Assembly (NCBI RefSeq): GCF_038051985.1 | Contig: NZ_CP150291.1 | Span: 3,968,001 to 4,032,000, forward strand | Length of the DNA stretch: 64,000 bases | From: Solibacillus sp. FSL H8-0523 | GTDB taxonomy: Bacteria > Bacillota > Bacilli > Bacillales_A > Planococcaceae | Reading direction: 5' to 3' | In this document: positions 1 through 64,000 of the stretch, piece after piece | Layout: the number at the start of each line of letters is the position of its first letter | How positions within the stretch are numbered: the first letter of the stretch is position 1 | The notes under the pieces: model-generated | Told to the model about the DNA's origin: nothing | Database searches by the model: none | What the model saw: only the letters and a program-made list of their open reading frames with translations | Translations under genes and position numbers: made by a program

Positions 1-1
1 A

Positions 2-232
2 GAATTAACGGTTATCGAACACAATCATCAAGCAATTCATCTTTATAGAAAAATGGGCTTTAAAGAAGAAGGCATCAAAAGAGATTCTTTGTGGATTGAT
101 GGACAATTTGTAAATAATTTATATGAGCTTGCTCCTTTAACAAAAAAGAACCAAAGACACCCCCCGAATGGGCGACTTTGGTTCTACCATTTTTACCGAC
201 AATTATTCTTAGCAAAAGAAAAAAGCGCATAG
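2..232 (+). CDS. GNAT family N-acetyltransferase, C-terminal part (cut by window edge)
   Basis: The reading frame is open from the left edge and ends at TAG 230-232. The visible 76 residues contain the typical GNAT C-terminus: a small-residue/His segment, then AIHLYRKMGF, then the EGIKRDSLWIDGQF strand seen in RimJ/RimL-like acetyltransferases, which transfer acetyl groups from acetyl-CoA to amines. The family normally ends shortly after this strand. Here the frame continues about 30 residues and runs straight through a strong hairpin at 149-183, so the last stretch (rich in Lys, Arg and aromatics) looks like extension into formerly noncoding DNA. The substrate cannot be told. The gene converges on the tRNA cluster. 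Confidence 0.8.
   Translation, partial: ELTVIEHNHQAIHLYRKMGFKEEGIKRDSLWIDGQFVNNLYELAPLTKKNQRHPPNGRLWFYHFYRQLFLAKEKSA
149..183 (-). terminator. Rho-independent terminator of the rRNA/tRNA operon
   Basis: Inverted repeat AACCAAAG (149-156) / CTTTGGTT (176-183) with further pairing inside the stem. On the minus strand it is followed by TCTTTTTTG. It lies just beyond the last tRNA gene of the cluster. Confidence 0.75.
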
Positions 233-253
233 CCTCTGCTATACGCCTGTGAA

Positions 254-325
254 TGACCCGTACGAGAATCGAACTCGTGTTACCGCCGTGAAAGGGCGGT
301 GTCTTAACCGCTTGACCAACGGGCC
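254..325 (-). tRNA. tRNA-Glu(UUC)
   Basis: Cloverleaf with acceptor GGCCCGT/ACGGGTC and anticodon loop CTTTCAC (anticodon TTC). CCA is not encoded. Last gene of the rRNA-linked cluster; a near-identical copy lies at 39062-39136. Confidence 0.95.
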
Positions 326-326
326 A

Positions 327-402
327 TGGCTCCGAAGGCAGGACTCGAACCTGCGACCTGCCGGTTAACAGCCGGATGCTCTACCAACTGAGCTACTTCG
401 GA
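327..402 (-). tRNA. tRNA-Asn(GUU)
   Basis: Acceptor TCCGAAG/CTTCGGA, anticodon loop CTGTTAA (GTT), encoded CCA. Identical-looking copy at 39272-39347. Confidence 0.95.
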
Positions 403-411
403 ACAATTATA

Positions 412-488
<77 letters not shown>

Positions 489-498
489 CAAATAAAAC

Positions 499-572
499 TG
501 GAGCGGGTGATCGGAATCGAACCGACAACATCAGCTTGGAAGGCTGAGGTTTTACCACTAAACTACACCCGC
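499..572 (-). tRNA. tRNA-Gly(UCC)
   Basis: Acceptor GCGGGTG, anticodon loop CTTCCAA (TCC), encoded CCA. Confidence 0.95.
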
Positions 573-575
573 AAA

Positions 576-651
576 TGGTGGGTTTGGACGGAATCGAACC
601 GCCGACACTTAGAGCTTCAATCTAATGCTCTACCAACTGAGCTACAAACCC
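576..651 (-). tRNA. tRNA-Phe(GAA)
   Basis: Acceptor GGGTTTG, anticodon stem TTAGA/TCTAA with loop TTGAAGC (GAA), encoded CCA. Confidence 0.93.
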
Positions 652-659
652 ACAAAAAA

Positions 660-735
660 TGGCGGTCCCGACCGGGATCGAACCGGCGATCTCCTGCGTG
701 ACAGGCAGGCATGTTAACCGCTACACCACGGGACC
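660..735 (-). tRNA. tRNA-Asp(GUC)
   Basis: Acceptor GGTCCCG, anticodon loop CTGTCAC (GTC), encoded CCA. Confidence 0.95.
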
Positions 736-738
736 ATT

Positions 739-813
<75 letters not shown>

Positions 814-843
814 ACAATACTATTAAAACTTATGAAATTAAAA

Positions 844-936
844 TGGAGGAGGTAGAGGGATTCGAACCCCCGCGCGGTGTTACCCGCCTGTCGGTTTTCA
901 AGACCGATCCCTTCAGCCGAACTTGGGTATACCTCC
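844..936 (-). tRNA. tRNA-Ser(UGA)
   Basis: Acceptor GGAGGTA, anticodon loop CTTGAAA (TGA), long variable arm as expected for serine, encoded CCA; 93 nt. Confidence 0.95.
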
Positions 937-946
937 GAAATAAAGA

Positions 947-1020
947 TGGCTGCCGAGGGAGTCGAACCCACGACCTTTCGGGTATGAACCGAATGCTCTA
1001 GCCAGCTGAGCTAGGCAGCC
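947..1020 (-). tRNA. Elongator tRNA-Met(CAU)
   Basis: Acceptor GGCTGCC, anticodon loop TTCATAC (CAT), D-arm like the Bacillus elongator tRNA-Met. CCA not encoded. A lysidine-modified Ile2 tRNA would share CAT, but the body resembles elongator Met. Confidence 0.85.
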
Positions 1021-1040
1021 ATATAAAGTTATGAAAAAAT

Positions 1041-1116
1041 TGGTGGAGCCTAGCGGGATCGAACCGCTGACCTCCTGCGTGCAAGGCAGGCGCTCTCCCA
1101 GCTGAGCTAAGGCCCC
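1041..1116 (-). tRNA. tRNA-Ala(UGC)
   Basis: Acceptor GGGGCCT/AGGCTCC, anticodon loop CTTGCAC (TGC), encoded CCA. Confidence 0.95.
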
Positions 1117-1122
1117 ATAAAA

Positions 1123-1199
1123 TGGTCGGAATGACAGGATTCGAACCTACGACCCCTTGGTCCCAAACCAAGTGCTCTACCAAGCTGAGCTACATTCCG
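1123..1199 (-). tRNA. tRNA-Pro(UGG)
   Basis: Acceptor CGGAATG, anticodon loop TTTGGGA (TGG), encoded CCA. Confidence 0.95.
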
Positions 1200-1218
1200 A
1201 ATTTGTCAAAACATATAT

Positions 1219-1295
1219 TGGTGCGCTCGACAGGACTTGAACCTACAACCTTCTGATTCGTAGTCAGATGCTCTATCCAATTGAGCTACGAGCGC
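1219..1295 (-). tRNA. tRNA-Arg(ACG)
   Basis: Acceptor GCGCTCG, anticodon loop CTACGAA (ACG, expected to be deaminated to ICG), encoded CCA. Confidence 0.95.
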
Positions 1296-1302
1296 GTAAA
1301 AA

Positions 1303-1391
1303 TGGTGCCGAGGGCCGGAATCGAACCGGCACGGTGATCACTCACCGCAGGATTTTAAGTCCTGTGCGTCTGCCAGTTCCGCCACCCCGGC
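1303..1391 (-). tRNA. tRNA-Leu(UAA)
   Basis: Acceptor GCCGGGG/CCTCGGC, anticodon loop CTTAAAA (TAA), long variable arm, encoded CCA; 89 nt. Confidence 0.95.
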
Positions 1392-1399
1392 ATATTTGA

Positions 1400-1471
1400 A
1401 GCGGAAGACGAGGTTCGAACTCGCGACCCCCACCTTGGCAAGGTGGTGTTCTACCACTGAACTACTTCCGC
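1400..1471 (-). tRNA. tRNA-Gly(GCC)
   Basis: Acceptor GCGGAAG/CTTCCGC, anticodon loop TTGCCAA (GCC). CCA not encoded. Confidence 0.95.
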
Positions 1472-1522
1472 AAAAATGCAAGATATTTTTATACTGACAA
1501 GTTATGTAATTTTATAAAAAAC

Positions 1523-1598
1523 TGGTGAGCCATGAAGGACTCGAACCTTCGACCCTCTGATTAAAAGTCAGATGCTCTACCAACTGAGCTAATGGCTC
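1523..1598 (-). tRNA. tRNA-Lys(UUU)
   Basis: Acceptor GAGCCAT/ATGGCTC, anticodon loop CTTTTAA (TTT), encoded CCA. Copy at 38654-38726 lacks CCA. Confidence 0.95.
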
Positions 1599-1613
1599 TT
1601 TATTAAAAGAGAA

Positions 1614-1688
1614 TGGCTGGGGAACCTGGATTCGAACCAGGGCATGACGGAATCAAAATCCGTTGCCTTACCGCTTGGCTATACCCCA
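1614..1688 (-). tRNA. tRNA-Gln(UUG)
   Basis: Acceptor TGGGGTA, anticodon loop TTTTGAT (TTG), encoded CCA. Copy at 38743-38817. Confidence 0.95.
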
Positions 1689-1713
1689 ACAATAAGTTAT
1701 TTATTAAAATAAA

Positions 1714-1790
1714 TGGGGCGACTGATGGGAATTGAACCCACGAATGCCGGAATCACAATCCGGTGCGTTAACCACTTCGCCACAACCGCC
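1714..1790 (-). tRNA. tRNA-His(GUG)
   Basis: Acceptor GGCGGTT/AGTCGCC, anticodon loop TTGTGAT (GTG), discriminator C as usual for His, encoded CCA. Confidence 0.95.
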
Positions 1791-1817
1791 ATTATAATTA
1801 TTGTATTTATTTGAAAT

Positions 1818-1891
1818 TGGCAGGGGCAGTAGGAATTGAACCCACACTGACGGTTTTGGAGACCGTAGTTCTACCTTTAAACTATGCCCCT
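1818..1891 (-). tRNA. tRNA-Trp(CCA)
   Basis: Acceptor AGGGGCA/TGCCCCT, anticodon loop CTCCAAA (CCA), encoded 3' CCA. Confidence 0.95.
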
Positions 1892-1900
1892 ATAAATAAA

Positions 1901-1984
1901 TGGTGGAGGGGGACGGATTCGAACCGCCGAACCCTAAGGAGCGGATTTACAGTCCGCCGCGTTTAGCCACTTCGCTACCCCTCC
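1901..1984 (-). tRNA. tRNA-Tyr(GUA)
   Basis: Acceptor GGAGGGG, anticodon loop CTGTAAA (GTA), long variable arm, encoded CCA; first tRNA after the 5S gene. Copy at 38831-38914. Confidence 0.95.
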
Positions 1985-2030
1985 GACATAAAATACTTAT
2001 CAGAGCATTTAGAGCATTAAAAAATAAGCG

Positions 2031-2143
<113 letters not shown>

Positions 2144-2210
2144 CTTATTAAGTTGAAAGAATTTATTCTTTCAAAACTGGATAAACGTTTCATTGATGTT
2201 CATAAATTGT

Positions 2211-7003
<4,793 letters not shown>

Positions 7004-7151
7004 GTTAGTTTGAAAGCTCATTTGCTTTGCTAGCGATCCAACTAATTAAAGTTGAAATCTATTGTTTGTTTCATTTAAGAAACTTGTTTTTCATTAACGT
7101 TGCTTGTTCAGTTTTCAAGGTTCATGTTGTTGTCGTTTTGGCGACCTCTTA

Positions 7152-7180
7152 AATTTAACACTTTCAACCTTGTTTGTCAA
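7152..7180 (-). promoter_or_regulatory. rrn operon 1 sigma-A promoter
   Basis: Minus-strand TTGACA (7175-7180), 17-bp spacer, TAAATT (7152-7157), about 150 bp ahead of the mature 16S 5' end. The leader between carries sequence shared with operon 2. Confidence 0.85.
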
Positions 7181-7658
7181 TAACTTTTTCGAAAAGTTTT
7201 TTGAGCAATTCAGTTGATGTTTATGTCTTTTTCGATTACGTCTTAGCGACAATTAATATATTACAATACTATCTACTTAAACGTCAACACTTTTTATCAA
7301 AAAATTATTAGAAAGGTATTTTTTTATTTTATAGCCTGACTAAAACTAATAAATATAGCGTGTTTCTTCTATATAAAGGCCATTTTAAAAAAACTTTATG
7401 AAAACATTAAATATATCTTGATCAATAGAGTGGGGTTTTTAGTTTCAATTCATACAGCTATTCATAATTGCTAAAAATGAACATAGTACTTCGTTAGAGA
7501 TTCACTTAATCGATTGATAAAAAAAGTACTGGGTGGTGTAAATCTATTCAATTTCAATAATATGAATAACCTCTTACATAATTATGTCTTCACTTTTTTG
7601 GTGGTAATTTTGTTGTAATTAGTACCTACTATTCCCTTTTTTCACTTTTGAAGTGACA
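7181..7658. other. AT-rich intergenic region
   Basis: About 480 bp between the rRNA promoter and the TmrB-like gene. I see no convincing gene, tRNA or terminator in it. The AT-rich stretch upstream of the -35 box may serve as an UP element. Confidence 0.5.
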
Positions 7659-8207
7659 CTATTTTATTTGATATGAACGAGCCTGTTGGATTTCATTCAT
7701 AATAAAATCGACAATAGCCTCGACACTCTTATTCTCTGCGTCAATCTTGCTACCAAAGTTATATTTTTCGTAAGCTACCAAACATGTATCCGTTTGCTCG
7801 AAGCACCATGCCCCTGCTGGTTCACCGCGCTCTTTCAGTCTTTCATGAATCGTTTTTTTACTTGCTGTTAAACAAAAATGATAAGTATGTGCATCAATAT
7901 TTTTAAAGCCGTTATAAATATACTCAAAATACTCCGGTTTACGAATAGTCATCGGTACGATTAAATGGAGTTGATAATGCTGCGCTAAACGTTTGGCTGT
8001 CTCTACTGTAAGCTCCTTCCACATTAAAAAATCTTGAAAATCCCCTGTTATCGACTCTGTGCATTGAATATCCTTTGGAATCACATAGCGTAGCATTCCC
8101 CCTATCATTTCAGGGTCGTAAATCATACTGTTCTCCATTTTTTTATGAAGAGCCTCTGCTGTAGTCGTTTTTCCAACACCAAAAGCTCCGTTTATCATAA
8201 TAATCAT
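7659..8207 (-). CDS. TmrB-like P-loop ATPase
   Basis: 182 residues. The N-terminus IIMINGAFGVGKTTTAEALH is a Walker A P-loop. The following segments (YDPEMIGGMLRYVIP, LIVPMTI, LTASKKTIHERLKERGE and WCFEQTDTCL) match the layout of TmrB, the Bacillus tunicamycin-resistance ATP-binding protein, and related AAA_33-type kinases. The family binds ATP; the substrate here is unknown and a resistance role is only inference. ATG is preceded by GAGG at a workable distance. The next gene upstream (GNAT, 8304-8783) is in the same orientation about 100 bp away, so co-transcription is possible. Confidence 0.75.
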   Translation of the reverse strand: MIIMINGAFGVGKTTTAEALHKKMENSMIYDPEMIGGMLRYVIPKDIQCTESITGDFQDFLMWKELTVETAKRLAQHYQLHLIVPMTIRKPEYFEYIYNGFKNIDAHTYHFCLTASKKTIHERLKERGEPAGAWCFEQTDTCLVAYEKYNFGSKIDAENKSVEAIVDFIMNEIQQARSYQIK

Positions 8208-8303
8208 CTTGCTAACCTCGTTTCCATTTTAAAGTAACTTTTGATTTATTAGATATTCCCTCGATTTCACAAAAAAGCGAATCGCCTACTTATGCCTTTT
8301 CGT

Positions 8304-8783
8304 TTACTGATGTTCGCGTCTAATCATCGTTTGAAACTGTGCAAACAGCGTTTGAAATTTGTCTTCTGAAACAAATCCAAGCTTTTCGTATAAATGAATG
8401 GCTCTTTCATTGAATGTTGCTACTGTTAAGCGAATAGCTTTATTCGGGTAATGCTCTTGAATGAATCGAATAACATGCATGCAAAATTCAAATCCGTTCC
8501 CTTTCCCAACATACGTCGGATTCATACCCACACCCATATCTACTAAATCCTCGTTATATACGCCAAATTCGTTACCGGCAGGGACTTTTGCATTCGCACC
8601 AATGCAAAAAAATCCAATGAGTACGTTATTTTCATCATTCATCCTATAATACGAGCCATCCAGTATTTCCTGAAGTGCTTCATCGGTTCTTTCATTATTA
8701 TAAAAATCATAAGGCCTGTCATATTGCCAAGTTAGAATATCATTTGATGCTTCTTCATTCATTTGATGTATAAATAATTGCAC
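8304..8783 (-). CDS. GNAT family N-acetyltransferase
   Basis: 159 residues. The central VDMGVGMNPTYVGKGNGFEF is the acetyl-CoA binding motif A (V-x-P-x-x-x-G-x-G), followed by IRLTVATFNERAIHLYEKLGF, the standard GNAT beta5-alpha4 signature. It probably acetylates a small molecule or a protein amine; the substrate cannot be judged. The start is GTG at 8783, preceded by AGAGGTG. It is unrelated in sequence detail to the partial GNAT gene at the left edge. Confidence 0.85.
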   Translation of the reverse strand: MQLFIHQMNEEASNDILTWQYDRPYDFYNNERTDEALQEILDGSYYRMNDENNVLIGFFCIGANAKVPAGNEFGVYNEDLVDMGVGMNPTYVGKGNGFEFCMHVIRFIQEHYPNKAIRLTVATFNERAIHLYEKLGFVSEDKFQTLFAQFQTMIRREHQ

Positions 8784-8852
8784 AGGTTCACCTCTTATAT
8801 GTTTCTATTTCTTTATCACAATAATTATACAGTAAATTCCAATTGAATAACA

Positions 8853-8882
8853 AAAAAGAGACTAGCTTTAACCCTAGTCTCA
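8853..8882 (-). terminator. Rho-independent terminator between the GNAT and stalk-protein genes
   Basis: Perfect hairpin of GAGACTAG and CTAGTCTC followed on the minus strand by TTTTTTG. It lies just 3' of the gene at 8903-9751. Confidence 0.8.
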
Positions 8883-8902
8883 TTTCCTTATTTTCTTACT
8901 AC

Positions 8903-9751
8903 TTAAGCAACGGTATTACGAATCACCTTTATAAAGCCGTTATCATTCGCGGTATCTACTAAATCATAAATTAAATCCAGTGCACTGTCGTTAAACAAAT
9001 ACCATTTACCAGACGATTCCTCGTATACTAATGCCGGTGGATATCCTTCTAATAATTCTTCTGGGAAACCTTTTACTAATGCGTAGACTTCGTAGCTTTT
9101 CACAGCTTTGTCGGCCTCATCGATAAAATCAAATTGCCCATTTCGATAATAAGAGCCTGGAATATCGATAGTGTACATGTCTGAATAACTTTCAGGTGCT
9201 TCCACCTCACGAGCTATATTTTCGCTAAATAACGTAAACATTGAATTCGTATAGGCATTGCCGTAAATTTGCTGAACGATTCCTCCCATTGTCATACGGA
9301 ATTCATGCTGAACGGCCTTGATCTTGATTTGGTCAATTATCAGTGGTTTGCTGTCTACATTTACTGTGCCATTTTTGTAGTTAACTGTACTGCTAAATGC
9401 TTCGGCAATAAAGCGAAGCGGAACAAACGTTCTGTTGTTCTTTACGTATGGCTTTGTGTCTAACTGCACCGCGCTTCCATTTTTCATGGCCATTGTGCTA
9501 TTAGTTTTTACAACTACCTTTGTAGCGTTTTGACTCAGTGTAATTTCAGAGTTTGTCCAATGAACCGTTGCTCCTAGATTTTCACTAATGACACGTAGCG
9601 GTACCATCGTTCGGTCATTTTTAATTTCAGGGTTCACATCAGAAATAACGTTTACCCCATCCACTTTTAGTTGAATTGTCGCTGCACTTGCAGGCGTTGC
9701 GATAGTGATTGCCACGAATAAGGACAACATACTTACTAACATTTTTTTCAT
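8903..9751 (-). CDS. Secreted protein with two copper-amine-oxidase N-terminal-like (stalk) repeats
   Basis: 282 residues. The N-terminal signal peptide (MKKMLVSMLSLFVAITIATPASA) predicts export. Two tandem stalk-type repeats follow at about residues 25-80 and 80-135, with the hallmark segments NDRTMVPLRVISENLGATVHW and NNRTFVPLRFIAEAF. In Paenibacillus/Bacillus proteins this domain is a wall or surface module without oxidase activity. The C-terminal 150 residues are unlike anything I recognise; they are acidic and aromatic-rich. The downstream neighbour at 9781-10272 lies upstream in the same orientation only 29 bp away, so the two may form an operon. Confidence 0.8.
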   Translation of the reverse strand: MKKMLVSMLSLFVAITIATPASAATIQLKVDGVNVISDVNPEIKNDRTMVPLRVISENLGATVHWTNSEITLSQNATKVVVKTNSTMAMKNGSAVQLDTKPYVKNNRTFVPLRFIAEAFSSTVNYKNGTVNVDSKPLIIDQIKIKAVQHEFRMTMGGIVQQIYGNAYTNSMFTLFSENIAREVEAPESYSDMYTIDIPGSYYRNGQFDFIDEADKAVKSYEVYALVKGFPEELLEGYPPALVYEESSGKWYLFNDSALDLIYDLVDTANDNGFIKVIRNTVA

Positions 9752-9780
9752 TACTTTTTCACCCCTAGTTCTTTACGTAA

Positions 9781-10272
9781 CTACTGACACAAAGACAAAC
9801 AGGATTTTTCAAAACGCTCTGAGTCATCTGATACAAAATACCAATGCTCATCAATTTTCTTATACTCGGAGAAATAATCAAATTCTTTCGGTGTTGGAAA
9901 TGCACCCGTTGCTGAATAAATAAAGCCTTCTGTTAAGCCGCGCATATCCATGACGGGCTGTTCGGCAGATTGAAAAAACACAAAAAAGTTTTCATTCGAA
10001 TGCATTCCAGCTCGAATCGTATCGGATTTCACGGCATCAATATATTGTGGTGGCGTGTAATAAAAATAAAAGCCCTCATTCCCATATCGATCTGGCTCTT
10101 TTACGATTTCTCCACTTACAAGCATTTGAATGATTTGTTCTCGGTCGTCTTTATACAGGTGAAAATTGGCTTCGGTATCATCCTTATAAGGTTGTTCGGC
10201 TTGCATCCATATAAGGATGACAATGCCTACAAGTAATACGAGTGTTGCTAAAACTATAAAATTTTTCTTCAT
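9781..10272 (-). CDS. Membrane-anchored extracytoplasmic protein of unknown function
   Basis: 163 residues. One N-terminal hydrophobic helix (about residues 5-23) ends in WMQAEQ without a lipobox Cys, so it is probably an uncleaved anchor. The rest is soluble, with acidic and aromatic patches, and ends in Cys-x3-Cys, which could form a disulfide outside the cell. No family recognised. It lies 29 bp ahead of the stalk-repeat protein gene in the same direction, suggesting a common surface role; that is inference only. SD AAGGA precedes the ATG. Confidence 0.6.
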   Translation of the reverse strand: MKKNFIVLATLVLLVGIVILIWMQAEQPYKDDTEANFHLYKDDREQIIQMLVSGEIVKEPDRYGNEGFYFYYTPPQYIDAVKSDTIRAGMHSNENFFVFFQSAEQPVMDMRGLTEGFIYSATGAFPTPKEFDYFSEYKKIDEHWYFVSDDSERFEKSCLSLCQ

Positions 10273-10379
10273 GATGAGTGTCCTTATCTGTACTGTTCTT
10301 TAAGCGTTACTTCCAAGTATTAGTTTAACATGTAGGAATCCACTAGAAAAATGATTGCGTCTTTGTCATTTGAAATATA

Positions 10380-10409
10380 AAAACGAAGCAGTCATTTCGC
10401 TGCTCCGTT
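10380..10409 (-). terminator. Rho-independent terminator after the DinB/YfiT gene
   Basis: Stem ACGGAGCAG / CTGCTTCGT followed by TTTTT on the minus strand. Confidence 0.75.
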
Positions 10410-10417
10410 ACTATATG

Positions 10418-10927
10418 TTACTGCGCTAATGCAATTTTAATATGTGCTAGGTGATGCTCTTCATGCCATGCAAGCTTAGCTAATTTTGTAGATACTTTAA
10501 TTTCACCATTCTCTTGATGTGTGAATGTACGGTTTAAATCCGCTTCTGTTACGTGCTTGCCTAATTCCACAATCCTTTCATTGATGCCCTCTAGCATTTT
10601 AATTGAGCTTTCTACAGGAAGTTTCGTATCTGGCTGAATCGCCCACTGATTTTCATCAAACGCTGGCACGGTTGGATTATGATCCGTTAACGCTAGCTTT
10701 AGGCGTTGGTACATATTGAGCTGCGAGTCGGCAATGTGATGCACCAGCTGACGCACATTCCAAGCCCCTTCGCGGTATGTTTTATTTAAATCGTCTTCAC
10801 TTAAGCCATTTACCACTTCACGCAAACGCTTCGTATAGCTTTCCGTTTGCTTTAACCACTGCGCTATATCCTCTACTGTTACTTGCTCAGGTACTTCTAG
10901 TGGGCCAATCGGTTGTTTTACGTCCAT
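10418..10927 (-). CDS. bstA: YfiT/BstA-like DinB-superfamily protein (probable bacillithiol S-transferase)
   Basis: 169 residues. The N-terminal DVKQPIGPLEVP, the central WNVRQLVHHIADSQLNMY and the C-terminal WHEEHHLAHI give the three-histidine metal site of the YfiT family (four-helix DinB fold). YfiT of B. subtilis is a Zn-binding member, and BstA-type relatives transfer bacillithiol to electrophiles. The length equals the family norm. SD AAGGAGG precedes the ATG. It is a single gene with its own terminator. The transferase role is inferred from the family; the metal-binding motif is seen. Confidence 0.8.
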   Translation of the reverse strand: MDVKQPIGPLEVPEQVTVEDIAQWLKQTESYTKRLREVVNGLSEDDLNKTYREGAWNVRQLVHHIADSQLNMYQRLKLALTDHNPTVPAFDENQWAIQPDTKLPVESSIKMLEGINERIVELGKHVTEADLNRTFTHQENGEIKVSTKLAKLAWHEEHHLAHIKIALAQ

Positions 10928-11027
10928 GTTTGTCTTCCTCCTTTGACTTCTTCTATAATGACTTCTTCATAGGGCATGGGCTTTCCTTCTTTAATGGAAA
11001 TTCCCTTATTAATGATAAAAAAACCTC

Positions 11028-11051
11028 TAAGATCACTTTGTCTTAGAGGTG
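11028..11051. terminator. Hairpin terminator, bidirectional
   Basis: CCTCTAAGA / TCTTAGAGG with flanking A-run on the left. A half copy of the same motif (CCTCTAAGAT) occurs at 13808-13817. Confidence 0.65.
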
Positions 11052-11135
11052 CCTATATCGATAATTTTTGTCCCTTGATAAAAATGCATCCATCTTTCCA
11101 TAGTGAGCTGCGTAATGAATGCTGCTCTGTCAAAG
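11050..11135 (-). pseudogene. Remnant copy of the 3' end of the DUF4440-like gene
   Basis: This stretch closely matches 13422-13530, the 3' end of the gene at 13425-13775. Both share CTATATCGATA, then TTTTTGTCCCTTGAT, then GTAATGAATGCTGCTC. The copy lacks about 20 bp in the middle and has no start, so it cannot code. It lies on the far side of the 11155-13244 gene pair, so the two similar segments flank that pair as direct repeats. Confidence 0.75.
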
Positions 11136-11154
11136 CCCTTGTCTTATTCTTTCA

Positions 11155-12564
11155 TTATTTTAACCAATACTCTAAGATTAATTGCCACTGACTATCAATT
11201 TGACTACGATCAAACAGTTGTAATGGATACGGACGGAATGTTGGTGCGTTTAAATTTCGCTCTTTTTCATTTAAGAAGATTGGGGATAATTCATTTGGTC
11301 CACTAATAACGGCAACATTTGTTAGCTCGTCTTTATCTTCTTTCACTACATTTTCATCTGTTAATTTTACAGTTTGAATACGTGGTGAAGTTTCCTGTAC
11401 TACCTCTTCCTCTTCTTCCCCCTCTATCAATAACGCCTCACGCTGATTTAGTTTCGTTTGATAGGTAAATAACTCTTCAACAGATGCTAATGTTGTTTTA
11501 CCGTTTTCATCGAGCATGTAAACATATTGCGTTTCCTCGTCTTCATCAGTAGCCTTTTGCACAAGCCAATCTTCATGTATACCAAAGCTATCGAATACCT
11601 GGTTGACGGTAATATTCGCAGACGCCAATGTTCCTACCGGTAGATCAAACAAGTCCTCGTTTGGCAGGATGCTTATTTCATAGATTGTTTCGCTGCTATT
11701 AATTTTTTCGTGTCTTTTCATTTCTTCAAAGGCAATCGAATTACGCGCTGGAATTTGTTGCTTTTCGCTCACAACACCGTCTAACGTGAATTCATTATCT
11801 TGCCCTTCGAATAATGTTATTTCAGTAAATTGCTCTAATTCGATTTCCTGCCATTGTTTTGGTGTCACATAGGCAATAATTTTTTTATTGCTCGATTGAA
11901 TATTAAAAATAATCGAATCACCCTCTAATACAATTTCTTTCACAACACCTTCTACAGGTGATGTTAATAGATTGTATTCACTTAGCTGCGTAATCTGACT
12001 ATCTAACAGCTCAATTTGGCGCGTTGTTTCAGCAATTGCGCGTTGAATAATTGCGATGCCTTCAGCAGTTGGCGTGCCTTGTTCAATTCCTAGCTCAACT
12101 GATAAATTAACATTCAATGTTTCACCATCATTAATTGAATCAGACGCCATGGATGAATTCGGTTGGGTTTCTGAGCTCATACTATCAAGCTGTAAAAAAA
12201 CTTTTTCTAATTCAGCAAGCTCTGTTGTATAGGCCGCGCGCTCCGTTTGAAGTCGCGCTACTTCTTTTTCTGTTTGTTGCTGCTTGAATACGACCAGTTC
12301 ACTTAATACATTTACTGTTTGCCCTTCTGTTACAAGCACTTCATTCACCGCTTGAACAGGTGCTGCGATAAAATGTTCATTGCTCGAAGTGACAATCGCA
12401 TCAAGTGGGAGCATTTTTTCATGATCCTTCGCTACCGCAAAATGGGCATCGTTAATATAGTATTTCTTCAAAATAACATCATTATCTTTCAACAATAAAT
12501 AAGCGTTCACTACTACGATTAGCCCCATGATGACAGCTATGATTTTTGCTTTTTTTGATAGCAT
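11155..12564 (-). CDS. HlyD/membrane-fusion-like protein with one N-terminal membrane anchor
   Basis: 469 residues from ATG 12564, which overlaps the stop of the upstream gene as TAATG and has AAGGGTGG 8 bp before it. One N-terminal helix (AKIIAVIMGLIVVVNAYLLL) anchors it. Then come a lipoyl-like half (IVTSSNEHFIAAPVQAVNEVLVTEGQTV), a coiled-coil hairpin of about 110 residues, the second half (LLTSPVEGVVKEIVLEGDSI) and a beta-barrel region. This is the order of periplasmic-adaptor/membrane-fusion proteins. An acidic EGEEEEEVVQE linker precedes an unusual C-terminal tail. No transporter ATPase is adjacent; the partner is the YIP1-like membrane protein upstream. Function unknown. Confidence 0.7.
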   Translation of the reverse strand: MLSKKAKIIAVIMGLIVVVNAYLLLKDNDVILKKYYINDAHFAVAKDHEKMLPLDAIVTSSNEHFIAAPVQAVNEVLVTEGQTVNVLSELVVFKQQQTEKEVARLQTERAAYTTELAELEKVFLQLDSMSSETQPNSSMASDSINDGETLNVNLSVELGIEQGTPTAEGIAIIQRAIAETTRQIELLDSQITQLSEYNLLTSPVEGVVKEIVLEGDSIIFNIQSSNKKIIAYVTPKQWQEIELEQFTEITLFEGQDNEFTLDGVVSEKQQIPARNSIAFEEMKRHEKINSSETIYEISILPNEDLFDLPVGTLASANITVNQVFDSFGIHEDWLVQKATDEDEETQYVYMLDENGKTTLASVEELFTYQTKLNQREALLIEGEEEEEVVQETSPRIQTVKLTDENVVKEDKDELTNVAVISGPNELSPIFLNEKERNLNAPTFRPYPLQLFDRSQIDSQWQLILEYWLK

Positions 12565-13244
12565 TAACCTAACCACCCTTCTAACCAAGTCGTGATTGGT
12601 AAAATACTAATGATGGCCACAATCGCCGCGCAAATGATTTGTATAAGAATCAAGTTAATTAGCAATACTTTTTTACGAGTAGCCCATTGTGAAATGAATG
12701 CATACTGCACAAATACCGTTACAACGGATGCAATCGTTAGCTGATTCACAAAATACAGGAGATAATCCTGATAATAAACATACGATAGCATTGGCGCTAA
12801 CGAGAAAAACGTAAACGGCGTTGTAAAGCCAGCTGCCGCAAAAACAAACAGCGTAATAAGCTTTTCTACAATAATCACCGGAATCACATAAAGCTGTACT
12901 TTTTGAATCCATCGATATGGAATATTATCCGTAAAGGTATACAAAACAGCCGGAATCAGATAATAGTAGAATAAGAAATAAATAATCCCCATCAAAATCG
13001 CGCCCACTAGCGAGATCAATCGCGCATAACGGTATTGGTCGTATTGACCGTCTACGAGTAAGTACGTTAGGCCATCTGTATTCATGCCCCACATATTACG
13101 CACAATAAAATAAAACAGCGTTAAGCCAAAAATCACTGCTACCCACTTTATGTATCCTTTTAGCTTTCCGTTCTCGCTGCTTTCTAAATTATGTGTTAAG
13201 CGAGATGGCTGTGAAATCTGCTGCCAATAATGAAATTCACTCAT
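12564..13244 (-). CDS. YIP1-family-like polytopic membrane protein
   Basis: 226 residues. It has a cytosolic N-terminus of about 35 residues and five predicted membrane helices (for example WVAVIFGLTLFYFIVRNMWG, LISLVGAILMGIIYFLFYYYLI and VLLINLILIQIICAAIVAII). The arrangement resembles bacterial YIP1/DUF1282-type proteins, which have no defined enzymatic role. It overlaps the membrane-fusion-like gene by 1 bp, so the two proteins are very likely translated together and may form a complex. Family assignment rests on topology and is tentative. Confidence 0.6.
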   Translation of the reverse strand: MSEFHYWQQISQPSRLTHNLESSENGKLKGYIKWVAVIFGLTLFYFIVRNMWGMNTDGLTYLLVDGQYDQYRYARLISLVGAILMGIIYFLFYYYLIPAVLYTFTDNIPYRWIQKVQLYVIPVIIVEKLITLFVFAAAGFTTPFTFFSLAPMLSYVYYQDYLLYFVNQLTIASVVTVFVQYAFISQWATRKKVLLINLILIQIICAAIVAIISILPITTWLEGWLG

Positions 13245-13424
13245 GTTGTTCTCACCTCAATTTTCCTTTTGTTCCCTCATTACGCATAGCTATAACGTTG
13301 ATATAACATTTAGAAATGTTCAAGTTACAGGACAAGTAAATTCAAGAATTTCCTTTCCCATTATACACCTATTTTTTGTGAGTAGACGTTGGGGTCATGC
13401 AGTTTTCAATAAAAAACGAGGTGG
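13245..13424. other. Intergenic region upstream of the YIP1/MFP pair
   Basis: About 180 bp holding the presumed promoter region of the pair on its minus strand. No clear hairpin or extra gene is visible. Confidence 0.4.
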
Positions 13425-13775
13425 CTATATCGATACTATTTTTGTCCCTTGATGAAAATGCATCTTCCAATGACCATCTACTAATTTCCATAGCGAGCTA
13501 CGTAATGAATGCTGCTCAGTCAGCTCGTTGTAAATACGGTACGTTGTTAATACGACCTCATCAGACATTGGATGAATTTCAAAGTCAGTTAATTGCATTC
13601 GGACTTCACTAAGCGTCATTTCGCTAATGTTTTCATCTTTGTATAGGACTTTCCCCGAGCTACCAAATTCGAAAAACTCGTCTGCTAATAGTTTCGCTAA
13701 TTCCTCTTTGGATGCTCTGATTTCTGGCTGTAATAGTTTTTCTTCTAATTGAAGTAATTGCTCTTTTAAAGTCAT
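13425..13775 (-). CDS. Small SnoaL/DUF4440-like (NTF2-fold) protein
   Basis: 116 residues beginning TLKEQLLQLEEKLLQPEIRASKEELAKLLADEFFEFGSSG. The short helix followed by an EFGSSG strand, and the ending LRSSLWKLVDGHWKMHFHQGT, are typical of DUF4440/SnoaL-like domains, small cone-shaped NTF2 folds often annotated as nuclear transport factor 2 family. Function unknown. An SD (GGAG) precedes the ATG. A decayed second copy of its 3' end lies at 11050-11135. Confidence 0.75.
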   Translation of the reverse strand: MTLKEQLLQLEEKLLQPEIRASKEELAKLLADEFFEFGSSGKVLYKDENISEMTLSEVRMQLTDFEIHPMSDEVVLTTYRIYNELTEQHSLRSSLWKLVDGHWKMHFHQGTKIVSI

Positions 13776-13915
13776 TTGATACTCCTCCTATCTCGCGTGA
13801 ATAAAAATCCTCTAAGATAAAATAGAACCTGATTACGTAACAATGTTTAAAAAACTATGAAAGATTTAGCTGTTTTAATTCTAAATGAGACTACTAAATT
13901 CAGTCCAAGCTAAGT

Positions 13916-14438
13916 TTAGTTGAAATATAGCTTTAATAGTTTTTGTATTAGTAAATTATTTGTACTTTGTAGCTCAACAAAATATTCCAATTGCCATTTC
14001 TGTGTTTCAATAGCTTGCTTGCTAGTGGGATTTTCCCAGCTAGGGTAAACCCTAATTGCCATTTTCCCTTTGGTAGTAGCTGTTTTAATTATATTTTGTT
14101 TTAATTATATTTTGTTTTACAAGTATTTCTTTAGGAAAAACGAATTGTCCAAAACGATTATCAGTAAAAGTATTGATGACTAATAAATCCGTAGCTGTTT
14201 CATCTGAAAATGCTTGGTTTTTATTGTCCTCATTTTTTTCCCAAAAAGCAACAAACTGTCCGATCTTGGTGGGCGTTATTTTTGCAACCCTAAATCTAAC
14301 AGACTTCGAATTTAGATAAAATGTACCAGCCCCGTAATCCGAGTTTTGAACTTCTTGATGGACATCTTTTACGATTAAGTGATTAGGATCATATAACATT
14401 TTATTCACATAAGTTAACGCATTATAATATTCATTCAC
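13916..14438 (-). pseudogene. mepB: mepB-like gene, frameshifted by a 16-bp tandem duplication
   Basis: GTG 14438 with GGAGG 7 bp ahead starts a MepB-family protein (ALTYVNKMLYDPNHL, SDYGAGTFYLNSKSVRFRVA, KIGQFVAFWEKNEDNKNQ, NRFGQFVFPKEILVKQ). The frame stops at 14085. Removing one copy of a 16-bp repeat (14082-14113) restores the family C-terminus: TKGKMAIRVYPSWENPTSKQ, then QKWQLEYF, ending at 13916. MepB accompanies the MepRA efflux system in Staphylococcus; its function is unknown. Its upstream sequence was replaced by the Tn7-like left end, which probably removed its promoter. It is either dead or a very recent mutation. Confidence 0.85.
14082..14113. repeat. 16-bp tandem duplication inside mepB
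   Basis: Two adjacent perfect copies of GTTTTAATTATATTTT (14082-14097 and 14098-14113). The extra copy adds 16 bp and shifts the reading frame. Confidence 0.95.
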
Positions 14439-14445
14439 TACTTGC

Positions 14446-14450
14446 CCTCC
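14446..14450. repeat. Left 5-bp target site duplication (CCTCC)
   Basis: CCTCC directly abuts the left terminal TGT at 14451 and matches CCTCC at 29728-29732 abutting the right terminal ACA. Five bp is the Tn7-family duplication length. On the minus strand it is GGAGG, the mepB ribosome binding site. Confidence 0.85.
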
Positions 14451-14600
14451 TGTTGGATTGGAATAAAGATTGATTAAAAATGGGCAGAGAACGTAGATTC
14501 TATAATAGAAGAAACCCACATATTTTGAAAAAAGATTGATCAAATTGTGTGGGTTCAATTTTGGCGCGATGAAATTTTTATAAAAAAGATTGATCAAAAT
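14451..14600 (+). repeat. Left end of the Tn7-like element with three spaced TnsB-type sites
   Basis: After the terminal TGTTGGATTGG, three copies of AAAGATTGATYAAA occur at about 14466-14479, 14531-14544 and 14587-14600. They are spaced 56-65 bp apart, reminiscent of the three spaced TnsB sites of the Tn7 left end. Their core (AAAGATTGAT) differs from the right-end core (AAAGTTGTAC on the same inward reading). Confidence 0.75.
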
Positions 14601-14672
14601 ATTTCAATAACATTGATAGATAATTATTTTAGCGTTTCTGAACGTTTTTTCAGAGTAGAAAAATACATACAA

Positions 14673-14709
14673 AAACGCCATTAAGGCTAGCATTTCCTTA
14701 ATGGCGTTT
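14673..14709. terminator. Strong bidirectional hairpin inside the left end
   Basis: A 14-bp perfect inverted repeat AAACGCCATTAAGG / CCTTAATGGCGTTT with a 9-nt loop, flanked by A/T runs. It may shield the element from outside transcription. Confidence 0.7.
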
Positions 14710-14859
14710 CATAAAAAAGTGAAGTTAATAAATATAACATTAGAAATATGTAGGAATGACACTGATAAGTTATTGTGTATGCAAGATTACCAAATGCGAT
14801 GTGTATAGTACTATCCCCCTACCTTAGCTGTGTTTATTTAATATTGAACTAGAAGTCTA

Positions 14860-15087
14860 TCAACTAAGCCTAAATTGTAGAACTCGATGATTCAATTCTT
14901 CTGCCATTTTCGCAAGTTGGTTTGAGCTATTCGTCACTTCCTCCATTGTAGAAGAGGTTTGTTGCATCGTTGCAGATGTTTGTTCTACGCCAGCCGCAGA
15001 TTGTTCAGAGATTGCTGCAATTTCATCTACCGCCTTATCAATTTGTGTTGAATTGTTAACAATTTGCAGGAAACTGCTTGCCCTCAA
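14860..15087 (-). pseudogene. C-terminal fragment of a methyl-accepting chemotaxis protein
   Basis: The last 60 or so residues (STQIDKAVDEIAAISEQSAA, then GVEQTSATMQQTSSTMEEVT) are the distal methylation-helix region of a chemoreceptor, ending in HRVLQFRLS. Everything upstream (ligand domain, membrane helices, signalling tip) is missing. Homology stops near 15066, after which the sequence is unrelated. It lies inside the transposon left end, so it is a captured or stranded gene tail rather than a working receptor. Confidence 0.8.
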
Positions 15088-15134
15088 TTTTATGTTATTT
15101 TCGAGGTAATTTTAACAAAATAAAATTTTCTATA

Positions 15135-15163
15135 TTGAAAACACAACCAACGATGATTATAAT
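15135..15163 (+). promoter_or_regulatory. Sigma-A-type promoter for the first protease gene
   Basis: TTGAAA (15135-15140), 17-bp spacer, TATAAT (15158-15163), 75 bp ahead of the start codon. AACCAAC lies in the spacer and its complement GTTGGTT at 15190-15196. Confidence 0.75.
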
Positions 15164-15237
15164 TTCATATATTGGTAAATAGAATCTTAGTTGGTTAGAT
15201 TTACTCATCTATTGAAAAGTTGGAGAGTGAATATCGA

Positions 15238-16599
15238 ATGAAGTTACAAAAAGTATGGTTAATTGCTGGAATGATAGTATTTAGTTTGGTAACATCTATT
15301 AACGTGTCTGCCAAATCTGTATCATCCCTGGACCAAACCGATATATTAAACAGTAGCAACGATAGTACGGCTATGGTTACTGAAAGTTCAAAAATTCATG
15401 GACGTGAGATATATGGATTATCGACTGAAACATCTGTAATAAAGTCTTTGAAGACCGAGAATTACTATTCTAAAAAATACGGTATTTACATGTCGCCAAA
15501 TGAAGAAGCAAAATTAGAAGAACGGTTCGCAATTCAAGATAAAGTAGTTCCAAAATTAAAAGATGATGTTTTAGCTATGTACGGTCGTGATGCTTTTCTT
15601 GGAATGTATATTGATCAAAAAAATGGTGGAGTAGTTAATATTGCTCTTCGTAAGGGTACTCATACTCCATTAATAAAATCTGAAAACCTTATTGCAACTA
15701 AATATGGTTCAGATCTGCCAATTAATTTCTATGAGGCAAAGTATTCTGAAAGCGACTTAGATCGTATTATGGATGATATAAACAATAATATAGATATCTT
15801 AAGTAAACAGATAAACATTCAATATGCAAATGTCGATTTTATTAATCAGAAAATTACTGTAGGAATTAAAGATAATGGAACTCCTATAGCAGAGGCATCA
15901 AAAGTTATCAGTGATTTGCTAAAACAAGACGAAACATTATTTAATGTTAAAGTCGTTGACGAAAACTTCAAGACATCAGATGAAGCCAGATACACAACTC
16001 AATCACCTATTCTCAATGGCTTAGTAATCGATAGCTCAGCAGGTACACTTGGAAACTGTTCTGTTGGATTCTCCGCTATTGATTCAAGCTCTAATCCGTA
16101 TATTGTTACAGCAGGACATTGCTGGAGTTCATTGGGCACTGGTATTTATCAAGGATCAAATTATATTGGTCATGTAAGTAAGAGGCACTATGGAAATAAC
16201 GCAGATGCAGAAGCAATAGCTGTCTCTTCCAACACTTTATTAAGTAACAAATTATATGGAACAACGACATTATTAACAAGTGTACAAGTAGCAGGAAATG
16301 ATGTATTGGGTGAAAGAGTATGTAAGTCGGGTATGCATGGAGATTCGTGTGGAACACTCCTTGGGAAGAACAATAGTGGTTATTGGGGAGCGAATGATAC
16401 CTGGTTTGATAATCTTCGCGTTTCCAATTATGAAAGTTCTAGCGGGGATAGTGGCGCTACAATTTATGACGGTAAAACTCTCAAGGGTATTCATAAGGGG
16501 ACTTTGCCTGAAAATGGGGTAAACTATCGTGTATATAGTCATGTAACCAATGTTTCAAGCCGCCTTAATTTAACTCCTGTGAATTGGTTAAGCCAATAA
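15238..16599 (+). CDS. Secreted S1-family (alpha-lytic/streptogrisin-like) serine protease, cargo module 1
   Basis: 453 residues from ATG 15238 (GGAGAG 10 bp ahead). The signal peptide is KLQKVWLIAGMIVFSLVTSI and ends near NVSA. A pro-region of about 230 residues with a KYGIYMSPNEEAKLEER segment follows, as in proteases that need a cleaved pro-domain for folding. In the catalytic domain the triad is visible: His294 in TAGHC, Asp323 in NADAEA and Ser405 in SSGDSGA. Cysteine pairs around them (GNCS with AGHC, and ERVCKSG with GDSCG) fit two disulfides. The usual GDSGG is GDSGA. The product is likely exported and self-processed. The lipoprotein gene follows after 71 bp. Confidence 0.88.
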   Translation: MKLQKVWLIAGMIVFSLVTSINVSAKSVSSLDQTDILNSSNDSTAMVTESSKIHGREIYGLSTETSVIKSLKTENYYSKKYGIYMSPNEEAKLEERFAIQDKVVPKLKDDVLAMYGRDAFLGMYIDQKNGGVVNIALRKGTHTPLIKSENLIATKYGSDLPINFYEAKYSESDLDRIMDDINNNIDILSKQINIQYANVDFINQKITVGIKDNGTPIAEASKVISDLLKQDETLFNVKVVDENFKTSDEARYTTQSPILNGLVIDSSAGTLGNCSVGFSAIDSSSNPYIVTAGHCWSSLGTGIYQGSNYIGHVSKRHYGNNADAEAIAVSSNTLLSNKLYGTTTLLTSVQVAGNDVLGERVCKSGMHGDSCGTLLGKNNSGYWGANDTWFDNLRVSNYESSSGDSGATIYDGKTLKGIHKGTLPENGVNYRVYSHVTNVSSRLNLTPVNWLSQ

Positions 16600-16670
16600 T
16601 TAAAGCGAATTTTGTAACCTTTCGAAATATTAATACGTCTATAAGAATATAAATGAATGGGGGGAAACGT

Positions 16671-17075
16671 TTGCGCATACTACAAGCAACTGTCATTCTG
16701 TTTTTACTTTTCTCCAGTCTATCAGGATGTTCAAGCGGAGGGAACGATTTGAAAAGCCTTTCAAGAAACAAAGTAAGTGAACCGTCTAGCTTGTCGAATG
16801 AACCGATAGATACAGCTGATGTAGAAGGGTATATTATAGACAAAACAGAAGATTCTTTAACGATTGTATGGAATGTTCAACAAAAAGACATTACTACGAA
16901 AACTAAAAAGGAAATTCTTACTATTGCAAAACCCAATGCTTTGACTGTTCCCTATTCAAATGCTAGCAATTTTAATATTTACGATAAAGTAGCCATTTGG
17001 ACAACAGGCCGTTATGAAGAGTCATATCCTAGTCAAGGTGTTGCAACAAAAGTAATATTACTCCAAAGTAAATGA
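16671..17075 (+). CDS. Lipoprotein with DUF3221-like domain
   Basis: 134 residues if translation starts at TTG 16671, 6 bp after GGGGGG (an in-frame ATG at 16653 lacks an SD). The hydrophobic segment LQATVILFLLFSSLSGC ends in a lipobox with the acylated Cys about 20 residues in. The mature part has VEGYIIDKTEDSLTIVW and KVAIWTTGRYEESYPSQG, the pattern of small DUF3221/YobA-type lipoproteins, which look like OB-type beta domains of unknown role. It follows the secreted protease in the same direction, so it may be a surface partner, chaperone or protective inhibitor of that protease; this is inference. Confidence 0.75.
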   Translation: MRILQATVILFLLFSSLSGCSSGGNDLKSLSRNKVSEPSSLSNEPIDTADVEGYIIDKTEDSLTIVWNVQQKDITTKTKKEILTIAKPNALTVPYSNASNFNIYDKVAIWTTGRYEESYPSQGVATKVILLQSK

Positions 17076-17173
17076 ATAGTACAAAACTTTTTAAAAAGGA
17101 AAATAGTAATCTCAAGTGGGATTATTCTGAACTGCACGCTGTCAAGTAGACATTGAAAATAATAAAAATTGAG

Positions 17174-17217
17174 TTAAACGGCTTTAGCCCTACATTCTAT
17201 AGGACTAAGGCTGTTTA
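17174..17217. terminator. Bidirectional terminator between cargo 1 and the tnsA/tnsE remnant
   Basis: Imperfect stem TTAAACGGCTTTAGCCC / AGGACTAAGGCTGTTTAA followed on the plus strand by TTTTTTTT. It can serve both convergent units. Confidence 0.75.
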
Positions 17218-17832
17218 ATTTTTTTTGATAGCGGCTATTTGTAGATAAGCTACAATATACTTCCTAGGTGTAATATCATCATCTAAAAAGGAAAATGAAC
17301 GATCTTTGATATCCGTTAATGTTGGTTTGAAATAAAAACTCATTAAATTAGTCATGCAAATGTTGATTTTACAATAGGAGAAACGCACGAATTTTGAACA
17401 AAGAACTCGCTCATTTAAAAGCTCGTCCTTCATCTTTATCGTTCTCGCAAGCTCTATAAATCCTTGTCCTTTATCTACAGTAAGAAGAAAATCCGTTGTC
17501 ATTACAATCGGCTCATTCGTTTTGGGATCTGTAGGGTGTTTAAGACCTAATTCATCCGCAATAACTAGAGTTTCTTCCAAAGGCAACAAAGGAAACTATT
17601 CTCTAATACCCATAACGAAATCAGTGTATTCAGTTATATAAAAATAGTTACGTTCCAAATCTGATAGAAATTCATGTTGTCTATTTGTTTTAATACCTTT
17701 TAAACGTGTAGATCGACCTTTAGAAGAAACATCCTGAATATTTAACCACGGCTTATACTCTGCTCCTACTCCAGAGCCTCTACTTTCTCTAATCCATTTA
17801 TCAACTTTAGATATCCTAGTTCTTTTAGGCAT
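17215..17832 (-). pseudogene. Fused tnsA 5' part and tnsE 3' part: deletion scar of a second Tn7-like element
   Basis: From ATG 17832 the sequence closely matches the first 135 or so residues of tnsA at 28779-29618 (MPKRTRISKVDKWIRESRGS onward), with one CAG-to-TAG change (17593-17595) creating an in-frame stop. Homology ends after KMKDELLNERVL. About 25 unrelated residues follow, then LTDIKDRSFSFLDDD and ITPRKYIVAYLQIA, which match the C-terminal part of TnsE (near 21003-21080). A deletion of roughly everything from tnsA to late tnsE explains this. It cannot encode a working protein. Confidence 0.88.
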
Positions 17833-18322
17833 AAAAAACACTCCTTTAGATTATCCATTTGTACTTCATTTGCTTTTACAGCTTCACTATCCATAAGTAC
17901 CTCCTTAGCAAGTTGTATATTTTAAACTATTTTACCTAATAATACAATATAACCCAAATTGTGAACCGAAATTTTTTTTGTAATTGTTGGGCAGATTTTT
18001 GATTTAATGATATTTTAGTTGTTATTAAATTGCATGGATTTTATTTTATATTTAAGAGAAATAGTTTCGTTGTGATATAGCGATAATTTAAGAAGCCTTT
18101 GAATGGAGGTGAACAAATGCTACAATTTAGGTATAGGTAATTTGTTTTATGTTATATTTCCATTTAAAACCATTTCTTTGTATAAGTGGAGACTTTATGA
18201 TTATTTTTTACTTTTTTATAAATAAATAATACAATTATTTGTAAAAAATATTATAATATTATCTTGCGGGGGAATTAAGGTTTATTTTTGACGAGTTAAC
18301 TAATACATACTAAGGAGATCAA
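17833..18322. other. AT-rich intergenic region between tnsA remnant and protease 2
   Basis: Nearly 490 bp, very AT-rich. The first 20 bp upstream of the remnant match the corresponding bases ahead of the real tnsA, then similarity ends abruptly. Two tiny ORFs with strong SDs are present: minus-strand ATG 17894 (AAGGAGG ahead), which runs out of frame into the remnant, and plus-strand ATG 18118 (GGAGG ahead), seven codons only. No right-end repeats are recognisable here. Confidence 0.5.
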
Positions 18323-19618
18323 ATGAGAAAAAAAGAAATACTATTTTTAATATTAACATTTTTAATATTTTTAAATTATCCAATTAATACTTATGCAAAT
18401 ATCGATGACAAAGAAATACATAAACAAGCTGAAATTCGAAAGGTTTCTGGTTTAGCGACTGATTCAGACCATTTAATAAATACAATTCAAAATGAATTAA
18501 ATGCTGATATCTATGAAGAATATGGTATTTACGTTACTGATTCTGAGAAGAAAACACTTGAAAAGCTAGAGCAAATAGATAATTTTATACCTAGATTAAA
18601 CGAAATATTAGGATTTGAAACAGATAACCCTAATCAACTTGCTAGTTTTTATGTGGATTTTCCTAAGCAAAAAGTTTACATCAATTTCAATCAAAGAAAT
18701 GAAAAAACCTTATCAATGAAAGACACTGTTTTAAAGGAATTCCCTTATCCTAATTTAGTGAAATTTGACTTCAATTCATATTCAGAAAGTGATTTTGAAA
18801 CTCTAAAAGAAGAAATTAATAATGTAATTGAAACATATTCATCTAATTTAACAAACTCAAAATTAAGTGTAAATTATAAAACAAACAAAATTAATGTAGA
18901 AATATATCCATACGATCAAAAGCTTGTAAATCAGCTTAATAAAAACTTTCCAGGTTTAGTTAAAGTATCTGAAGGGAACGATTTTGATGAACAATCAAGA
19001 ACATCATTAACTAATTATATGCAGGGAGGTCTATTAATTTCCTTTAATAGGCAAGATAGTATAGATGGAAAATATAATTATTGTACTTTAGGTTTCACTG
19101 CAAAAAAGGGTAATCAAGAATATCTAGTAACAGCAGGTCATTGTATTATTGGTGCTTATAATGCAGGATCATCTTATTATTATCAAGGTGGTGAAATTAT
19201 AGGAGCGAACTCTTCGTATCTCCTTAATCAATATAATGATTCAGGTTTGATACAACTTACTTCATCAAAATATGCAACAAATAATATATATAAGTACAGT
19301 AGTAGAGATTCATCTTATACAAGTTATTCTTCATCTAAATACGTTGGCCAACGAGTATGCATCTCTGGGGCTACTTCTGGATTCCAATGTGGTGAAGTAG
19401 AGGATATTAATGCTCAATTTGATTACTATAGTGATGCGCTCGGAAAATGGATTACTGTAAATAGAATTGATGCATCCTATGCATCTGCAGGGGGTGACAG
19501 CGGTGCTCCAGTATGGTATTCCGGAGTTCTATATGGTGTTCATACAAATGGTGGCGGTGCATACAATGGTATTGGAACGATAGTTACAAATTTAGGTATA
19601 ACTCCTATTACCAATTAA
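18323..19618 (+). CDS. Secreted S1-family serine protease, cargo module 2
   Basis: 431 residues. The signal peptide is short (EILFLILTFLIFLNYPINTYA). A pro-region of about 220 residues shares layout with protease 1 (YGIYVTDSEKKTLEKLEQID, then SYSESDFETLKEEI). Catalytic triad: His273 in TAGHC, Asp306 in NDSGLIQL, Ser393 in GGDSGAP. Cys pairs flank the His and precede the Ser (RVCISG, FQCGE). The two proteases are clearly paralogous but far diverged in the catalytic half, so they are not a recent duplication. SD AAGGAG precedes the ATG. Lipoprotein 2 follows after 15 bp. Confidence 0.88.
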   Translation: MRKKEILFLILTFLIFLNYPINTYANIDDKEIHKQAEIRKVSGLATDSDHLINTIQNELNADIYEEYGIYVTDSEKKTLEKLEQIDNFIPRLNEILGFETDNPNQLASFYVDFPKQKVYINFNQRNEKTLSMKDTVLKEFPYPNLVKFDFNSYSESDFETLKEEINNVIETYSSNLTNSKLSVNYKTNKINVEIYPYDQKLVNQLNKNFPGLVKVSEGNDFDEQSRTSLTNYMQGGLLISFNRQDSIDGKYNYCTLGFTAKKGNQEYLVTAGHCIIGAYNAGSSYYYQGGEIIGANSSYLLNQYNDSGLIQLTSSKYATNNIYKYSSRDSSYTSYSSSKYVGQRVCISGATSGFQCGEVEDINAQFDYYSDALGKWITVNRIDASYASAGGDSGAPVWYSGVLYGVHTNGGGAYNGIGTIVTNLGITPITN

Positions 19619-19633
19619 TATAGAAGTAGGTGC

Positions 19634-20137
19634 ATGATGAAAATTAAGGCTATTTTAATTTCTCTTTTAGCATTAATGCTAGTTGCTTGTAATAACAGTG
19701 TTGAAAATACAATTACTCAGGATAAACCAAATAACGAACAACAGAATGACAAGCAAACAGTCGTTTCAAAGAAAGATGATTTTACGTTTACAATTACAAG
19801 TGATAAAAAAATATATTCCAAAGGTGAAAAAGTGAAAATCGAAGCAAACATTTTGTTTAGTGGAGAATCTTCCGAAGTAATAGTAAGTGGTGGAGGAAAT
19901 TTAATCACCTGGGAAGTTTTAAATGAACTTGGAGAAGAAATTAGCCCACGCTATTCGAGAGAGGATATTGCTCTTCCCTACACTTTTGCAAAAGGCGAAC
20001 CCTTCATACTAAAAACAACAGATATTGATACAACAGATTTAAACCCTGGTAAAATTACAGTAAATGCAACTGTTGAATTTAATCTAAATCAAAAAGACTA
20101 TAAGTTAAATAATAAATTAGTTTTTACTGTTAATTAA
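19634..20137 (+). CDS. Lipoprotein with immunoglobulin-like/proteinase-inhibitor-like beta domain
   Basis: 167 residues. The lipobox LMLVAC puts the acylated Cys at residue 19. A low-complexity Asn/Gln/Lys linker follows, then a beta-rich domain (FTFTITSDKKIYSKGEKVKI, then NPGKITVNATVEFNL). This pattern resembles BsuPI-type intracellular proteinase inhibitor domains and other Ig-like folds; I would not call it BsuPI without a profile search. It is translated right behind the secreted protease, which makes a protective or localising role plausible. It is not similar to lipoprotein 1. Confidence 0.7.
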   Translation: MMKIKAILISLLALMLVACNNSVENTITQDKPNNEQQNDKQTVVSKKDDFTFTITSDKKIYSKGEKVKIEANILFSGESSEVIVSGGGNLITWEVLNELGEEISPRYSREDIALPYTFAKGEPFILKTTDIDTTDLNPGKITVNATVEFNLNQKDYKLNNKLVFTVN

Positions 20138-20301
20138 ACTAAATCCCCCCACTTTTTCTTTCATACGTAAGAAGATTGCGCCTGGTATTTTCAGGTGTCA
20201 TCTTTTTCTGTGAATATAAATCTGTACTTGGTCTTTGAATAGATCCAGTCGAAATAGGAAAACCTAAGTATTGACCAAAAAAAGCCAGCAAGAAAGCAGA
20301 G
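20138..20301 (-). pseudogene. C-terminal remnant of an unrecognised protein
   Basis: In the frame shifted by one relative to the 20302-20646 gene, an open stretch reads IQSYLTTGSSAFLLAFFGQY, then LGFPISTGSIQ, and ends SGGI at TAG near 20143. It is open for about 65 residues from inside the neighbouring gene and has no start codon of its own. It may be the original C-terminus of that gene after a frameshift, or a separate decayed gene. Confidence 0.4.
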
Positions 20302-20646
20302 CTACCTGTTGTGAGGTAACTTTGTATAAACGCTTTTTACTTTGGGTAGACTAGTTTGTTTGTAAGCCCGAAATATAAAAAATAGTGTTTTAATATCGTC
20401 CACACTAAATTGTAAGTACTGCCATGTAACTCCAGCTTTAGAAAGCTTACTTTCTACCCCTAATTTTTCACATTGAACCGCCACATGGTGATCAATATGA
20501 TTTCCTTTTACCCACGCGTAAGCACCATGAACTCTTAGGTTTCGAGCAGCTTCTTTTCTTACACGTAGATAATCCTTATACCCCTCTATAATCCCATCAA
20601 CAATGCTTTCATTTAGTTCTCCTGACAAACGAAATTTTTTCATCAA
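20302..20646 (-). CDS. Small protein of unknown function, possibly frameshifted
   Basis: 114 residues: MKKFRLSGELNESIVDGIIE, then a basic DYLRVRKEAARNLRVHGAYA, then WVKGNHIDHHVAVQCEKLGV and FSVDDIKTLFFIFRAYKQTS. The His-rich DHH and an all-helical pattern stand out, but I recognise no family. It lies 97 bp beyond the tnsE stop in the same direction, at the end of the tns operon. Another open frame continues past its stop (see 20138-20301), so it may be the N-terminal part of a longer gene. Confidence 0.5.
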   Translation of the reverse strand: MMKKFRLSGELNESIVDGIIEGYKDYLRVRKEAARNLRVHGAYAWVKGNHIDHHVAVQCEKLGVESKLSKAGVTWQYLQFSVDDIKTLFFIFRAYKQTSLPKVKSVYTKLPHNR

Positions 20647-20743
20647 TAAACCAAGCCCCTTTGCATTTTATGGATAAAATCACAATAAAAAATGATTTTT
20701 CTTAATTATAATTAAAGTTTAAGTGTATTAAAAGGATTATTTA

Positions 20744-22269
20744 TTAAATGTTTAGTATTTTATTGAATACTGATGTTTTATAGTTACTGGTATGCTTTAC
20801 TTTAAAAATATTTAAGCTCTTTCCCCATTTAACCAAACCTTCTTTTAACCAGCTTCCCGAACTGAATATAATGTAGTTTAATAAAGGCTCAATATACCGC
20901 TTAACATTTGAACCATCTATTGGTGTAAGAATTAAAGTAGACACACTTCTCCCAGCTCGTTCAACTTCTAGCAATGCAACTTCTTTTCCATTCCTTAGTT
21001 TCACATATGCCACAATATACTTCCTAGGTGTAATACCATCATCTAGAAAAGCAAATGAACGGTCTCCTATATCAGTTAATTCGCCAACATATGCCTCCAC
21101 ACTATCTACAAAATAAGCTCTTGATAATTCATTTAACACTTCTTTAAAATCCGCTAATTCACCATTTACATATGTATTATTTAACGATTTAACTTCTAAA
21201 CCTCTTAATATATTTGTCCCGCCAATATCACCCATTGAACGTCTATTATTATCCATCTTGACTGACTTTTTAGTATTATCATCAATTCCATCACGTTGTT
21301 TTGTTGAAGTCGTTTTTTGGCGAGTAATTACTAGGGCATCTACGTATTCGTGAGTTAAAGTATCGGTTATTACCTCATCAAACTCATTTGTACGTCCATC
21401 AACTGTTGTATCGGCTTCGTAGTCTCCTGATGCAGAAAGGGGAAGAACTATACGTTTTCTTGGTTCGTTCGATTTTTCATGATGAACAAGGCTGGGATGA
21501 GTAATCTCTAAATTAGAAACCTGTAATTCTTTATCTAGCATCGCGTTGATATATAGAACTGTATATCCTGTTGGAGTTTTTTTCACGCGTAGCTTCAGTT
21601 TAATTGGTGTTTCAAATGGCCATTCAAACTTTATAGAGTTATAAAAGTGAAAATTACTAGCCATACTTTCATATACTTTACGAGCGTTCTTGTTCATTAA
21701 CAGCCATACTAAATGATGTAAATACTCATTCTTTAAATACTTTGCATTGTATGAAGAGGTGAAGCGTAATCGTAATAAATCCGACTCATATTCTTCTGTG
21801 AAATATAACGGGAAAGAGTTCATTTCAAACAAGCAATTTAACAGGAATGCATTAGGTGCAATCATTCCTCTCAGTACCTCAATTAAAGGTAGATAGAAAC
21901 GCTCTCCATTGTAGTTGATAACGAAAGTTTGCGATATTTCTGTATAGTTTGTTCCACGTATTGAATAGTTTTGTTCAAAATAACCAACGTAATTTGGATC
22001 TATTGAAATTATAATTTCTTCAGTTTGATTAGGTGCGATAGGTTTCGTAATAACTCCATCAACATAATAATGCTGGATTATTAAAGAAGTTAATACGGTC
22101 CAATCAACTATTAACTTTTCAGTTGTATAATACCCATTAACTTTTCCACTAAAATAAACTGGCAGCACGACTTTTTTTCGTATCTAAAAGGCGCACCGAT
22201 CCATTCTAATTTCACGCGTGCACCTTTATCAAACGGCCAAGATTTAAGCTTTATATCTTTGCTGTTCAT
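20744..22269 (-). pseudogene. tnsE: tnsE-like target selector, frameshifted in an A7 run
   Basis: ATG 22269 (SD AGGTGG) begins NSKDIKLKSWPFDKGARVKL, ending in GAPFRYEKKS; the frame is then lost. The rest reads LPVYFSGKVNGYYTTEKLIV to the end at 20744. One extra A in the A7 run at 22172-22178 would join them into a protein of about 508 residues, close to Tn7 TnsE (538). The C-terminal third (LTDIGDRSFAFLDDGITPRK, then LLEVERAGRSVSTLIL, SSGSWLKEGLVKWG) matches the TnsE C-terminal domain. In Tn7, TnsE directs insertion into conjugating plasmids and replicating DNA through the sliding clamp. Real mutation, slippery-site recoding or assembly error are all possible. Confidence 0.82.
22172..22178 (-). 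other. A7 homopolymer at the tnsE frame break
   Basis: Minus-strand GAAAAAAAG. Eight A residues would keep tnsE in frame, seven do not. It resembles the A-runs used for transcriptional slippage in several insertion sequences. Confidence 0.7.
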
Positions 22270-24085
22270 CGATTCCACCTTCCTGTATATATACCTCTAG
22301 TATTGGTTGAATTGTTTTAAAATCCTTTGACTTTATTCCTGCTAGCCTTTGAACACGCCATAATTTTACATCGCTCAATTCACACTTCAGATTATCAATG
22401 ATTTTACAGCACCGACGAATTTGAAATTGCTCCACACTTTCCGTAATTTGCTCAAGTAAACGCTTTGTAATAGGCAGCTGTTCTAAATATCTTTCAAGAT
22501 TGGCTAATATCCCTAAACGCTTCCCTAAAAGAGATGTTGTAATTCGAATAGGCTTCTCAGACGCCCACAATTGCTCATATAGCGTTTTAATTGCATTTGA
22601 ATATTGTATATCTCTTTTATTCCAATCAACCGTTTTCACCTCGTTATAAAGCTTTTGAGGGGCTGGTAATGTATTGAACAACCATTCTTTATCATGACTG
22701 TATAAATACATATATTCTTTTTGGTAAATTTTACGTAATTGAGTTCTACTTGATTGCGGATGCTTTTGCACAATTGCAATAAATTCAGCTTTATATGAAT
22801 CTAATTTTGATACTGTCATTGGAACCTTTTGCTGATCCTGTTTGAAAATTGGCGGTTCTAAATATTTTTTTACCGTTTTGGAATCTGCCCCTAACTCTCT
22901 TGCAATTGCTCGGATACTTATATTTCCACGTGAAAGATCGATTAATTTTTGATACCATACATGACCAAACTCTTTTACTCGACCTATCTTGAATATGTCT
23001 GTCGATTGTTTTCTTGCATAAATAAACCCACATGAGCACGTAAATGTGCCAATCAAATTTTTCGTTTTAAAATCCCTTGTTACATCTACATCTTGAATGA
23101 TGAACTGCTTGTAATGTTCTGCAGCTTTATTTAGACAAGGAAATGGGCCTGTACCAAATGCGCCTTGATCTGTTGAGGTAATTACCAAGCTCCCTATATC
23201 CTGTTGTAAAAAATGCATTAGAAATAAATGACGCAGGGGATGTACATGACGCTTAGAATTACGTGTTAGCACTTTCAGCCAGTTGTACTCATCAAATTCA
23301 CTTAGCTCGCTCTCATATTCTTGAAGAAAACCTGATGGAAAGGAGGATGCTACACCTTTATACAGTTCTTTCTGACGTACATGATTAGATGCTGTGATTA
23401 AATTACGCGCTCTCAATAAACTTCTGTATTTCGTACTTACAACTTCTCTCGAAAGTTCATGTATTGGTAGTTGTAGTAATTCATAAGCTTGTTTTGCTAT
23501 TTCAACAGCAATTTCCTTATAGTTATCTACTTCATAAATGGCTGTTAAATTCATATGTCTCATTTCAAAACGGACATATGCTATTCGGCTATCACTTTTA
23601 ATCGGATATTGGCGCAGTGGGATTTCGTGATTTGGACAATAATTGATGCCTTGTAACTGATGCTCTCTATGAATATATGGTTCACCATATTGCGCATTAT
23701 CGTCCTTAGCACATTCAGCACAATAATATAGACCATCCTTTCAGCAAATACTTCCGGCTACAATACCAAGTCTTGTATATAAAGCTTGTCCATCTTCTAA
23801 TACGTCCTGCAATATCTCTTGCTGCCGAGCTTCCGATAAAAATGAAGCATAGTAGGGGTAAATCGTATGATGAGCTAAAAGGGACTCAATGGAATACTGC
23901 GATCCCAATTGCTCAGCCAAGACGGAAAAATAACTACCAATCTCCACACTCGGTATTACAGAACGACTGCCAAACAACTCTTCTAAGGTGTCCTTACAAT
24001 CAATATTTCCACTGTAAAAATGATAACGGGCAATGGCTGAATACAACAATTCATTGGGATATGGATTTGGGAAGAAGGGTAGCAT
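22244..24085 (-). pseudogene. tnsD: tnsD/TniQ-like target selector interrupted by one in-frame TGA
   Basis: ATG 24085 (SD GGAGG, 7 bp) starts LPFFPNPYPNELLYSAIARY, the classic TniQ N-terminus. After about 114 residues a TGA (23741-23743) occurs in frame. The same frame continues at once with KDGLYYCAECAKDD, then EHQLQGINYCPNH, which is the family zinc finger (C-x2-C and C-x2-H), and runs on to 22244. In all it spans 613 codons plus stop, longer than Tn7 TnsD (508). A helix-turn-helix (IRAIARELGADSKTVKKYL) lies mid-protein, as in TnsD proteins that bind the glmS end. Without read-through no zinc finger is made. The 3' end overlaps tnsE by 26 bp. Confidence 0.85.
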
Positions 24086-24117
24086 TATATTACCTCCAAA
24101 AGTATTCATTTTCTGTA

Positions 24118-24933
24118 TTATTGACTAAGTTCCTCTAAGAAATATCTAATAAAATCTTTTCCAAACTTCGTCAACTCAAGTCTATCCTTAGATTTAAGTG
24201 CTAACTTTTTTAACGTTGGCAACTTGGATTTATTTTTCGGGTTCGTAGCCATTGACACAAACTTTTGTAATTCATTTATGGCCTTTTCTATCCCCTCTAA
24301 ATCTTTCTCTAAAATAATATCGGTTTTAGTAGTTAGTATCCCTTTTCGAACTAAGTTTTTCCGTATAGTTTCATATTGCTCATACGAGATGCCATGCATG
24401 TCCAAAACATCTTGATAACTATTCACCGTTTCATCTAATTCATTAAGATAATTCTTCCCATATAATTTCAACACAGTAAGATCTATAATTCTTAAATCTC
24501 TTAACATATCATAAAAAACTAGCACAAAATCTTCTTTGATTTTTTCATGTTCAGCTATATTCATGAAACCAGTCACCAAATATTTAATTTTCTCTTCTTG
24601 TGGTTCATCCTCTACATATCCAAGAACTAATTCATATAACCGGTCAAGCTCTTTCTTTTGCTCAATATTCTTTAAATCAAATATTTCAGCTAACCTCGTT
24701 ACTCTTTCAGATAATTGTTCTTCAAAAGTATTAAAGTTTCTTTGTAAACGCGATTGTTTGTAACTCATATAAGCATTGCCTACTCCTGGAATAAATGATG
24801 CCACAGCATCAGTAGCAATAGAACCTACCATACCTATGCCAGTTGATTTAACTACTTCAGCCCCTTGTGAACTAATAGCAGATAATACCGACTCGATTAC
24901 AAGTGGTTTTACAGTTTCTTTTTTCTCTACCAT
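24118..24933 (-). CDS. Unknown protein X inserted in the tns operon between tnsC and tnsD
   Basis: 271 residues from ATG 24933 (GATGAGG ahead; ATG 24954 is also possible). Residues about 25-60 form a Gly/Ala-rich weakly hydrophobic stretch (AEVVKSTGIGMVGSIATDAV, then SFIPGVGNAYMSYKQ). The middle is an acidic/basic helical segment (FEEQLSERVTRLAEIFDLKN), and the C-terminal half looks like a winged-helix layout (LDMHGISYEQYETIRKNLVR, then KGILTTKTDIIL, and a final helix FGKDFIRYFLEEL). I do not recognise the family. It is 23 bp after tnsC and 32 bp before tnsD, so it is co-transcribed. A role in target choice, immunity or defence is open. Confidence 0.65.
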   Translation of the reverse strand: MVEKKETVKPLVIESVLSAISSQGAEVVKSTGIGMVGSIATDAVASFIPGVGNAYMSYKQSRLQRNFNTFEEQLSERVTRLAEIFDLKNIEQKKELDRLYELVLGYVEDEPQEEKIKYLVTGFMNIAEHEKIKEDFVLVFYDMLRDLRIIDLTVLKLYGKNYLNELDETVNSYQDVLDMHGISYEQYETIRKNLVRKGILTTKTDIILEKDLEGIEKAINELQKFVSMATNPKNKSKLPTLKKLALKSKDRLELTKFGKDFIRYFLEELSQ

Positions 24934-24956
24934 ATCTAACCTCATCCCAATCATTT

Positions 24957-26645
24957 TTAGTAAAATTCAATAAATGGATTCTTAATATAATTATTTTTAA
25001 CTAACCCTTCATACGGGTGTTTCTTTTGTTTCAACGCACACTCTCTAATATCCAATAAAGGCAATATCTTATTAGCAGATACTACTTTCACTTTCTTTTC
25101 CTTAGCCTTCTCATTCAACTCGATTAAATTGGAAATGAGTTGAGCTTTGAGAGTGTTAGAATCTGTTTCTATCGGAAAATTTTCCACTACTTTTTTTGTA
25201 GCTTTCATGATTTCACTTGAAGTTAAAGCATCAAAAATACCGATTGCTGCAACTTCGCCGCTTAAACCTTCAATCAAATCTTGACGTTTGTACGCTAAAG
25301 TATTTTGGCGTTCTTTCATCGCTTCTTTAACTCGACCTTCATACTCAGTGCTTTGCTTGTGACTTTGCATTAACTCATCAAGATTAATCATAATATCTTC
25401 ATACTTATACATTGCAGCAAAATCATTATTACGAATGGCATTCAACATCGGCTGAATTATTTTCATATCTTCTTTTGCTGTTTTCTTTAAGACTCTCGTT
25501 GTCAATTTTTCATCTTCATTAGATTCATCATATAAAGCTCTCTCTTGGGCTAATATAAATAGATTGACAGCAACTGAAGTAATCCCCTGACATTCTTCAT
25601 AAAAAGTCTTTTTCACATCACCCGTGAGAGATGAATATGTTTTAAGGCACTGCAATTCCCACAATGTTTCTAAAAAGAAATCCCACTCCTCGCTTTCCTC
25701 ATCCATACGGTCCCAAATAATCGAACCATCACTAGCTGCACGACGTGCCTGACGAAAGTTTCCTTTGAATAATTGTTGCGCCTTAGATGTTCCTATTAGA
25801 ACTGTTGGGATGCCCACTGTATTAGATAATGTCACAAAAAAGTTAAGCATCTCTTCTTGATCATTTTTCGCATGTAATAAGTGTTGAATTTCATCAATCA
25901 CAAGCACACCGATGCCATACATACTTGCCAGTGATGTCATATGTAAAAGCATCGTTGACGTAACACGATTTAAATAGCCAAATTTCTCTAAGTAGCGTGT
26001 ACCTAGCAAATCATCAACGGCCTTAAAAAAACTTTTACAGAGTGTTGAAAGACTACCATCATAAGGACAATCAATCTTTAACCAGACAATTTGTGTACGA
26101 TTAAACGGCTGCTCTTTATATACTTCATGCTTTATCACTTGAGGATACATTAATAGCAATCGTTCTATTGCAGTTGTTTTACCGATTCCTGAGATTCCGA
26201 TTATCGATAAGCTATCTGCTGTCGAACGAATATGGTTTAATCGTTCATCAATATATTTATGAGCCTGTTCATCATCTTCGCGCAATTCATGTAGTAAACG
26301 AATTTTTTCAAAAAACGTTTTATCTAAAGGGTTTCTAGCTAAATAACCTCTACGGATTAACGTAGATAAACGGCGCTCTACTTCAAAATGAATTGGTAAT
26401 GGTTGAATAAAGTTCTTCACACGTTTTAACACGTGATAACGAATATTTGTATCACTTTGCTTGTCTTGTTCACTAATACGCGGTGTCACCATAAATCGGT
26501 CCAATACATCATCTTCACTAAAAATTGGCGGGAGAGCTTCAATAAAAGGATTTTGAGCATATTCAGGAAGTTGCTGTGACTTATAATAAGCTTCCTCCAT
26601 ATCGCCTTTTAAGACGACACTATTCATCTTTTCCAAATTGCTCAT
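24957..26645 (-). CDS. tnsC: Tn7-like transposition regulator ATPase TnsC
   Basis: 562 residues (Tn7 TnsC 555). AAA+ ATPase with Walker A GISGIGKTTAIERLL at about residue 145 and Walker B VLVIDEIQHLL, followed by the sensor-1 region PTVLIGTSKA. TnsC bridges the target selector (TnsD or TnsE) and the TnsAB transposase, and forms ATP-dependent filaments on target DNA. The first half also has a helical N-domain with FIQPLPIHFEVERRLSTLIR; the C-terminal tail is where Tn7 TnsC contacts TnsA. The gene overlaps the end of tnsB by 26 bp, indicating translational coupling. No defects seen. Confidence 0.92.
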   Translation of the reverse strand: MSNLEKMNSVVLKGDMEEAYYKSQQLPEYAQNPFIEALPPIFSEDDVLDRFMVTPRISEQDKQSDTNIRYHVLKRVKNFIQPLPIHFEVERRLSTLIRRGYLARNPLDKTFFEKIRLLHELREDDEQAHKYIDERLNHIRSTADSLSIIGISGIGKTTAIERLLLMYPQVIKHEVYKEQPFNRTQIVWLKIDCPYDGSLSTLCKSFFKAVDDLLGTRYLEKFGYLNRVTSTMLLHMTSLASMYGIGVLVIDEIQHLLHAKNDQEEMLNFFVTLSNTVGIPTVLIGTSKAQQLFKGNFRQARRAASDGSIIWDRMDEESEEWDFFLETLWELQCLKTYSSLTGDVKKTFYEECQGITSVAVNLFILAQERALYDESNEDEKLTTRVLKKTAKEDMKIIQPMLNAIRNNDFAAMYKYEDIMINLDELMQSHKQSTEYEGRVKEAMKERQNTLAYKRQDLIEGLSGEVAAIGIFDALTSSEIMKATKKVVENFPIETDSNTLKAQLISNLIELNEKAKEKKVKVVSANKILPLLDIRECALKQKKHPYEGLVKNNYIKNPFIEFY

Positions 26646-28782
26646 CTCGCTTTCTCTTCAATTTATCCATTAGACGTGAAGATGATTTCTTTTCTACCGT
26701 CTGCTCTAACTTTGTCCTAGATACAAAATCTATAACCTCTGTTGGCTGCTCAGCTATAGAAGAGGTAGGAGATAAATCAAATTTCTCTTCCTCACGATTC
26801 GCTTGCTTTTCATTGGTTTTATTCTCTCTAATTGCTTCTAGTTTTTCCTTTTTACTAGTCGGTTGATGCAATGCCTTTTTCTTCTTTTGCTCGGCTCCCT
26901 TAATAATTTGCTCCATCATTGCGTCTGCATTAATAGTCAACTGTACTTGCTTAGAACGTTCCTCTTCTTCTAACTCATTTCTTAATTGATGTTGGAAAAC
27001 AACATCCTCTAAGAAATCTAATTTATATTGCTGACTTGGCTCTAACAAAATACACGTTTCATAATCCATGCCATTATCATTCGGAATATAAATTTTATCT
27101 AAAGAACGTGGATCATACACAACCTCAATGCTTTTGTTTTTCAACTTGGCATACCACTGTTCTTCAATAGCACGTTTTGAACCATATAGTAAATTTTTAA
27201 ACTTAATACCTGCTCTTGAAATAGTTGCTTTCTCACGCGGTAGCACATTCAAACGCAGAATATTTCTATCTACTGTTCGCAAGCGCCCTTTGCGATTATG
27301 AATGCCCCAATTCCATAAGTTAATAGGTGTTGGTACAATTCCATCTGTAATCATTTCCTTTTCCATTGGATATTTATCAATGATTTTATGATTGTGTTGT
27401 AGCACCATCGTAATAATCAAAGAAGTGAATTCTTTTAAATTCAATGTAGCGTTTAACCTATAATCCATGTCTCCACGCTCTCGGTACTCCTTTTGAATAG
27501 CACCTGGCGCTTTTTGTTTCACTTTTCCGTTAAACGCCCTAAATTTACGCTCAACAATCCCTTTTAAATCACCACGATATGCTGTTGTATTTTCAATTTT
27601 GACATTCAAATTATTAATCAGCCCAGCTACTGAATATCCTTCAAATTCCCCTCGATCTGCAATGATAATTTCAGGCAAATGATTCGTCGGCCATTGCTCT
27701 TCTGTAATCTCAATATCATATTGCTTACAAAATTCAACCTTATCGGCTACCATGTTATCTAGTGCCATCATGGCACCTACCCATGATGGTCCCTCTAAGC
27801 CAACATAAACGCCCGTAATAATACGTGAATAGACATCTACGACTGCATAAACAACAGGTCTACTAATAACTTTATTTACATCAAAAGAGCTTACTAAATA
27901 AATATCCGCAGCTGTTGCATCAATTTGAAAGCGCGTCCCTGGACCATTTGTTTCTGCTTTAGAATTACTAATAAGCGGACGATGCTTTAACTCATATTCC
28001 TTAGCACTTTTACGAAACTCAATATCTTTTTTAGGGTCTTCAAACTTTTTGAACCAATAGTAAAACTGCTGGTAGGAGGGGATACGATTCGCTTCCCAAA
28101 TACGATACTGCAGCTCACCGTTTTCTTTATAACGGTCCGAATAAAAATCACGCAAAATAAAATGATAAACATCTTTTAATGAGTAGTTATTCGTTTTGCG
28201 GTAATATTTATTAATCGCATGTTCAAATTGTGTTTTAATCTCATCCGTTATATTAATACCACTTCGATATTCACCATTTACGGTTACTCTACGTGGTCGC
28301 CCAACCTTATCCTCACTTAGATTTTTTGTTTTTCCTCGACCACCTGAATTTGCATAATCAGGTAACATGGCATTTTTATTCATACCTCGCTGCCAATAGC
28401 GACTAAGTAACTTTTTAACCTTTGTTGGAGTAACATCTAACGTAGTTGCAATCTCTTTAATTTTTGTTTCTCTACCACTCTTTTGAAGCAATTTCTCCAT
28501 ATGTTGGGCACAGTTCGTTTGGATAATCTCCCAATCTGTATCACGCTTATAAATTTGAATTTCCGTTAATTCTTCTTCCTTTACTACACGTGCAAAGGGA
28601 TCTGTGACAAGCAGCCACTCTTTTTGCTCTATATCTGTCAATAACGATGAATAGAGCTCTTTTTTAGGCATAGATGTATTTGCATCAATATTGACGACAT
28701 AAACATAAGATTCCTCAATTTCAATAATACGAATACGAGTTGAATCTTTTACCGATTGAAGAACTTGATTAATATAAATCAT
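26620..28782 (-). CDS. tnsB: Tn7-like DDE transposase TnsB
   Basis: 720 residues (Tn7 TnsB 702). N-terminal DNA-binding region with a helix-turn-helix (IKEIATTLDVTPTKVKKLLS). The catalytic core of the rve/Mu type has Asp288 in FQIDATAADIY, Asp376 in IIADRGEFEG and Glu411 in GIVERKFRAF. A Mu-type beta-barrel and a lysine-rich C-terminal tail follow (residues about 620-720), the latter the expected TnsC contact. TnsB binds the end repeats and cuts and joins the 3' ends. It overlaps tnsA by 4 bp (ATGA) and tnsC by 26 bp. The product appears intact. Confidence 0.94.
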   Translation of the reverse strand: MIYINQVLQSVKDSTRIRIIEIEESYVYVVNIDANTSMPKKELYSSLLTDIEQKEWLLVTDPFARVVKEEELTEIQIYKRDTDWEIIQTNCAQHMEKLLQKSGRETKIKEIATTLDVTPTKVKKLLSRYWQRGMNKNAMLPDYANSGGRGKTKNLSEDKVGRPRRVTVNGEYRSGINITDEIKTQFEHAINKYYRKTNNYSLKDVYHFILRDFYSDRYKENGELQYRIWEANRIPSYQQFYYWFKKFEDPKKDIEFRKSAKEYELKHRPLISNSKAETNGPGTRFQIDATAADIYLVSSFDVNKVISRPVVYAVVDVYSRIITGVYVGLEGPSWVGAMMALDNMVADKVEFCKQYDIEITEEQWPTNHLPEIIIADRGEFEGYSVAGLINNLNVKIENTTAYRGDLKGIVERKFRAFNGKVKQKAPGAIQKEYRERGDMDYRLNATLNLKEFTSLIITMVLQHNHKIIDKYPMEKEMITDGIVPTPINLWNWGIHNRKGRLRTVDRNILRLNVLPREKATISRAGIKFKNLLYGSKRAIEEQWYAKLKNKSIEVVYDPRSLDKIYIPNDNGMDYETCILLEPSQQYKLDFLEDVVFQHQLRNELEEEERSKQVQLTINADAMMEQIIKGAEQKKKKALHQPTSKKEKLEAIRENKTNEKQANREEEKFDLSPTSSIAEQPTEVIDFVSRTKLEQTVEKKSSSRLMDKLKRKRDEQFGKDE

Positions 28783-29618
28783 CCGAATTTCACCTTCTTC
28801 AGCTTACTTTCGTCAATAGACTGAACGACAATAGGTTGTTCCACATTTAAAGGCTCTGACATATCTATTCGTATAATTTTCTGGGCAAGTAAATGATAAA
28901 ATAGTGTCATTCCGCTACCTAAAGGCATATGTGTTTCTTTAGCAAATACGTTTGTAATCTCTCTAATACTCTTGCTTTCATTTAAGATTCTTTGTAACAA
29001 TGCCATCGCTAAATCTTCAATATGCTGCTGATTTAGATTTTGAAAAGCGTCGTAGCTTTGAATATCATAATAATCGTGAATATAGCTAATGTTCCGCGCC
29101 ATTTCTTTTGTAATCTCTAATTCTGTTACGATACCCCAATCAATTTGCCGTCTTTCCCAGTAAACTCGCTCAATTTCAAATTTCTCAAGAACTCGCTCAT
29201 TTAACAGCTCATCCTTCATCTTTATTGTTCTCGCAAGCTCTACGAATCCTTGTCCTCTATCTACAGTAAGTAGAAAATCTGTTGTCATCACAATTGGCTC
29301 ATTCGTTTTCGGGTCTGTAGGGTGTTTAAGACCTAATTCATCAGCAATAATCATGGTTTCCTCCAACGGCAACAAAGGAAACTGTTCTCTAATATCAATA
29401 ACGAAATCCGAATATTCAGTTATATAAAAGTAATTTCGTTCTAAATCAGATAGAAATTCATATTGTCTATTTGTTTTAATGCCTTTTAAACGTGTAGAGC
29501 GACCTTTAGATGAAACATCCTGAATATTTAACCATGGTTTATAATTCGCTCCTACTCCAGAGCCTCTACCTTCTTTAATCCATTTTTCAACTTTAGATAT
29601 CCTAGTTCTTTTAGGCAT
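28779..29618 (-). CDS. tnsA: Tn7-like endonuclease TnsA
   Basis: 279 residues from ATG 29618 (AAAGGAGTG ahead), matching Tn7 TnsA (273). The N-terminal nuclease domain has a FPLLPLEET strand, Asp in MTTDFLLTV and a terminal ELARTIKMKDEL strand, the probable E/D/K set of a restriction-enzyme-like fold. The C-terminal part is helical with a winged-helix look (SKSIREITNVFAKETHMPLG). TnsA cleaves the 5' ends, enabling cut-and-paste movement together with TnsB. First gene of the tns operon, starting 43 bp from the innermost right-end repeat. A decayed paralogue is at 17215-17832. Confidence 0.92.
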   Translation of the reverse strand: MPKRTRISKVEKWIKEGRGSGVGANYKPWLNIQDVSSKGRSTRLKGIKTNRQYEFLSDLERNYFYITEYSDFVIDIREQFPLLPLEETMIIADELGLKHPTDPKTNEPIVMTTDFLLTVDRGQGFVELARTIKMKDELLNERVLEKFEIERVYWERRQIDWGIVTELEITKEMARNISYIHDYYDIQSYDAFQNLNQQHIEDLAMALLQRILNESKSIREITNVFAKETHMPLGSGMTLFYHLLAQKIIRIDMSEPLNVEQPIVVQSIDESKLKKVKFG

Positions 29619-29660
29619 AAAAAAACACTCCTTTAGATTATAGTAATCCAAAGGAGTGAA

Positions 29661-29727
29661 ACGGTGCAACTTTATTCAAAACGGTACATCTTTTTTAAAA
29701 ACAGTACAACTTTATTTAAAATCTACA
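29661..29727 (-). repeat. Right (glmS-proximal) end: three contiguous 20-bp TnsB-type sites plus terminal ACA
   Basis: Head-to-tail 20-bp units at 29661-29680, 29681-29700 and 29701-29720 with consensus ACRGTRCAWCTTTWTTNAAA, then ATCT and terminal ACA. Tightly packed sites are characteristic of the Tn7 right end. The tnsA promoter must lie in or next to this array, so TnsB could autoregulate it (inference). Confidence 0.85.
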
Positions 29728-29732
29728 CCTCC
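29728..29732. repeat. Right 5-bp target site duplication (CCTCC)
   Basis: CCTCC directly follows the terminal ACA and matches 14446-14450. Confidence 0.85.
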
Positions 29733-29770
29733 ACCCCCAAAGTAAATTCTTTCGAAAGAATAATAAAAAA

Positions 29771-29804
29771 ATCCCCTCTAAGATAACAATATCCTAGCGG
29801 GGAT
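29771..29804 (-). terminator. glmS transcription terminator
   Basis: ATCCCC / GGGGAT with inner CTAAGATA / TATCCTAG pairing, followed by TTTTTTAT on the minus strand. It lies between glmS and the transposon and is left undamaged by the insertion. Confidence 0.8.
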
Positions 29805-29840
29805 TAAAATACAATATTTTACAAACGGTAAACTAATAAC

Positions 29841-31640
29841 CTACTCAACCGTTACCGACTTCGCTAGATTACGTGGTTTATCCACGTCACAACGACGGTG
29901 AAGTGCTGCATAGTAGCTGATTAGCTGTAATGGCACAACTGATACTAACGGCGTTAATAATTCATGTACATGAGGGATTACGAGACGGTCGCCTTCTTCC
30001 TCCATGCCTTCCATTGCGATGATGCAGGCATTGGCACCGCGCGCTACTACCTCTTTCACGTTACCGCGAATGTTTAACGCCACGTCTTTTTGCGTTGCTA
30101 AAGCGAATACAGGTGTACCTTCTTCGATTAACGCAATCGTACCGTGCTTTAACTCACCACCCGCAAATCCTTCTGCTTGGATATACGAGATTTCTTTTAA
30201 TTTTAATGCGCCTTCTAAAGACACATAGAAGTCTATGTTACGACCGATGAAGAATGCGTTGCGCGCGATTTTTAAGAAGTCTTCTGCAATTTGCTCCATT
30301 TCTTCTTTTGAATCGATCATGGCTTGAATGCCATTTGCTACAATCGCAAGCTCTTGTTTTAAATCAAAATCAATTGCCACGCCTGTTTGCTTCGCTACCG
30401 CGTATGCAGCTACTGCTAACACAGCTACTTGTGCGACATATGCCTTTGTAGAAGCTACAGCGATTTCTGGGCCCGCGTGTAATAGTAATGTGTAATCCGC
30501 TTCACGAGAAAGCGTAGAGCCCGGAACATTTGTTACCGTTAATGCCTTGTAGCCTAGCTCTTTTATTTTTACTAATACTTGGCGGCTGTCTGCAGTTTCA
30601 CCTGATTGTGTAATGAACACGAATAATGGCTTTTCAGAAAGCAACGGCATGTTGTAGCCGAACTCACTTGAAATGTGTACTTCTACTGGAATTTTTGCGA
30701 TTTTTTCGAAGTATTGTTTGCCGATTAACCCTGCGTGATAGCTTGTGCCCGCTGCAATAATATATAAACGATCCGCATCAGCGATTGCATTTAAAATGTC
30801 TGTATCGATTGTTACATCTTCGCCTTGCTCGTATGCTTGAATAATTTTGCGGATGACAGTTGGCTGCTCATCCATTTCTTTCAACATGTAATGAGGGTAT
30901 GTGCCCTTTTCGATATCAGAAGCATCAAGCTCTGCTGTAAATGGTGCGCGTTCTACGACACGGCCATCTAATGAAGAGATTTCTACTTTATCTTTACGTA
31001 CAAGTACAACCTCTTTATCATGTAATTCGATAAATTGATTTGTTACTTGTAGCATCGCCATTGCGTCTGATGCGATGACGTTGAAATCTTCACCCACACC
31101 TACTAAAAGTGGTGATTTGTTTTTCGCCACAAAAATTGTTTCTACGTCCTCGTTATCTAGTAAAGCTAATGCGTAAGAGCCGTGTACAAGTGATAATGTT
31201 TTACGGAATGCTTCTAATGTTGATAAGCCTTCTTTTGCAAATTGGTCAACTAATTGCACGATAACTTCTGTATCTGTATCAGAATTCATTTGAATCCCTT
31301 TTAAATACGCTTTTTGTAATAGATGATAGTTTTCAATTACCCCGTTGTGCACTAATGTGTAACGACCCGTTGTACTTGTATGAGGGTGCGCGTTTAAGCG
31401 GTTTGGTACGCCGTGTGTTGCCCAGCGTGTATGGCCAATCCCTACTGCTGCTTCTACGTCGCCGTCTACTGCTTTACGTAAGTCTGCAATACGACCTTTT
31501 TCTTTGAATATCGTTACACCTTCTTCATTGTGTACCGCAATCCCCGCTGAATCATAGCCACGGTATTCTAATTTTTCCAAGCCTTTTAATAAAATTTCCT
31601 TCGCGTCTAAAACGCCGTTATATCCTACAATTCCACACAT
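29841..31640 (-). CDS. glmS: Glutamine-fructose-6-phosphate aminotransferase (isomerizing)
   Basis: 599 residues from ATG 31640 (CGGAGG ahead); an in-frame upstream ATG is not used, since the mature enzyme begins with catalytic Cys in MCGIVGYNG. The N-terminal glutaminase domain (to about residue 240) has RWATHG and HNGVIENY. Two SIS sugar-isomerase domains follow ([36 protein letters not shown]), and the C-terminus ends [12 protein letters not shown], the standard GlmS tail that TnsD-type proteins recognise at DNA level. It makes glucosamine-6-phosphate for cell-wall synthesis. Expression is set by the ribozyme upstream. The Tn7-like element is inserted about 110 bp downstream. Confidence 0.98.
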
Positions 31641-31796
31641 AATCCGATTTCCTCCGGTACATGCATACATCCCTTTTTGGCAATAGCAAAGTAGACTACG
31701 AAATCTACCTTTCTCGCAAAATATGGCGATTGCTCTCGTTTAGCAATGCTCCCATAAAAAGCCCAAATTAAAAGGTGATGTAGCTCGTCAATTTTT

Positions 31797-31961
31797 TAGT
31801 TTGATATGCCGTTTCGCTTTTTGTGCAAGAAATTGCTTCCTTGTTTTGAAAACGAAATTACAACCGGGCATGTGCGATTGGGAGGCATCCGCCGAAAAAT
31901 TCGATAAACCTCCACCTCGTCAGCTAAGACTAGTACCGTCCGATTTTCTTAGCTCTGGCGC
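31797..31961 (-). ncRNA. glmS glucosamine-6-phosphate-activated ribozyme/riboswitch
   Basis: On the minus strand the conserved GCGCC start (31961-31957, preceded by A at the cleavage site), the P2 arm closing in CTTAGCTGACGAGG, then TGGAGGTTTATCGAA and CGGCGGATGCCTCCC, follow the glmS ribozyme core closely. The supporting P3/P4 part (CAAGG / TTCTTG) ends near 31797. When GlcN6P binds, the RNA cleaves itself and the downstream glmS mRNA is degraded. The 3' limit is approximate. Confidence 0.93.
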
Positions 31962-32029
31962 TATTATTGTTTTCCGATTTTGTATGCGCAACATTCACTC
32001 CTTTACCGCGCAGCTTTTTAAGCTCTTTT

Positions 32030-32059
32030 ATCATACACATAAACAAATTCATCCGTCAA
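32030..32059 (-). promoter_or_regulatory. glmS sigma-A promoter
   Basis: TTGACG (32054-32059), 18-bp spacer, TATGAT (32030-32035), about 70 bp before the ribozyme core. Confidence 0.75.
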
Positions 32060-32073
32060 TAAATCCCGAAAAA

Positions 32074-32087
32074 TGTAAGCGCTTAAA
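32074..32087. promoter_or_regulatory. Candidate cre (CcpA) site
   Basis: TGTAAGCGCTTAAA matches the cre consensus TGWAANCGNTNWCA at 13 of 14 positions and is largely palindromic. It lies 15 bp upstream of the glmS -35 box. CcpA binding is inferred. Confidence 0.45.
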
Positions 32088-32091
32088 CAAA

Positions 32092-32126
32092 GAAAGCCCT
32101 GTTTTAGACTAAAAACTGGGGCTTTC
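32092..32126 (-). terminator. Terminator of the PfpI gene
   Basis: GAAAGCCC / GGGCTTTC hairpin, followed by TTTGTTT on the minus strand. Confidence 0.75.
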
Positions 32127-32155
32127 TTTCAATTTATTCTATGCAAGGCGACGTT

Positions 32156-32680
32156 TTACAGCCCCTTTTTCTCCAATAATTTCAAAATTTCACGGTTGAA
32201 AGCTGGTAAATCATCTGGTGTACGGCTTGTTACAAGCTGTTCCTGACATACGAATACTTCCTCGTCATGGAACTTCGCACCCGCGTATTCTAAATCCACT
32301 TTAATCGATTTGTAACCCGTTGTATCGCGGCCCTCTAAAGACTTTGCTGTAATGAGCAGCTGTGGACCATGACAAATCGCAAAGACTGGCTTCATTTCAT
32401 CCATAAAGTATTTGGCAAACGCTACTACACGATCATCGTCACGTAATAAGTCTGGTGAGAAACCACCTGGAATAAATAATGCATCAAAGTCTTCTGGCTT
32501 TATATCACCTACACCTTTATCAATCTTAATTGTAGCTTCACCGCGCTTACCCGTCACCGATTTATTTCCTTCCTTATCAATCGTCACAAGTGTATGCCCT
32601 GCTTGTTCTAATGCCTCTTTTGGACTTGTGAATTCCACATCTTCAAATTTGTCTGTTATTAACGTTGCAATCTTTGCCAA
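32156..32680 (-). CDS. DJ-1/PfpI-family protein (general stress protein 18 type)
   Basis: 174 residues. The nucleophile elbow AICHGPQLL carries the reactive Cys, with the acid residue in LFIPGGFSPD. This is the type-1 glutamine-amidotransferase-like fold of the PfpI/YfkM (GSP18) group, which includes glyoxalase/deglycase-like and protease-annotated members. Length and layout are normal. It sits between glmM and glmS, which are usually adjacent in Bacilli, as an extra single gene with its own terminator, so it is probably unrelated to cell-wall precursor synthesis. Exact activity cannot be assigned. Confidence 0.85.
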   Translation of the reverse strand: MAKIATLITDKFEDVEFTSPKEALEQAGHTLVTIDKEGNKSVTGKRGEATIKIDKGVGDIKPEDFDALFIPGGFSPDLLRDDDRVVAFAKYFMDEMKPVFAICHGPQLLITAKSLEGRDTTGYKSIKVDLEYAGAKFHDEEVFVCQEQLVTSRTPDDLPAFNREILKLLEKKGL

Positions 32681-32754
32681 TGTAAAACACTCCCTCGTCT
32701 TTTAAAGTACTTTACTTAGATTCCCTAAAATTTAACCTTTCAAACATAAAAAAA

Positions 32755-32790
32755 ACCGGTAGAAACTCTTCTTAAAGAGGATCTACCGGT
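32755..32790 (-). terminator. glmM terminator
   Basis: ACCGGTAGA / TCTACCGGT with inner CTCTT / AAGAG pairing, followed by TTTTTTT on the minus strand. Confidence 0.85.
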
Positions 32791-32800
32791 GTGAATAAGA

Positions 32801-34153
32801 TTATTCAGTTAAACCCATTTCCGCGCGTACTACATCTGCAATACGGTTTACGAAAGTTTCACAAGCTTCTACTGTTGCTGCCTCCACCATGACACGAACT
32901 AATGGCTCTGTACCTGATGGGCGCACTAATACACGACCGTTACCGTTCATTTCTGCTTCTACTTCAGTAATAACTGCTGCTACGTGTTCATTTTGTGTTA
33001 CCGCATGTTTATCCGTTACACGAACGTTTACTAACTTTTGAGGGTAGATTGTCATTTCAGCTGCAAGTTCAGATAATTTCTTATCTGTCGCTTTCATAAT
33101 GGCTACTAATTGAATCCCTGTTAATAAACCATCACCTGTTGTGTTGTAATCTAAAAATACGATGTGCCCTGATTGCTCACCACCAACGTTATAACCGTTT
33201 GCACGCATTTCTTCTACGACATAACGGTCACCCACTGCTGTTTGTACACTTGTCATGTCGTTATCTTCTAATGCTTTATAGAAGCCCATATTACTCATTA
33301 CAGTTGACACGACTGTGTTTTTCGCTAAGCGACCTTTTGCATTTAAGTACTTACCGATAATGAACATAATTTGGTCACCATCAACGATTGCTCCATTTTC
33401 GTCTACAGCGATTAAACGATCGCCGTCGCCATCAAATGCTAAACCAAGGTTTGCACCGCGCTCCACTGCAAATGCAGCTAGCTTTTCAGGGTGAGTTGAA
33501 CCCACGCCCTCGTTAATATTTAAGCCATCTGGAGAAGCACCCATTGTTGAGATATCTGCTTCTAAATCAGCAAATAAATGTGTTGCTAATGAAGACGTTG
33601 CTCCGTGCGCACAGTCTAATGCGACATGTAAGCCAACGAAGTCTTCATCTACTGTTTGTTTTAAGTAAGAAATATATTTTTGACCACCTTCGAAGTAGTC
33701 TGTCACTGAACCAATTGCAGCGCCTACTGGACGTGGTAATGTATCTTGTTCTGCATCAATTAGCGCTTCGATTTCTGCTTCTTGTGCATCTGTTAATTTA
33801 AAGCCATCCGGACCGAAAAATTTAATGCCGTTGTCCGCCACAGGATTGTGTGACGCCGAGATCATAACACCCGCTTCTGCATTCATGACACGTGAAAGAT
33901 AAGCGACACCTGGTGTACTAATAACACCTAGGCGCATTACCTCTGCACCAATTGAAAGAAGACCTGCAATTAATGCACCTTCTAACATTTCTCCAGAAAT
34001 ACGTGTGTCACGTCCAATTAATACTTTCGGGCGATCTTTCGCATCCTTTGTTAGCACATAGCCGCCAATACGACCTAATTTAAATGCGAACTCTGGTGTT
34101 AACTCGCTATTTGCGACACCGCGGACGCCATCTGTTCCGAAATATTTACCCAT
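32801..34153 (-). CDS. glmM: Phosphoglucosamine mutase
   Basis: 450 residues. N-terminal [14 protein letters not shown], active-site phosphoserine loop [17 protein letters not shown] (Ser near residue 100), metal-binding loop [10 protein letters not shown], sugar-binding GGEQSGHI and phosphate-binding [12 protein letters not shown] are all present. It converts glucosamine-6-phosphate to glucosamine-1-phosphate, the step after GlmS in UDP-GlcNAc synthesis. It ends the cdaA-cdaR-glmM operon typical of Bacilli, where CdaA and GlmM products also interact physically. Confidence 0.98.
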
Positions 34154-34241
34154 TACTTTTTCTCTCCTTCAACGCCTGACCTATCATACGTTTTAAATGT
34201 TTCGTCTATTAACGAATTGATTTAGATGTTACTTGATGTAA

Positions 34242-35252
34242 TTAATTTTCCCCAGCCTCATCTACGCCAGCTTCAGCATCCACTTCGCTCACGTTTTCTT
34301 CTTCGTCAGCTGGCTCAATTATTACATCTGCATGAATTGTCAGTTGATCTTGTGATAATTTTGTTGCACCTGTTGGTAAAGCAATTGCAAAATCATATGA
34401 ACCGGATTCTGTAATCTTAGAACGATCCACTTCCACAACAACTTCTTTTAAGACATCAATCGTAGCTTTCGTACCGTATACCGTAATTTTTGATGGCTCT
34501 AACGATAAGTTTTCAATCGTTACACCTTCTTGTAAACTACCTGTTTCAATAAGTGTAATCGGTAGCTCTCGACTATATTCATTAATTTCAACTTTTACGT
34601 TTACCTTATCAGGACCTACACGTACGTCTAGCTTATTTAAATCACGATCTAATACTTTGACCGTTGCTTGTTGTTCAAATGATTTTTCGATTCCTTTTTC
34701 ACCTGTCACCGTAGCTTTAACATAGCTTATGCCATCAATGACACTTTTCGCACCTGTAATTGTGACACGTGTCGGCTCTGCTGTCATACTCTTCACGATA
34801 TAGTCTTCTTTTACAAGGCGGTTATTCATTTCAGGTTCAACTCGGAACTCTTCTGTAATCTTCTCTTCAATCTGCACATGTACGATTTTCGGATCGATTG
34901 AAACATTTAGTTTTTCAGAAAAGTTTTCTTGCTGTATTGTAACGCTATGTTCGCCAATTAACAATGAGTTTAAATCGACAAATACTTTAAAGTCCTTTTC
35001 AATCTTCGTGAGTGTGACGATTGATGTCGGGCCTGAAATCTTCACATCGACCGTTTCAGGAAGCCCTGTCACAAATAAATTGTCATGATCATAATACACC
35101 TCTAATGGCACATTTGTAATGACATCTGTTTCATTAAAAGAGCTCGTTTCGGCGATGCGTTTTTCTTCTGTTTGAATATATAAGAATAACGCCAACGCTA
35201 AAAATAGCGCCGTTAAACGTAGCATCCATGGGCTATCAAATAATTTATCCAT
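34242..35252 (-). CDS. cdaR: CdaR (YbbR-domain regulator of diadenylate cyclase)
   Basis: 336 residues. One N-terminal membrane helix (MLRLTALFLALALFLYIQTE), then a series of YbbR repeats outside the membrane (NVPLEVYYDHDNLFVTGLPE, then FRVEPEMNNRLVKEDYIVKS, ELPITLIETGSLQEGVTIEN and later ones). The acidic C-terminal tail is EEENVSEVDAEAGVDEAGE. CdaR binds CdaA and modulates c-di-AMP synthesis. It overlaps cdaA by 8 bp; glmM follows after about 90 bp. Confidence 0.95.
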   Translation of the reverse strand: MDKLFDSPWMLRLTALFLALALFLYIQTEEKRIAETSSFNETDVITNVPLEVYYDHDNLFVTGLPETVDVKISGPTSIVTLTKIEKDFKVFVDLNSLLIGEHSVTIQQENFSEKLNVSIDPKIVHVQIEEKITEEFRVEPEMNNRLVKEDYIVKSMTAEPTRVTITGAKSVIDGISYVKATVTGEKGIEKSFEQQATVKVLDRDLNKLDVRVGPDKVNVKVEINEYSRELPITLIETGSLQEGVTIENLSLEPSKITVYGTKATIDVLKEVVVEVDRSKITESGSYDFAIALPTGATKLSQDQLTIHADVIIEPADEEENVSEVDAEAGVDEAGEN

Positions 35253-36081
35253 TCTTCTTCCCTCCCCAAGTCCACTTAGTCGCTAAGTTAGAATCTTGCT
35301 CAGGGCCGAACCACATTTTACGTAGAAGCTCCTCGAATTCTGCAATTGATAGATTACGATGTAAATTACCATTTACCGTAATACTAATCGCACCCGTTTC
35401 TTCTGATACAACAACCGTTATCGCATCTGTCACTTCACTAAGTCCAAGTGCGGCACGGTGACGCGTTCCAAGTTCTTTTGAAATGAACGCACTTTCCGAA
35501 AGCGGTAAATAACAAGCCGCTGCAGCAATTTCGTTCTTTTTAATAATCACCGCGCCATCATGTAGCGGTGTATTGGGAATAAAAATATTAATGAGTAGCT
35601 CTGAAGAAATGCTCGCATCCATTTTTATACCTGTTTCTATATACTCGTTCAAGCCTGTTTCTTTTTCAATTGAAATCAGCGCACCAATTCGACGCTTTGC
35701 CATATAGCTAACCGACTTTTTCATGGCTTCCACTAATCGCGTTTGTTCATCCTCTTGCTGACTATTCGTACGTTGGAAGATCTTCCCTCGACCAATTTGC
35801 TCCAGTGCTCTACGTATCTCTGGCTGGAAAATAATGATGATTGCTAGGAAACCCCAATCGATGACTTCCTGTAACAGCCAATCAAGGGTATCTAAGCCGA
35901 ACACATATGTAGCAAATTTCGCTAACACAACGATGAGCAACCCTTTCAATAATTGAACGGCTTTCGTTCCTTTTATGAGGGTTAATGCTTTGTAAACAAC
36001 GTACCACACCAGTAACACATCTAACACTTTAAAAATAATATCTACAGCCGCAATGTCTGTAAATTGTTCAAAAATTTGCAT
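35245..36081 (-). CDS. cdaA: Membrane diadenylate cyclase CdaA (c-di-AMP synthase)
   Basis: 278 residues. Three N-terminal membrane helices (for example IIFKVLDVLLVWYVVYKAL and WGFLAIIIIFQPEIRRALEQ) precede the DAC domain with its signature LHDGAVIIKKNEIAAAACYL and GTRHRAALGLSE, including the DGA and RHR motifs that bind and condense two ATP. c-di-AMP controls potassium uptake and cell-wall homeostasis. First gene of the cdaA-cdaR-glmM operon; SD GGGGG precedes the ATG. Confidence 0.97.
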   Translation of the reverse strand: MQIFEQFTDIAAVDIIFKVLDVLLVWYVVYKALTLIKGTKAVQLLKGLLIVVLAKFATYVFGLDTLDWLLQEVIDWGFLAIIIIFQPEIRRALEQIGRGKIFQRTNSQQEDEQTRLVEAMKKSVSYMAKRRIGALISIEKETGLNEYIETGIKMDASISSELLINIFIPNTPLHDGAVIIKKNEIAAAACYLPLSESAFISKELGTRHRAALGLSEVTDAITVVVSEETGAISITVNGNLHRNLSIAEFEELLRKMWFGPEQDSNLATKWTWGGKKNG

Positions 36082-36121
36082 GTGGCATCCCCCACTTTTA
36101 ATAGCTAATCATACTGCTTTT

Positions 36122-36149
36122 AGTATAGCACAATTCAAGCCGTGATTAA
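36122..36149 (-). promoter_or_regulatory. Possible promoter of the cdaA operon
   Basis: TATACT (36122-36127) with a poor -35 (TTAATC, 36144-36149) at 16 bp. Position upstream of cdaA is suitable; the -35 match is weak. Confidence 0.4.
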
Positions 36150-36164
36150 CTTTCTTAACAGAAA

Positions 36165-36190
36165 AAAGTCTACCCCAGCGAGTAGACTTT
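36165..36190 (-). terminator. Terminator of sigW-rsiW
   Basis: AAAGTCTAC / GTAGACTTT hairpin, then TTTTCTG on the minus strand. Confidence 0.8.
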
Positions 36191-36234
36191 GCTTCTTTTA
36201 ATAGGACGTCATTTTTTTCTAAAAAGTTTCGTGA

Positions 36235-36846
36235 TTATTCAAAAACGGCTTTTACATCTTGGAAGCCTGTTTTAATTTTATACCATAGCCATTCGAACAT
36301 TTCATCAATTTCTTCTACTTGCCCTGTGACAACAGCAGTAGATGCCATGTAATTGCCGTTAATAACTGTAATATTACCGTCTACTTCTCCCTCAACGATA
36401 ATATCGCCATTCTTTACGACAATATCACCTTTAACAACCTCTCCAGCTGGAACCATTACCGTTTGACCATCCACAACTAAGTTCGGCTGCTTTGTCACCG
36501 AGAATTGCTCCTCATTCGGGAAGCTACCTAACAACGCTGTACTCATAAATACACAAAATACAGCTGCCGCTACAAGCACCGGATGATGGCGGAACCACCT
36601 TTTAATGCCAACCGCGCTTTTACGCTTTGGTAAACGGCTCATTACTTGATCCTCTAAGCCAGGAGGGGCAGTAATATGCGCTGCACTCTTGATAAACGCA
36701 ACCGTGTCACTTAATTCATGCATATGTTGTTGGCAATCCGAGCACGCTTGCAGGTGTTGCTTTAAGTTCTTTTCATGCTCACGGCTAATATCACCATCTA
36801 AATATTCGTGCATATAATCCACGAATTGTGATGCACACGTTTTCAT
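36235..36846 (-). CDS. rsiW: Anti-sigma-W factor RsiW
   Basis: 203 residues from ATG 36846, chosen because AGGAGG lies 9 bp before it (an in-frame ATG touching the SD is rejected). The N-terminal zinc anti-sigma domain has H-x3-C-x2-C in QHLQACSDC. One membrane helix (HHPVLVAAAVFCVFMSTALL) follows. The extracytoplasmic part is a bactofilin-like repeated strand pattern (KGDIVVKNGDIIVEGEVDGN). RsiW holds sigma-W until regulated proteolysis (PrsW/RasP) removes it. It follows sigW by 13 bp. Confidence 0.92.
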   Translation of the reverse strand: MKTCASQFVDYMHEYLDGDISREHEKNLKQHLQACSDCQQHMHELSDTVAFIKSAAHITAPPGLEDQVMSRLPKRKSAVGIKRWFRHHPVLVAAAVFCVFMSTALLGSFPNEEQFSVTKQPNLVVDGQTVMVPAGEVVKGDIVVKNGDIIVEGEVDGNITVINGNYMASTAVVTGQVEEIDEMFEWLWYKIKTGFQDVKAVFE

Positions 36847-36859
36847 GCGTATCATCCTC

Positions 36860-37423
36860 CTACAAATTATTTAACTGTTTTCGTAATGCTTCTCTGCCAC
36901 GGTGGATACGGGTTTTTACCGTTCCTAGTGGCATATCTAATATTTCACTAATTTCCTGCAATGACAGCTCTTCAATATACTTTAAAACGATAACCGATCG
37001 ATATTTATCTGGCAATCGACTAATTTCATATTGAATACGGTCTTGAAGCTCCATTTGCTCTACTGCTTCTTCAGGCAATTGCTCATCTGCCGCAATTTGC
37101 GAATACATATCTAACCCATCTGTACCAGCAACCTCTGCATCTAAGTAATAATCCGGCTTCTTTTTACGTATTCGGTCAATACAAAGATTCGTCGCGATTC
37201 GATAAAGCCACGTCGAAAATTTCCGTTTTTGATCATACGAATGAAGATTAATATAGGCACGTATAAATGCCTCTTGCGCGATATCCTCAGCTTCTTGTTG
37301 ATTGCTGAGCATACGGTAACACACTTGATACAGCTTGTGCTGGTAGAGGTTAACAATATCGGCATATGCGTTTTGATCACCTTTAAGCACTTGCTTTATT
37401 CTTTTATTTACTAACGCATCCAT
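36860..37423 (-). CDS. sigW: ECF sigma factor SigW
   Basis: 187 residues, the normal length. Region 2 has CYRMLSNQQEAEDIAQEAFI and FSTWLYRIATNLCIDRIRKK, and region 4 has LPDKYRSVIVLKYIEELSLQ and EISEILDMPLGTVKTRIHRG. Sigma-W directs the envelope-stress and antimicrobial-peptide regulon. A near-perfect sigma-W promoter lies just upstream, so the operon is autoregulated. Confidence 0.95.
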   Translation of the reverse strand: MDALVNKRIKQVLKGDQNAYADIVNLYQHKLYQVCYRMLSNQQEAEDIAQEAFIRAYINLHSYDQKRKFSTWLYRIATNLCIDRIRKKKPDYYLDAEVAGTDGLDMYSQIAADEQLPEEAVEQMELQDRIQYEISRLPDKYRSVIVLKYIEELSLQEISEILDMPLGTVKTRIHRGREALRKQLNNL

Positions 37424-37458
37424 TTGTCTTTCCTCTCCACCTTATTAGCTGTTCTATA

Positions 37459-37486
37459 TATACGGACGGCACATATAAAGGTTTCA
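37459..37486 (-). promoter_or_regulatory. Sigma-W autoregulatory promoter of sigW-rsiW
   Basis: TGAAAC (37481-37486), 16-bp spacer, CGTATA (37459-37464), the published Bacillus sigma-W consensus (TGAAAC-N16-CGTA). It lies about 40 bp ahead of sigW. Confidence 0.88.
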
Positions 37487-37563
37487 TTTTTTTACGAAAA
37501 ATTTATAATCGATTTCTTTATTATAGCAAATTTCGTTTCTTCCAATATATGTTTTCTCAATAT

Positions 37564-38469
37564 TCATACTAAAGTTTCCCCAAATAACGAACCAACGAGC
37601 GCAACTGCAACATCTGCCGTTTTATTGTGTTCATCTAAAATCGGATTCACCTCAACAAATTCAGCAGAAGTTAACAGGCCTGATTCCTGAATCATCTCCA
37701 TTGCCAAGTGACTTTCACGATATGTAATGCCTCCCGCAACTGGTGTTCCGACTCCTGGTGTGTAGAGCGGGTCTAGTGCATCTAAATCCAGCGATAAATG
37801 CAGCCCATCAATTTGTTTTTCTTTGAAGTAGGCAAGCGTTTGTTCCATTACATGCGTCATTCCTAATCGATCAATTTCGTGCATTGTATACACTTGAATA
37901 CCACGTTCCTTTATTAACACACGCTCCCCTTCATCAATCGAACGCCCGCCAATAATAATAATGTTTTCCGCCTGTATTTTTGCTTCACTGTGTAAAATTG
38001 ATGTTAAGCGCTCATGCCCCAAACCAATACTCGTCGCAAGCGGCATCCCGTGAATATTACCTGATGGCGTTGTTTCTGGTGTATTTAAATCAGCGTGTGC
38101 ATCAAACCAAATAACGCCTAAGTTTTTATAATGTAACGATAAACCTGCCAGTGTCCCAATCGCAATACTATGATCCCCACCAAGCACAAGCGGTGTACGT
38201 TGATTTTCAACAACCAACTTCACCATATTGGCAAGCTCCGTATTCACCTGTATAACTTCTTCTAAATTTAAAAGACGCGTATCTTGTTGCTCTAATCTCT
38301 GTTGATCAGACGCTCGAATATTCCCTTCATCCACTACTTCATAGCCAAGTATTTGTAAACGTTCCTGTAATCCTGCATAGCGTATGGCACTCGGCCCCAT
38401 ATCCACACCTCGTCGTTGCTGCCCATAATCACAAGGTACTCCAATAATTGAAACGTTTCTATTCTTCAT
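37564..38469 (-). CDS. rocF: Arginase
   Basis: 301 residues. The ureohydrolase metal motifs are complete: GGDHSIAIG, WFDAHADLNTPE and LSLDLDALDPLYTPG, with the C-terminal VEVNPILDEHNKTADVAVAL. It hydrolyses arginine to ornithine and urea using two Mn2+ ions. In Bacillus rocF belongs to the arginine catabolic regulon; here it stands alone upstream of sigW. This placement beside sigW occurs in related Bacilli. No AhrC/RocR site was identified by eye. Confidence 0.95.
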   Translation of the reverse strand: MKNRNVSIIGVPCDYGQQRRGVDMGPSAIRYAGLQERLQILGYEVVDEGNIRASDQQRLEQQDTRLLNLEEVIQVNTELANMVKLVVENQRTPLVLGGDHSIAIGTLAGLSLHYKNLGVIWFDAHADLNTPETTPSGNIHGMPLATSIGLGHERLTSILHSEAKIQAENIIIIGGRSIDEGERVLIKERGIQVYTMHEIDRLGMTHVMEQTLAYFKEKQIDGLHLSLDLDALDPLYTPGVGTPVAGGITYRESHLAMEMIQESGLLTSAEFVEVNPILDEHNKTADVAVALVGSLFGETLV

Positions 38470-38580
38470 CTTTTCGCATCCCCTAACATGTTTGCATTTC
38501 GTTTACTCTACTCTTCTAAACTATGCTCATTAGTCTCTTTTCGAGCTCGTACATGCTTTTCCCTTTTTAGACGCAAAAAA

Positions 38581-38606
38581 TCCCTTACTTAGAATTAAGT
38601 AAAGGA
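38581..38606 (-). terminator. Terminator of the second tRNA cluster
   Basis: TCCCTTACTT / AAGTAAAGGA hairpin followed by TTTTTTGCG on the minus strand. Confidence 0.8.
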
Positions 38607-38653
38607 TTGTAATTTTTATATTTAAGTACACTTCTAAATTGCAAAAATAAAAG

Positions 38654-38726
38654 TGAGCCATGAAGGACTCGAACCTTCGACCCTCTGATTAAAAGTCAGA
38701 TGCTCTACCAACTGAGCTAATGGCTC
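38654..38726 (-). tRNA. tRNA-Lys(UUU)
   Basis: Anticodon loop CTTTTAA; body as at 1523-1598 but CCA not encoded. Confidence 0.95.
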
Positions 38727-38742
38727 ATAAAAAATAAAAAAA

Positions 38743-38817
38743 TGGCTGGGGAACCTGGATTCGAACCAGGGCATGACGGAATCAAAATCCGTTGCCTTAC
38801 CGCTTGGCTATACCCCA
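38743..38817 (-). tRNA. tRNA-Gln(UUG)
   Basis: Anticodon loop TTTTGAT, encoded CCA; same as 1614-1688. Confidence 0.95.
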
Positions 38818-38830
38818 AACATTTTATAGA

Positions 38831-38914
38831 TGGTGGAGGGGGACGGATTCGAACCGCCGAACCCTAAGGAGCGGATTTACAGTCCGCCGCGTTTAGCCAC
38901 TTCGCTACCCCTCC
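38831..38914 (-). tRNA. tRNA-Tyr(GUA)
   Basis: Anticodon loop CTGTAAA, long variable arm, encoded CCA; same as 1901-1984. Confidence 0.95.
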
Positions 38915-38943
38915 GACACAGTATAACAGCTTGTTAAAAAATA

Positions 38944-39019
38944 TGGTGGAGGATGACGGGCTCGAACCGCCGACCCCCTGCTTGTAAGGCAGGTGCTCTC
39001 CCAGCTGAGCTAATCCTCC
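38944..39019 (-). tRNA. tRNA-Val(UAC)
   Basis: Acceptor GGAGGAT/ATCCTCC, anticodon loop CTTACAA (TAC), encoded CCA. Only valine tRNA in the window. Confidence 0.94.
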
Positions 39020-39061
39020 ATACTAACAAGTGTTATGATTATTTTTTTATGAAGCCTTAAA

Positions 39062-39136
39062 TGGTGACCCGTACGGGATTCGAACCCGTGTTACCGCCGT
39101 GAAAGGGCGGTGTCTTAACCACTTGACCAACGGGCC
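39062..39136 (-). tRNA. tRNA-Glu(UUC)
   Basis: Anticodon loop CTTTCAC (TTC). Unlike the copy at 254-325, CCA is encoded. Confidence 0.95.
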
Positions 39137-39175
39137 GTTACTTTATATAATGTTGCTCTCTTTAAGACAAGATTT

Positions 39176-39204
39176 ATATTACCATCATTCTCTAAAGTAT
39201 GCAA
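39176..39204 (-). promoter_or_regulatory. Promoter of the tRNA-Glu to tRNA-Lys unit
   Basis: TTGCAT (39199-39204), 17-bp spacer, TAATAT (39176-39181), about 40 bp before tRNA-Glu. Confidence 0.7.
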
Positions 39205-39271
39205 CCCTTTTTTGAAAATTTTTTTAAAAGAATTTTTATTTTCATATTTTGCTAAAAAAACGCAAAAAAAA

Positions 39272-39347
39272 TGGCTCCGAAGGCAGGACTCGAACCTGCG
39301 ACCTGCCGGTTAACAGCCGGATGCTCTACCAACTGAGCTACTTCGGA
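39272..39347 (-). tRNA. tRNA-Asn(GUU)
   Basis: Anticodon loop CTGTTAA, encoded CCA; same as 327-402. Confidence 0.95.
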
Positions 39348-39397
39348 ACGCTACTAGTATGTACTGAGTTTATGTTGCTCTCTTTAGTACATTTCTT

Positions 39398-39425
39398 ATT
39401 ATAGCAACGTTTTTGATTAATACAA
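39398..39425 (-). promoter_or_regulatory. Promoter of tRNA-Asn
   Basis: TTGTAT (39420-39425), 16-bp spacer, TATAAT (39398-39403), about 50 bp before tRNA-Asn. Confidence 0.7.
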
Positions 39426-39569
39426 GCGTTTTTTCAAAATAATTTAGGGTGATTTTAAATTTATTTAAATTTTCTGAATAGGATAGAAATTTTGGTTATT
39501 TTCGACTAAATTTCCTACTAAAAAGTAGAACAAAAAGCAGGGTCGAAATAGCGTACAGTCGCTTGCTTA

Positions 39570-39800
39570 TTGCCATTTTGCAAGGCTGAAGCATCTGCTT
39601 ATGTTATTTGGTTATCCTTTTTGCCTTGCACGATTAAAATGGGCGCTGATACATTCGATAATTCCTGTTGTGGATCATATTGTAGCCACGACATCATGTA
39701 AGGCTGAACTGACGCTCTAAATAACGATTGAAGCTCTACTGAAACGTTTGAACCATTTTACCAGCTTTTAATTTTTCAAGTGCCGTTTTTAAAAGCCACC
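39570..39800 (-). pseudogene. Decayed alpha/beta-hydrolase fragment
   Basis: The minus strand reads LKTALEKLKAGKMVQTF, then after a one-base shift VSVELQSLFRASVQPYMMSW, then LQYDPQQELSNVSAPILIVQ, then GKKDNQIT, a TAA stop, and ADASALQNGNKQAT. This is the C-terminal half of an alpha/beta hydrolase (the VSAPILIVQGKKD strand carries the usual acid residue). The N-terminal half with the nucleophile elbow is missing, and at least one frameshift and one stop are present. Confidence 0.8.
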
Positions 39801-39822
39801 TCATTTAGAAGTGACTTCGATC

Positions 39823-40455
39823 TTACACTAAATTACGGGCAACAAACTCAGATAACTTTGTATAGTTACTTACATTCGCGTTACAAATCGTTGCATCTGC
39901 ACAAATATAATTGCTATATGATGTATAGTTATCGCCATTTCCTTTTACAGTTGCCGTAAACAGGTGCAATGAGCTATCGTGATTACAAATCGCACAAATC
40001 CCTTTTATCGGCGTTGGTGCTTCATAAACACCACGTAGCGCTGTATATTCACCTTCTTTTTCTAAAACGATATACTGACGATTCGTACCCTTATCAAGCC
40101 AAGAAAAGTAGCTAATCTCCTGCCAATCAACCAGGTCTAACTTCGGTAATTTTAACTTTTTATCTTTTTTAAATAGTTTTTGCAACCCTTTATCACTAAT
40201 TGCTTTAAACGGGATTGTATAGGCTTTTAAACCATGAATAAACAGCTCGGCGCCCATGCTATTCTCAATCATTTCTACTTCTTTTATAATCGCTTCATCA
40301 ATTGTCGTTAGATTTTCACGGAGCTCACCAATTGCAAGCGCTCTAACTGTACTTACAACTTTTGAATCGCTTGAAGATGATTTTGCACGAAGAATCTTAG
40401 TTACTTGCTGCTCGATTAATCGCACATCGGCTACTGTTAGAAAGGGTGTTGTCAT
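39823..40455 (-). CDS. FusB/FusC-family EF-G-binding protein
   Basis: 210 residues. The C-terminal zinc-binding domain is clear: GICAICNHDSSLHLF followed by YICADATICNANV (four Cys). The N-terminal half is the helical bundle of FusB, and LKLPKLDLVDWQEISYFSWL with NRQYIVLE matches its middle. FusB-type proteins bind EF-G and free it from fusidic-acid-stalled ribosomes; chromosomal Bacillus members are often annotated as EF-G-binding proteins of unclear natural role. A resistance phenotype is not implied by sequence alone. Confidence 0.88.
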   Translation of the reverse strand: MTTPFLTVADVRLIEQQVTKILRAKSSSSDSKVVSTVRALAIGELRENLTTIDEAIIKEVEMIENSMGAELFIHGLKAYTIPFKAISDKGLQKLFKKDKKLKLPKLDLVDWQEISYFSWLDKGTNRQYIVLEKEGEYTALRGVYEAPTPIKGICAICNHDSSLHLFTATVKGNGDNYTSYSNYICADATICNANVSNYTKLSEFVARNLV

Positions 40456-40591
40456 ATTGTTTCCTCCATTAAAAACTAGATAAAATTATTTACTCCATAT
40501 CGTAGAGCTTTCTATTTGCTACGTCAACTATGCTAGTATAATATTTTTCAGTCTTAATCATTTATTGACTTCTAAAAGGATCAAAAAAACC

Positions 40592-40624
40592 AGATGATTG
40601 GTTGAAAGACACAATCATCTGGAT
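40592..40624. terminator. Hairpin between the FusB gene and rRNA operon 2
   Basis: 11-bp perfect inverted repeat CCAGATGATTG / CAATCATCTGG, with TTTTTTGATCC on the minus strand. Confidence 0.7.
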
Positions 40625-40659
40625 GTAATATTAACATTAAATTTTTACATAAAAAAAGC

Positions 40660-40686
40660 CACTACTGACTAAATCAGCAGCGACTT
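40660..40686 (-). terminator. Terminator of rRNA operon 2
   Basis: GTCGCTGCTGA / TCAGTAGTGGC hairpin followed by TTTTTTT on the minus strand, just after the 5S gene. Confidence 0.85.
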
Positions 40687-40692
40687 TTTGAG

Positions 40693-40806
<114 letters not shown>

Positions 40807-40927
40807 ACTATTTTATTGGAAGACAAGATTTATTATACTACAATATTGATATAAATATCAAGTGTTTTTTAATAAATTTTTATTCTTTCAAAACTGGATA
40901 AACGTTTCATTGATGTTCATAAATTGT

Positions 40928-45628
<4,701 letters not shown>

Positions 45629-45790
45629 GTTAGTTTGAAAGCTCATTTGCTTTGCTAGCGATCCAACTAATTAAAGTTGTAATCTATTGTTTGTTTCATT
45701 TAAGAAACTTGTTTTTCATTAACGTTGCTTGTTCAGTTTTCAAGGTTCATGTTTGTTTCGTTTAGTGCATCACCTCTTGGCGACTCACTT

Positions 45791-45820
45791 ATAGTAACAT
45801 CGATTTGTTATATTCGTCAA
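45791..45820 (-). promoter_or_regulatory. rrn operon 2 promoter
   Basis: TTGACG (45815-45820), 18-bp spacer, TACTAT (45791-45796). It lies where the leader stops matching operon 1. Confidence 0.75.
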
Positions 45821-45882
45821 CACCTTTTCATAAGTTTTTTATAGAAACATGTTTAAAACTAATAGAAAGAGGGTACTGGACA

Positions 45883-46530
45883 TTGCTTAAAACCTTGGTA
45901 TCACTAGCTTTTTGTTTAATTATTGTTTTCTTTTATTTTGATGAAAAAAACACGATTTTCCCTGTTTTCCACCTAACAGAAACACCAATGATCGTTACAA
46001 AAGGGCAATTTGGCGCTAGTTTGCTTGTTGAAGTAAGTTATTCTCATGAGGGTTTTGACGATTGGATTGCTACCTTGCCAAAACCATACCCACTTTTTTT
46101 AGTGGATTCGGATTGGATCCTTCGTAGTCCAGATATCGTAGAGCTACTAATAGAACGAAACATCCCTGTAGGTTTACTCGGCTCTACACAAGAGGAATAC
46201 GAGGCAGATGACAGATTACTAGAAAGACAGCTAACCGTTTATGAAAAGACCTTTTCACAAGTACCACTTTGGTTTGCGACGCGTGACTATCTCATGGATG
46301 AAAAAATGCAACAAACGTTACATGGCCGTGGGATTAATTTAATTGCGCCTACGTATTCTTTTACGACATTAAAGAAAAAAATAACAGATGGCGATTTTAT
46401 TAGTATTCCCTTACATCGTGATACAGTCGTTTCTTTCCAAGAAATGCAACACTATATTACCTCACATCCGTTTCTTTCTATAGAAGAAAACCTATTTGGT
46501 TATGAACTTCAGACGAAACGAATCCCATGA
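45883..46530 (+). CDS. PdaB-like protein with degenerate polysaccharide-deacetylase motifs
   Basis: 215 residues from TTG 45883 (GAGGG 9 bp before); a longer frame from 45805 overlaps the rRNA promoter and is rejected. One N-terminal membrane helix (LVSLAFCLIIVFFYF) is followed by IFPVFHLTETPMIVTKGQFG and RSPDIVELLIERNIPVGLLG, which align with B. subtilis PdaB. Position beside kbaA-gerD also fits pdaB. The NodB catalytic motifs are gone: the TFD strand reads LLVEVSYS, the metal His region reads NIPVGLLG and the RPP region reads FATRDY. It is thus probably a non-enzymatic descendant of the sporulation deacetylase. Confidence 0.7.
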   Translation: MLKTLVSLAFCLIIVFFYFDEKNTIFPVFHLTETPMIVTKGQFGASLLVEVSYSHEGFDDWIATLPKPYPLFLVDSDWILRSPDIVELLIERNIPVGLLGSTQEEYEADDRLLERQLTVYEKTFSQVPLWFATRDYLMDEKMQQTLHGRGINLIAPTYSFTTLKKKITDGDFISIPLHRDTVVSFQEMQHYITSHPFLSIEENLFGYELQTKRIP

Positions 46531-46531
46531 A

Positions 46532-46562
46532 AAAAAGCTATCCGTCATTGGATAGCTTTTTT
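46532..46562. terminator. Bidirectional terminator between pdaB-like gene and kbaA
   Basis: AAAAAGCTATCC / GGATAGCTTTTT 12-bp stem with T-runs on both strands, between two convergent genes. Confidence 0.88.
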
Positions 46563-46563
46563 C

Positions 46564-47244
46564 TTATGCTTCCGCAGTCTTTGCTGCTTCTTTACGTGCT
46601 TTGCGGCGTTTTTCTAATTTTTTGCGGTCTGATTCTGACTGCGCATTATATTTTGGCAACATTAAAATTTGGAATGCATTTACCGCAAGTAATGGGAATA
46701 ATAATAATGCCACATAAACATCAATATTATCCTGACGTCCCATTAACGCAATAATCCATTCTAATGAAGTCACAACGACCATGAAAAACATTGTCGAAAT
46801 TAGGACATGTGGTTTTTGCGTCATTTTCACTTTTTTTATTGCTGTAAAAATAGCCGCGCCTACTAGCACCATAAGTAATATACCGTATATTACCCAATCG
46901 CCAGCCGTTTCTGCCCCTGGAGCAAAACGGAACACAACGATATCTACCAATACAATGATAATTAGTACAACTTGCACCCAATTCCATAATGTTAGTGATC
47001 TAAATATATTGACACCTACTTGATGTAACGTTAAATAGGCAAAGAATCCGGCTTGTGCCATCACACTCATTGTAGCACCTAAAACAAAATTCCAAATGAT
47101 TGCAGCTAGAAATTCTACAATTTCTCCGTTCGCTAAATATGGCTGGTAAAAGTCCCAACGAATAATTAACGAAGCTACTGCATTGACTAGGCCACCGATT
47201 ACTACCGCCCAAAAAGCGAATTTAATCCAGTTTCGTATCGTCAC
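46564..47244 (-). CDS. kbaA: KbaA, KinB-signalling pathway activator
   Basis: 226 residues with six or so membrane helices (FAFWAVVIGGLVNAVASLII, then VLGATMSVMAQAGFFAYLTL, WVQVVLIIIVLVDIVVFRFA) and a basic cytosolic tail (KKLEKRRKARKEAAKTAEA). Sequence and the gerD/pdaB neighbourhood match KbaA, which promotes activation of the sporulation kinase KinB. The promoter is not obvious. Confidence 0.9.
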   Translation of the reverse strand: MTIRNWIKFAFWAVVIGGLVNAVASLIIRWDFYQPYLANGEIVEFLAAIIWNFVLGATMSVMAQAGFFAYLTLHQVGVNIFRSLTLWNWVQVVLIIIVLVDIVVFRFAPGAETAGDWVIYGILLMVLVGAAIFTAIKKVKMTQKPHVLISTMFFMVVVTSLEWIIALMGRQDNIDVYVALLLFPLLAVNAFQILMLPKYNAQSESDRKKLEKRRKARKEAAKTAEA

Positions 47245-47412
47245 GAACGTACCCCCATTATTTTAATATACTTGTATATTTTAGCAATTTTACATTAAAA
47301 AAGCGACCTTACAAGAAGCTTGTTACATAATTTTTATAAAATTGTGAACAATAAATGAAAGCGCTTTAGGATATTTTGCGCTATATGCAATCAATAGAAG
47401 GGACGAAAATCA

Positions 47413-48006
47413 ATGCGACGTTTTTTCATTTTCATATTAGCCGCGCTCTTCCTCGCTAGCTGTAACGATGCAAAATCAACAACGATGTCCTATGAAGAAG
47501 TGAAAAAAATTATGGTCGATGCCATACAAACTGAAGACGGAAAAAAGGCCATTCGTCAGCTCTTTGAAGATAAAAGCTTTCGCGAATTACTTATTTTAAA
47601 TACCGAGGAAGTGAAAAAGGCGACCGAAGAGACATTGCTGTCAAAGGAGGCAACGGATTTTTGGGTCAAAACATTTGAGGACCCTAAATTTAAAGAGGCT
47701 TTCGCAAAAAGTATGCAAAAACAGCAAGAAGATTTAATGAAAGACCTATTAAACGATGCGTCCTATCAAGAAGACCTAACTGCTTTTTTTGGGCAGGCCG
47801 ATATGCAAAAGCAGCTAGAGACCATTTTAAAAGGGGCCGTCATGCGTAAAGAGCTTGAAAAGGTAGTTATGGAAACAATTGAAAACCCATTGCTTCAATC
47901 CAAATGGCAGGAACTCATAAAAAAGAGTGGGGAAGGTGGCTCTGAGGGCGGTTCACAAAAGAAAGAAGAAGCTGGTGGGAAAAAAGAAGAGGAGTCCTCA
48001 CAATGA
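47413..48006 (+). CDS. gerD: Spore germination lipoprotein GerD
   Basis: 197 residues. The signal peptide ends in the lipobox LFLASC (acylated Cys at 17). The mature part is a helical rod (DAIQTEDGKKAIRQLFEDKS, then FAKSMQKQQEDLMKDLLNDA) and ends in a Gly/Ser/Lys/Glu low-complexity tail. GerD scaffolds the nutrient-receptor germinosome in the inner spore membrane. Divergent from kbaA and convergent with mrp. Confidence 0.92.
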   Translation: MRRFFIFILAALFLASCNDAKSTTMSYEEVKKIMVDAIQTEDGKKAIRQLFEDKSFRELLILNTEEVKKATEETLLSKEATDFWVKTFEDPKFKEAFAKSMQKQQEDLMKDLLNDASYQEDLTAFFGQADMQKQLETILKGAVMRKELEKVVMETIENPLLQSKWQELIKKSGEGGSEGGSQKKEEAGGKKEEESSQ

Positions 48007-48014
48007 GACTCCTC
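47989..48014. terminator. Bidirectional hairpin at the gerD/mrp convergence
   Basis: GAGGAGTC / GACTCCTC stem overlapping the gerD stop codon; T-runs are weak. Confidence 0.6.
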
Positions 48015-48020
48015 TGTTCG

Positions 48021-49076
48021 TTATTTCGCTAATTCATCAATAATGCCTTGTGCTAATTGTAAATAAATTTTCCCTGTTGGGTGCTCCGCTGCATAAATAG
48101 ACGGTGCGAAATCTTCTTCAGACCAATCAGGCTGACCAAGTGGAATTTGACCAAGTAACGTTGTACGTAATTCTTCAGCAAGCTTTGGACCGCCACCTTG
48201 GCCAAATACGAATTCTTTTTCGCCGGCTTTGTTTTCATACCACGCCATATTTTCAATAACACCTAAAATTTCGTGGTTTGTTTGTAATGCCATGGCGCCT
48301 GCACGTGCTGCAACAAATGCTGCTGTTGGGTGAGGGGTAGTCACTACGATTTCTTTTGAAGCCGGTAGCATTTGGTGAATATCAAGTGCTACGTCACCTG
48401 TACCTGGTGGTAAGTCTAATAGTAAGTAGTCTAAATCGCCCCACTCAACATCGCGGAAGAACTGATCTAACACTTTACCAAGCATTGGCCCACGCCATAC
48501 GATTGGTGCGTTATTTTCTACGAAGAAGCCCATCGAAATGACTTTTACGCCTAAACGCTCTACTGGATAAATGCGGTCTTCTTTTACAACCGGCATTTCT
48601 GTTACGCCCATCATATCTGGTACAGAGAAACCGTAAATATCGGCATCGATTAAGCCAACTTTTTTACCTAAACGCGCTAAAGCAACCGCCATATTTACAG
48701 AGACTGTTGATTTACCTACGCCACCTTTACCCGAAGCAATCGAAATAAATTGCACGCTTGATAATGGTGATAAAATATCTTGTGCTTCCGCTTCTGTTGC
48801 TTGTCCGCGGAATGATTGTAATACTTCTTGTGGTAACTCTTCGAAACGAATTCCTACTGAAGCTGCGCCATTTTCTTTTAGCACTTCAACAACTTTCATT
48901 TGAAGTTGCATTTGCTCTGGCGTATTTGTTTTTGCAATCGCAATACGAACACTGATATGTTCTTTTTCAGCTTTAATTGAAACGTTTGTTACACCTTTTG
49001 TTTCTGCTAATGATTTATGTAAAAACGGATCTTGTAATTCGCCTAATAGGTCTCGGACTTGTTGTTCGTTTAACAT
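48021..49076 (-). CDS. salA: Mrp/ApbC-family Fe-S carrier ATPase (SalA in Bacillus)
   Basis: 351 residues from ATG 49076 (AGGGGAG ahead). N-terminal DUF59/MIP18-like domain (residues 1-90, QVRDLLGELQDPFLHKSLAE), then the P-loop GKGGVGKSTVSVNMAVALAR with a deviant Walker A, and switch regions DADIYGFSVPDM and LDLPPGTGDVAL. The family delivers Fe-S clusters or regulates gene expression; in B. subtilis SalA represses scoC. The CxxC cluster ligand typical of some Mrp proteins is not seen, consistent with SalA. It follows cwlD in the same direction. Confidence 0.9.
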   Translation of the reverse strand: MLNEQQVRDLLGELQDPFLHKSLAETKGVTNVSIKAEKEHISVRIAIAKTNTPEQMQLQMKVVEVLKENGAASVGIRFEELPQEVLQSFRGQATEAEAQDILSPLSSVQFISIASGKGGVGKSTVSVNMAVALARLGKKVGLIDADIYGFSVPDMMGVTEMPVVKEDRIYPVERLGVKVISMGFFVENNAPIVWRGPMLGKVLDQFFRDVEWGDLDYLLLDLPPGTGDVALDIHQMLPASKEIVVTTPHPTAAFVAARAGAMALQTNHEILGVIENMAWYENKAGEKEFVFGQGGGPKLAEELRTTLLGQIPLGQPDWSEEDFAPSIYAAEHPTGKIYLQLAQGIIDELAK

Positions 49077-49149
49077 ATCAAACACTCCCCTGAATGAAAT
49101 TTCCATAGTTAGTATATCATACTCGTTTCGTATTGTTATTACATGTTGC

Positions 49150-49872
49150 CTATTCGAATTTTACATGAATATAATTTTCAATTCCTCGTGCAATAGCGAA
49201 GGCCATTTTGTCTTGGTACGATTCAGTAGCTAGTAATTCCTTCTCTTCTTCGTTACTTAAAAAGCCGGTTTCTACTAAGACAGCTGGTACTTCCACTTTC
49301 TTTAATAAGTATACCTGCTTAATCGATAACGCCTCGCGTGTTGTGTTTTCCATCGTCTCTCGAATCGATTGCTGAATGGCTTTTGCTAACTGCTCACTAC
49401 TGGTATGCCCCTCTTTGTGATAAAACACCTGTGCGCCTCGCCACTTACTATTTGGAATCGCATTGGCATGAATCGTTATAAATAAGTCCGGCTCCTGTTG
49501 CTGAACGAGCGCCTCGCGTAAAAAGATATCCTGTTTTTTCCGCTCCCGATTTGTTGGAAACGTTTCACTTGGTGCATGTTCACTTAGCACATCTCCATCT
49601 GACGTGCGTGTTAAGACCACTTCTGCCCCTAAACGTGTCAATTGCCGTGCCACTTTCTTTGTAATCGCTAATGTCACTTCCTTTTCAATGACGTCTCCAT
49701 TTGACGCACCACCATCTAAGCCCCCGTGCCCTGCATCAAGCATAATTTTCATACCACCTAATGGCTCCGGCAAAAAGAACCGTTTGTCCGATGCACTCGT
49801 TTCATAAACAACAACAAGCATCGAGCAAAACATAACAAACCCCAGTGCTAGCCAACGCCTCAAAAAAACCAC
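49150..49872 (-). CDS. cwlD: Germination-specific N-acetylmuramoyl-L-alanine amidase CwlD
   Basis: 240 residues. Signal/anchor helix (LALGFVMFCSMLVVVYET), then the Amidase_3 domain with zinc ligands in IMLDAGHGGLDGGAS, Glu in VIEKEVTLAI and His in FITIHANAIPNS, plus the catalytic Glu in VLVETGFLSNEEE. CwlD starts muramic-lactam formation in the spore cortex. The start is uncertain: GTG 49872 or TTG 49863, because the ribosome-binding region lies inside the terminator hairpin of the adjacent ABC operon. Confidence 0.92.
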   Translation of the reverse strand: MVFLRRWLALGFVMFCSMLVVVYETSASDKRFFLPEPLGGMKIMLDAGHGGLDGGASNGDVIEKEVTLAITKKVARQLTRLGAEVVLTRTSDGDVLSEHAPSETFPTNRERKKQDIFLREALVQQQEPDLFITIHANAIPNSKWRGAQVFYHKEGHTSSEQLAKAIQQSIRETMENTTREALSIKQVYLLKKVEVPAVLVETGFLSNEEEKELLATESYQDKMAFAIARGIENYIHVKFE

Positions 49873-49909
49873 CGCCCTTTTTGCCTACTATACGCAAAAG
49901 GACGGTGGT
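49868..49909 (-). terminator. Terminator of the ABC exporter operon, overlapping the cwlD start
   Basis: Long stem ACCACCGTCCTTTTGC / GCAAAAAGGGCGGTGGT, then TTTTTTTG on the minus strand. Confidence 0.85.
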
Positions 49910-49924
49910 TTATTCAGGAACGAT

Positions 49925-51730
49925 TTAGTTTGCGAGCAGTTGCTTTTGCAAGGATGCATAAAACCCATCAGCCTGCATTAATGTATCGTGATCACCTTTT
50001 TCAAAAATTTGTCCGTCTTTCATAACTAATATTTGATCCGCCGTTTCAATCGTTTTTAAACGGTGTGCAATAACAAAGCTTGTACGCCCTTGCATTAAGT
50101 TATTCAAGCCCTTTTGAATATGCACCTCGGTCATCGTATCTACACTTGATGTGGCTTCATCTAAAATTAAAATATCTGGGTCTTCTAAAATCGCACGCGC
50201 AATCGCGATTAACTGACGCTGCCCCTGACTTAAATTCATCCCACCACTTGTCAGCACTGTTTCATATTGCTCCGGTAGATACTTAATAAAGTTATGTGCA
50301 TACGCAATTTTCGCCGCTTCTTCTACTTCAGCGTCTGTCGCATCCAGCTTCCCGAAGCGAATATTTTCACGAACCGTACCTGAAAATAAATACGTATCCT
50401 GTAGGACAACCCCTACATGGTCACGCACATTGCTCATTTGATAATGGGTGATCGGCTCGCCATCTAATAAAATACGGCCACCTGTTGCATCATAAAAGCG
50501 TGTTAATAATTGAATGATAGTTGTTTTCCCTGAACCTGTTGGACCAACAATCGCAATCGTCTCGCCCGCTTTTGCGATAAAATCAATGCCCTTTAATACA
50601 GGCTTGTCTACTTCATAGCCAAATTGCACCTGTTCAAATGTAACATCACCGTTTAACTTCGCTTTTTGTTTTGCATTTGGAACATCTGCTACTTCACGCG
50701 CTTCATCTAAAATTTCAAACACACGCTCCGAACCAGCTATTGCTGACTGGAAGGTATTGAGTAAGTTAGATAATTGGTTAATCGGTCGGAAAAATTGGCG
50801 TGTATACGTCACAAACGATGCGATAATCCCGATCGACAGGCCACTCGTTACCGCCATCACCGCACCGGTACCAATGACAAGGCTCAAGCCTAAGTTATTC
50901 ATAAAGTTATTAATGGGCCCCATGAAACCTGAAATAATATCCGCACGCATCGCAGAGCCGCGCAGCTTTTCATTGGCCTCTTTAAATTCCGCTAATGTTG
51001 CCTTTTCTTTACCAAATAGCGTAATAATATCGGCATTCGAAATCGTTTCTTCGATATAGCCATTTAAATTCCCTAAATCCCGCTGGCGCTCTTTATAGTT
51101 CACACTACTGCGCTTAATAATTTGCTTCGTCGCCCATACGATTAACGGAATAATAATGAGCGTTACCAAAGCCAGTCGCCAATCTAAAAAGAAGAGAGCA
51201 AACGCCGTTCCGACAATCGTTAAGAAACTCGAGACAATTTGAATGACACTTTGTGATAATGCTGCATTTAAGTTTTCAATATCGTTCGTCATACGACTCA
51301 TTAAATCGCCCTGTTGTTTTTTATCAAAAAACGCCAAGGGCAATGCTTGGTACTGTTCAAATAATTGCTGACGCAAGCGACGAATCGTTTTTTGCGACAC
51401 ACGAATCATGACAAACTGCTGCGCCCACGTTAAGAAAGACGAAGCCGTGTAAACACCCGCTAATATAAGGGCCATACGAATCGTTCCCGACACATCGAAC
51501 TTCACGATATAGTCATCAATCGTTTTCCCGATTAAATACGGGCCAACTAAGCTAAGTAGCGTACTAATAATCACGAAGATGACAACATTAATAAGCTCCA
51601 CACGTTGAATGCGTAAGTAACCCCAAATGCGGAGTAACGTTTGCTTTTGGTTTTTTGGCTTGACGATAGGTCCTGTTAAACGACCACCTCTAGCCATCGG
51701 GGATGGAGGTCCACCTTGCTGTTTATTCAC
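49925..51730 (-). CDS. ABC exporter subunit 2 (membrane-ATPase half-transporter)
   Basis: 601 residues. Six membrane helices in an ABC_membrane domain (residues about 35-320, with ESMI-type coupling segment LSQSVIQIVSSFLTI) and an ATPase with Walker A GPTGSGKTTII, signature LSQGQRQLIAIARAI and Walker B ILILDEATSSVD with a catalytic Glu. The deviant SQGQ signature is common. It overlaps the upstream half-transporter gene by 8 bp, so the two form a heterodimeric exporter of the LmrCD/BmrCD/YheHI type. Such pumps export drugs or lipids; the substrate here is unknown. Confidence 0.92.
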   Translation of the reverse strand: MNKQQGGPPSPMARGGRLTGPIVKPKNQKQTLLRIWGYLRIQRVELINVVIFVIISTLLSLVGPYLIGKTIDDYIVKFDVSGTIRMALILAGVYTASSFLTWAQQFVMIRVSQKTIRRLRQQLFEQYQALPLAFFDKKQQGDLMSRMTNDIENLNAALSQSVIQIVSSFLTIVGTAFALFFLDWRLALVTLIIIPLIVWATKQIIKRSSVNYKERQRDLGNLNGYIEETISNADIITLFGKEKATLAEFKEANEKLRGSAMRADIISGFMGPINNFMNNLGLSLVIGTGAVMAVTSGLSIGIIASFVTYTRQFFRPINQLSNLLNTFQSAIAGSERVFEILDEAREVADVPNAKQKAKLNGDVTFEQVQFGYEVDKPVLKGIDFIAKAGETIAIVGPTGSGKTTIIQLLTRFYDATGGRILLDGEPITHYQMSNVRDHVGVVLQDTYLFSGTVRENIRFGKLDATDAEVEEAAKIAYAHNFIKYLPEQYETVLTSGGMNLSQGQRQLIAIARAILEDPDILILDEATSSVDTMTEVHIQKGLNNLMQGRTSFVIAHRLKTIETADQILVMKDGQIFEKGDHDTLMQADGFYASLQKQLLAN

Positions 51731-53462
51731 CTAGTGTCACCCCTTTTTCCGCCTGCGTTTTCGCCATTTCCTGATACAGCGCACTCGTTTTTAGTAGCTC
51801 CATATGCGTACCCTGTGCCACAATCTCCCCATCATCCATAACAAGGATTTGCTCAGAATGACGAATCGATGAAATTTTCGAAGACACAATGAATTTCGTT
51901 GCATCCGCAAATTTTGTGGCAATGGCCGTTTGAATCGTTTTTTCAGAAATACTATCTACCGCGCTTGTCACATCATCTAAAATGAGAATTTGCGGCTGGC
52001 GAACAAATGCTCGTGCCATTGCGAGACGCTGCTTTTGACCGCCCGATAAGTTTGTCGCCCCTTGTGTTAACTCATGTTCGGTACCTGCTGTGAGTTTATC
52101 AACAAACTCCTTCGCGTTTGCTGCAGCTAGTGCTTCTACGATGTCCTCCGCAGTTGCCTCGCCTTTCCCGTAACGTAAGTTTTCCACAATCGTTTTCGAA
52201 AATAGCGTTGCTTTTTGCGGTGCATAGCCAATTGCCGCGCGTAAATGCTCTAAATCATAGTCTTTAATATTAACCCCATCGATTTTCACCGTACCCTGGT
52301 CTACATCAAACAGTCTTGGTAGCATTTTCACGAGTGTTGATTTCCCGCTACCCGTCATCCCAATAATTCCAACTGTTTCACCTGGCTCAGCGTGGAAGCT
52401 CACATTTTTTAAAACATCCTCTGTGCCTTTTAGATAAGAAAAGTGCACGTTTTCAAATGTGACACGTCCTTTTATCGCATGATGATCGGCTTGTTCTGGA
52501 CTGGTTAACTCTGTTTTTTCTTCGAGTACCGCAACAAGGCGATCCGCACTTGGAATGGCACGTGCTAATTGAATGAGTACGTTTGACGAACTCGTTAACC
52601 CTTGCATGACCATCATTAAATAGTTAATAAACGCTAAAATGACACCAACCTGCAGTGTATTATTATCGACTTTAATGGCACCCATCCATAATGCGGCAAC
52701 AATTCCTAAGTTCACGACAAACATCGTTAGCGGCCCTAACACTCCAATAATTTGGTCGGCCATCATACTACGCTTCATCAGCTGACTATTCACATCGGCA
52801 AATTGCTCAATCTGATGGTCTTTTCGGTTATACGCTTTAATCACGCGTATACCGGCTAGGTTTTCCTGTACCTTCGTATTGACTTGGTCGACTACCTTTT
52901 GCACTTTATAAAACAGCTTGCCAGAAAGTGCCGTAAAGTAATACATGAAAAACGCTAAAATTGGCACAACAACAAGCAAAATGGGGAATAGCTCTCGTGC
53001 GGTAATGAACACGATGACAATCGCCCCGATAAACATCATTGGCCCGCGCACAAAAATTTTCAGCAGCATCGTTAAGGCGCGCTGAAGCATTTCAACATCA
53101 CTGGTTAAATTCGTCACTAACTTCCCGAGAGTAAATTTATCTTTACTTTTATTCGAGAAATACGTAATCGTTTCATATAAATCCTGACGTAAATCGGTCG
53201 AGAAATTGACCGCTGTTCGCGAGGCATAAATCGAACAGCCCACCCCACCAATCATCCCGATTAATGATGTGGCTAACATCAGACCAAACATTTTTACGAT
53301 ATACGTCGTATCGCTTTGTGCAATTCCGTCATCAATAATGTGCTGTAAAATCGTTGGCTGTAATAAATCCATGCCAACTTCGATCAGCATCATCACCGGC
53401 GCAATAATTGCAAATAACAAATACGGCTTTACGTATTTCGCTAACTTCCAAACTGACTGCAT
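51723..53462 (-). CDS. ABC exporter subunit 1 (membrane-ATPase half-transporter)
   Basis: 579 residues. Six helices (for example LFAIIAPVMMLIEVGMDLLQ and MFVVNLGIVAALWMGAIKV), then the ATPase domain with Walker A GMTGSGKSTLVKML, signature LSGGQKQRLAMARA and Walker B ILILDDVTSAVD. The residue after the Walker B Asp is Asp, not Glu, indicating a degenerate catalytic site as found in one half of heterodimeric exporters. Co-transcribed with the 49925-51730 partner. The small gene 53494-53763 precedes it by 31 bp. Confidence 0.92.
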   Translation of the reverse strand: MQSVWKLAKYVKPYLLFAIIAPVMMLIEVGMDLLQPTILQHIIDDGIAQSDTTYIVKMFGLMLATSLIGMIGGVGCSIYASRTAVNFSTDLRQDLYETITYFSNKSKDKFTLGKLVTNLTSDVEMLQRALTMLLKIFVRGPMMFIGAIVIVFITARELFPILLVVVPILAFFMYYFTALSGKLFYKVQKVVDQVNTKVQENLAGIRVIKAYNRKDHQIEQFADVNSQLMKRSMMADQIIGVLGPLTMFVVNLGIVAALWMGAIKVDNNTLQVGVILAFINYLMMVMQGLTSSSNVLIQLARAIPSADRLVAVLEEKTELTSPEQADHHAIKGRVTFENVHFSYLKGTEDVLKNVSFHAEPGETVGIIGMTGSGKSTLVKMLPRLFDVDQGTVKIDGVNIKDYDLEHLRAAIGYAPQKATLFSKTIVENLRYGKGEATAEDIVEALAAANAKEFVDKLTAGTEHELTQGATNLSGGQKQRLAMARAFVRQPQILILDDVTSAVDSISEKTIQTAIATKFADATKFIVSSKISSIRHSEQILVMDDGEIVAQGTHMELLKTSALYQEMAKTQAEKGVTLGE

Positions 53463-53493
53463 AAAACTCGTTCACTTCCTTAATCTGAACAAC

Positions 53494-53763
53494 TTAATCT
53501 TCCTGCACGTTTTCTAAAATCTCATTAAGCTGAAATAATCCAACAAAGTCATTCATAATCGCTTCTGTTGCCTTTAATTCACCCGCAATGACTGGGTGAA
53601 TCGATTGCAATTCTGGTGCTTCTAATTGTTTTTTTAACGTATCGCGCTTCGTTTGAAGCTGACGGTAAAATTCTAATGCACGCCCACGACGAAATGTTTG
53701 CGCTCCTTTACGGCGTGGGGAACATTCACCTTCTCCGCGACGTTCTCTTCCTTCAGGTCTCAT
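53494..53763 (-). CDS. Small basic coiled-coil protein preceding the ABC exporter
   Basis: 89 residues from ATG 53763 (GAGGTG ahead). An Arg/Gly-rich N-terminus (RPEGRERRGEGECSPRRKGA) precedes RRGRALEFYRQLQTKRDTLK, a helical segment, then PELQSIHPVIAGELKATEAI and an acidic end. Proteins of this kind precede YheI/YheH-type exporters in other Bacilli. The one Cys and the basic head could mean nucleic acid binding or a regulator role; no known DNA-binding fold is visible. First gene of the operon. Confidence 0.7.
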   Translation of the reverse strand: MRPEGRERRGEGECSPRRKGAQTFRRGRALEFYRQLQTKRDTLKKQLEAPELQSIHPVIAGELKATEAIMNDFVGLFQLNEILENVQED

Positions 53764-53795
53764 CTTCTTCACCTCTTCACTCTAACGTTCTACGA

Positions 53796-53817
53796 ATACA
53801 ATTGTATACATTTGTAT
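53796..53817. promoter_or_regulatory. Two overlapping palindromes upstream of the ABC exporter operon
   Basis: ATACAATTGTAT (53796-53807) and ATACATTTGTAT (53806-53817) overlap by 2 bp, about 33 bp before the first start codon. Consistent with an operator for a dimeric regulator; no regulator gene is adjacent. Confidence 0.5.
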
Positions 53818-53966
53818 GCTTTTTTTCTAGTATATTGTTTACCTAAAGAACATTCGAGAAAATAAATTCAAACCCATTTCAAATTAGCGGTATTTAGTAT
53901 ATATTAGGACAAATAGGTAATTTATAGAATTATTCATCATTTTAGTAAGTTAAGGAGGGATTGGGG

Positions 53967-54791
53967 TTGAATCCAAAGTTACAAGTGATTGTTGATTCCA
54001 TTGATTTTTATCAATCGACGTATCCTGAAGATGCCTGTATATTAATTTTTGATTTAGAAAAAGTAGTCGGTTACAAACGCGGGAAAAAAATTGATTTAAA
54101 AATTAAACTTGGTGAAACTGCTGAACAGCACCGCAACACAACAAGTGTCCGCGCAATGAGAAGCGGGAAATTTTTACGGGAAGAACGCAATGCACAAGGC
54201 TTTGGTTTCCCCTATATCGCTTCCGCTGTACCGGTTTTGGACAATGGACAAGTCATCGGTGTTGTGACAGGGGTTATTTCAAATTATCGCGTTAGCAATA
54301 TGCGTAGCGTTGCCGAGGAACTTTCCGGTGCAGTAAAAGAAATGTCGGCTACCAACGAGCAGCTTGCACACGCGAGTACGGATGTTTCAAATCGCATTGA
54401 AGAACTATCACAGTACGCCGAGTTGATGAACGGGAACATTCAGCAAATCACCTCGATTGTAGATGCCGTCAAAGGTATCGCGATGCACTCAAAAATTTTA
54501 GGCTTAAATGCATCGATTGAAGCCGCGCGTTCGGGAGAGCACGGCAGAGGCTTCGCCGTCGTGGCCAATGAAATTCAAAAAATGGCACAAAACAGTACCG
54601 ATAGCGCCAATAATATCGCGAAACAACTCGTCGACATCACCGATTCGATCGAGCATATTAATTCGTACACAAAACAAATTTCAGCCTTCACCGAAGAATA
54701 TACTGCGAGCATGCATGAAATGAGTGCTGGCTACACTAGTATCAATCAGATTGGTCAAAAGTTGCTCGGTCTTGGTGAAGTAGAGCAGTAA
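53967..54791 (+). CDS. Short soluble methyl-accepting-chemotaxis-type protein
   Basis: 274 residues starting at TTG 53967 (GGAGG 8 bp ahead; TTG 53961 is too close to it). No membrane helix. Residues 1-115 form a small sensing domain of PAS/Cache type (DSIDFYQSTYPEDACILIFD, then YIASAVPVLDNGQVIGVVTG). The signalling helix follows with the conserved hairpin tip ILGLNASIEAARSGEHGRGFAVVANEIQKMA. The family feeds CheA/CheW arrays. It is short, as cytosolic receptors often are. Transcribed divergently from the ABC operon; stand-alone gene. Confidence 0.88.
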   Translation: MNPKLQVIVDSIDFYQSTYPEDACILIFDLEKVVGYKRGKKIDLKIKLGETAEQHRNTTSVRAMRSGKFLREERNAQGFGFPYIASAVPVLDNGQVIGVVTGVISNYRVSNMRSVAEELSGAVKEMSATNEQLAHASTDVSNRIEELSQYAELMNGNIQQITSIVDAVKGIAMHSKILGLNASIEAARSGEHGRGFAVVANEIQKMAQNSTDSANNIAKQLVDITDSIEHINSYTKQISAFTEEYTASMHEMSAGYTSINQIGQKLLGLGEVEQ

Positions 54792-54808
54792 AGTTCATGT
54801 TTATTTTG

Positions 54809-54836
54809 AAAGCACCTACAAGATGGAGGGTGCTTT
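54809..54836 (+). terminator. Terminator of the chemoreceptor-like gene
   Basis: AAAGCACC / GGTGCTTT hairpin followed by TTTTTGCG. Confidence 0.85.
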
Positions 54837-54898
54837 TTTGCGTTCCTTTTGATAGATTGCTACGATAGCCATAATCATTTCTACTAAAGGAGCTTCCA

Positions 54899-55936
54899 AT
54901 GAAAAAAGTAACGAGCGATGTCCTGCAGTTTAAAGGGACGCATTATGATTTTGGCGTTTGTCAAGGCAATCAGTTAAAACATTCCCCCCTACTAAAAAAT
55001 CGTGAAGTGATGTATCAACGCTTCACACAAAAATTTACGGTGGATGCACCACATATTAAACACTTACTAAATATGTATGCCCCTTATTTGATTGATGAAA
55101 TTGAAGGCCTAGCAAGCGCACTAGATTATACCGAACAGCAAGCATTGCTACATTTTGCCGGGTACTATGCCAATCTAAAGAGCGGCTGCTCGATTACCGC
55201 AAGCCCGCACTATCTCATTCGTAATTATGACAATGCCCCAAGTACGTATGATGGACGTTTCGTATTTTTTGCCCCAACCGACTCGGGTTTTGCTTCTATG
55301 GGGCCAACGATGCAAGTGACTGGGCGCATGGATGGTTTAAATGAAAAAGGCCTTTGTATAGGCTATAACTTTGTGAATACCAAAAATAACGGCGACGGCT
55401 TTGTTTGTAATATGATTGGACGTCTGTTACTCGAGCGCTGTGCAACAACCGATGATGCTATTCAACTCCTACGCGACATCCCGCATAAGCATTCATTTAA
55501 CTATGTCGTACTGGATGCAGCCGGGAATCCTAAAATTATCGAAGCCTCCCCACGCGAAATTGTCGTACGTGAAGCAACGGCTTGTACGAATCATTTTAAT
55601 GTTCTCGTAGAAGAAAATCGTTATCGTATGGAGGATTCCCTTGCGCGTGAAACGGTCATTTTAGGTGCACAACAGCAGGCACTATCGATGAAAGAAGCCT
55701 TCGAATTAATGAATGGAATTGAACGCGGTGTATTTGCGACAAAGTACGGAGCTTGGGATGGAACTTTACATACAGCTGGCTATATGCCAAGTGAACGACG
55801 AGCAATTTTTGCCCTTGGTGGTAATGCGTTACCGGTCATGATTGATTTTGAAAAGTGGTTGCAGGGAGAACGTTTTGCTGTGACGAAGTTAAAAGGTGAG
55901 CTTGATGCGAATGAGGGATTTGGAAATGCGGAATAG
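54899..55936 (+). CDS. C45-family (acyl-CoA:6-APA acyltransferase-like) Ntn hydrolase
   Basis: 345 residues. N-terminal FKGTHYDFGVCQGNQLKH, then GCSITASPHYLIRNYDNAPS, where the conserved Cys in the GC pair is the probable autocatalytic nucleophile, followed by RNYDN and GLNEKGLCIGYNFV, all typical of peptidase family C45/choloylglycine-hydrolase-like proteins. Members cleave linear amides such as N-acyl amino acids or antibiotics. The natural substrate cannot be inferred. SD AAAGGAGC precedes the ATG; single gene. Confidence 0.82.
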   Translation: MKKVTSDVLQFKGTHYDFGVCQGNQLKHSPLLKNREVMYQRFTQKFTVDAPHIKHLLNMYAPYLIDEIEGLASALDYTEQQALLHFAGYYANLKSGCSITASPHYLIRNYDNAPSTYDGRFVFFAPTDSGFASMGPTMQVTGRMDGLNEKGLCIGYNFVNTKNNGDGFVCNMIGRLLLERCATTDDAIQLLRDIPHKHSFNYVVLDAAGNPKIIEASPREIVVREATACTNHFNVLVEENRYRMEDSLARETVILGAQQQALSMKEAFELMNGIERGVFATKYGAWDGTLHTAGYMPSERRAIFALGGNALPVMIDFEKWLQGERFAVTKLKGELDANEGFGNAE

Positions 55937-56070
55937 GGATTTTTTTGGATGTTGAGTTGATTTCACTAGATTTCGCGATTATTAGAAAATGAGATTACCG
56001 AAGTGAAATCAAGCTTATCTTCCCAAGCCAAGTCTCTAGTTTTATGACAACCTCTAAAAAGAAGTTTAAA

Positions 56071-56107
56071 AAAACCCTTTCTCGGAAAATATCCAAGAAA
56101 GGGTTTT
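56071..56107 (-). terminator. Terminator of rplM-rpsI
   Basis: 12-bp perfect stem AAAACCCTTTCT / AGAAAGGGTTTT followed by TTTTAAAC on the minus strand. Confidence 0.88.
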
Positions 56108-56136
56108 GTAATTTCGCAAAATAGTAATCGAAAAGA

Positions 56137-56529
56137 TTAACGTTTTGAGAACTGAGGTGCACGACGAGCGCCGCGTAAACCTGGTTTTTTACGTTCTTTC
56201 ATGCGAGAATCACGAGTTAATAGACCTGCAGCTTTTAAAGCGCCACGGAAGTCAGGATCAACTTGTAATAATGCACGAGCGATACCATGACGGATTGCTC
56301 CAGCTTGACCTGTGAATCCACCACCGTTTACGTTAACGTGAACGTCATAAGAACCTTTAGTTTCAGTTGCTTCTAATGGTTGGTTGATGATTAAGTGTAA
56401 AGTTTCGTATGGTAGGTAATCAGCAACATCACGGTTGTTGATTACTACTTTACCTTCGCCTGGTACTAAACGTACGCGAGCAGTTGAGCTTTTACGGCGA
56501 CCTGTGCCGATGTATTGTACTTGTGCCAA
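56137..56529 (-). CDS. rpsI: 30S ribosomal protein S9
   Basis: 130 residues, normal length. [20 protein letters not shown] at the start and the basic end [17 protein letters not shown], whose final Lys-Arg reaches the P-site tRNA, identify S9. It is 29 bp after rplM in a two-gene operon. Confidence 0.98.
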
Positions 56530-56558
56530 AGTTATTTCCTCCTATTATAATTTATTTA

Positions 56559-56996
56559 TTAACCACGTAGCTCGTAAGCTTCTGGTTTTTGTGCAGCATG
56601 TGGATGCTCAGAACCAGCGTAAACGTTTAACTTAGTAAACATTTGACGACCTAAAGAGTTCTTTGGAAGCATACCTTTGATTGCTAACTCAAGCATTTGA
56701 GTTGGGTATTTTTCTTTCATTTCTCCAGCTGTACGCTGTTTTAAACCACCAGTGAATTGAGTGTGGCGGTAGTAAATTTTACCTTGTAATTTATTACCTG
56801 TTAACTCGATTTTTTCTGCATTGATGATGATTACGTGATCACCTGTATCAACGTTTGGTGTGAAAGTTGGTTTATGTTTACCACGTAAGATAGCAGCTAC
56901 TTCAGAAGCTAAACGACCTAATGTTTGGCCTTCTGCGTCAACTACTAACCACTTACGTTCTACTTCTTGACCTTTAGCCATGAAAGTTGTGCGCAT
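56559..56996 (-). CDS. rplM: 50S ribosomal protein L13
   Basis: 145 residues with [39 protein letters not shown] and YRGSEHP-like [14 protein letters not shown]. The start MRTTFMAKG agrees with B. subtilis L13, and AGGAGG precedes it. In Bacillus, L13 mRNA carries a leader that permits autoregulation; the 5' UTR of about 100 nt fits, but I did not verify the fold. Confidence 0.98.
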
Positions 56997-57102
56997 GTTT
57001 GTATCCTCCTAATCGATATAAAATTACCGTTATTTTTCATTATTCTACACTTATAAGTTTTCGGGGCTTATTATTGTGGTGGTAATGAAAATACCATACA
57101 TC

Positions 57103-57131
57103 ATCTTATAATAATCCTGTACATAAGTCAA
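57103..57131 (-). promoter_or_regulatory. rplM-rpsI promoter
   Basis: TTGACT (57126-57131), 17-bp spacer, TAAGAT (57103-57108). It gives a leader of about 100 nt, long enough for an L13 leader structure. Confidence 0.75.
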
Positions 57132-57234
57132 GGTATTTAATCGAACACCTGGAAAGGTTGTTAACGCCTTGATTGATGCCTGTTTCGCCCGATTTCCTAA
57201 AAAAAATTCAGGTATTCTGAAAAAAATTTTTCAT

Positions 57235-57975
57235 TTATTCATAGAAAACTTGTTCCAAATACAGTCCATGTGCAGGGGCGGTTTTTCCTGCCTGCGCACG
57301 GTCCATTGACGCAATTGCCTCCGCAACGGAATCCACTTCCCGGCGACCCGTCCCTACTTCCCATAACGTACCGGCAATAATGCGTACCATGTTATATAAG
57401 AAGCCTGTTCCAGCGATCGTCATATGCAGTTCTTCTCCGTGCCATGTAAGCTCGATTCCGTGCACTGTACGCACTTTATCGACAACGCTTGTATTCGCTG
57501 CACAAAAACAGCTAAAATCATGTGTGCCAATAACGGCATTTGCCGCACGCTGCATCGCTTCAACGTCTGGCTTAACCCCAGTTGTCTCTACCGTGTAATG
57601 ACGGCGAAACGGGCTCTGTACGACGTTACAATCCCATATATAACGATAGCGCTTGCCTGATACGTCAAAACGTGCGTGAAAATCATCTGCTACTTCTTCA
57701 ACCGCTAAAACGCGAATATCACGAGGCAGCTGCACATTTAATGCCTTTTGATATTTATCAGCAGGAATCCTAAGCGGTGTATCAAAATGAATGACCTGAC
57801 CTGTTGCATGGACGCGCGCATCGGTACGACCACTTGCCGTGATTTTCACCATATCGCCCTTATGCATGACCTTTAATACTTTTTCTATTTCAAGCTGGAC
57901 GGTACGCTCCCCTGGCTGCACTTGGTAGCCGGCAAACTGTGTCCCGTCATAGCTAATTGTTGCTTTTAATCTCAT
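57235..57975 (-). CDS. truA: tRNA pseudouridine(38-40) synthase
   Basis: 246 residues from ATG 57975 (AGGAGA ahead). The catalytic Asp is in SGRTDARVHATGQVI. LKATISYDGTQFAGYQ begins the protein and FLYNMVRIIAGTL marks the C-terminal conserved block. It modifies the anticodon arm of many tRNAs. It follows ecfT by 10 bp, as in Bacillus. Confidence 0.97.
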   Translation of the reverse strand: MRLKATISYDGTQFAGYQVQPGERTVQLEIEKVLKVMHKGDMVKITASGRTDARVHATGQVIHFDTPLRIPADKYQKALNVQLPRDIRVLAVEEVADDFHARFDVSGKRYRYIWDCNVVQSPFRRHYTVETTGVKPDVEAMQRAANAVIGTHDFSCFCAANTSVVDKVRTVHGIELTWHGEELHMTIAGTGFLYNMVRIIAGTLWEVGTGRREVDSVAEAIASMDRAQAGKTAPAHGLYLEQVFYE

Positions 57976-57985
57976 CGGTCTTCTC

Positions 57986-58783
57986 CTAGCTACGCAGCAT
58001 AAATAGTATAACCGCAACTACCACAAGTAGCACTAAGCTAATTGTATCTCTCGCTGTCCATTTAAGCTGACGATATTTCGTACGCCCTTCACCGCCGCGG
58101 TAGCCACGTACTTCCATAGCAGTCGCTAAATCCTCAGCACGTTTAAACGCACTGACAAAGAGTGGCACTAGTAATGGCACAACCGCCTTTAAACGATCCT
58201 TAATTGGCCCTGCACTTAAATCAGAACCACGCGCCATTTGTGCTTTCATAATTTTATCCGTTTCATCCATTAAGGTTGGAATGAAGCGCAGTGAAATTGA
58301 CATCATTAACGCAAGTTCATGGACTGGTAACTTAAATCGCTTAAACGGATTCAATAATGTCTCAAGTCCATCCGTAATCGAAATCGGTGACGTTGTTAAC
58401 GTTAAAATTGACGTCATAAACACTAGTACTAAAAAACGTAGCGATATAAAAACACCTTGGCGTAACCCATCCTCATAGATTTTCACAAAGCCTAAATCTA
58501 ATAGGACAGCCCCTCCTTTTGTCATGAGCAAATGTAGCACGAGCGTAAAGACCATCAAAAAGATAACGGGCTTTAGGCCATTTATTAAAAAGTATAGACG
58601 AATTTTAGATAACACAACCACAAATAACGTCAGTGCTAATAGAATCGCATACGTGATAACATTGTTTGCTAAAAACACAACCACGATAAACGCAAAGACA
58701 AATAATAGCTTCGAACGTGGATCTAGCTTATGGACGAATGAATCCCCCGGAATATAGCGTCCGAAAATCATTTTTTCCATCAT
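57986..58783 (-). CDS. ecfT: Energy-coupling factor transporter membrane subunit EcfT
   Basis: 265 residues. Membrane helices in KLLFVFAFIVVVFLANNVIT, AILLALTLFVVVLSKIRLYF and LLVVVAVILFMLR, and the coupling Ala-Arg-Gly motifs MKAQMARGSD and ATAMEVRGYRG, which touch the ATPases. EcfT with EcfA1A2 powers uptake of vitamins and cofactors by exchangeable S components encoded elsewhere. It overlaps ecfA2 by 4 bp. Confidence 0.96.
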   Translation of the reverse strand: MMEKMIFGRYIPGDSFVHKLDPRSKLLFVFAFIVVVFLANNVITYAILLALTLFVVVLSKIRLYFLINGLKPVIFLMVFTLVLHLLMTKGGAVLLDLGFVKIYEDGLRQGVFISLRFLVLVFMTSILTLTTSPISITDGLETLLNPFKRFKLPVHELALMMSISLRFIPTLMDETDKIMKAQMARGSDLSAGPIKDRLKAVVPLLVPLFVSAFKRAEDLATAMEVRGYRGGEGRTKYRQLKWTARDTISLVLLVVVAVILFMLRS

Positions 58784-59652
58784 ACCTCATCACGCTCCTT
58801 TCGAACAACTTGGCCAATTTCTAAGGCCAGCTCTTCTTCCGTTAAGCATGTTTGATGAAGTCGCGTCCCAAGCATTTTCTCAACTTTACGTTGAAACTTC
58901 ACAACACGTGGTGGTTCTAGACCGTATTTCGCGAGCATTTGTTCATCCCCAAAAATCTCACGTGGTTCCCCAACAAGTACCGAAACACCTTCATGCATAA
59001 TCGCCACGTAATCTGCATAACGTGCCGCATCTTCCATACTATGCGTTACGAGAATTGTCGTTAAGCCCTTTTGTTTATGCAAATTATAGAATAAGTCCAT
59101 CATCTCTTTTTGCCCACGAGGATCAAGCCCCGCTGTCGGTTCGTCCAACACAATCACTTCAGGCTCCATGGCAAGCACCCCTGCAATTGCTACACGACGC
59201 ATCTGCCCACCTGATAAATCAAATGGTGACTTCTCTAACACACTCTCCGGTAGGCCAACAAGCTTGATTAACTCACGTGCACGTTTCTCTGCTTCTTCTT
59301 GTGAAATACCGAAGTTCATTGGACCAAAAATAATGTCCTTTAATACCGTTTCTTCAAATAGCTGATGCTCTGGGAACTGAAAGACAATACCAACCCTTTG
59401 GCGGATTGGTTTTAAATCCTTGGCCTTCTTACCCGCTTCAATCATTCTGTCTCCTACCTTGACAACACCTTCAGACGGCTTTAATAGCCCGTTAAAATGC
59501 TGTAAAATGGTCGACTTCCCTGAGCCAGTATGGCCGATAATTGCCTGGTAGCTACCGCTTTGAATTGTCAAATTCACATCATAGAGTGCATACTTTTCAA
59601 ACGGTGTCCCCTTTGAATAGGCATAGCTTACTTGTTGAAGTTGGATGTCCAT
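58780..59652 (-). CDS. ecfA2: Energy-coupling factor ATPase EcfA2
   Basis: 290 residues. Walker A GHTGSGKSTILQHF, Q-loop FQFPEHQLFE, signature DLSGGQMRRVAIAGVLA and Walker B VIVLDEPTAGLD. The C-terminal extension is typical of ECF ATPases. Second ATPase of the ECF transporter; overlaps ecfA1 by 25 bp. Confidence 0.96.
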   Translation of the reverse strand: MDIQLQQVSYAYSKGTPFEKYALYDVNLTIQSGSYQAIIGHTGSGKSTILQHFNGLLKPSEGVVKVGDRMIEAGKKAKDLKPIRQRVGIVFQFPEHQLFEETVLKDIIFGPMNFGISQEEAEKRARELIKLVGLPESVLEKSPFDLSGGQMRRVAIAGVLAMEPEVIVLDEPTAGLDPRGQKEMMDLFYNLHKQKGLTTILVTHSMEDAARYADYVAIMHEGVSVLVGEPREIFGDEQMLAKYGLEPPRVVKFQRKVEKMLGTRLHQTCLTEEELALEIGQVVRKERDEV

Positions 59653-60482
59653 AAATCATTCACCAGCTCTTCTTCTGTCATATGTTGCCCAACAAGCGAA
59701 ACGCCCTGTGCTTGTAAGAGCTTCGTCATTTTCATCGCAAACGGTAAATCTAAGCCGAATTTCACGAGCTCATCTCCGAGTGCAAAAATCTCAGACGGTG
59801 TGCCCTGTGCATACTTTTTACCAGCATTCATGAAAATAATACGATCTGCAAGTAGCGCCTCTTCTAAATCATGCGTAATCGCTAGTACCGTTAAGCCAAT
59901 TTCCTTACGTAGCGACTCCACAATATTTAACACTTCCTCACGCCCTTGTGGATCGAGCATCGAAGTTGCTTCATCTAAAATTAGAATTTGTGGTTGCATC
60001 GCTAATGCACCTGCAATTGCGACACGCTGCTTTTGTCCACCTGATAAATGATGCGGCTCATGATTCATGAACTTCTCCATCTTTACCTGTTGCAGTGCCG
60101 TCTTCACACGTTGCACCATTTCTTCATGCGGTACCCCGTTATTTTCTAGAGAAAAAGCCACGTCATCTTGTACAGTAGCCCCTACGAATTGGTTATCTGG
60201 ATTTTGAAACACCATGCCCATTTGCGCACGAATGTCCCATATATTTTCTTCCGTTAAAACATCATATTTTATACGCACTTCACCTTGCTGTGGAAATAAT
60301 AGACCGCTCATGAGCTTAGCCATCGTGGATTTACCTGAACCGTTATGGCCAACAATCGCAATCCACTCACCTTTATTAATCGAGAACGTTACATCCTCTA
60401 CAGCATTTCGTGCGTCTTTGTCTTCAGGTGTATAAGAAAATGTCACATTATTAAATGATAAAATTTCGTCCATCATCGCCAC
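59628..60482 (-). CDS. ecfA1: Energy-coupling factor ATPase EcfA1
   Basis: 284 residues. Walker A GHNGSGKSTMAKLM, Q-loop FQNPDNQFVG, signature HLSGGQKQRVAIAGALA and Walker B ILILDEATSMLD. First gene of ecfA1-ecfA2-ecfT-truA. Start is GTG 60482 (GAGG 5 bp before) or the ATG codons at 60476/60473. A 430-bp leader with competing hairpins precedes it. Confidence 0.95.
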   Translation of the reverse strand: MAMMDEILSFNNVTFSYTPEDKDARNAVEDVTFSINKGEWIAIVGHNGSGKSTMAKLMSGLLFPQQGEVRIKYDVLTEENIWDIRAQMGMVFQNPDNQFVGATVQDDVAFSLENNGVPHEEMVQRVKTALQQVKMEKFMNHEPHHLSGGQKQRVAIAGALAMQPQILILDEATSMLDPQGREEVLNIVESLRKEIGLTVLAITHDLEEALLADRIIFMNAGKKYAQGTPSEIFALGDELVKFGLDLPFAMKMTKLLQAQGVSLVGQHMTEEELVNDLWTSNFNK

Positions 60483-60850
60483 GTTTGCCTCATTTCCATT
60501 GCTATTTCTTCATTTGGTGCATCTATTGCCCAGGAAATAACAATTTTTATCGACATATATAAAAATAAAGCACGTTTTCAAACAAGTTTTGCCCCGTAAG
60601 GCTACCTATTTAAACGTACTTTATGTTTGCATATGTATGGGAAATCAGGGAATCACCCCTTCATTCCAAATAAAAAGCGCGCACCTCATTCAGAGAAATG
60701 CGCTTGTCGTTACATTTACATAATACCCCGGTGCTCAAGCCAGAATATTTGTTGAATGAGGTGCGGAGAGCTAAACGAGTCGCCTAAGTTTCCTTATCGC
60801 TCATCATAACGCTCAGCTTAATTATTGTCGTATAAATCTTTTATTGAAAA
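60483..60850 (-). promoter_or_regulatory. Structured leader of the ECF operon with possible attenuator
   Basis: On the minus strand CGCACCTCATTCA (60765-60753) is the exact complement of TGAATGAGGTGCG (60692-60680). The latter is also part of a terminator-like hairpin (AAGCGC / GCGCTT, 60704-60674) followed by TTTTTA. The two pairings exclude each other. A second hairpin (AAAGTACGTTT / AAACGTGCTTT, 60622-60567) with TTTTTAT follows. A riboswitch-like or L17-downstream-type RNA is possible; I could not match a known class. Confidence 0.5.
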
Positions 60851-60852
60851 AA

Positions 60853-60892
60853 GAGGGGTGCGGGTTCAACCGGTGAACCGGACACCCCCCTC
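60853..60892 (-). terminator. Terminator of the spc/alpha ribosomal operon
   Basis: Nested stem GAGGGGGGTG / CACCCCTC around CCGGTTCA / TGAACCCG, followed by TTTTTTC, directly after rplQ. Confidence 0.88.
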
Positions 60893-60911
60893 ACCTGTAT
60901 GTTAAGAAGAA

Positions 60912-61289
60912 TTAAACTAATTCAATAACTACTACTGGTGCGCCGTCTCCACGACGAGGACCTACTTTAAGGATACGAGTGTAACCACCTTGACGCTCCG
61001 CATAACGAGGTGCGATATCATCAAATAATTTTTGAAGTGCGAAAACAGTTTTTTCTTCTTCGCCTTCTCCAACTGTTACTAGCTCGCGACGGATGAATGC
61101 TGCTGCCTGACGACGAGCGTGTAAATCACCGCGTTTACCTAAAGTAATCATTTTTTCAACAGCTTTACGAGTTTCTTTAGCACGCGCTTCAGTAGTTTCG
61201 ATGCGCTCGTTGATGATTAAATCAGTAGCTAAGTCACGTAGTAATGCTTTACGTTGAGAACTTGTACGACCAAGTTTTCTGTAACCCAT
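60912..61289 (-). CDS. rplQ: 50S ribosomal protein L17
   Basis: 125 residues: [20 protein letters not shown] and the end [15 protein letters not shown] are diagnostic. Last gene of the ribosomal operon; SD AAGGAGG. Confidence 0.98.
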
Positions 61290-61346
61290 GGACGTTTACC
61301 TCCTTTTAAGATATATCTGATCTAGCTAAATTTTATAGTTTTTCGC

Positions 61347-62291
61347 TTAGTCTTCTTTACGTAATCCTAAACCAAGCTCTTCTAACTTATGCTTAACTTC
61401 TTCAAGAGACTTGCGACCAAGGTTACGAACCTTCATCATATCGTCTTCTGACTTGTTAGCTAATTCTAGAACCGTATTGATTCCAGCACGCTTTAAGCAG
61501 TTGTAAGAACGAACAGAAAGATCAAGTTCTTCGATAGTCATCTCTAATACTTTTTCTTTTTGATCTTCTTCTTTTTCGACCATGATTTCAGCTGTTTGTG
61601 CCTCGTTAGTCATGCCTACGAAGATATTTAAGTGTTCAGTTAAAATTTTCGCTCCAAGTGAAATCGCCTCTTTAGGACCGATGCTGCCATCTGTCCATAC
61701 ATCAAGTGATAACTTGTCGTAGTCAGAATTTTGTCCAACACGAGTGTTCTCTACTTGGAAGTTGACGCGTGAAACTGGAGTGTAAATAGAGTCGATCGGG
61801 ATCACGCCGATAGGAAGATCCTCACGTTTGTTTTGATCAGCAGGAGTATAACCACGACCACGTTGTGCATACATACGCATGCGTAAGTGTCCGTTTTTAG
61901 CGATCGTTGCGATATATAGATCTGGGTTTAAAATTTCTACGTCGCTGTCATGTGTAATGTCAGCTGCAGTAACCGAACCGTCACCCTTTACATCAATCTC
62001 AATAACTTTTTCTTCGTCAGAGTAGATTTTTAAAGCTAGCTTTTTCACGTTTAAGATAATTGAAGCAACATCTTCTACTACGCCTTCTACAGTTGAGAAT
62101 TCGTGTAATACGCCATCAATTTGAATTGATGTTACAGCAGCTCCAGGTAAAGAAGACAGAAGGATACGACGTAAAGAATTTCCCAAAGTATTACCATATC
62201 CGCGTTCAAGCGGTTCTACAACAAATTTGCCGTACTTGGCATCTTCGCTAATCTCCACTGTTTCAATCTTTGGTTTTTCAATTTCGATCAT
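61347..62291 (-). CDS. rpoA: RNA polymerase alpha subunit
   Basis: 314 residues, as in Bacilli. N-terminal assembly domain ([20 protein letters not shown]) and C-terminal domain ([20 protein letters not shown], with the helix-hairpin-helix [15 protein letters not shown]) joined by an acidic EEDQKEK linker. The CTD contacts UP elements and activators. Confidence 0.99.
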
Positions 62292-62437
62292 TCCAATTTA
62301 CCCTCCTTCAAAACATCTAATGTATAGGTCAAACCATCATAGTTGACAATCTAAGTTAGATTATTATAATGCACAAGACTATTGTACAAGTAACATGATG
62401 TATACCTAGAAGTAATTATACCCCTAAGTCTCACCTA

Positions 62438-62845
<408 letters not shown>

Positions 62846-62853
62846 TTACTTAA

Positions 62854-63219
62854 TTATTTTTTCTTGTTAGCTACAGTCTTACGAGGACCTTTACGCGTAC
62901 GCGCATTGTTCTTCGTGTTTTGACCGCGAACCGGTAAACCACGACGGTGACGGATACCACGGAATGAAGCGATTTCCATTAAACGTTTGATGTTTAAAGA
63001 AACTTCACGACGTAAGTCACCTTCAGTTTTGTATGAAGCTAATTGTTCACGGATAAGGTTTAATTGATCTTCTGTTAAGTCTTTCACGCGAGTACTTTCG
63101 TCAATACCTGCAGCTGCTAATACTTTAGAAGAAGTTGTTTTACCTACACCGTAGATGTAAGTTAATGAAATTACAACGCGTTTATCGCGAGGAATGTCAA
63201 CACCAGCAATACGTGCCAT
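62854..63219 (-). CDS. rpsM: 30S ribosomal protein S13
   Basis: 121 residues beginning [20 protein letters not shown], with [20 protein letters not shown] near the end. 26 bp before rpsK. Confidence 0.99.
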
Positions 63220-63243
63220 TCGTTAGTGCACCTCCTTGATTAA

Positions 63244-63357
<114 letters not shown>

Positions 63358-63394
63358 CTAACCTAACCTCCTTAATAGTCCGGAGTGCAAAAGA

Positions 63395-63613
63395 TTATTT
63401 AAAACGGTATGTGATACGACCGCGAGTTAAATCATAAGGAGATAACTCAATAGTAACCTTATCTCCAGGTAGGATACGGATAAAATGCATACGAATCTTT
63501 CCAGAAACGTGTGCAAGCACAGTGTGCCCATTTTCTAATTCTACCTTAAACATCGCGTTTGGCAAAGTCTCAACAACTGTCCCTTCGACTTCAATAACAT
63601 CGTCTTTCGCCAT
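63395..63613 (-). CDS. infA: Translation initiation factor IF-1
   Basis: 72 residues from ATG 63613 (GGGAG ahead); an in-frame upstream ATG would add an unusual leader and is rejected. [20 protein letters not shown] and [16 protein letters not shown] are diagnostic of the S1-like OB fold. Confidence 0.98.
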
Positions 63614-63926
63614 CTTCATAGTCTCCCTTCTATATGTTAATATCAAAACTCATGCGAGCTCTTGCAACTGTTTTCTCCTAATAAAGAAGCAACTCGTTTC
63701 AACATATGGTTTGGATTGCATGAGAGATGTACAATAAGACGCTCGTCTGGTTTCGCTTCACACAATCCATGGAAAAACAGTTTCTATTAAGAACCGCATC
63801 CCAATATGTTAACACGATAGCCGGAATGTCTTGATGAGAGATTCATACCCGTTACACAGATGCTTCCACGAAACCCATTATACGTTACAAAGATGTCACC
63901 ACACTAGAAAAGTGCTCAACCTTTAT
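63614..63926 (-). other. Long leader upstream of infA, no gene recognised
   Basis: About 310 bp between the promoter and infA. In B. subtilis adk, map and a small KOW-domain gene precede infA, but none is seen here. A short frame (CEAKPDERLIVHLSCN) is open on the minus strand without a start or SD, so it is not called. Confidence 0.5.
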
Positions 63927-63957
63927 ATTATATACCAGGCACAATATGCTTTTGCAA
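63927..63957 (-). promoter_or_regulatory. Probable promoter of infA-rpmJ-rpsM-rpsK-rpoA-rplQ
   Basis: TTGCAA (63952-63957) with TATAAT (63927-63932) at 19 bp, or TATATA at 17 bp. Confidence 0.6.
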
Positions 63958-64000
63958 CTCTCAAGAAATTATGTTTCGTTGTTGCCTCCGCATGAATACC

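Follow-up and report, generated by a model that had tools for sequence, protein, structure and literature searches.

A mosaic Tn7-family element 113 bp downstream of glmS

Tn7 and the element behind glmS

Tn7 carries its genes in the order tnsA, tnsB, tnsC, tnsD, and tnsE between TGT and ACA termini. Excerpts of earlier work describe ends with several TnsB sites, a 5-bp duplication, and a right end oriented towards glmS (PMC2918618, PMC11406308), with the insertion placed about 20 bp from the glmS stop in an excerpt of the former (PMC2918618). The window, meaning the whole 64-kb stretch of DNA analysed here, holds a Tn7-family element of 15,277 bp (14451-29727) with CCTCC flanking each side. 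As in Tn7, the five tns families are all present and identically ordered, the TGT/ACA ends each have several TnsB-like sites, there is a 5-bp duplication, and the right end points towards glmS, but the element lies 113 bp from the glmS stop rather than at the distance excerpted for Tn7 (PMC2918618). It also differs from Tn7 in its damaged tnsD and tnsE, in an extra gene between tnsC and tnsD, and in the different tails of its left and right TnsB-like sites. Island BCEGI-1 of Bacillus cereus ATCC 10987, in which two tnsABCD gene sets lie behind glmS according to an excerpt of its published description (PMC2359905), is another element in another species, and it is likened to the window through that description and not through its sequence. 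The main features of the locus are as follows.

14446..14450, no strand: left CCTCC copy of the duplication, GGAGG preceding mepB on the opposite strand
14451..14600, - strand: outer left end with TGT terminus and TnsB-like sites at 14458, 14524, and 14578
20744..22269, - strand: tnsE, early frame change at an A run, start set by hand; 511-aa open copy in the relative G013
22244..24109, - strand: tnsD (TniQ and TnsD) with in-frame TGA at 23741-23743; intact copies elsewhere
24118..24954, - strand: 278-aa protein between tnsC and tnsD, without confident family (weak Abi_alpha, PDC-S47)
24957..26645, - strand: tnsC, by family and best solved match
26620..28782, - strand: tnsB, by family and best solved match
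28779..29618, - strand: tnsA, likely ATG at 29618; open frame extends to 29669
29659..29727, - strand: right end with ACA terminus at 29725-29727 and TnsB-like sites at 29659, 29679, and 29699 (20 bp apart)
29728..29732, no strand: right CCTCC copy of the duplication
29841..31670, - strand: glmS, the target gene, with its native terminator between stop and element

The initial annotation called this a Tn7-like element, which is borne out by the tns families, by Tn7 as the source of the best solved matches, and by the ends and duplication. Family matches were found for TnsA_N (4.8e-20), TnsA_C (3.9e-16), TniB (1e-12), TniQ (4.7e-08), TnsD (1.2e-92), and TnsE_C (2.9e-13), with TniQ and TnsD detected on two pieces of the window tnsD. 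The best matches among solved structures were Tn7 TnsB (1.3e-108), TnsC (7.4e-83), and TnsA (6.4e-38), as well as Tn7 TnsD (5e-31) for the intact TnsD of G013, while TnsE had no match among solved structures. TnsB has candidate D-D-E motifs starting at residues 285, 373, and 409, and TnsC has Walker-like motifs at 150 and 247, both following what we take to be the usual patterns. Among the features of glmS-targeting TnsABCDE elements, we found TnsA with TnsB, TnsC, TnsD with TniQ, TGT/ACA ends, the 5-bp duplication, and the orientation; we did not find an intact tnsD, an intact tnsE, or a distance of about 20-25 bp between the glmS stop and the insertion. We are highly confident that this is a glmS-homing TnsABCDE-type relative of Tn7 and a mosaic of newer right two thirds and an older left third. 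By analogy with Tn7, the arrays at each end would be bound by TnsB, which together with TnsA would cut at the TGT/ACA termini; TnsC and TnsD would deliver the element behind glmS with the tnsA end towards the gene, leaving the 5-bp duplication.

No confident Cas match was found among the element proteins scanned for a CRISPR-associated transposon; one protease matched cas14 at 15.9 bits, far under the cutoff of 800, and TnsB matched the type V-K TnsB model (5.7e-17), as expected of a TnsB relative. The Tn5053/Tn402 family is not known to have TnsA, and TnsA is present here. When plasmids were searched for the right two thirds, five records matched in part at 80-90%, each over less than 80% of the query, and one Exiguobacterium plasmid has an annotated tnsE and no tnsABCD in a 29.9-kb stretch with an incomplete gene table.

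Mosaic structure and damaged genes

The initial annotation had also described a complete transposon in which five features of Tn7 occur together. The tnsABC, TniQ/TnsD, and TnsE families, the ends, and the duplication are all present; the set is not intact, however, and with an in-frame stop in tnsD and a frameshift in tnsE, the transposon is not complete in function. Nor is it one clean element, as it encloses fragments of tnsA and tnsE and, besides the outer left end, an inner one. These are found in the left third, which contains the following features.

14866..15067, - strand: fragment with matches in several genomes, whose sequence resembles, by eye, the tail of a methyl-accepting chemotaxis gene
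15220..16599, + strand: cargo, serine-protease-like protein (weak Peptidase_S39, 2.1e-4)
16653..17075, + strand: cargo, DUF3221 protein, by eye lipoprotein-like
17122..17233, - strand: probable insertion-sequence end remnant, IS3 type by eye
17236..17320, - strand: tnsE fragment, 82% to 20996-21080
17319..17402, - strand: degraded inner left end, from an older element
17401..17854, - strand: N-terminal part of tnsA from an older element, with no right-end array
18323..19618, + strand: cargo, trypsin-like serine protease (Trypsin, 3.9e-8)
19634..20137, + strand: cargo, by eye lipoprotein-like, without confident family
20302..20646, - strand: cargo, truncated RmrT / spr1630-family toxin (257 aa in G013)

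In G013, the stretch equivalent to 17122..17233 overlaps the end of two transposase-like ORFs. The tnsA fragment, inner left end, and tnsE fragment mark the left third, on sequence grounds, as an older, dead element. The outer left end of these Tn7-like remains now acts as the left end of the whole, and the right two thirds are a recently shared element. Internal sequence retained in a relative that lacks tns genes had been named as evidence against the borders, and G014 nearly fits this description: close behind glmS it has the outer left end (95%) and window 15541-17838 (98%), with no tnsB match and tnsA as a fragment only. We read this stretch as a probable decayed sister element, which therefore demonstrates mosaicism and does not break the border.

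A near-identical sister copy, from another species, is found on contig JAGHSJ010000177.1 (L105). It lies 25 bp downstream of a glmS stop and matches window 29727 to 20131, with four substitutions over the 9,597 bp. Although the contig bears the label Candidatus Kurthia equi, there is a second glmS in its bin, and across 1,918 bp its own glmS region shares 99.06% identity with the empty site of G009, from the window's genus; we therefore read the contig as probably mis-binned. The mosaic is not seen in this copy because the contig ends at window 20131, with its left end beyond the contig, and no close match to the left third was found elsewhere in the bin. Like the window, the sister copy has the tnsE frameshift (the A-run length was read in these two); unlike the window, besides its distance from glmS, it lacks the TGA and has an open tnsD, as does G013. 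The tnsE frameshift predates the tnsD stop, which arose in the window lineage after the split from the sister copy. With tnsD and tnsE both broken, present activity of the window copy is doubtful, and because the tnsD stop was added to an already frameshifted tnsE, the copy is probably now fixed unless helped by another element. The G013 element (same genus; L033/L034) has a TnsB 94% identical to that of the window, the same ends, and an old tnsA fragment, whereas it lies 25 bp from glmS with tnsD and tnsE open. It further differs in having an isoleucyl-tRNA-synthetase-like gene (by eye) between tnsC and tnsD, a full-length RmrT-like cargo gene where that of the window is truncated, four right-end sites rather than three, and 5-bp flanks without a match.

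Borders, ends, and the mepB junction

At the left edge, TGT at 14451 directly follows CCTCC at 14446-14450, and at the right edge ACA at 29725-29727 is followed by CCTCC at 29728-29732; CCTCCTGT and ACACCTCC each occur once on the + strand of the window. The match of L105 with the window starts exactly at 29727 and runs inwards. Among the family-wide matches listed, 20 of the 30 covering the left end begin at 14450 or 14451 (tallied by hand), and in the aligned outer left ends the shared sequence stops at the same ACA. Exact 5-bp duplications flank six of the seven elements with both ends read, the window element included; for this tally the ends of G041, G066, G064, G052, and G040 were paired by orientation and distance, the tandem ends of G014 were excluded, and the left flanks of L108 and G013 were read alongside. 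The exact borders, the CCTCC duplication, and the tnsA-side end facing glmS, all proposed initially, hold up at this locus: the borders through the start of the L105 match at 29727 and the stop of related left ends at 14451, and the duplication through the comparison with relatives.

Each end holds three TnsB-like sites, as predicted from repeats. Under a matrix derived from them, the six score 21.7-27.5 and the rest of the window 13.6 or less; since the same sites trained the matrix, it is this separation, and not the scores themselves, that carries information. The site tails differ between the left and right ends, and a left end derived from an unrelated element was considered and dropped, as the same asymmetry occurs in G013, G041, G066, G064, and G052.

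Because GGAGG is a common ribosome-binding sequence and directly precedes mepB, the CCTCC pair could be a coincidence, the left copy belonging only to mepB and the left border having been made by deletion, and both the mosaic nature of the element and the unequal flanks of G013 would agree with this. We consider it improbable, given that the left terminus falls on the same base in 20 of the 30 matches listed, that five of the six other elements with both ends read have exact duplications, and that a chance match at the second flank is expected about 1 time in 1000 from the 58 + strand CCTCC in the 64-kb window. It is more improbable still, to the point of being negligible, that the true mobile unit is a shorter one bounded by the inner left end at 17319. 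That sequence has the same CCAACA terminus, but its TnsB-like sites are degraded and the five bases beyond it are TTAAC as against GGAGG at the right flank; with no matching duplication, we rejected it as the true border.

An empty glmS-terminator-GGAGG-mepB junction had been predicted in relatives, and from it a clean reconstruction of the empty site; the junction was absent from the relatives examined, and the reconstruction is not borne out. mepB lies beside glmS in 0 of 15 other genomes of the genus and is present in four of them, far from glmS or on another contig. It has matches in 73 of 261 genomes, and in the returned loci, checked for glmS about 1.5 kb each side, one other case of mepB near glmS was retrieved (G173), where mepB forms part of the cargo that follows a Tn7-type right end. 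The exact glmS-mepB junction had 0 matches among viral contigs, and no same-species empty site was found.

Distance from glmS

The insertion lies 113 bp past the glmS stop, beyond the native terminator and about 88 bp farther than most relatives measured: 22 of 25 elements lie at 24-25 bp, in a tally that leaves out some more distant right ends met in relatives. Of 32 rows, five were contigs already counted under another name, as recognised by their equal lengths, giving 27 elements, and G060, G057, and G042 were left out because the stretch fetched held no glmS stop. The total of 25 includes the window (113 bp), L123 (135 bp), and the later-added G173, whose right end lies 202 bp after the stop, and the 22 include G066 (by eye), G040 (TAT terminus), and G077 (a second candidate at 15 set aside). 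In L123, a foreign right-end remnant occupies the usual point.

The displaced position may reflect recombination or deletion that followed an insertion made either next to mepB in another place or behind a glmS at the usual spacing, with the terminator left between; we give this slightly less than an even chance. In G001, G002, and G014, the three relatives with the genes left of mepB (11155-13292) and glmS on the same stretch, these genes lie about 31-37 kb from glmS and mepB has no match there, which shows rearrangement of the left neighbourhood. Moreover, in G173 mepB adjoins glmS as cargo behind a right end of the same element family, and the glmS site is a graveyard of elements. Such a history is opposed by the need for GGAGG to have survived at both borders and by a spacing of terminator and glmS close to that of the empty G009 site. 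The same observations would suit a direct insertion, in which the Tns proteins, guided by TnsD at the end of glmS, would have inserted the element about 88 bp past the usual point. The Tn7-like orientation close behind glmS and the 5-bp duplication exactly here point the same way, as does the stretch from the stop to the right end, which keeps the native terminator at nearly its G009 distance (within 2 bp by eye), has no second right end, and contains no second glmS-end-like target in its 113 bp (best 16 of 36, where shuffles average 16.0). Against direct insertion stand the 24-25 bp of the 22 elements, the reported role of the TnsC ring in setting the distance from glmS (PMC11406308, in excerpt), and the other displaced cases, L123 with its remnant and G173 at 202 bp; we consider it possible and rather unlikely. 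We are slightly more doubtful of a wider reading, namely that homing to glmS is not locked to one distance and that the element's own machinery, through an extended TnsC assembly or a TnsD complex that slipped, placed it past the terminator before tnsD was lost.

For a Tn7-like element of the Kurthia/Lysinibacillus family, the locus supplies borders exact to the base together with a near-identical sister copy, and it indicates that dead elements accumulate behind glmS and lend ends and cargo to newer elements. The 88-bp offset is the one point that may matter beyond cataloguing, because the TnsC ring reportedly sets the distance from glmS (PMC11406308, in excerpt).

Borders and tns genes of the element

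The exact borders assigned to the Tn7-like element in the initial annotation held up: CCTCC at 14446-14450 is followed by TGT, and at the other end ACA is followed by CCTCC at 29728-29732. The + strand of the 64-kb window contains 58 copies of CCTCC, and the chance of matching the second flank is about one in a thousand. Sequence repeats in the window reveal three TnsB-like sites per element end, and a matrix trained on the very six sites that it then scores finds nothing near their scores elsewhere in the window. At 33.6%, the G+C content of the element is lower than in both measured flanks (40.4% and 37.6%). On the right, the match of contig JAGHSJ010000177.1 (L105) to the window starts exactly at 29727 and runs inwards as far as 20131, the end of the contig. 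Relatives of the left end are present in many genomes, and by manual count 20 of the 30 rows covering it among the matches listed begin at window base 14450 or 14451. When the left ends of G013, Kurthia zopfii (L108, the same contig as G041), G066, G064, G052 and G040 are aligned, they agree as far as the same ACA and diverge beyond it. Among seven elements read at both ends, the 5-bp duplication is an exact repeat in those of the window, G041, G066, G064, G052 and G040, and the 5-bp flanks of the G013 element do not match. This count leaves out G014, whose ends lie in tandem (two left and at least two right).

The tns genes had been described as a complete Tn7 set, which is accurate for the families, as TnsA, TnsB, TnsC, TniQ/TnsD and TnsE are all present, but not for the reading frames of tnsD and tnsE. 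The first four were identified by Pfam and a solved-structure search, and TnsE by Pfam. The best solved matches of TnsA, TnsB and TnsC are Tn7 proteins, as is that of TnsD when the intact G013 copy is searched; a solved-structure search with TnsE of G013 found no match. In the window, tnsA, tnsB and tnsC are open frames, tnsD has one in-frame TGA (23741-23743, a position open in L105 and G013), and tnsE has an early frame change at a run of A that is common to L105, versus a 511-aa frame in G013. Both TnsD and TnsE selectors are already described in passages of PMC10293859.

Cargo inside the tns operon varies at the gap between tnsC and tnsD: in the window this slot holds a 278-aa gene, and in the G013 element (L033:7045-10251) a long, reversed gene that by eye resembles isoleucyl-tRNA synthetase. 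A toxin gene of the RmrT / spr1630 family adjoins tnsE, truncated in the window (20302-20646) and 257 aa long in G013 (L033:14095-14868). Another tnsE relative, with 89% DNA identity to that of the window, lies on the mobilizable Exiguobacterium plasmid pEYLC1.1 (L197:14335-15861), with annotated macrolide resistance genes downstream and no annotated tnsABCD in the stretch shown. Defence genes and nested mobile elements have been published as cargo of such elements (PMC8649781); no publication on the window element was found by title or abstract in the open-licence literature. Outside the element, 5348-7310 and 43954-45763 are probably rRNA operons; these two long stretches share a match, at 95-97%, to a single relative sequence.

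Position of the element behind glmS

Prototype Tn7 inserts approximately 20 bp downstream of the glmS stop, a distance attributed to the TnsC ring (PMC2918618 and PMC11406308, respectively). The right end lies 24-25 bp from the glmS stop in 22 elements, at 113 bp in the window, 135 bp in L123 and 202 bp in G173. Distances to the tnsA start agree: for most rows in which tnsA is at least 60% identical they are 151-155, with 135 in L105, whose array is one TnsB site shorter, 85 and 92 in G040 and G203 (short arrays), 242 in L123 and 223 in the window; in rows with a more distant or second tnsA they spread up to 14,852. In L123 a foreign right-end remnant occupies the usual insertion point: L123:8923-9165, between glmS and the right end of a second element, looks like a lone right end, hairpin included, from another Tn7-like family. 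The gap in the window holds the native terminator at nearly the same spacing as in the related genome G009, and no second target-like sequence was found in it. 

The left third and the mepB side

The island had been regarded as one complete transposon, and this is only partly correct. The left third contains a scar of tns sequence:

within 17236-17854, tnsE fragment, 82% identical to window 20996-21080
17319-17402, degraded inner left end, within the 17236-17854 scar
within 17236-17854, tnsA fragment, 89-91% identical to full tnsA, without a right-end array

The outer pair of ends acted as one unit, because GGAGG is found on both sides of this pair and the TTAAC at the inner end is unmatched. 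The scar is flanked by two gene pairs, each with a protease-like and, by eye, a lipoprotein-like gene. G014, which has no tnsB match, contains at its own glmS a 98% copy of window 15541-17838 and a 95% copy of the outer left end, with another right end immediately after. As read from sequence, the simplest history would be that an older, dead element once lay beside the newer one and that the parts between them were lost, so that the newer element may now use the left end of the older. Two tns sets in an island behind glmS have been reported before (PMC2359905).

The proposed empty site, an uninterrupted glmS-terminator-GGAGG-mepB junction, was not seen in 15 other genomes of the genus or in the mepB loci examined, and the duplication is the only basis of that reconstruction. 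mepB has a match in 4 of the 15, either at a great distance from glmS or on a different contig, and among 33 loci with a match (including two of the window itself and two that are one place) only L096 of G173 also has glmS. mepB is itself probably a leftover of an older element, because in G173 no gene stands between it and a four-site right end of the same family, and because the genes to its left in the window (11155-13292) are separated from glmS by approximately 31-37 kb in G001, G002 and G014. Of these neighbours, the first is far off or on another contig in nine further genomes and has no match in three. The mepB frame stops early in the window, at 117 codons versus 169 in G173; at 14000-14440, beside the left border, it looks frameshifted, with the lost tail readable by eye further left after a short repeat. 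In G173 (L198:1412-5600), glmS is followed by this four-site right end, which lies at +202, then by four cargo genes of which mepB is the first, then by sites of both end types near 5498-5586, with mepB and the others accompanied by no tns gene among the ORFs by eye; this looks like a non-autonomous Tn7-like element.

A sister copy and transfer between species

L105 differs from the window element by four substitutions in 9,597 bp, with length unchanged, and in L105 the distance from the glmS stop to the element is 25 bp. Beyond the border, the glmS regions of L105 and G009 are 99.06% identical over 1,918 bp, and the G009 site is empty. The contig is labelled Candidatus Kurthia equi, but we take its source to be a G009-like species in the same genus as the window, because the bin contains a second glmS (73.5% identical to that of the window and accompanied by a separate Tn7-like element) and has a stated contamination of 8. 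As the glmS regions of the window and G009 share 84% alignment identity, the element has crossed between species very recently.
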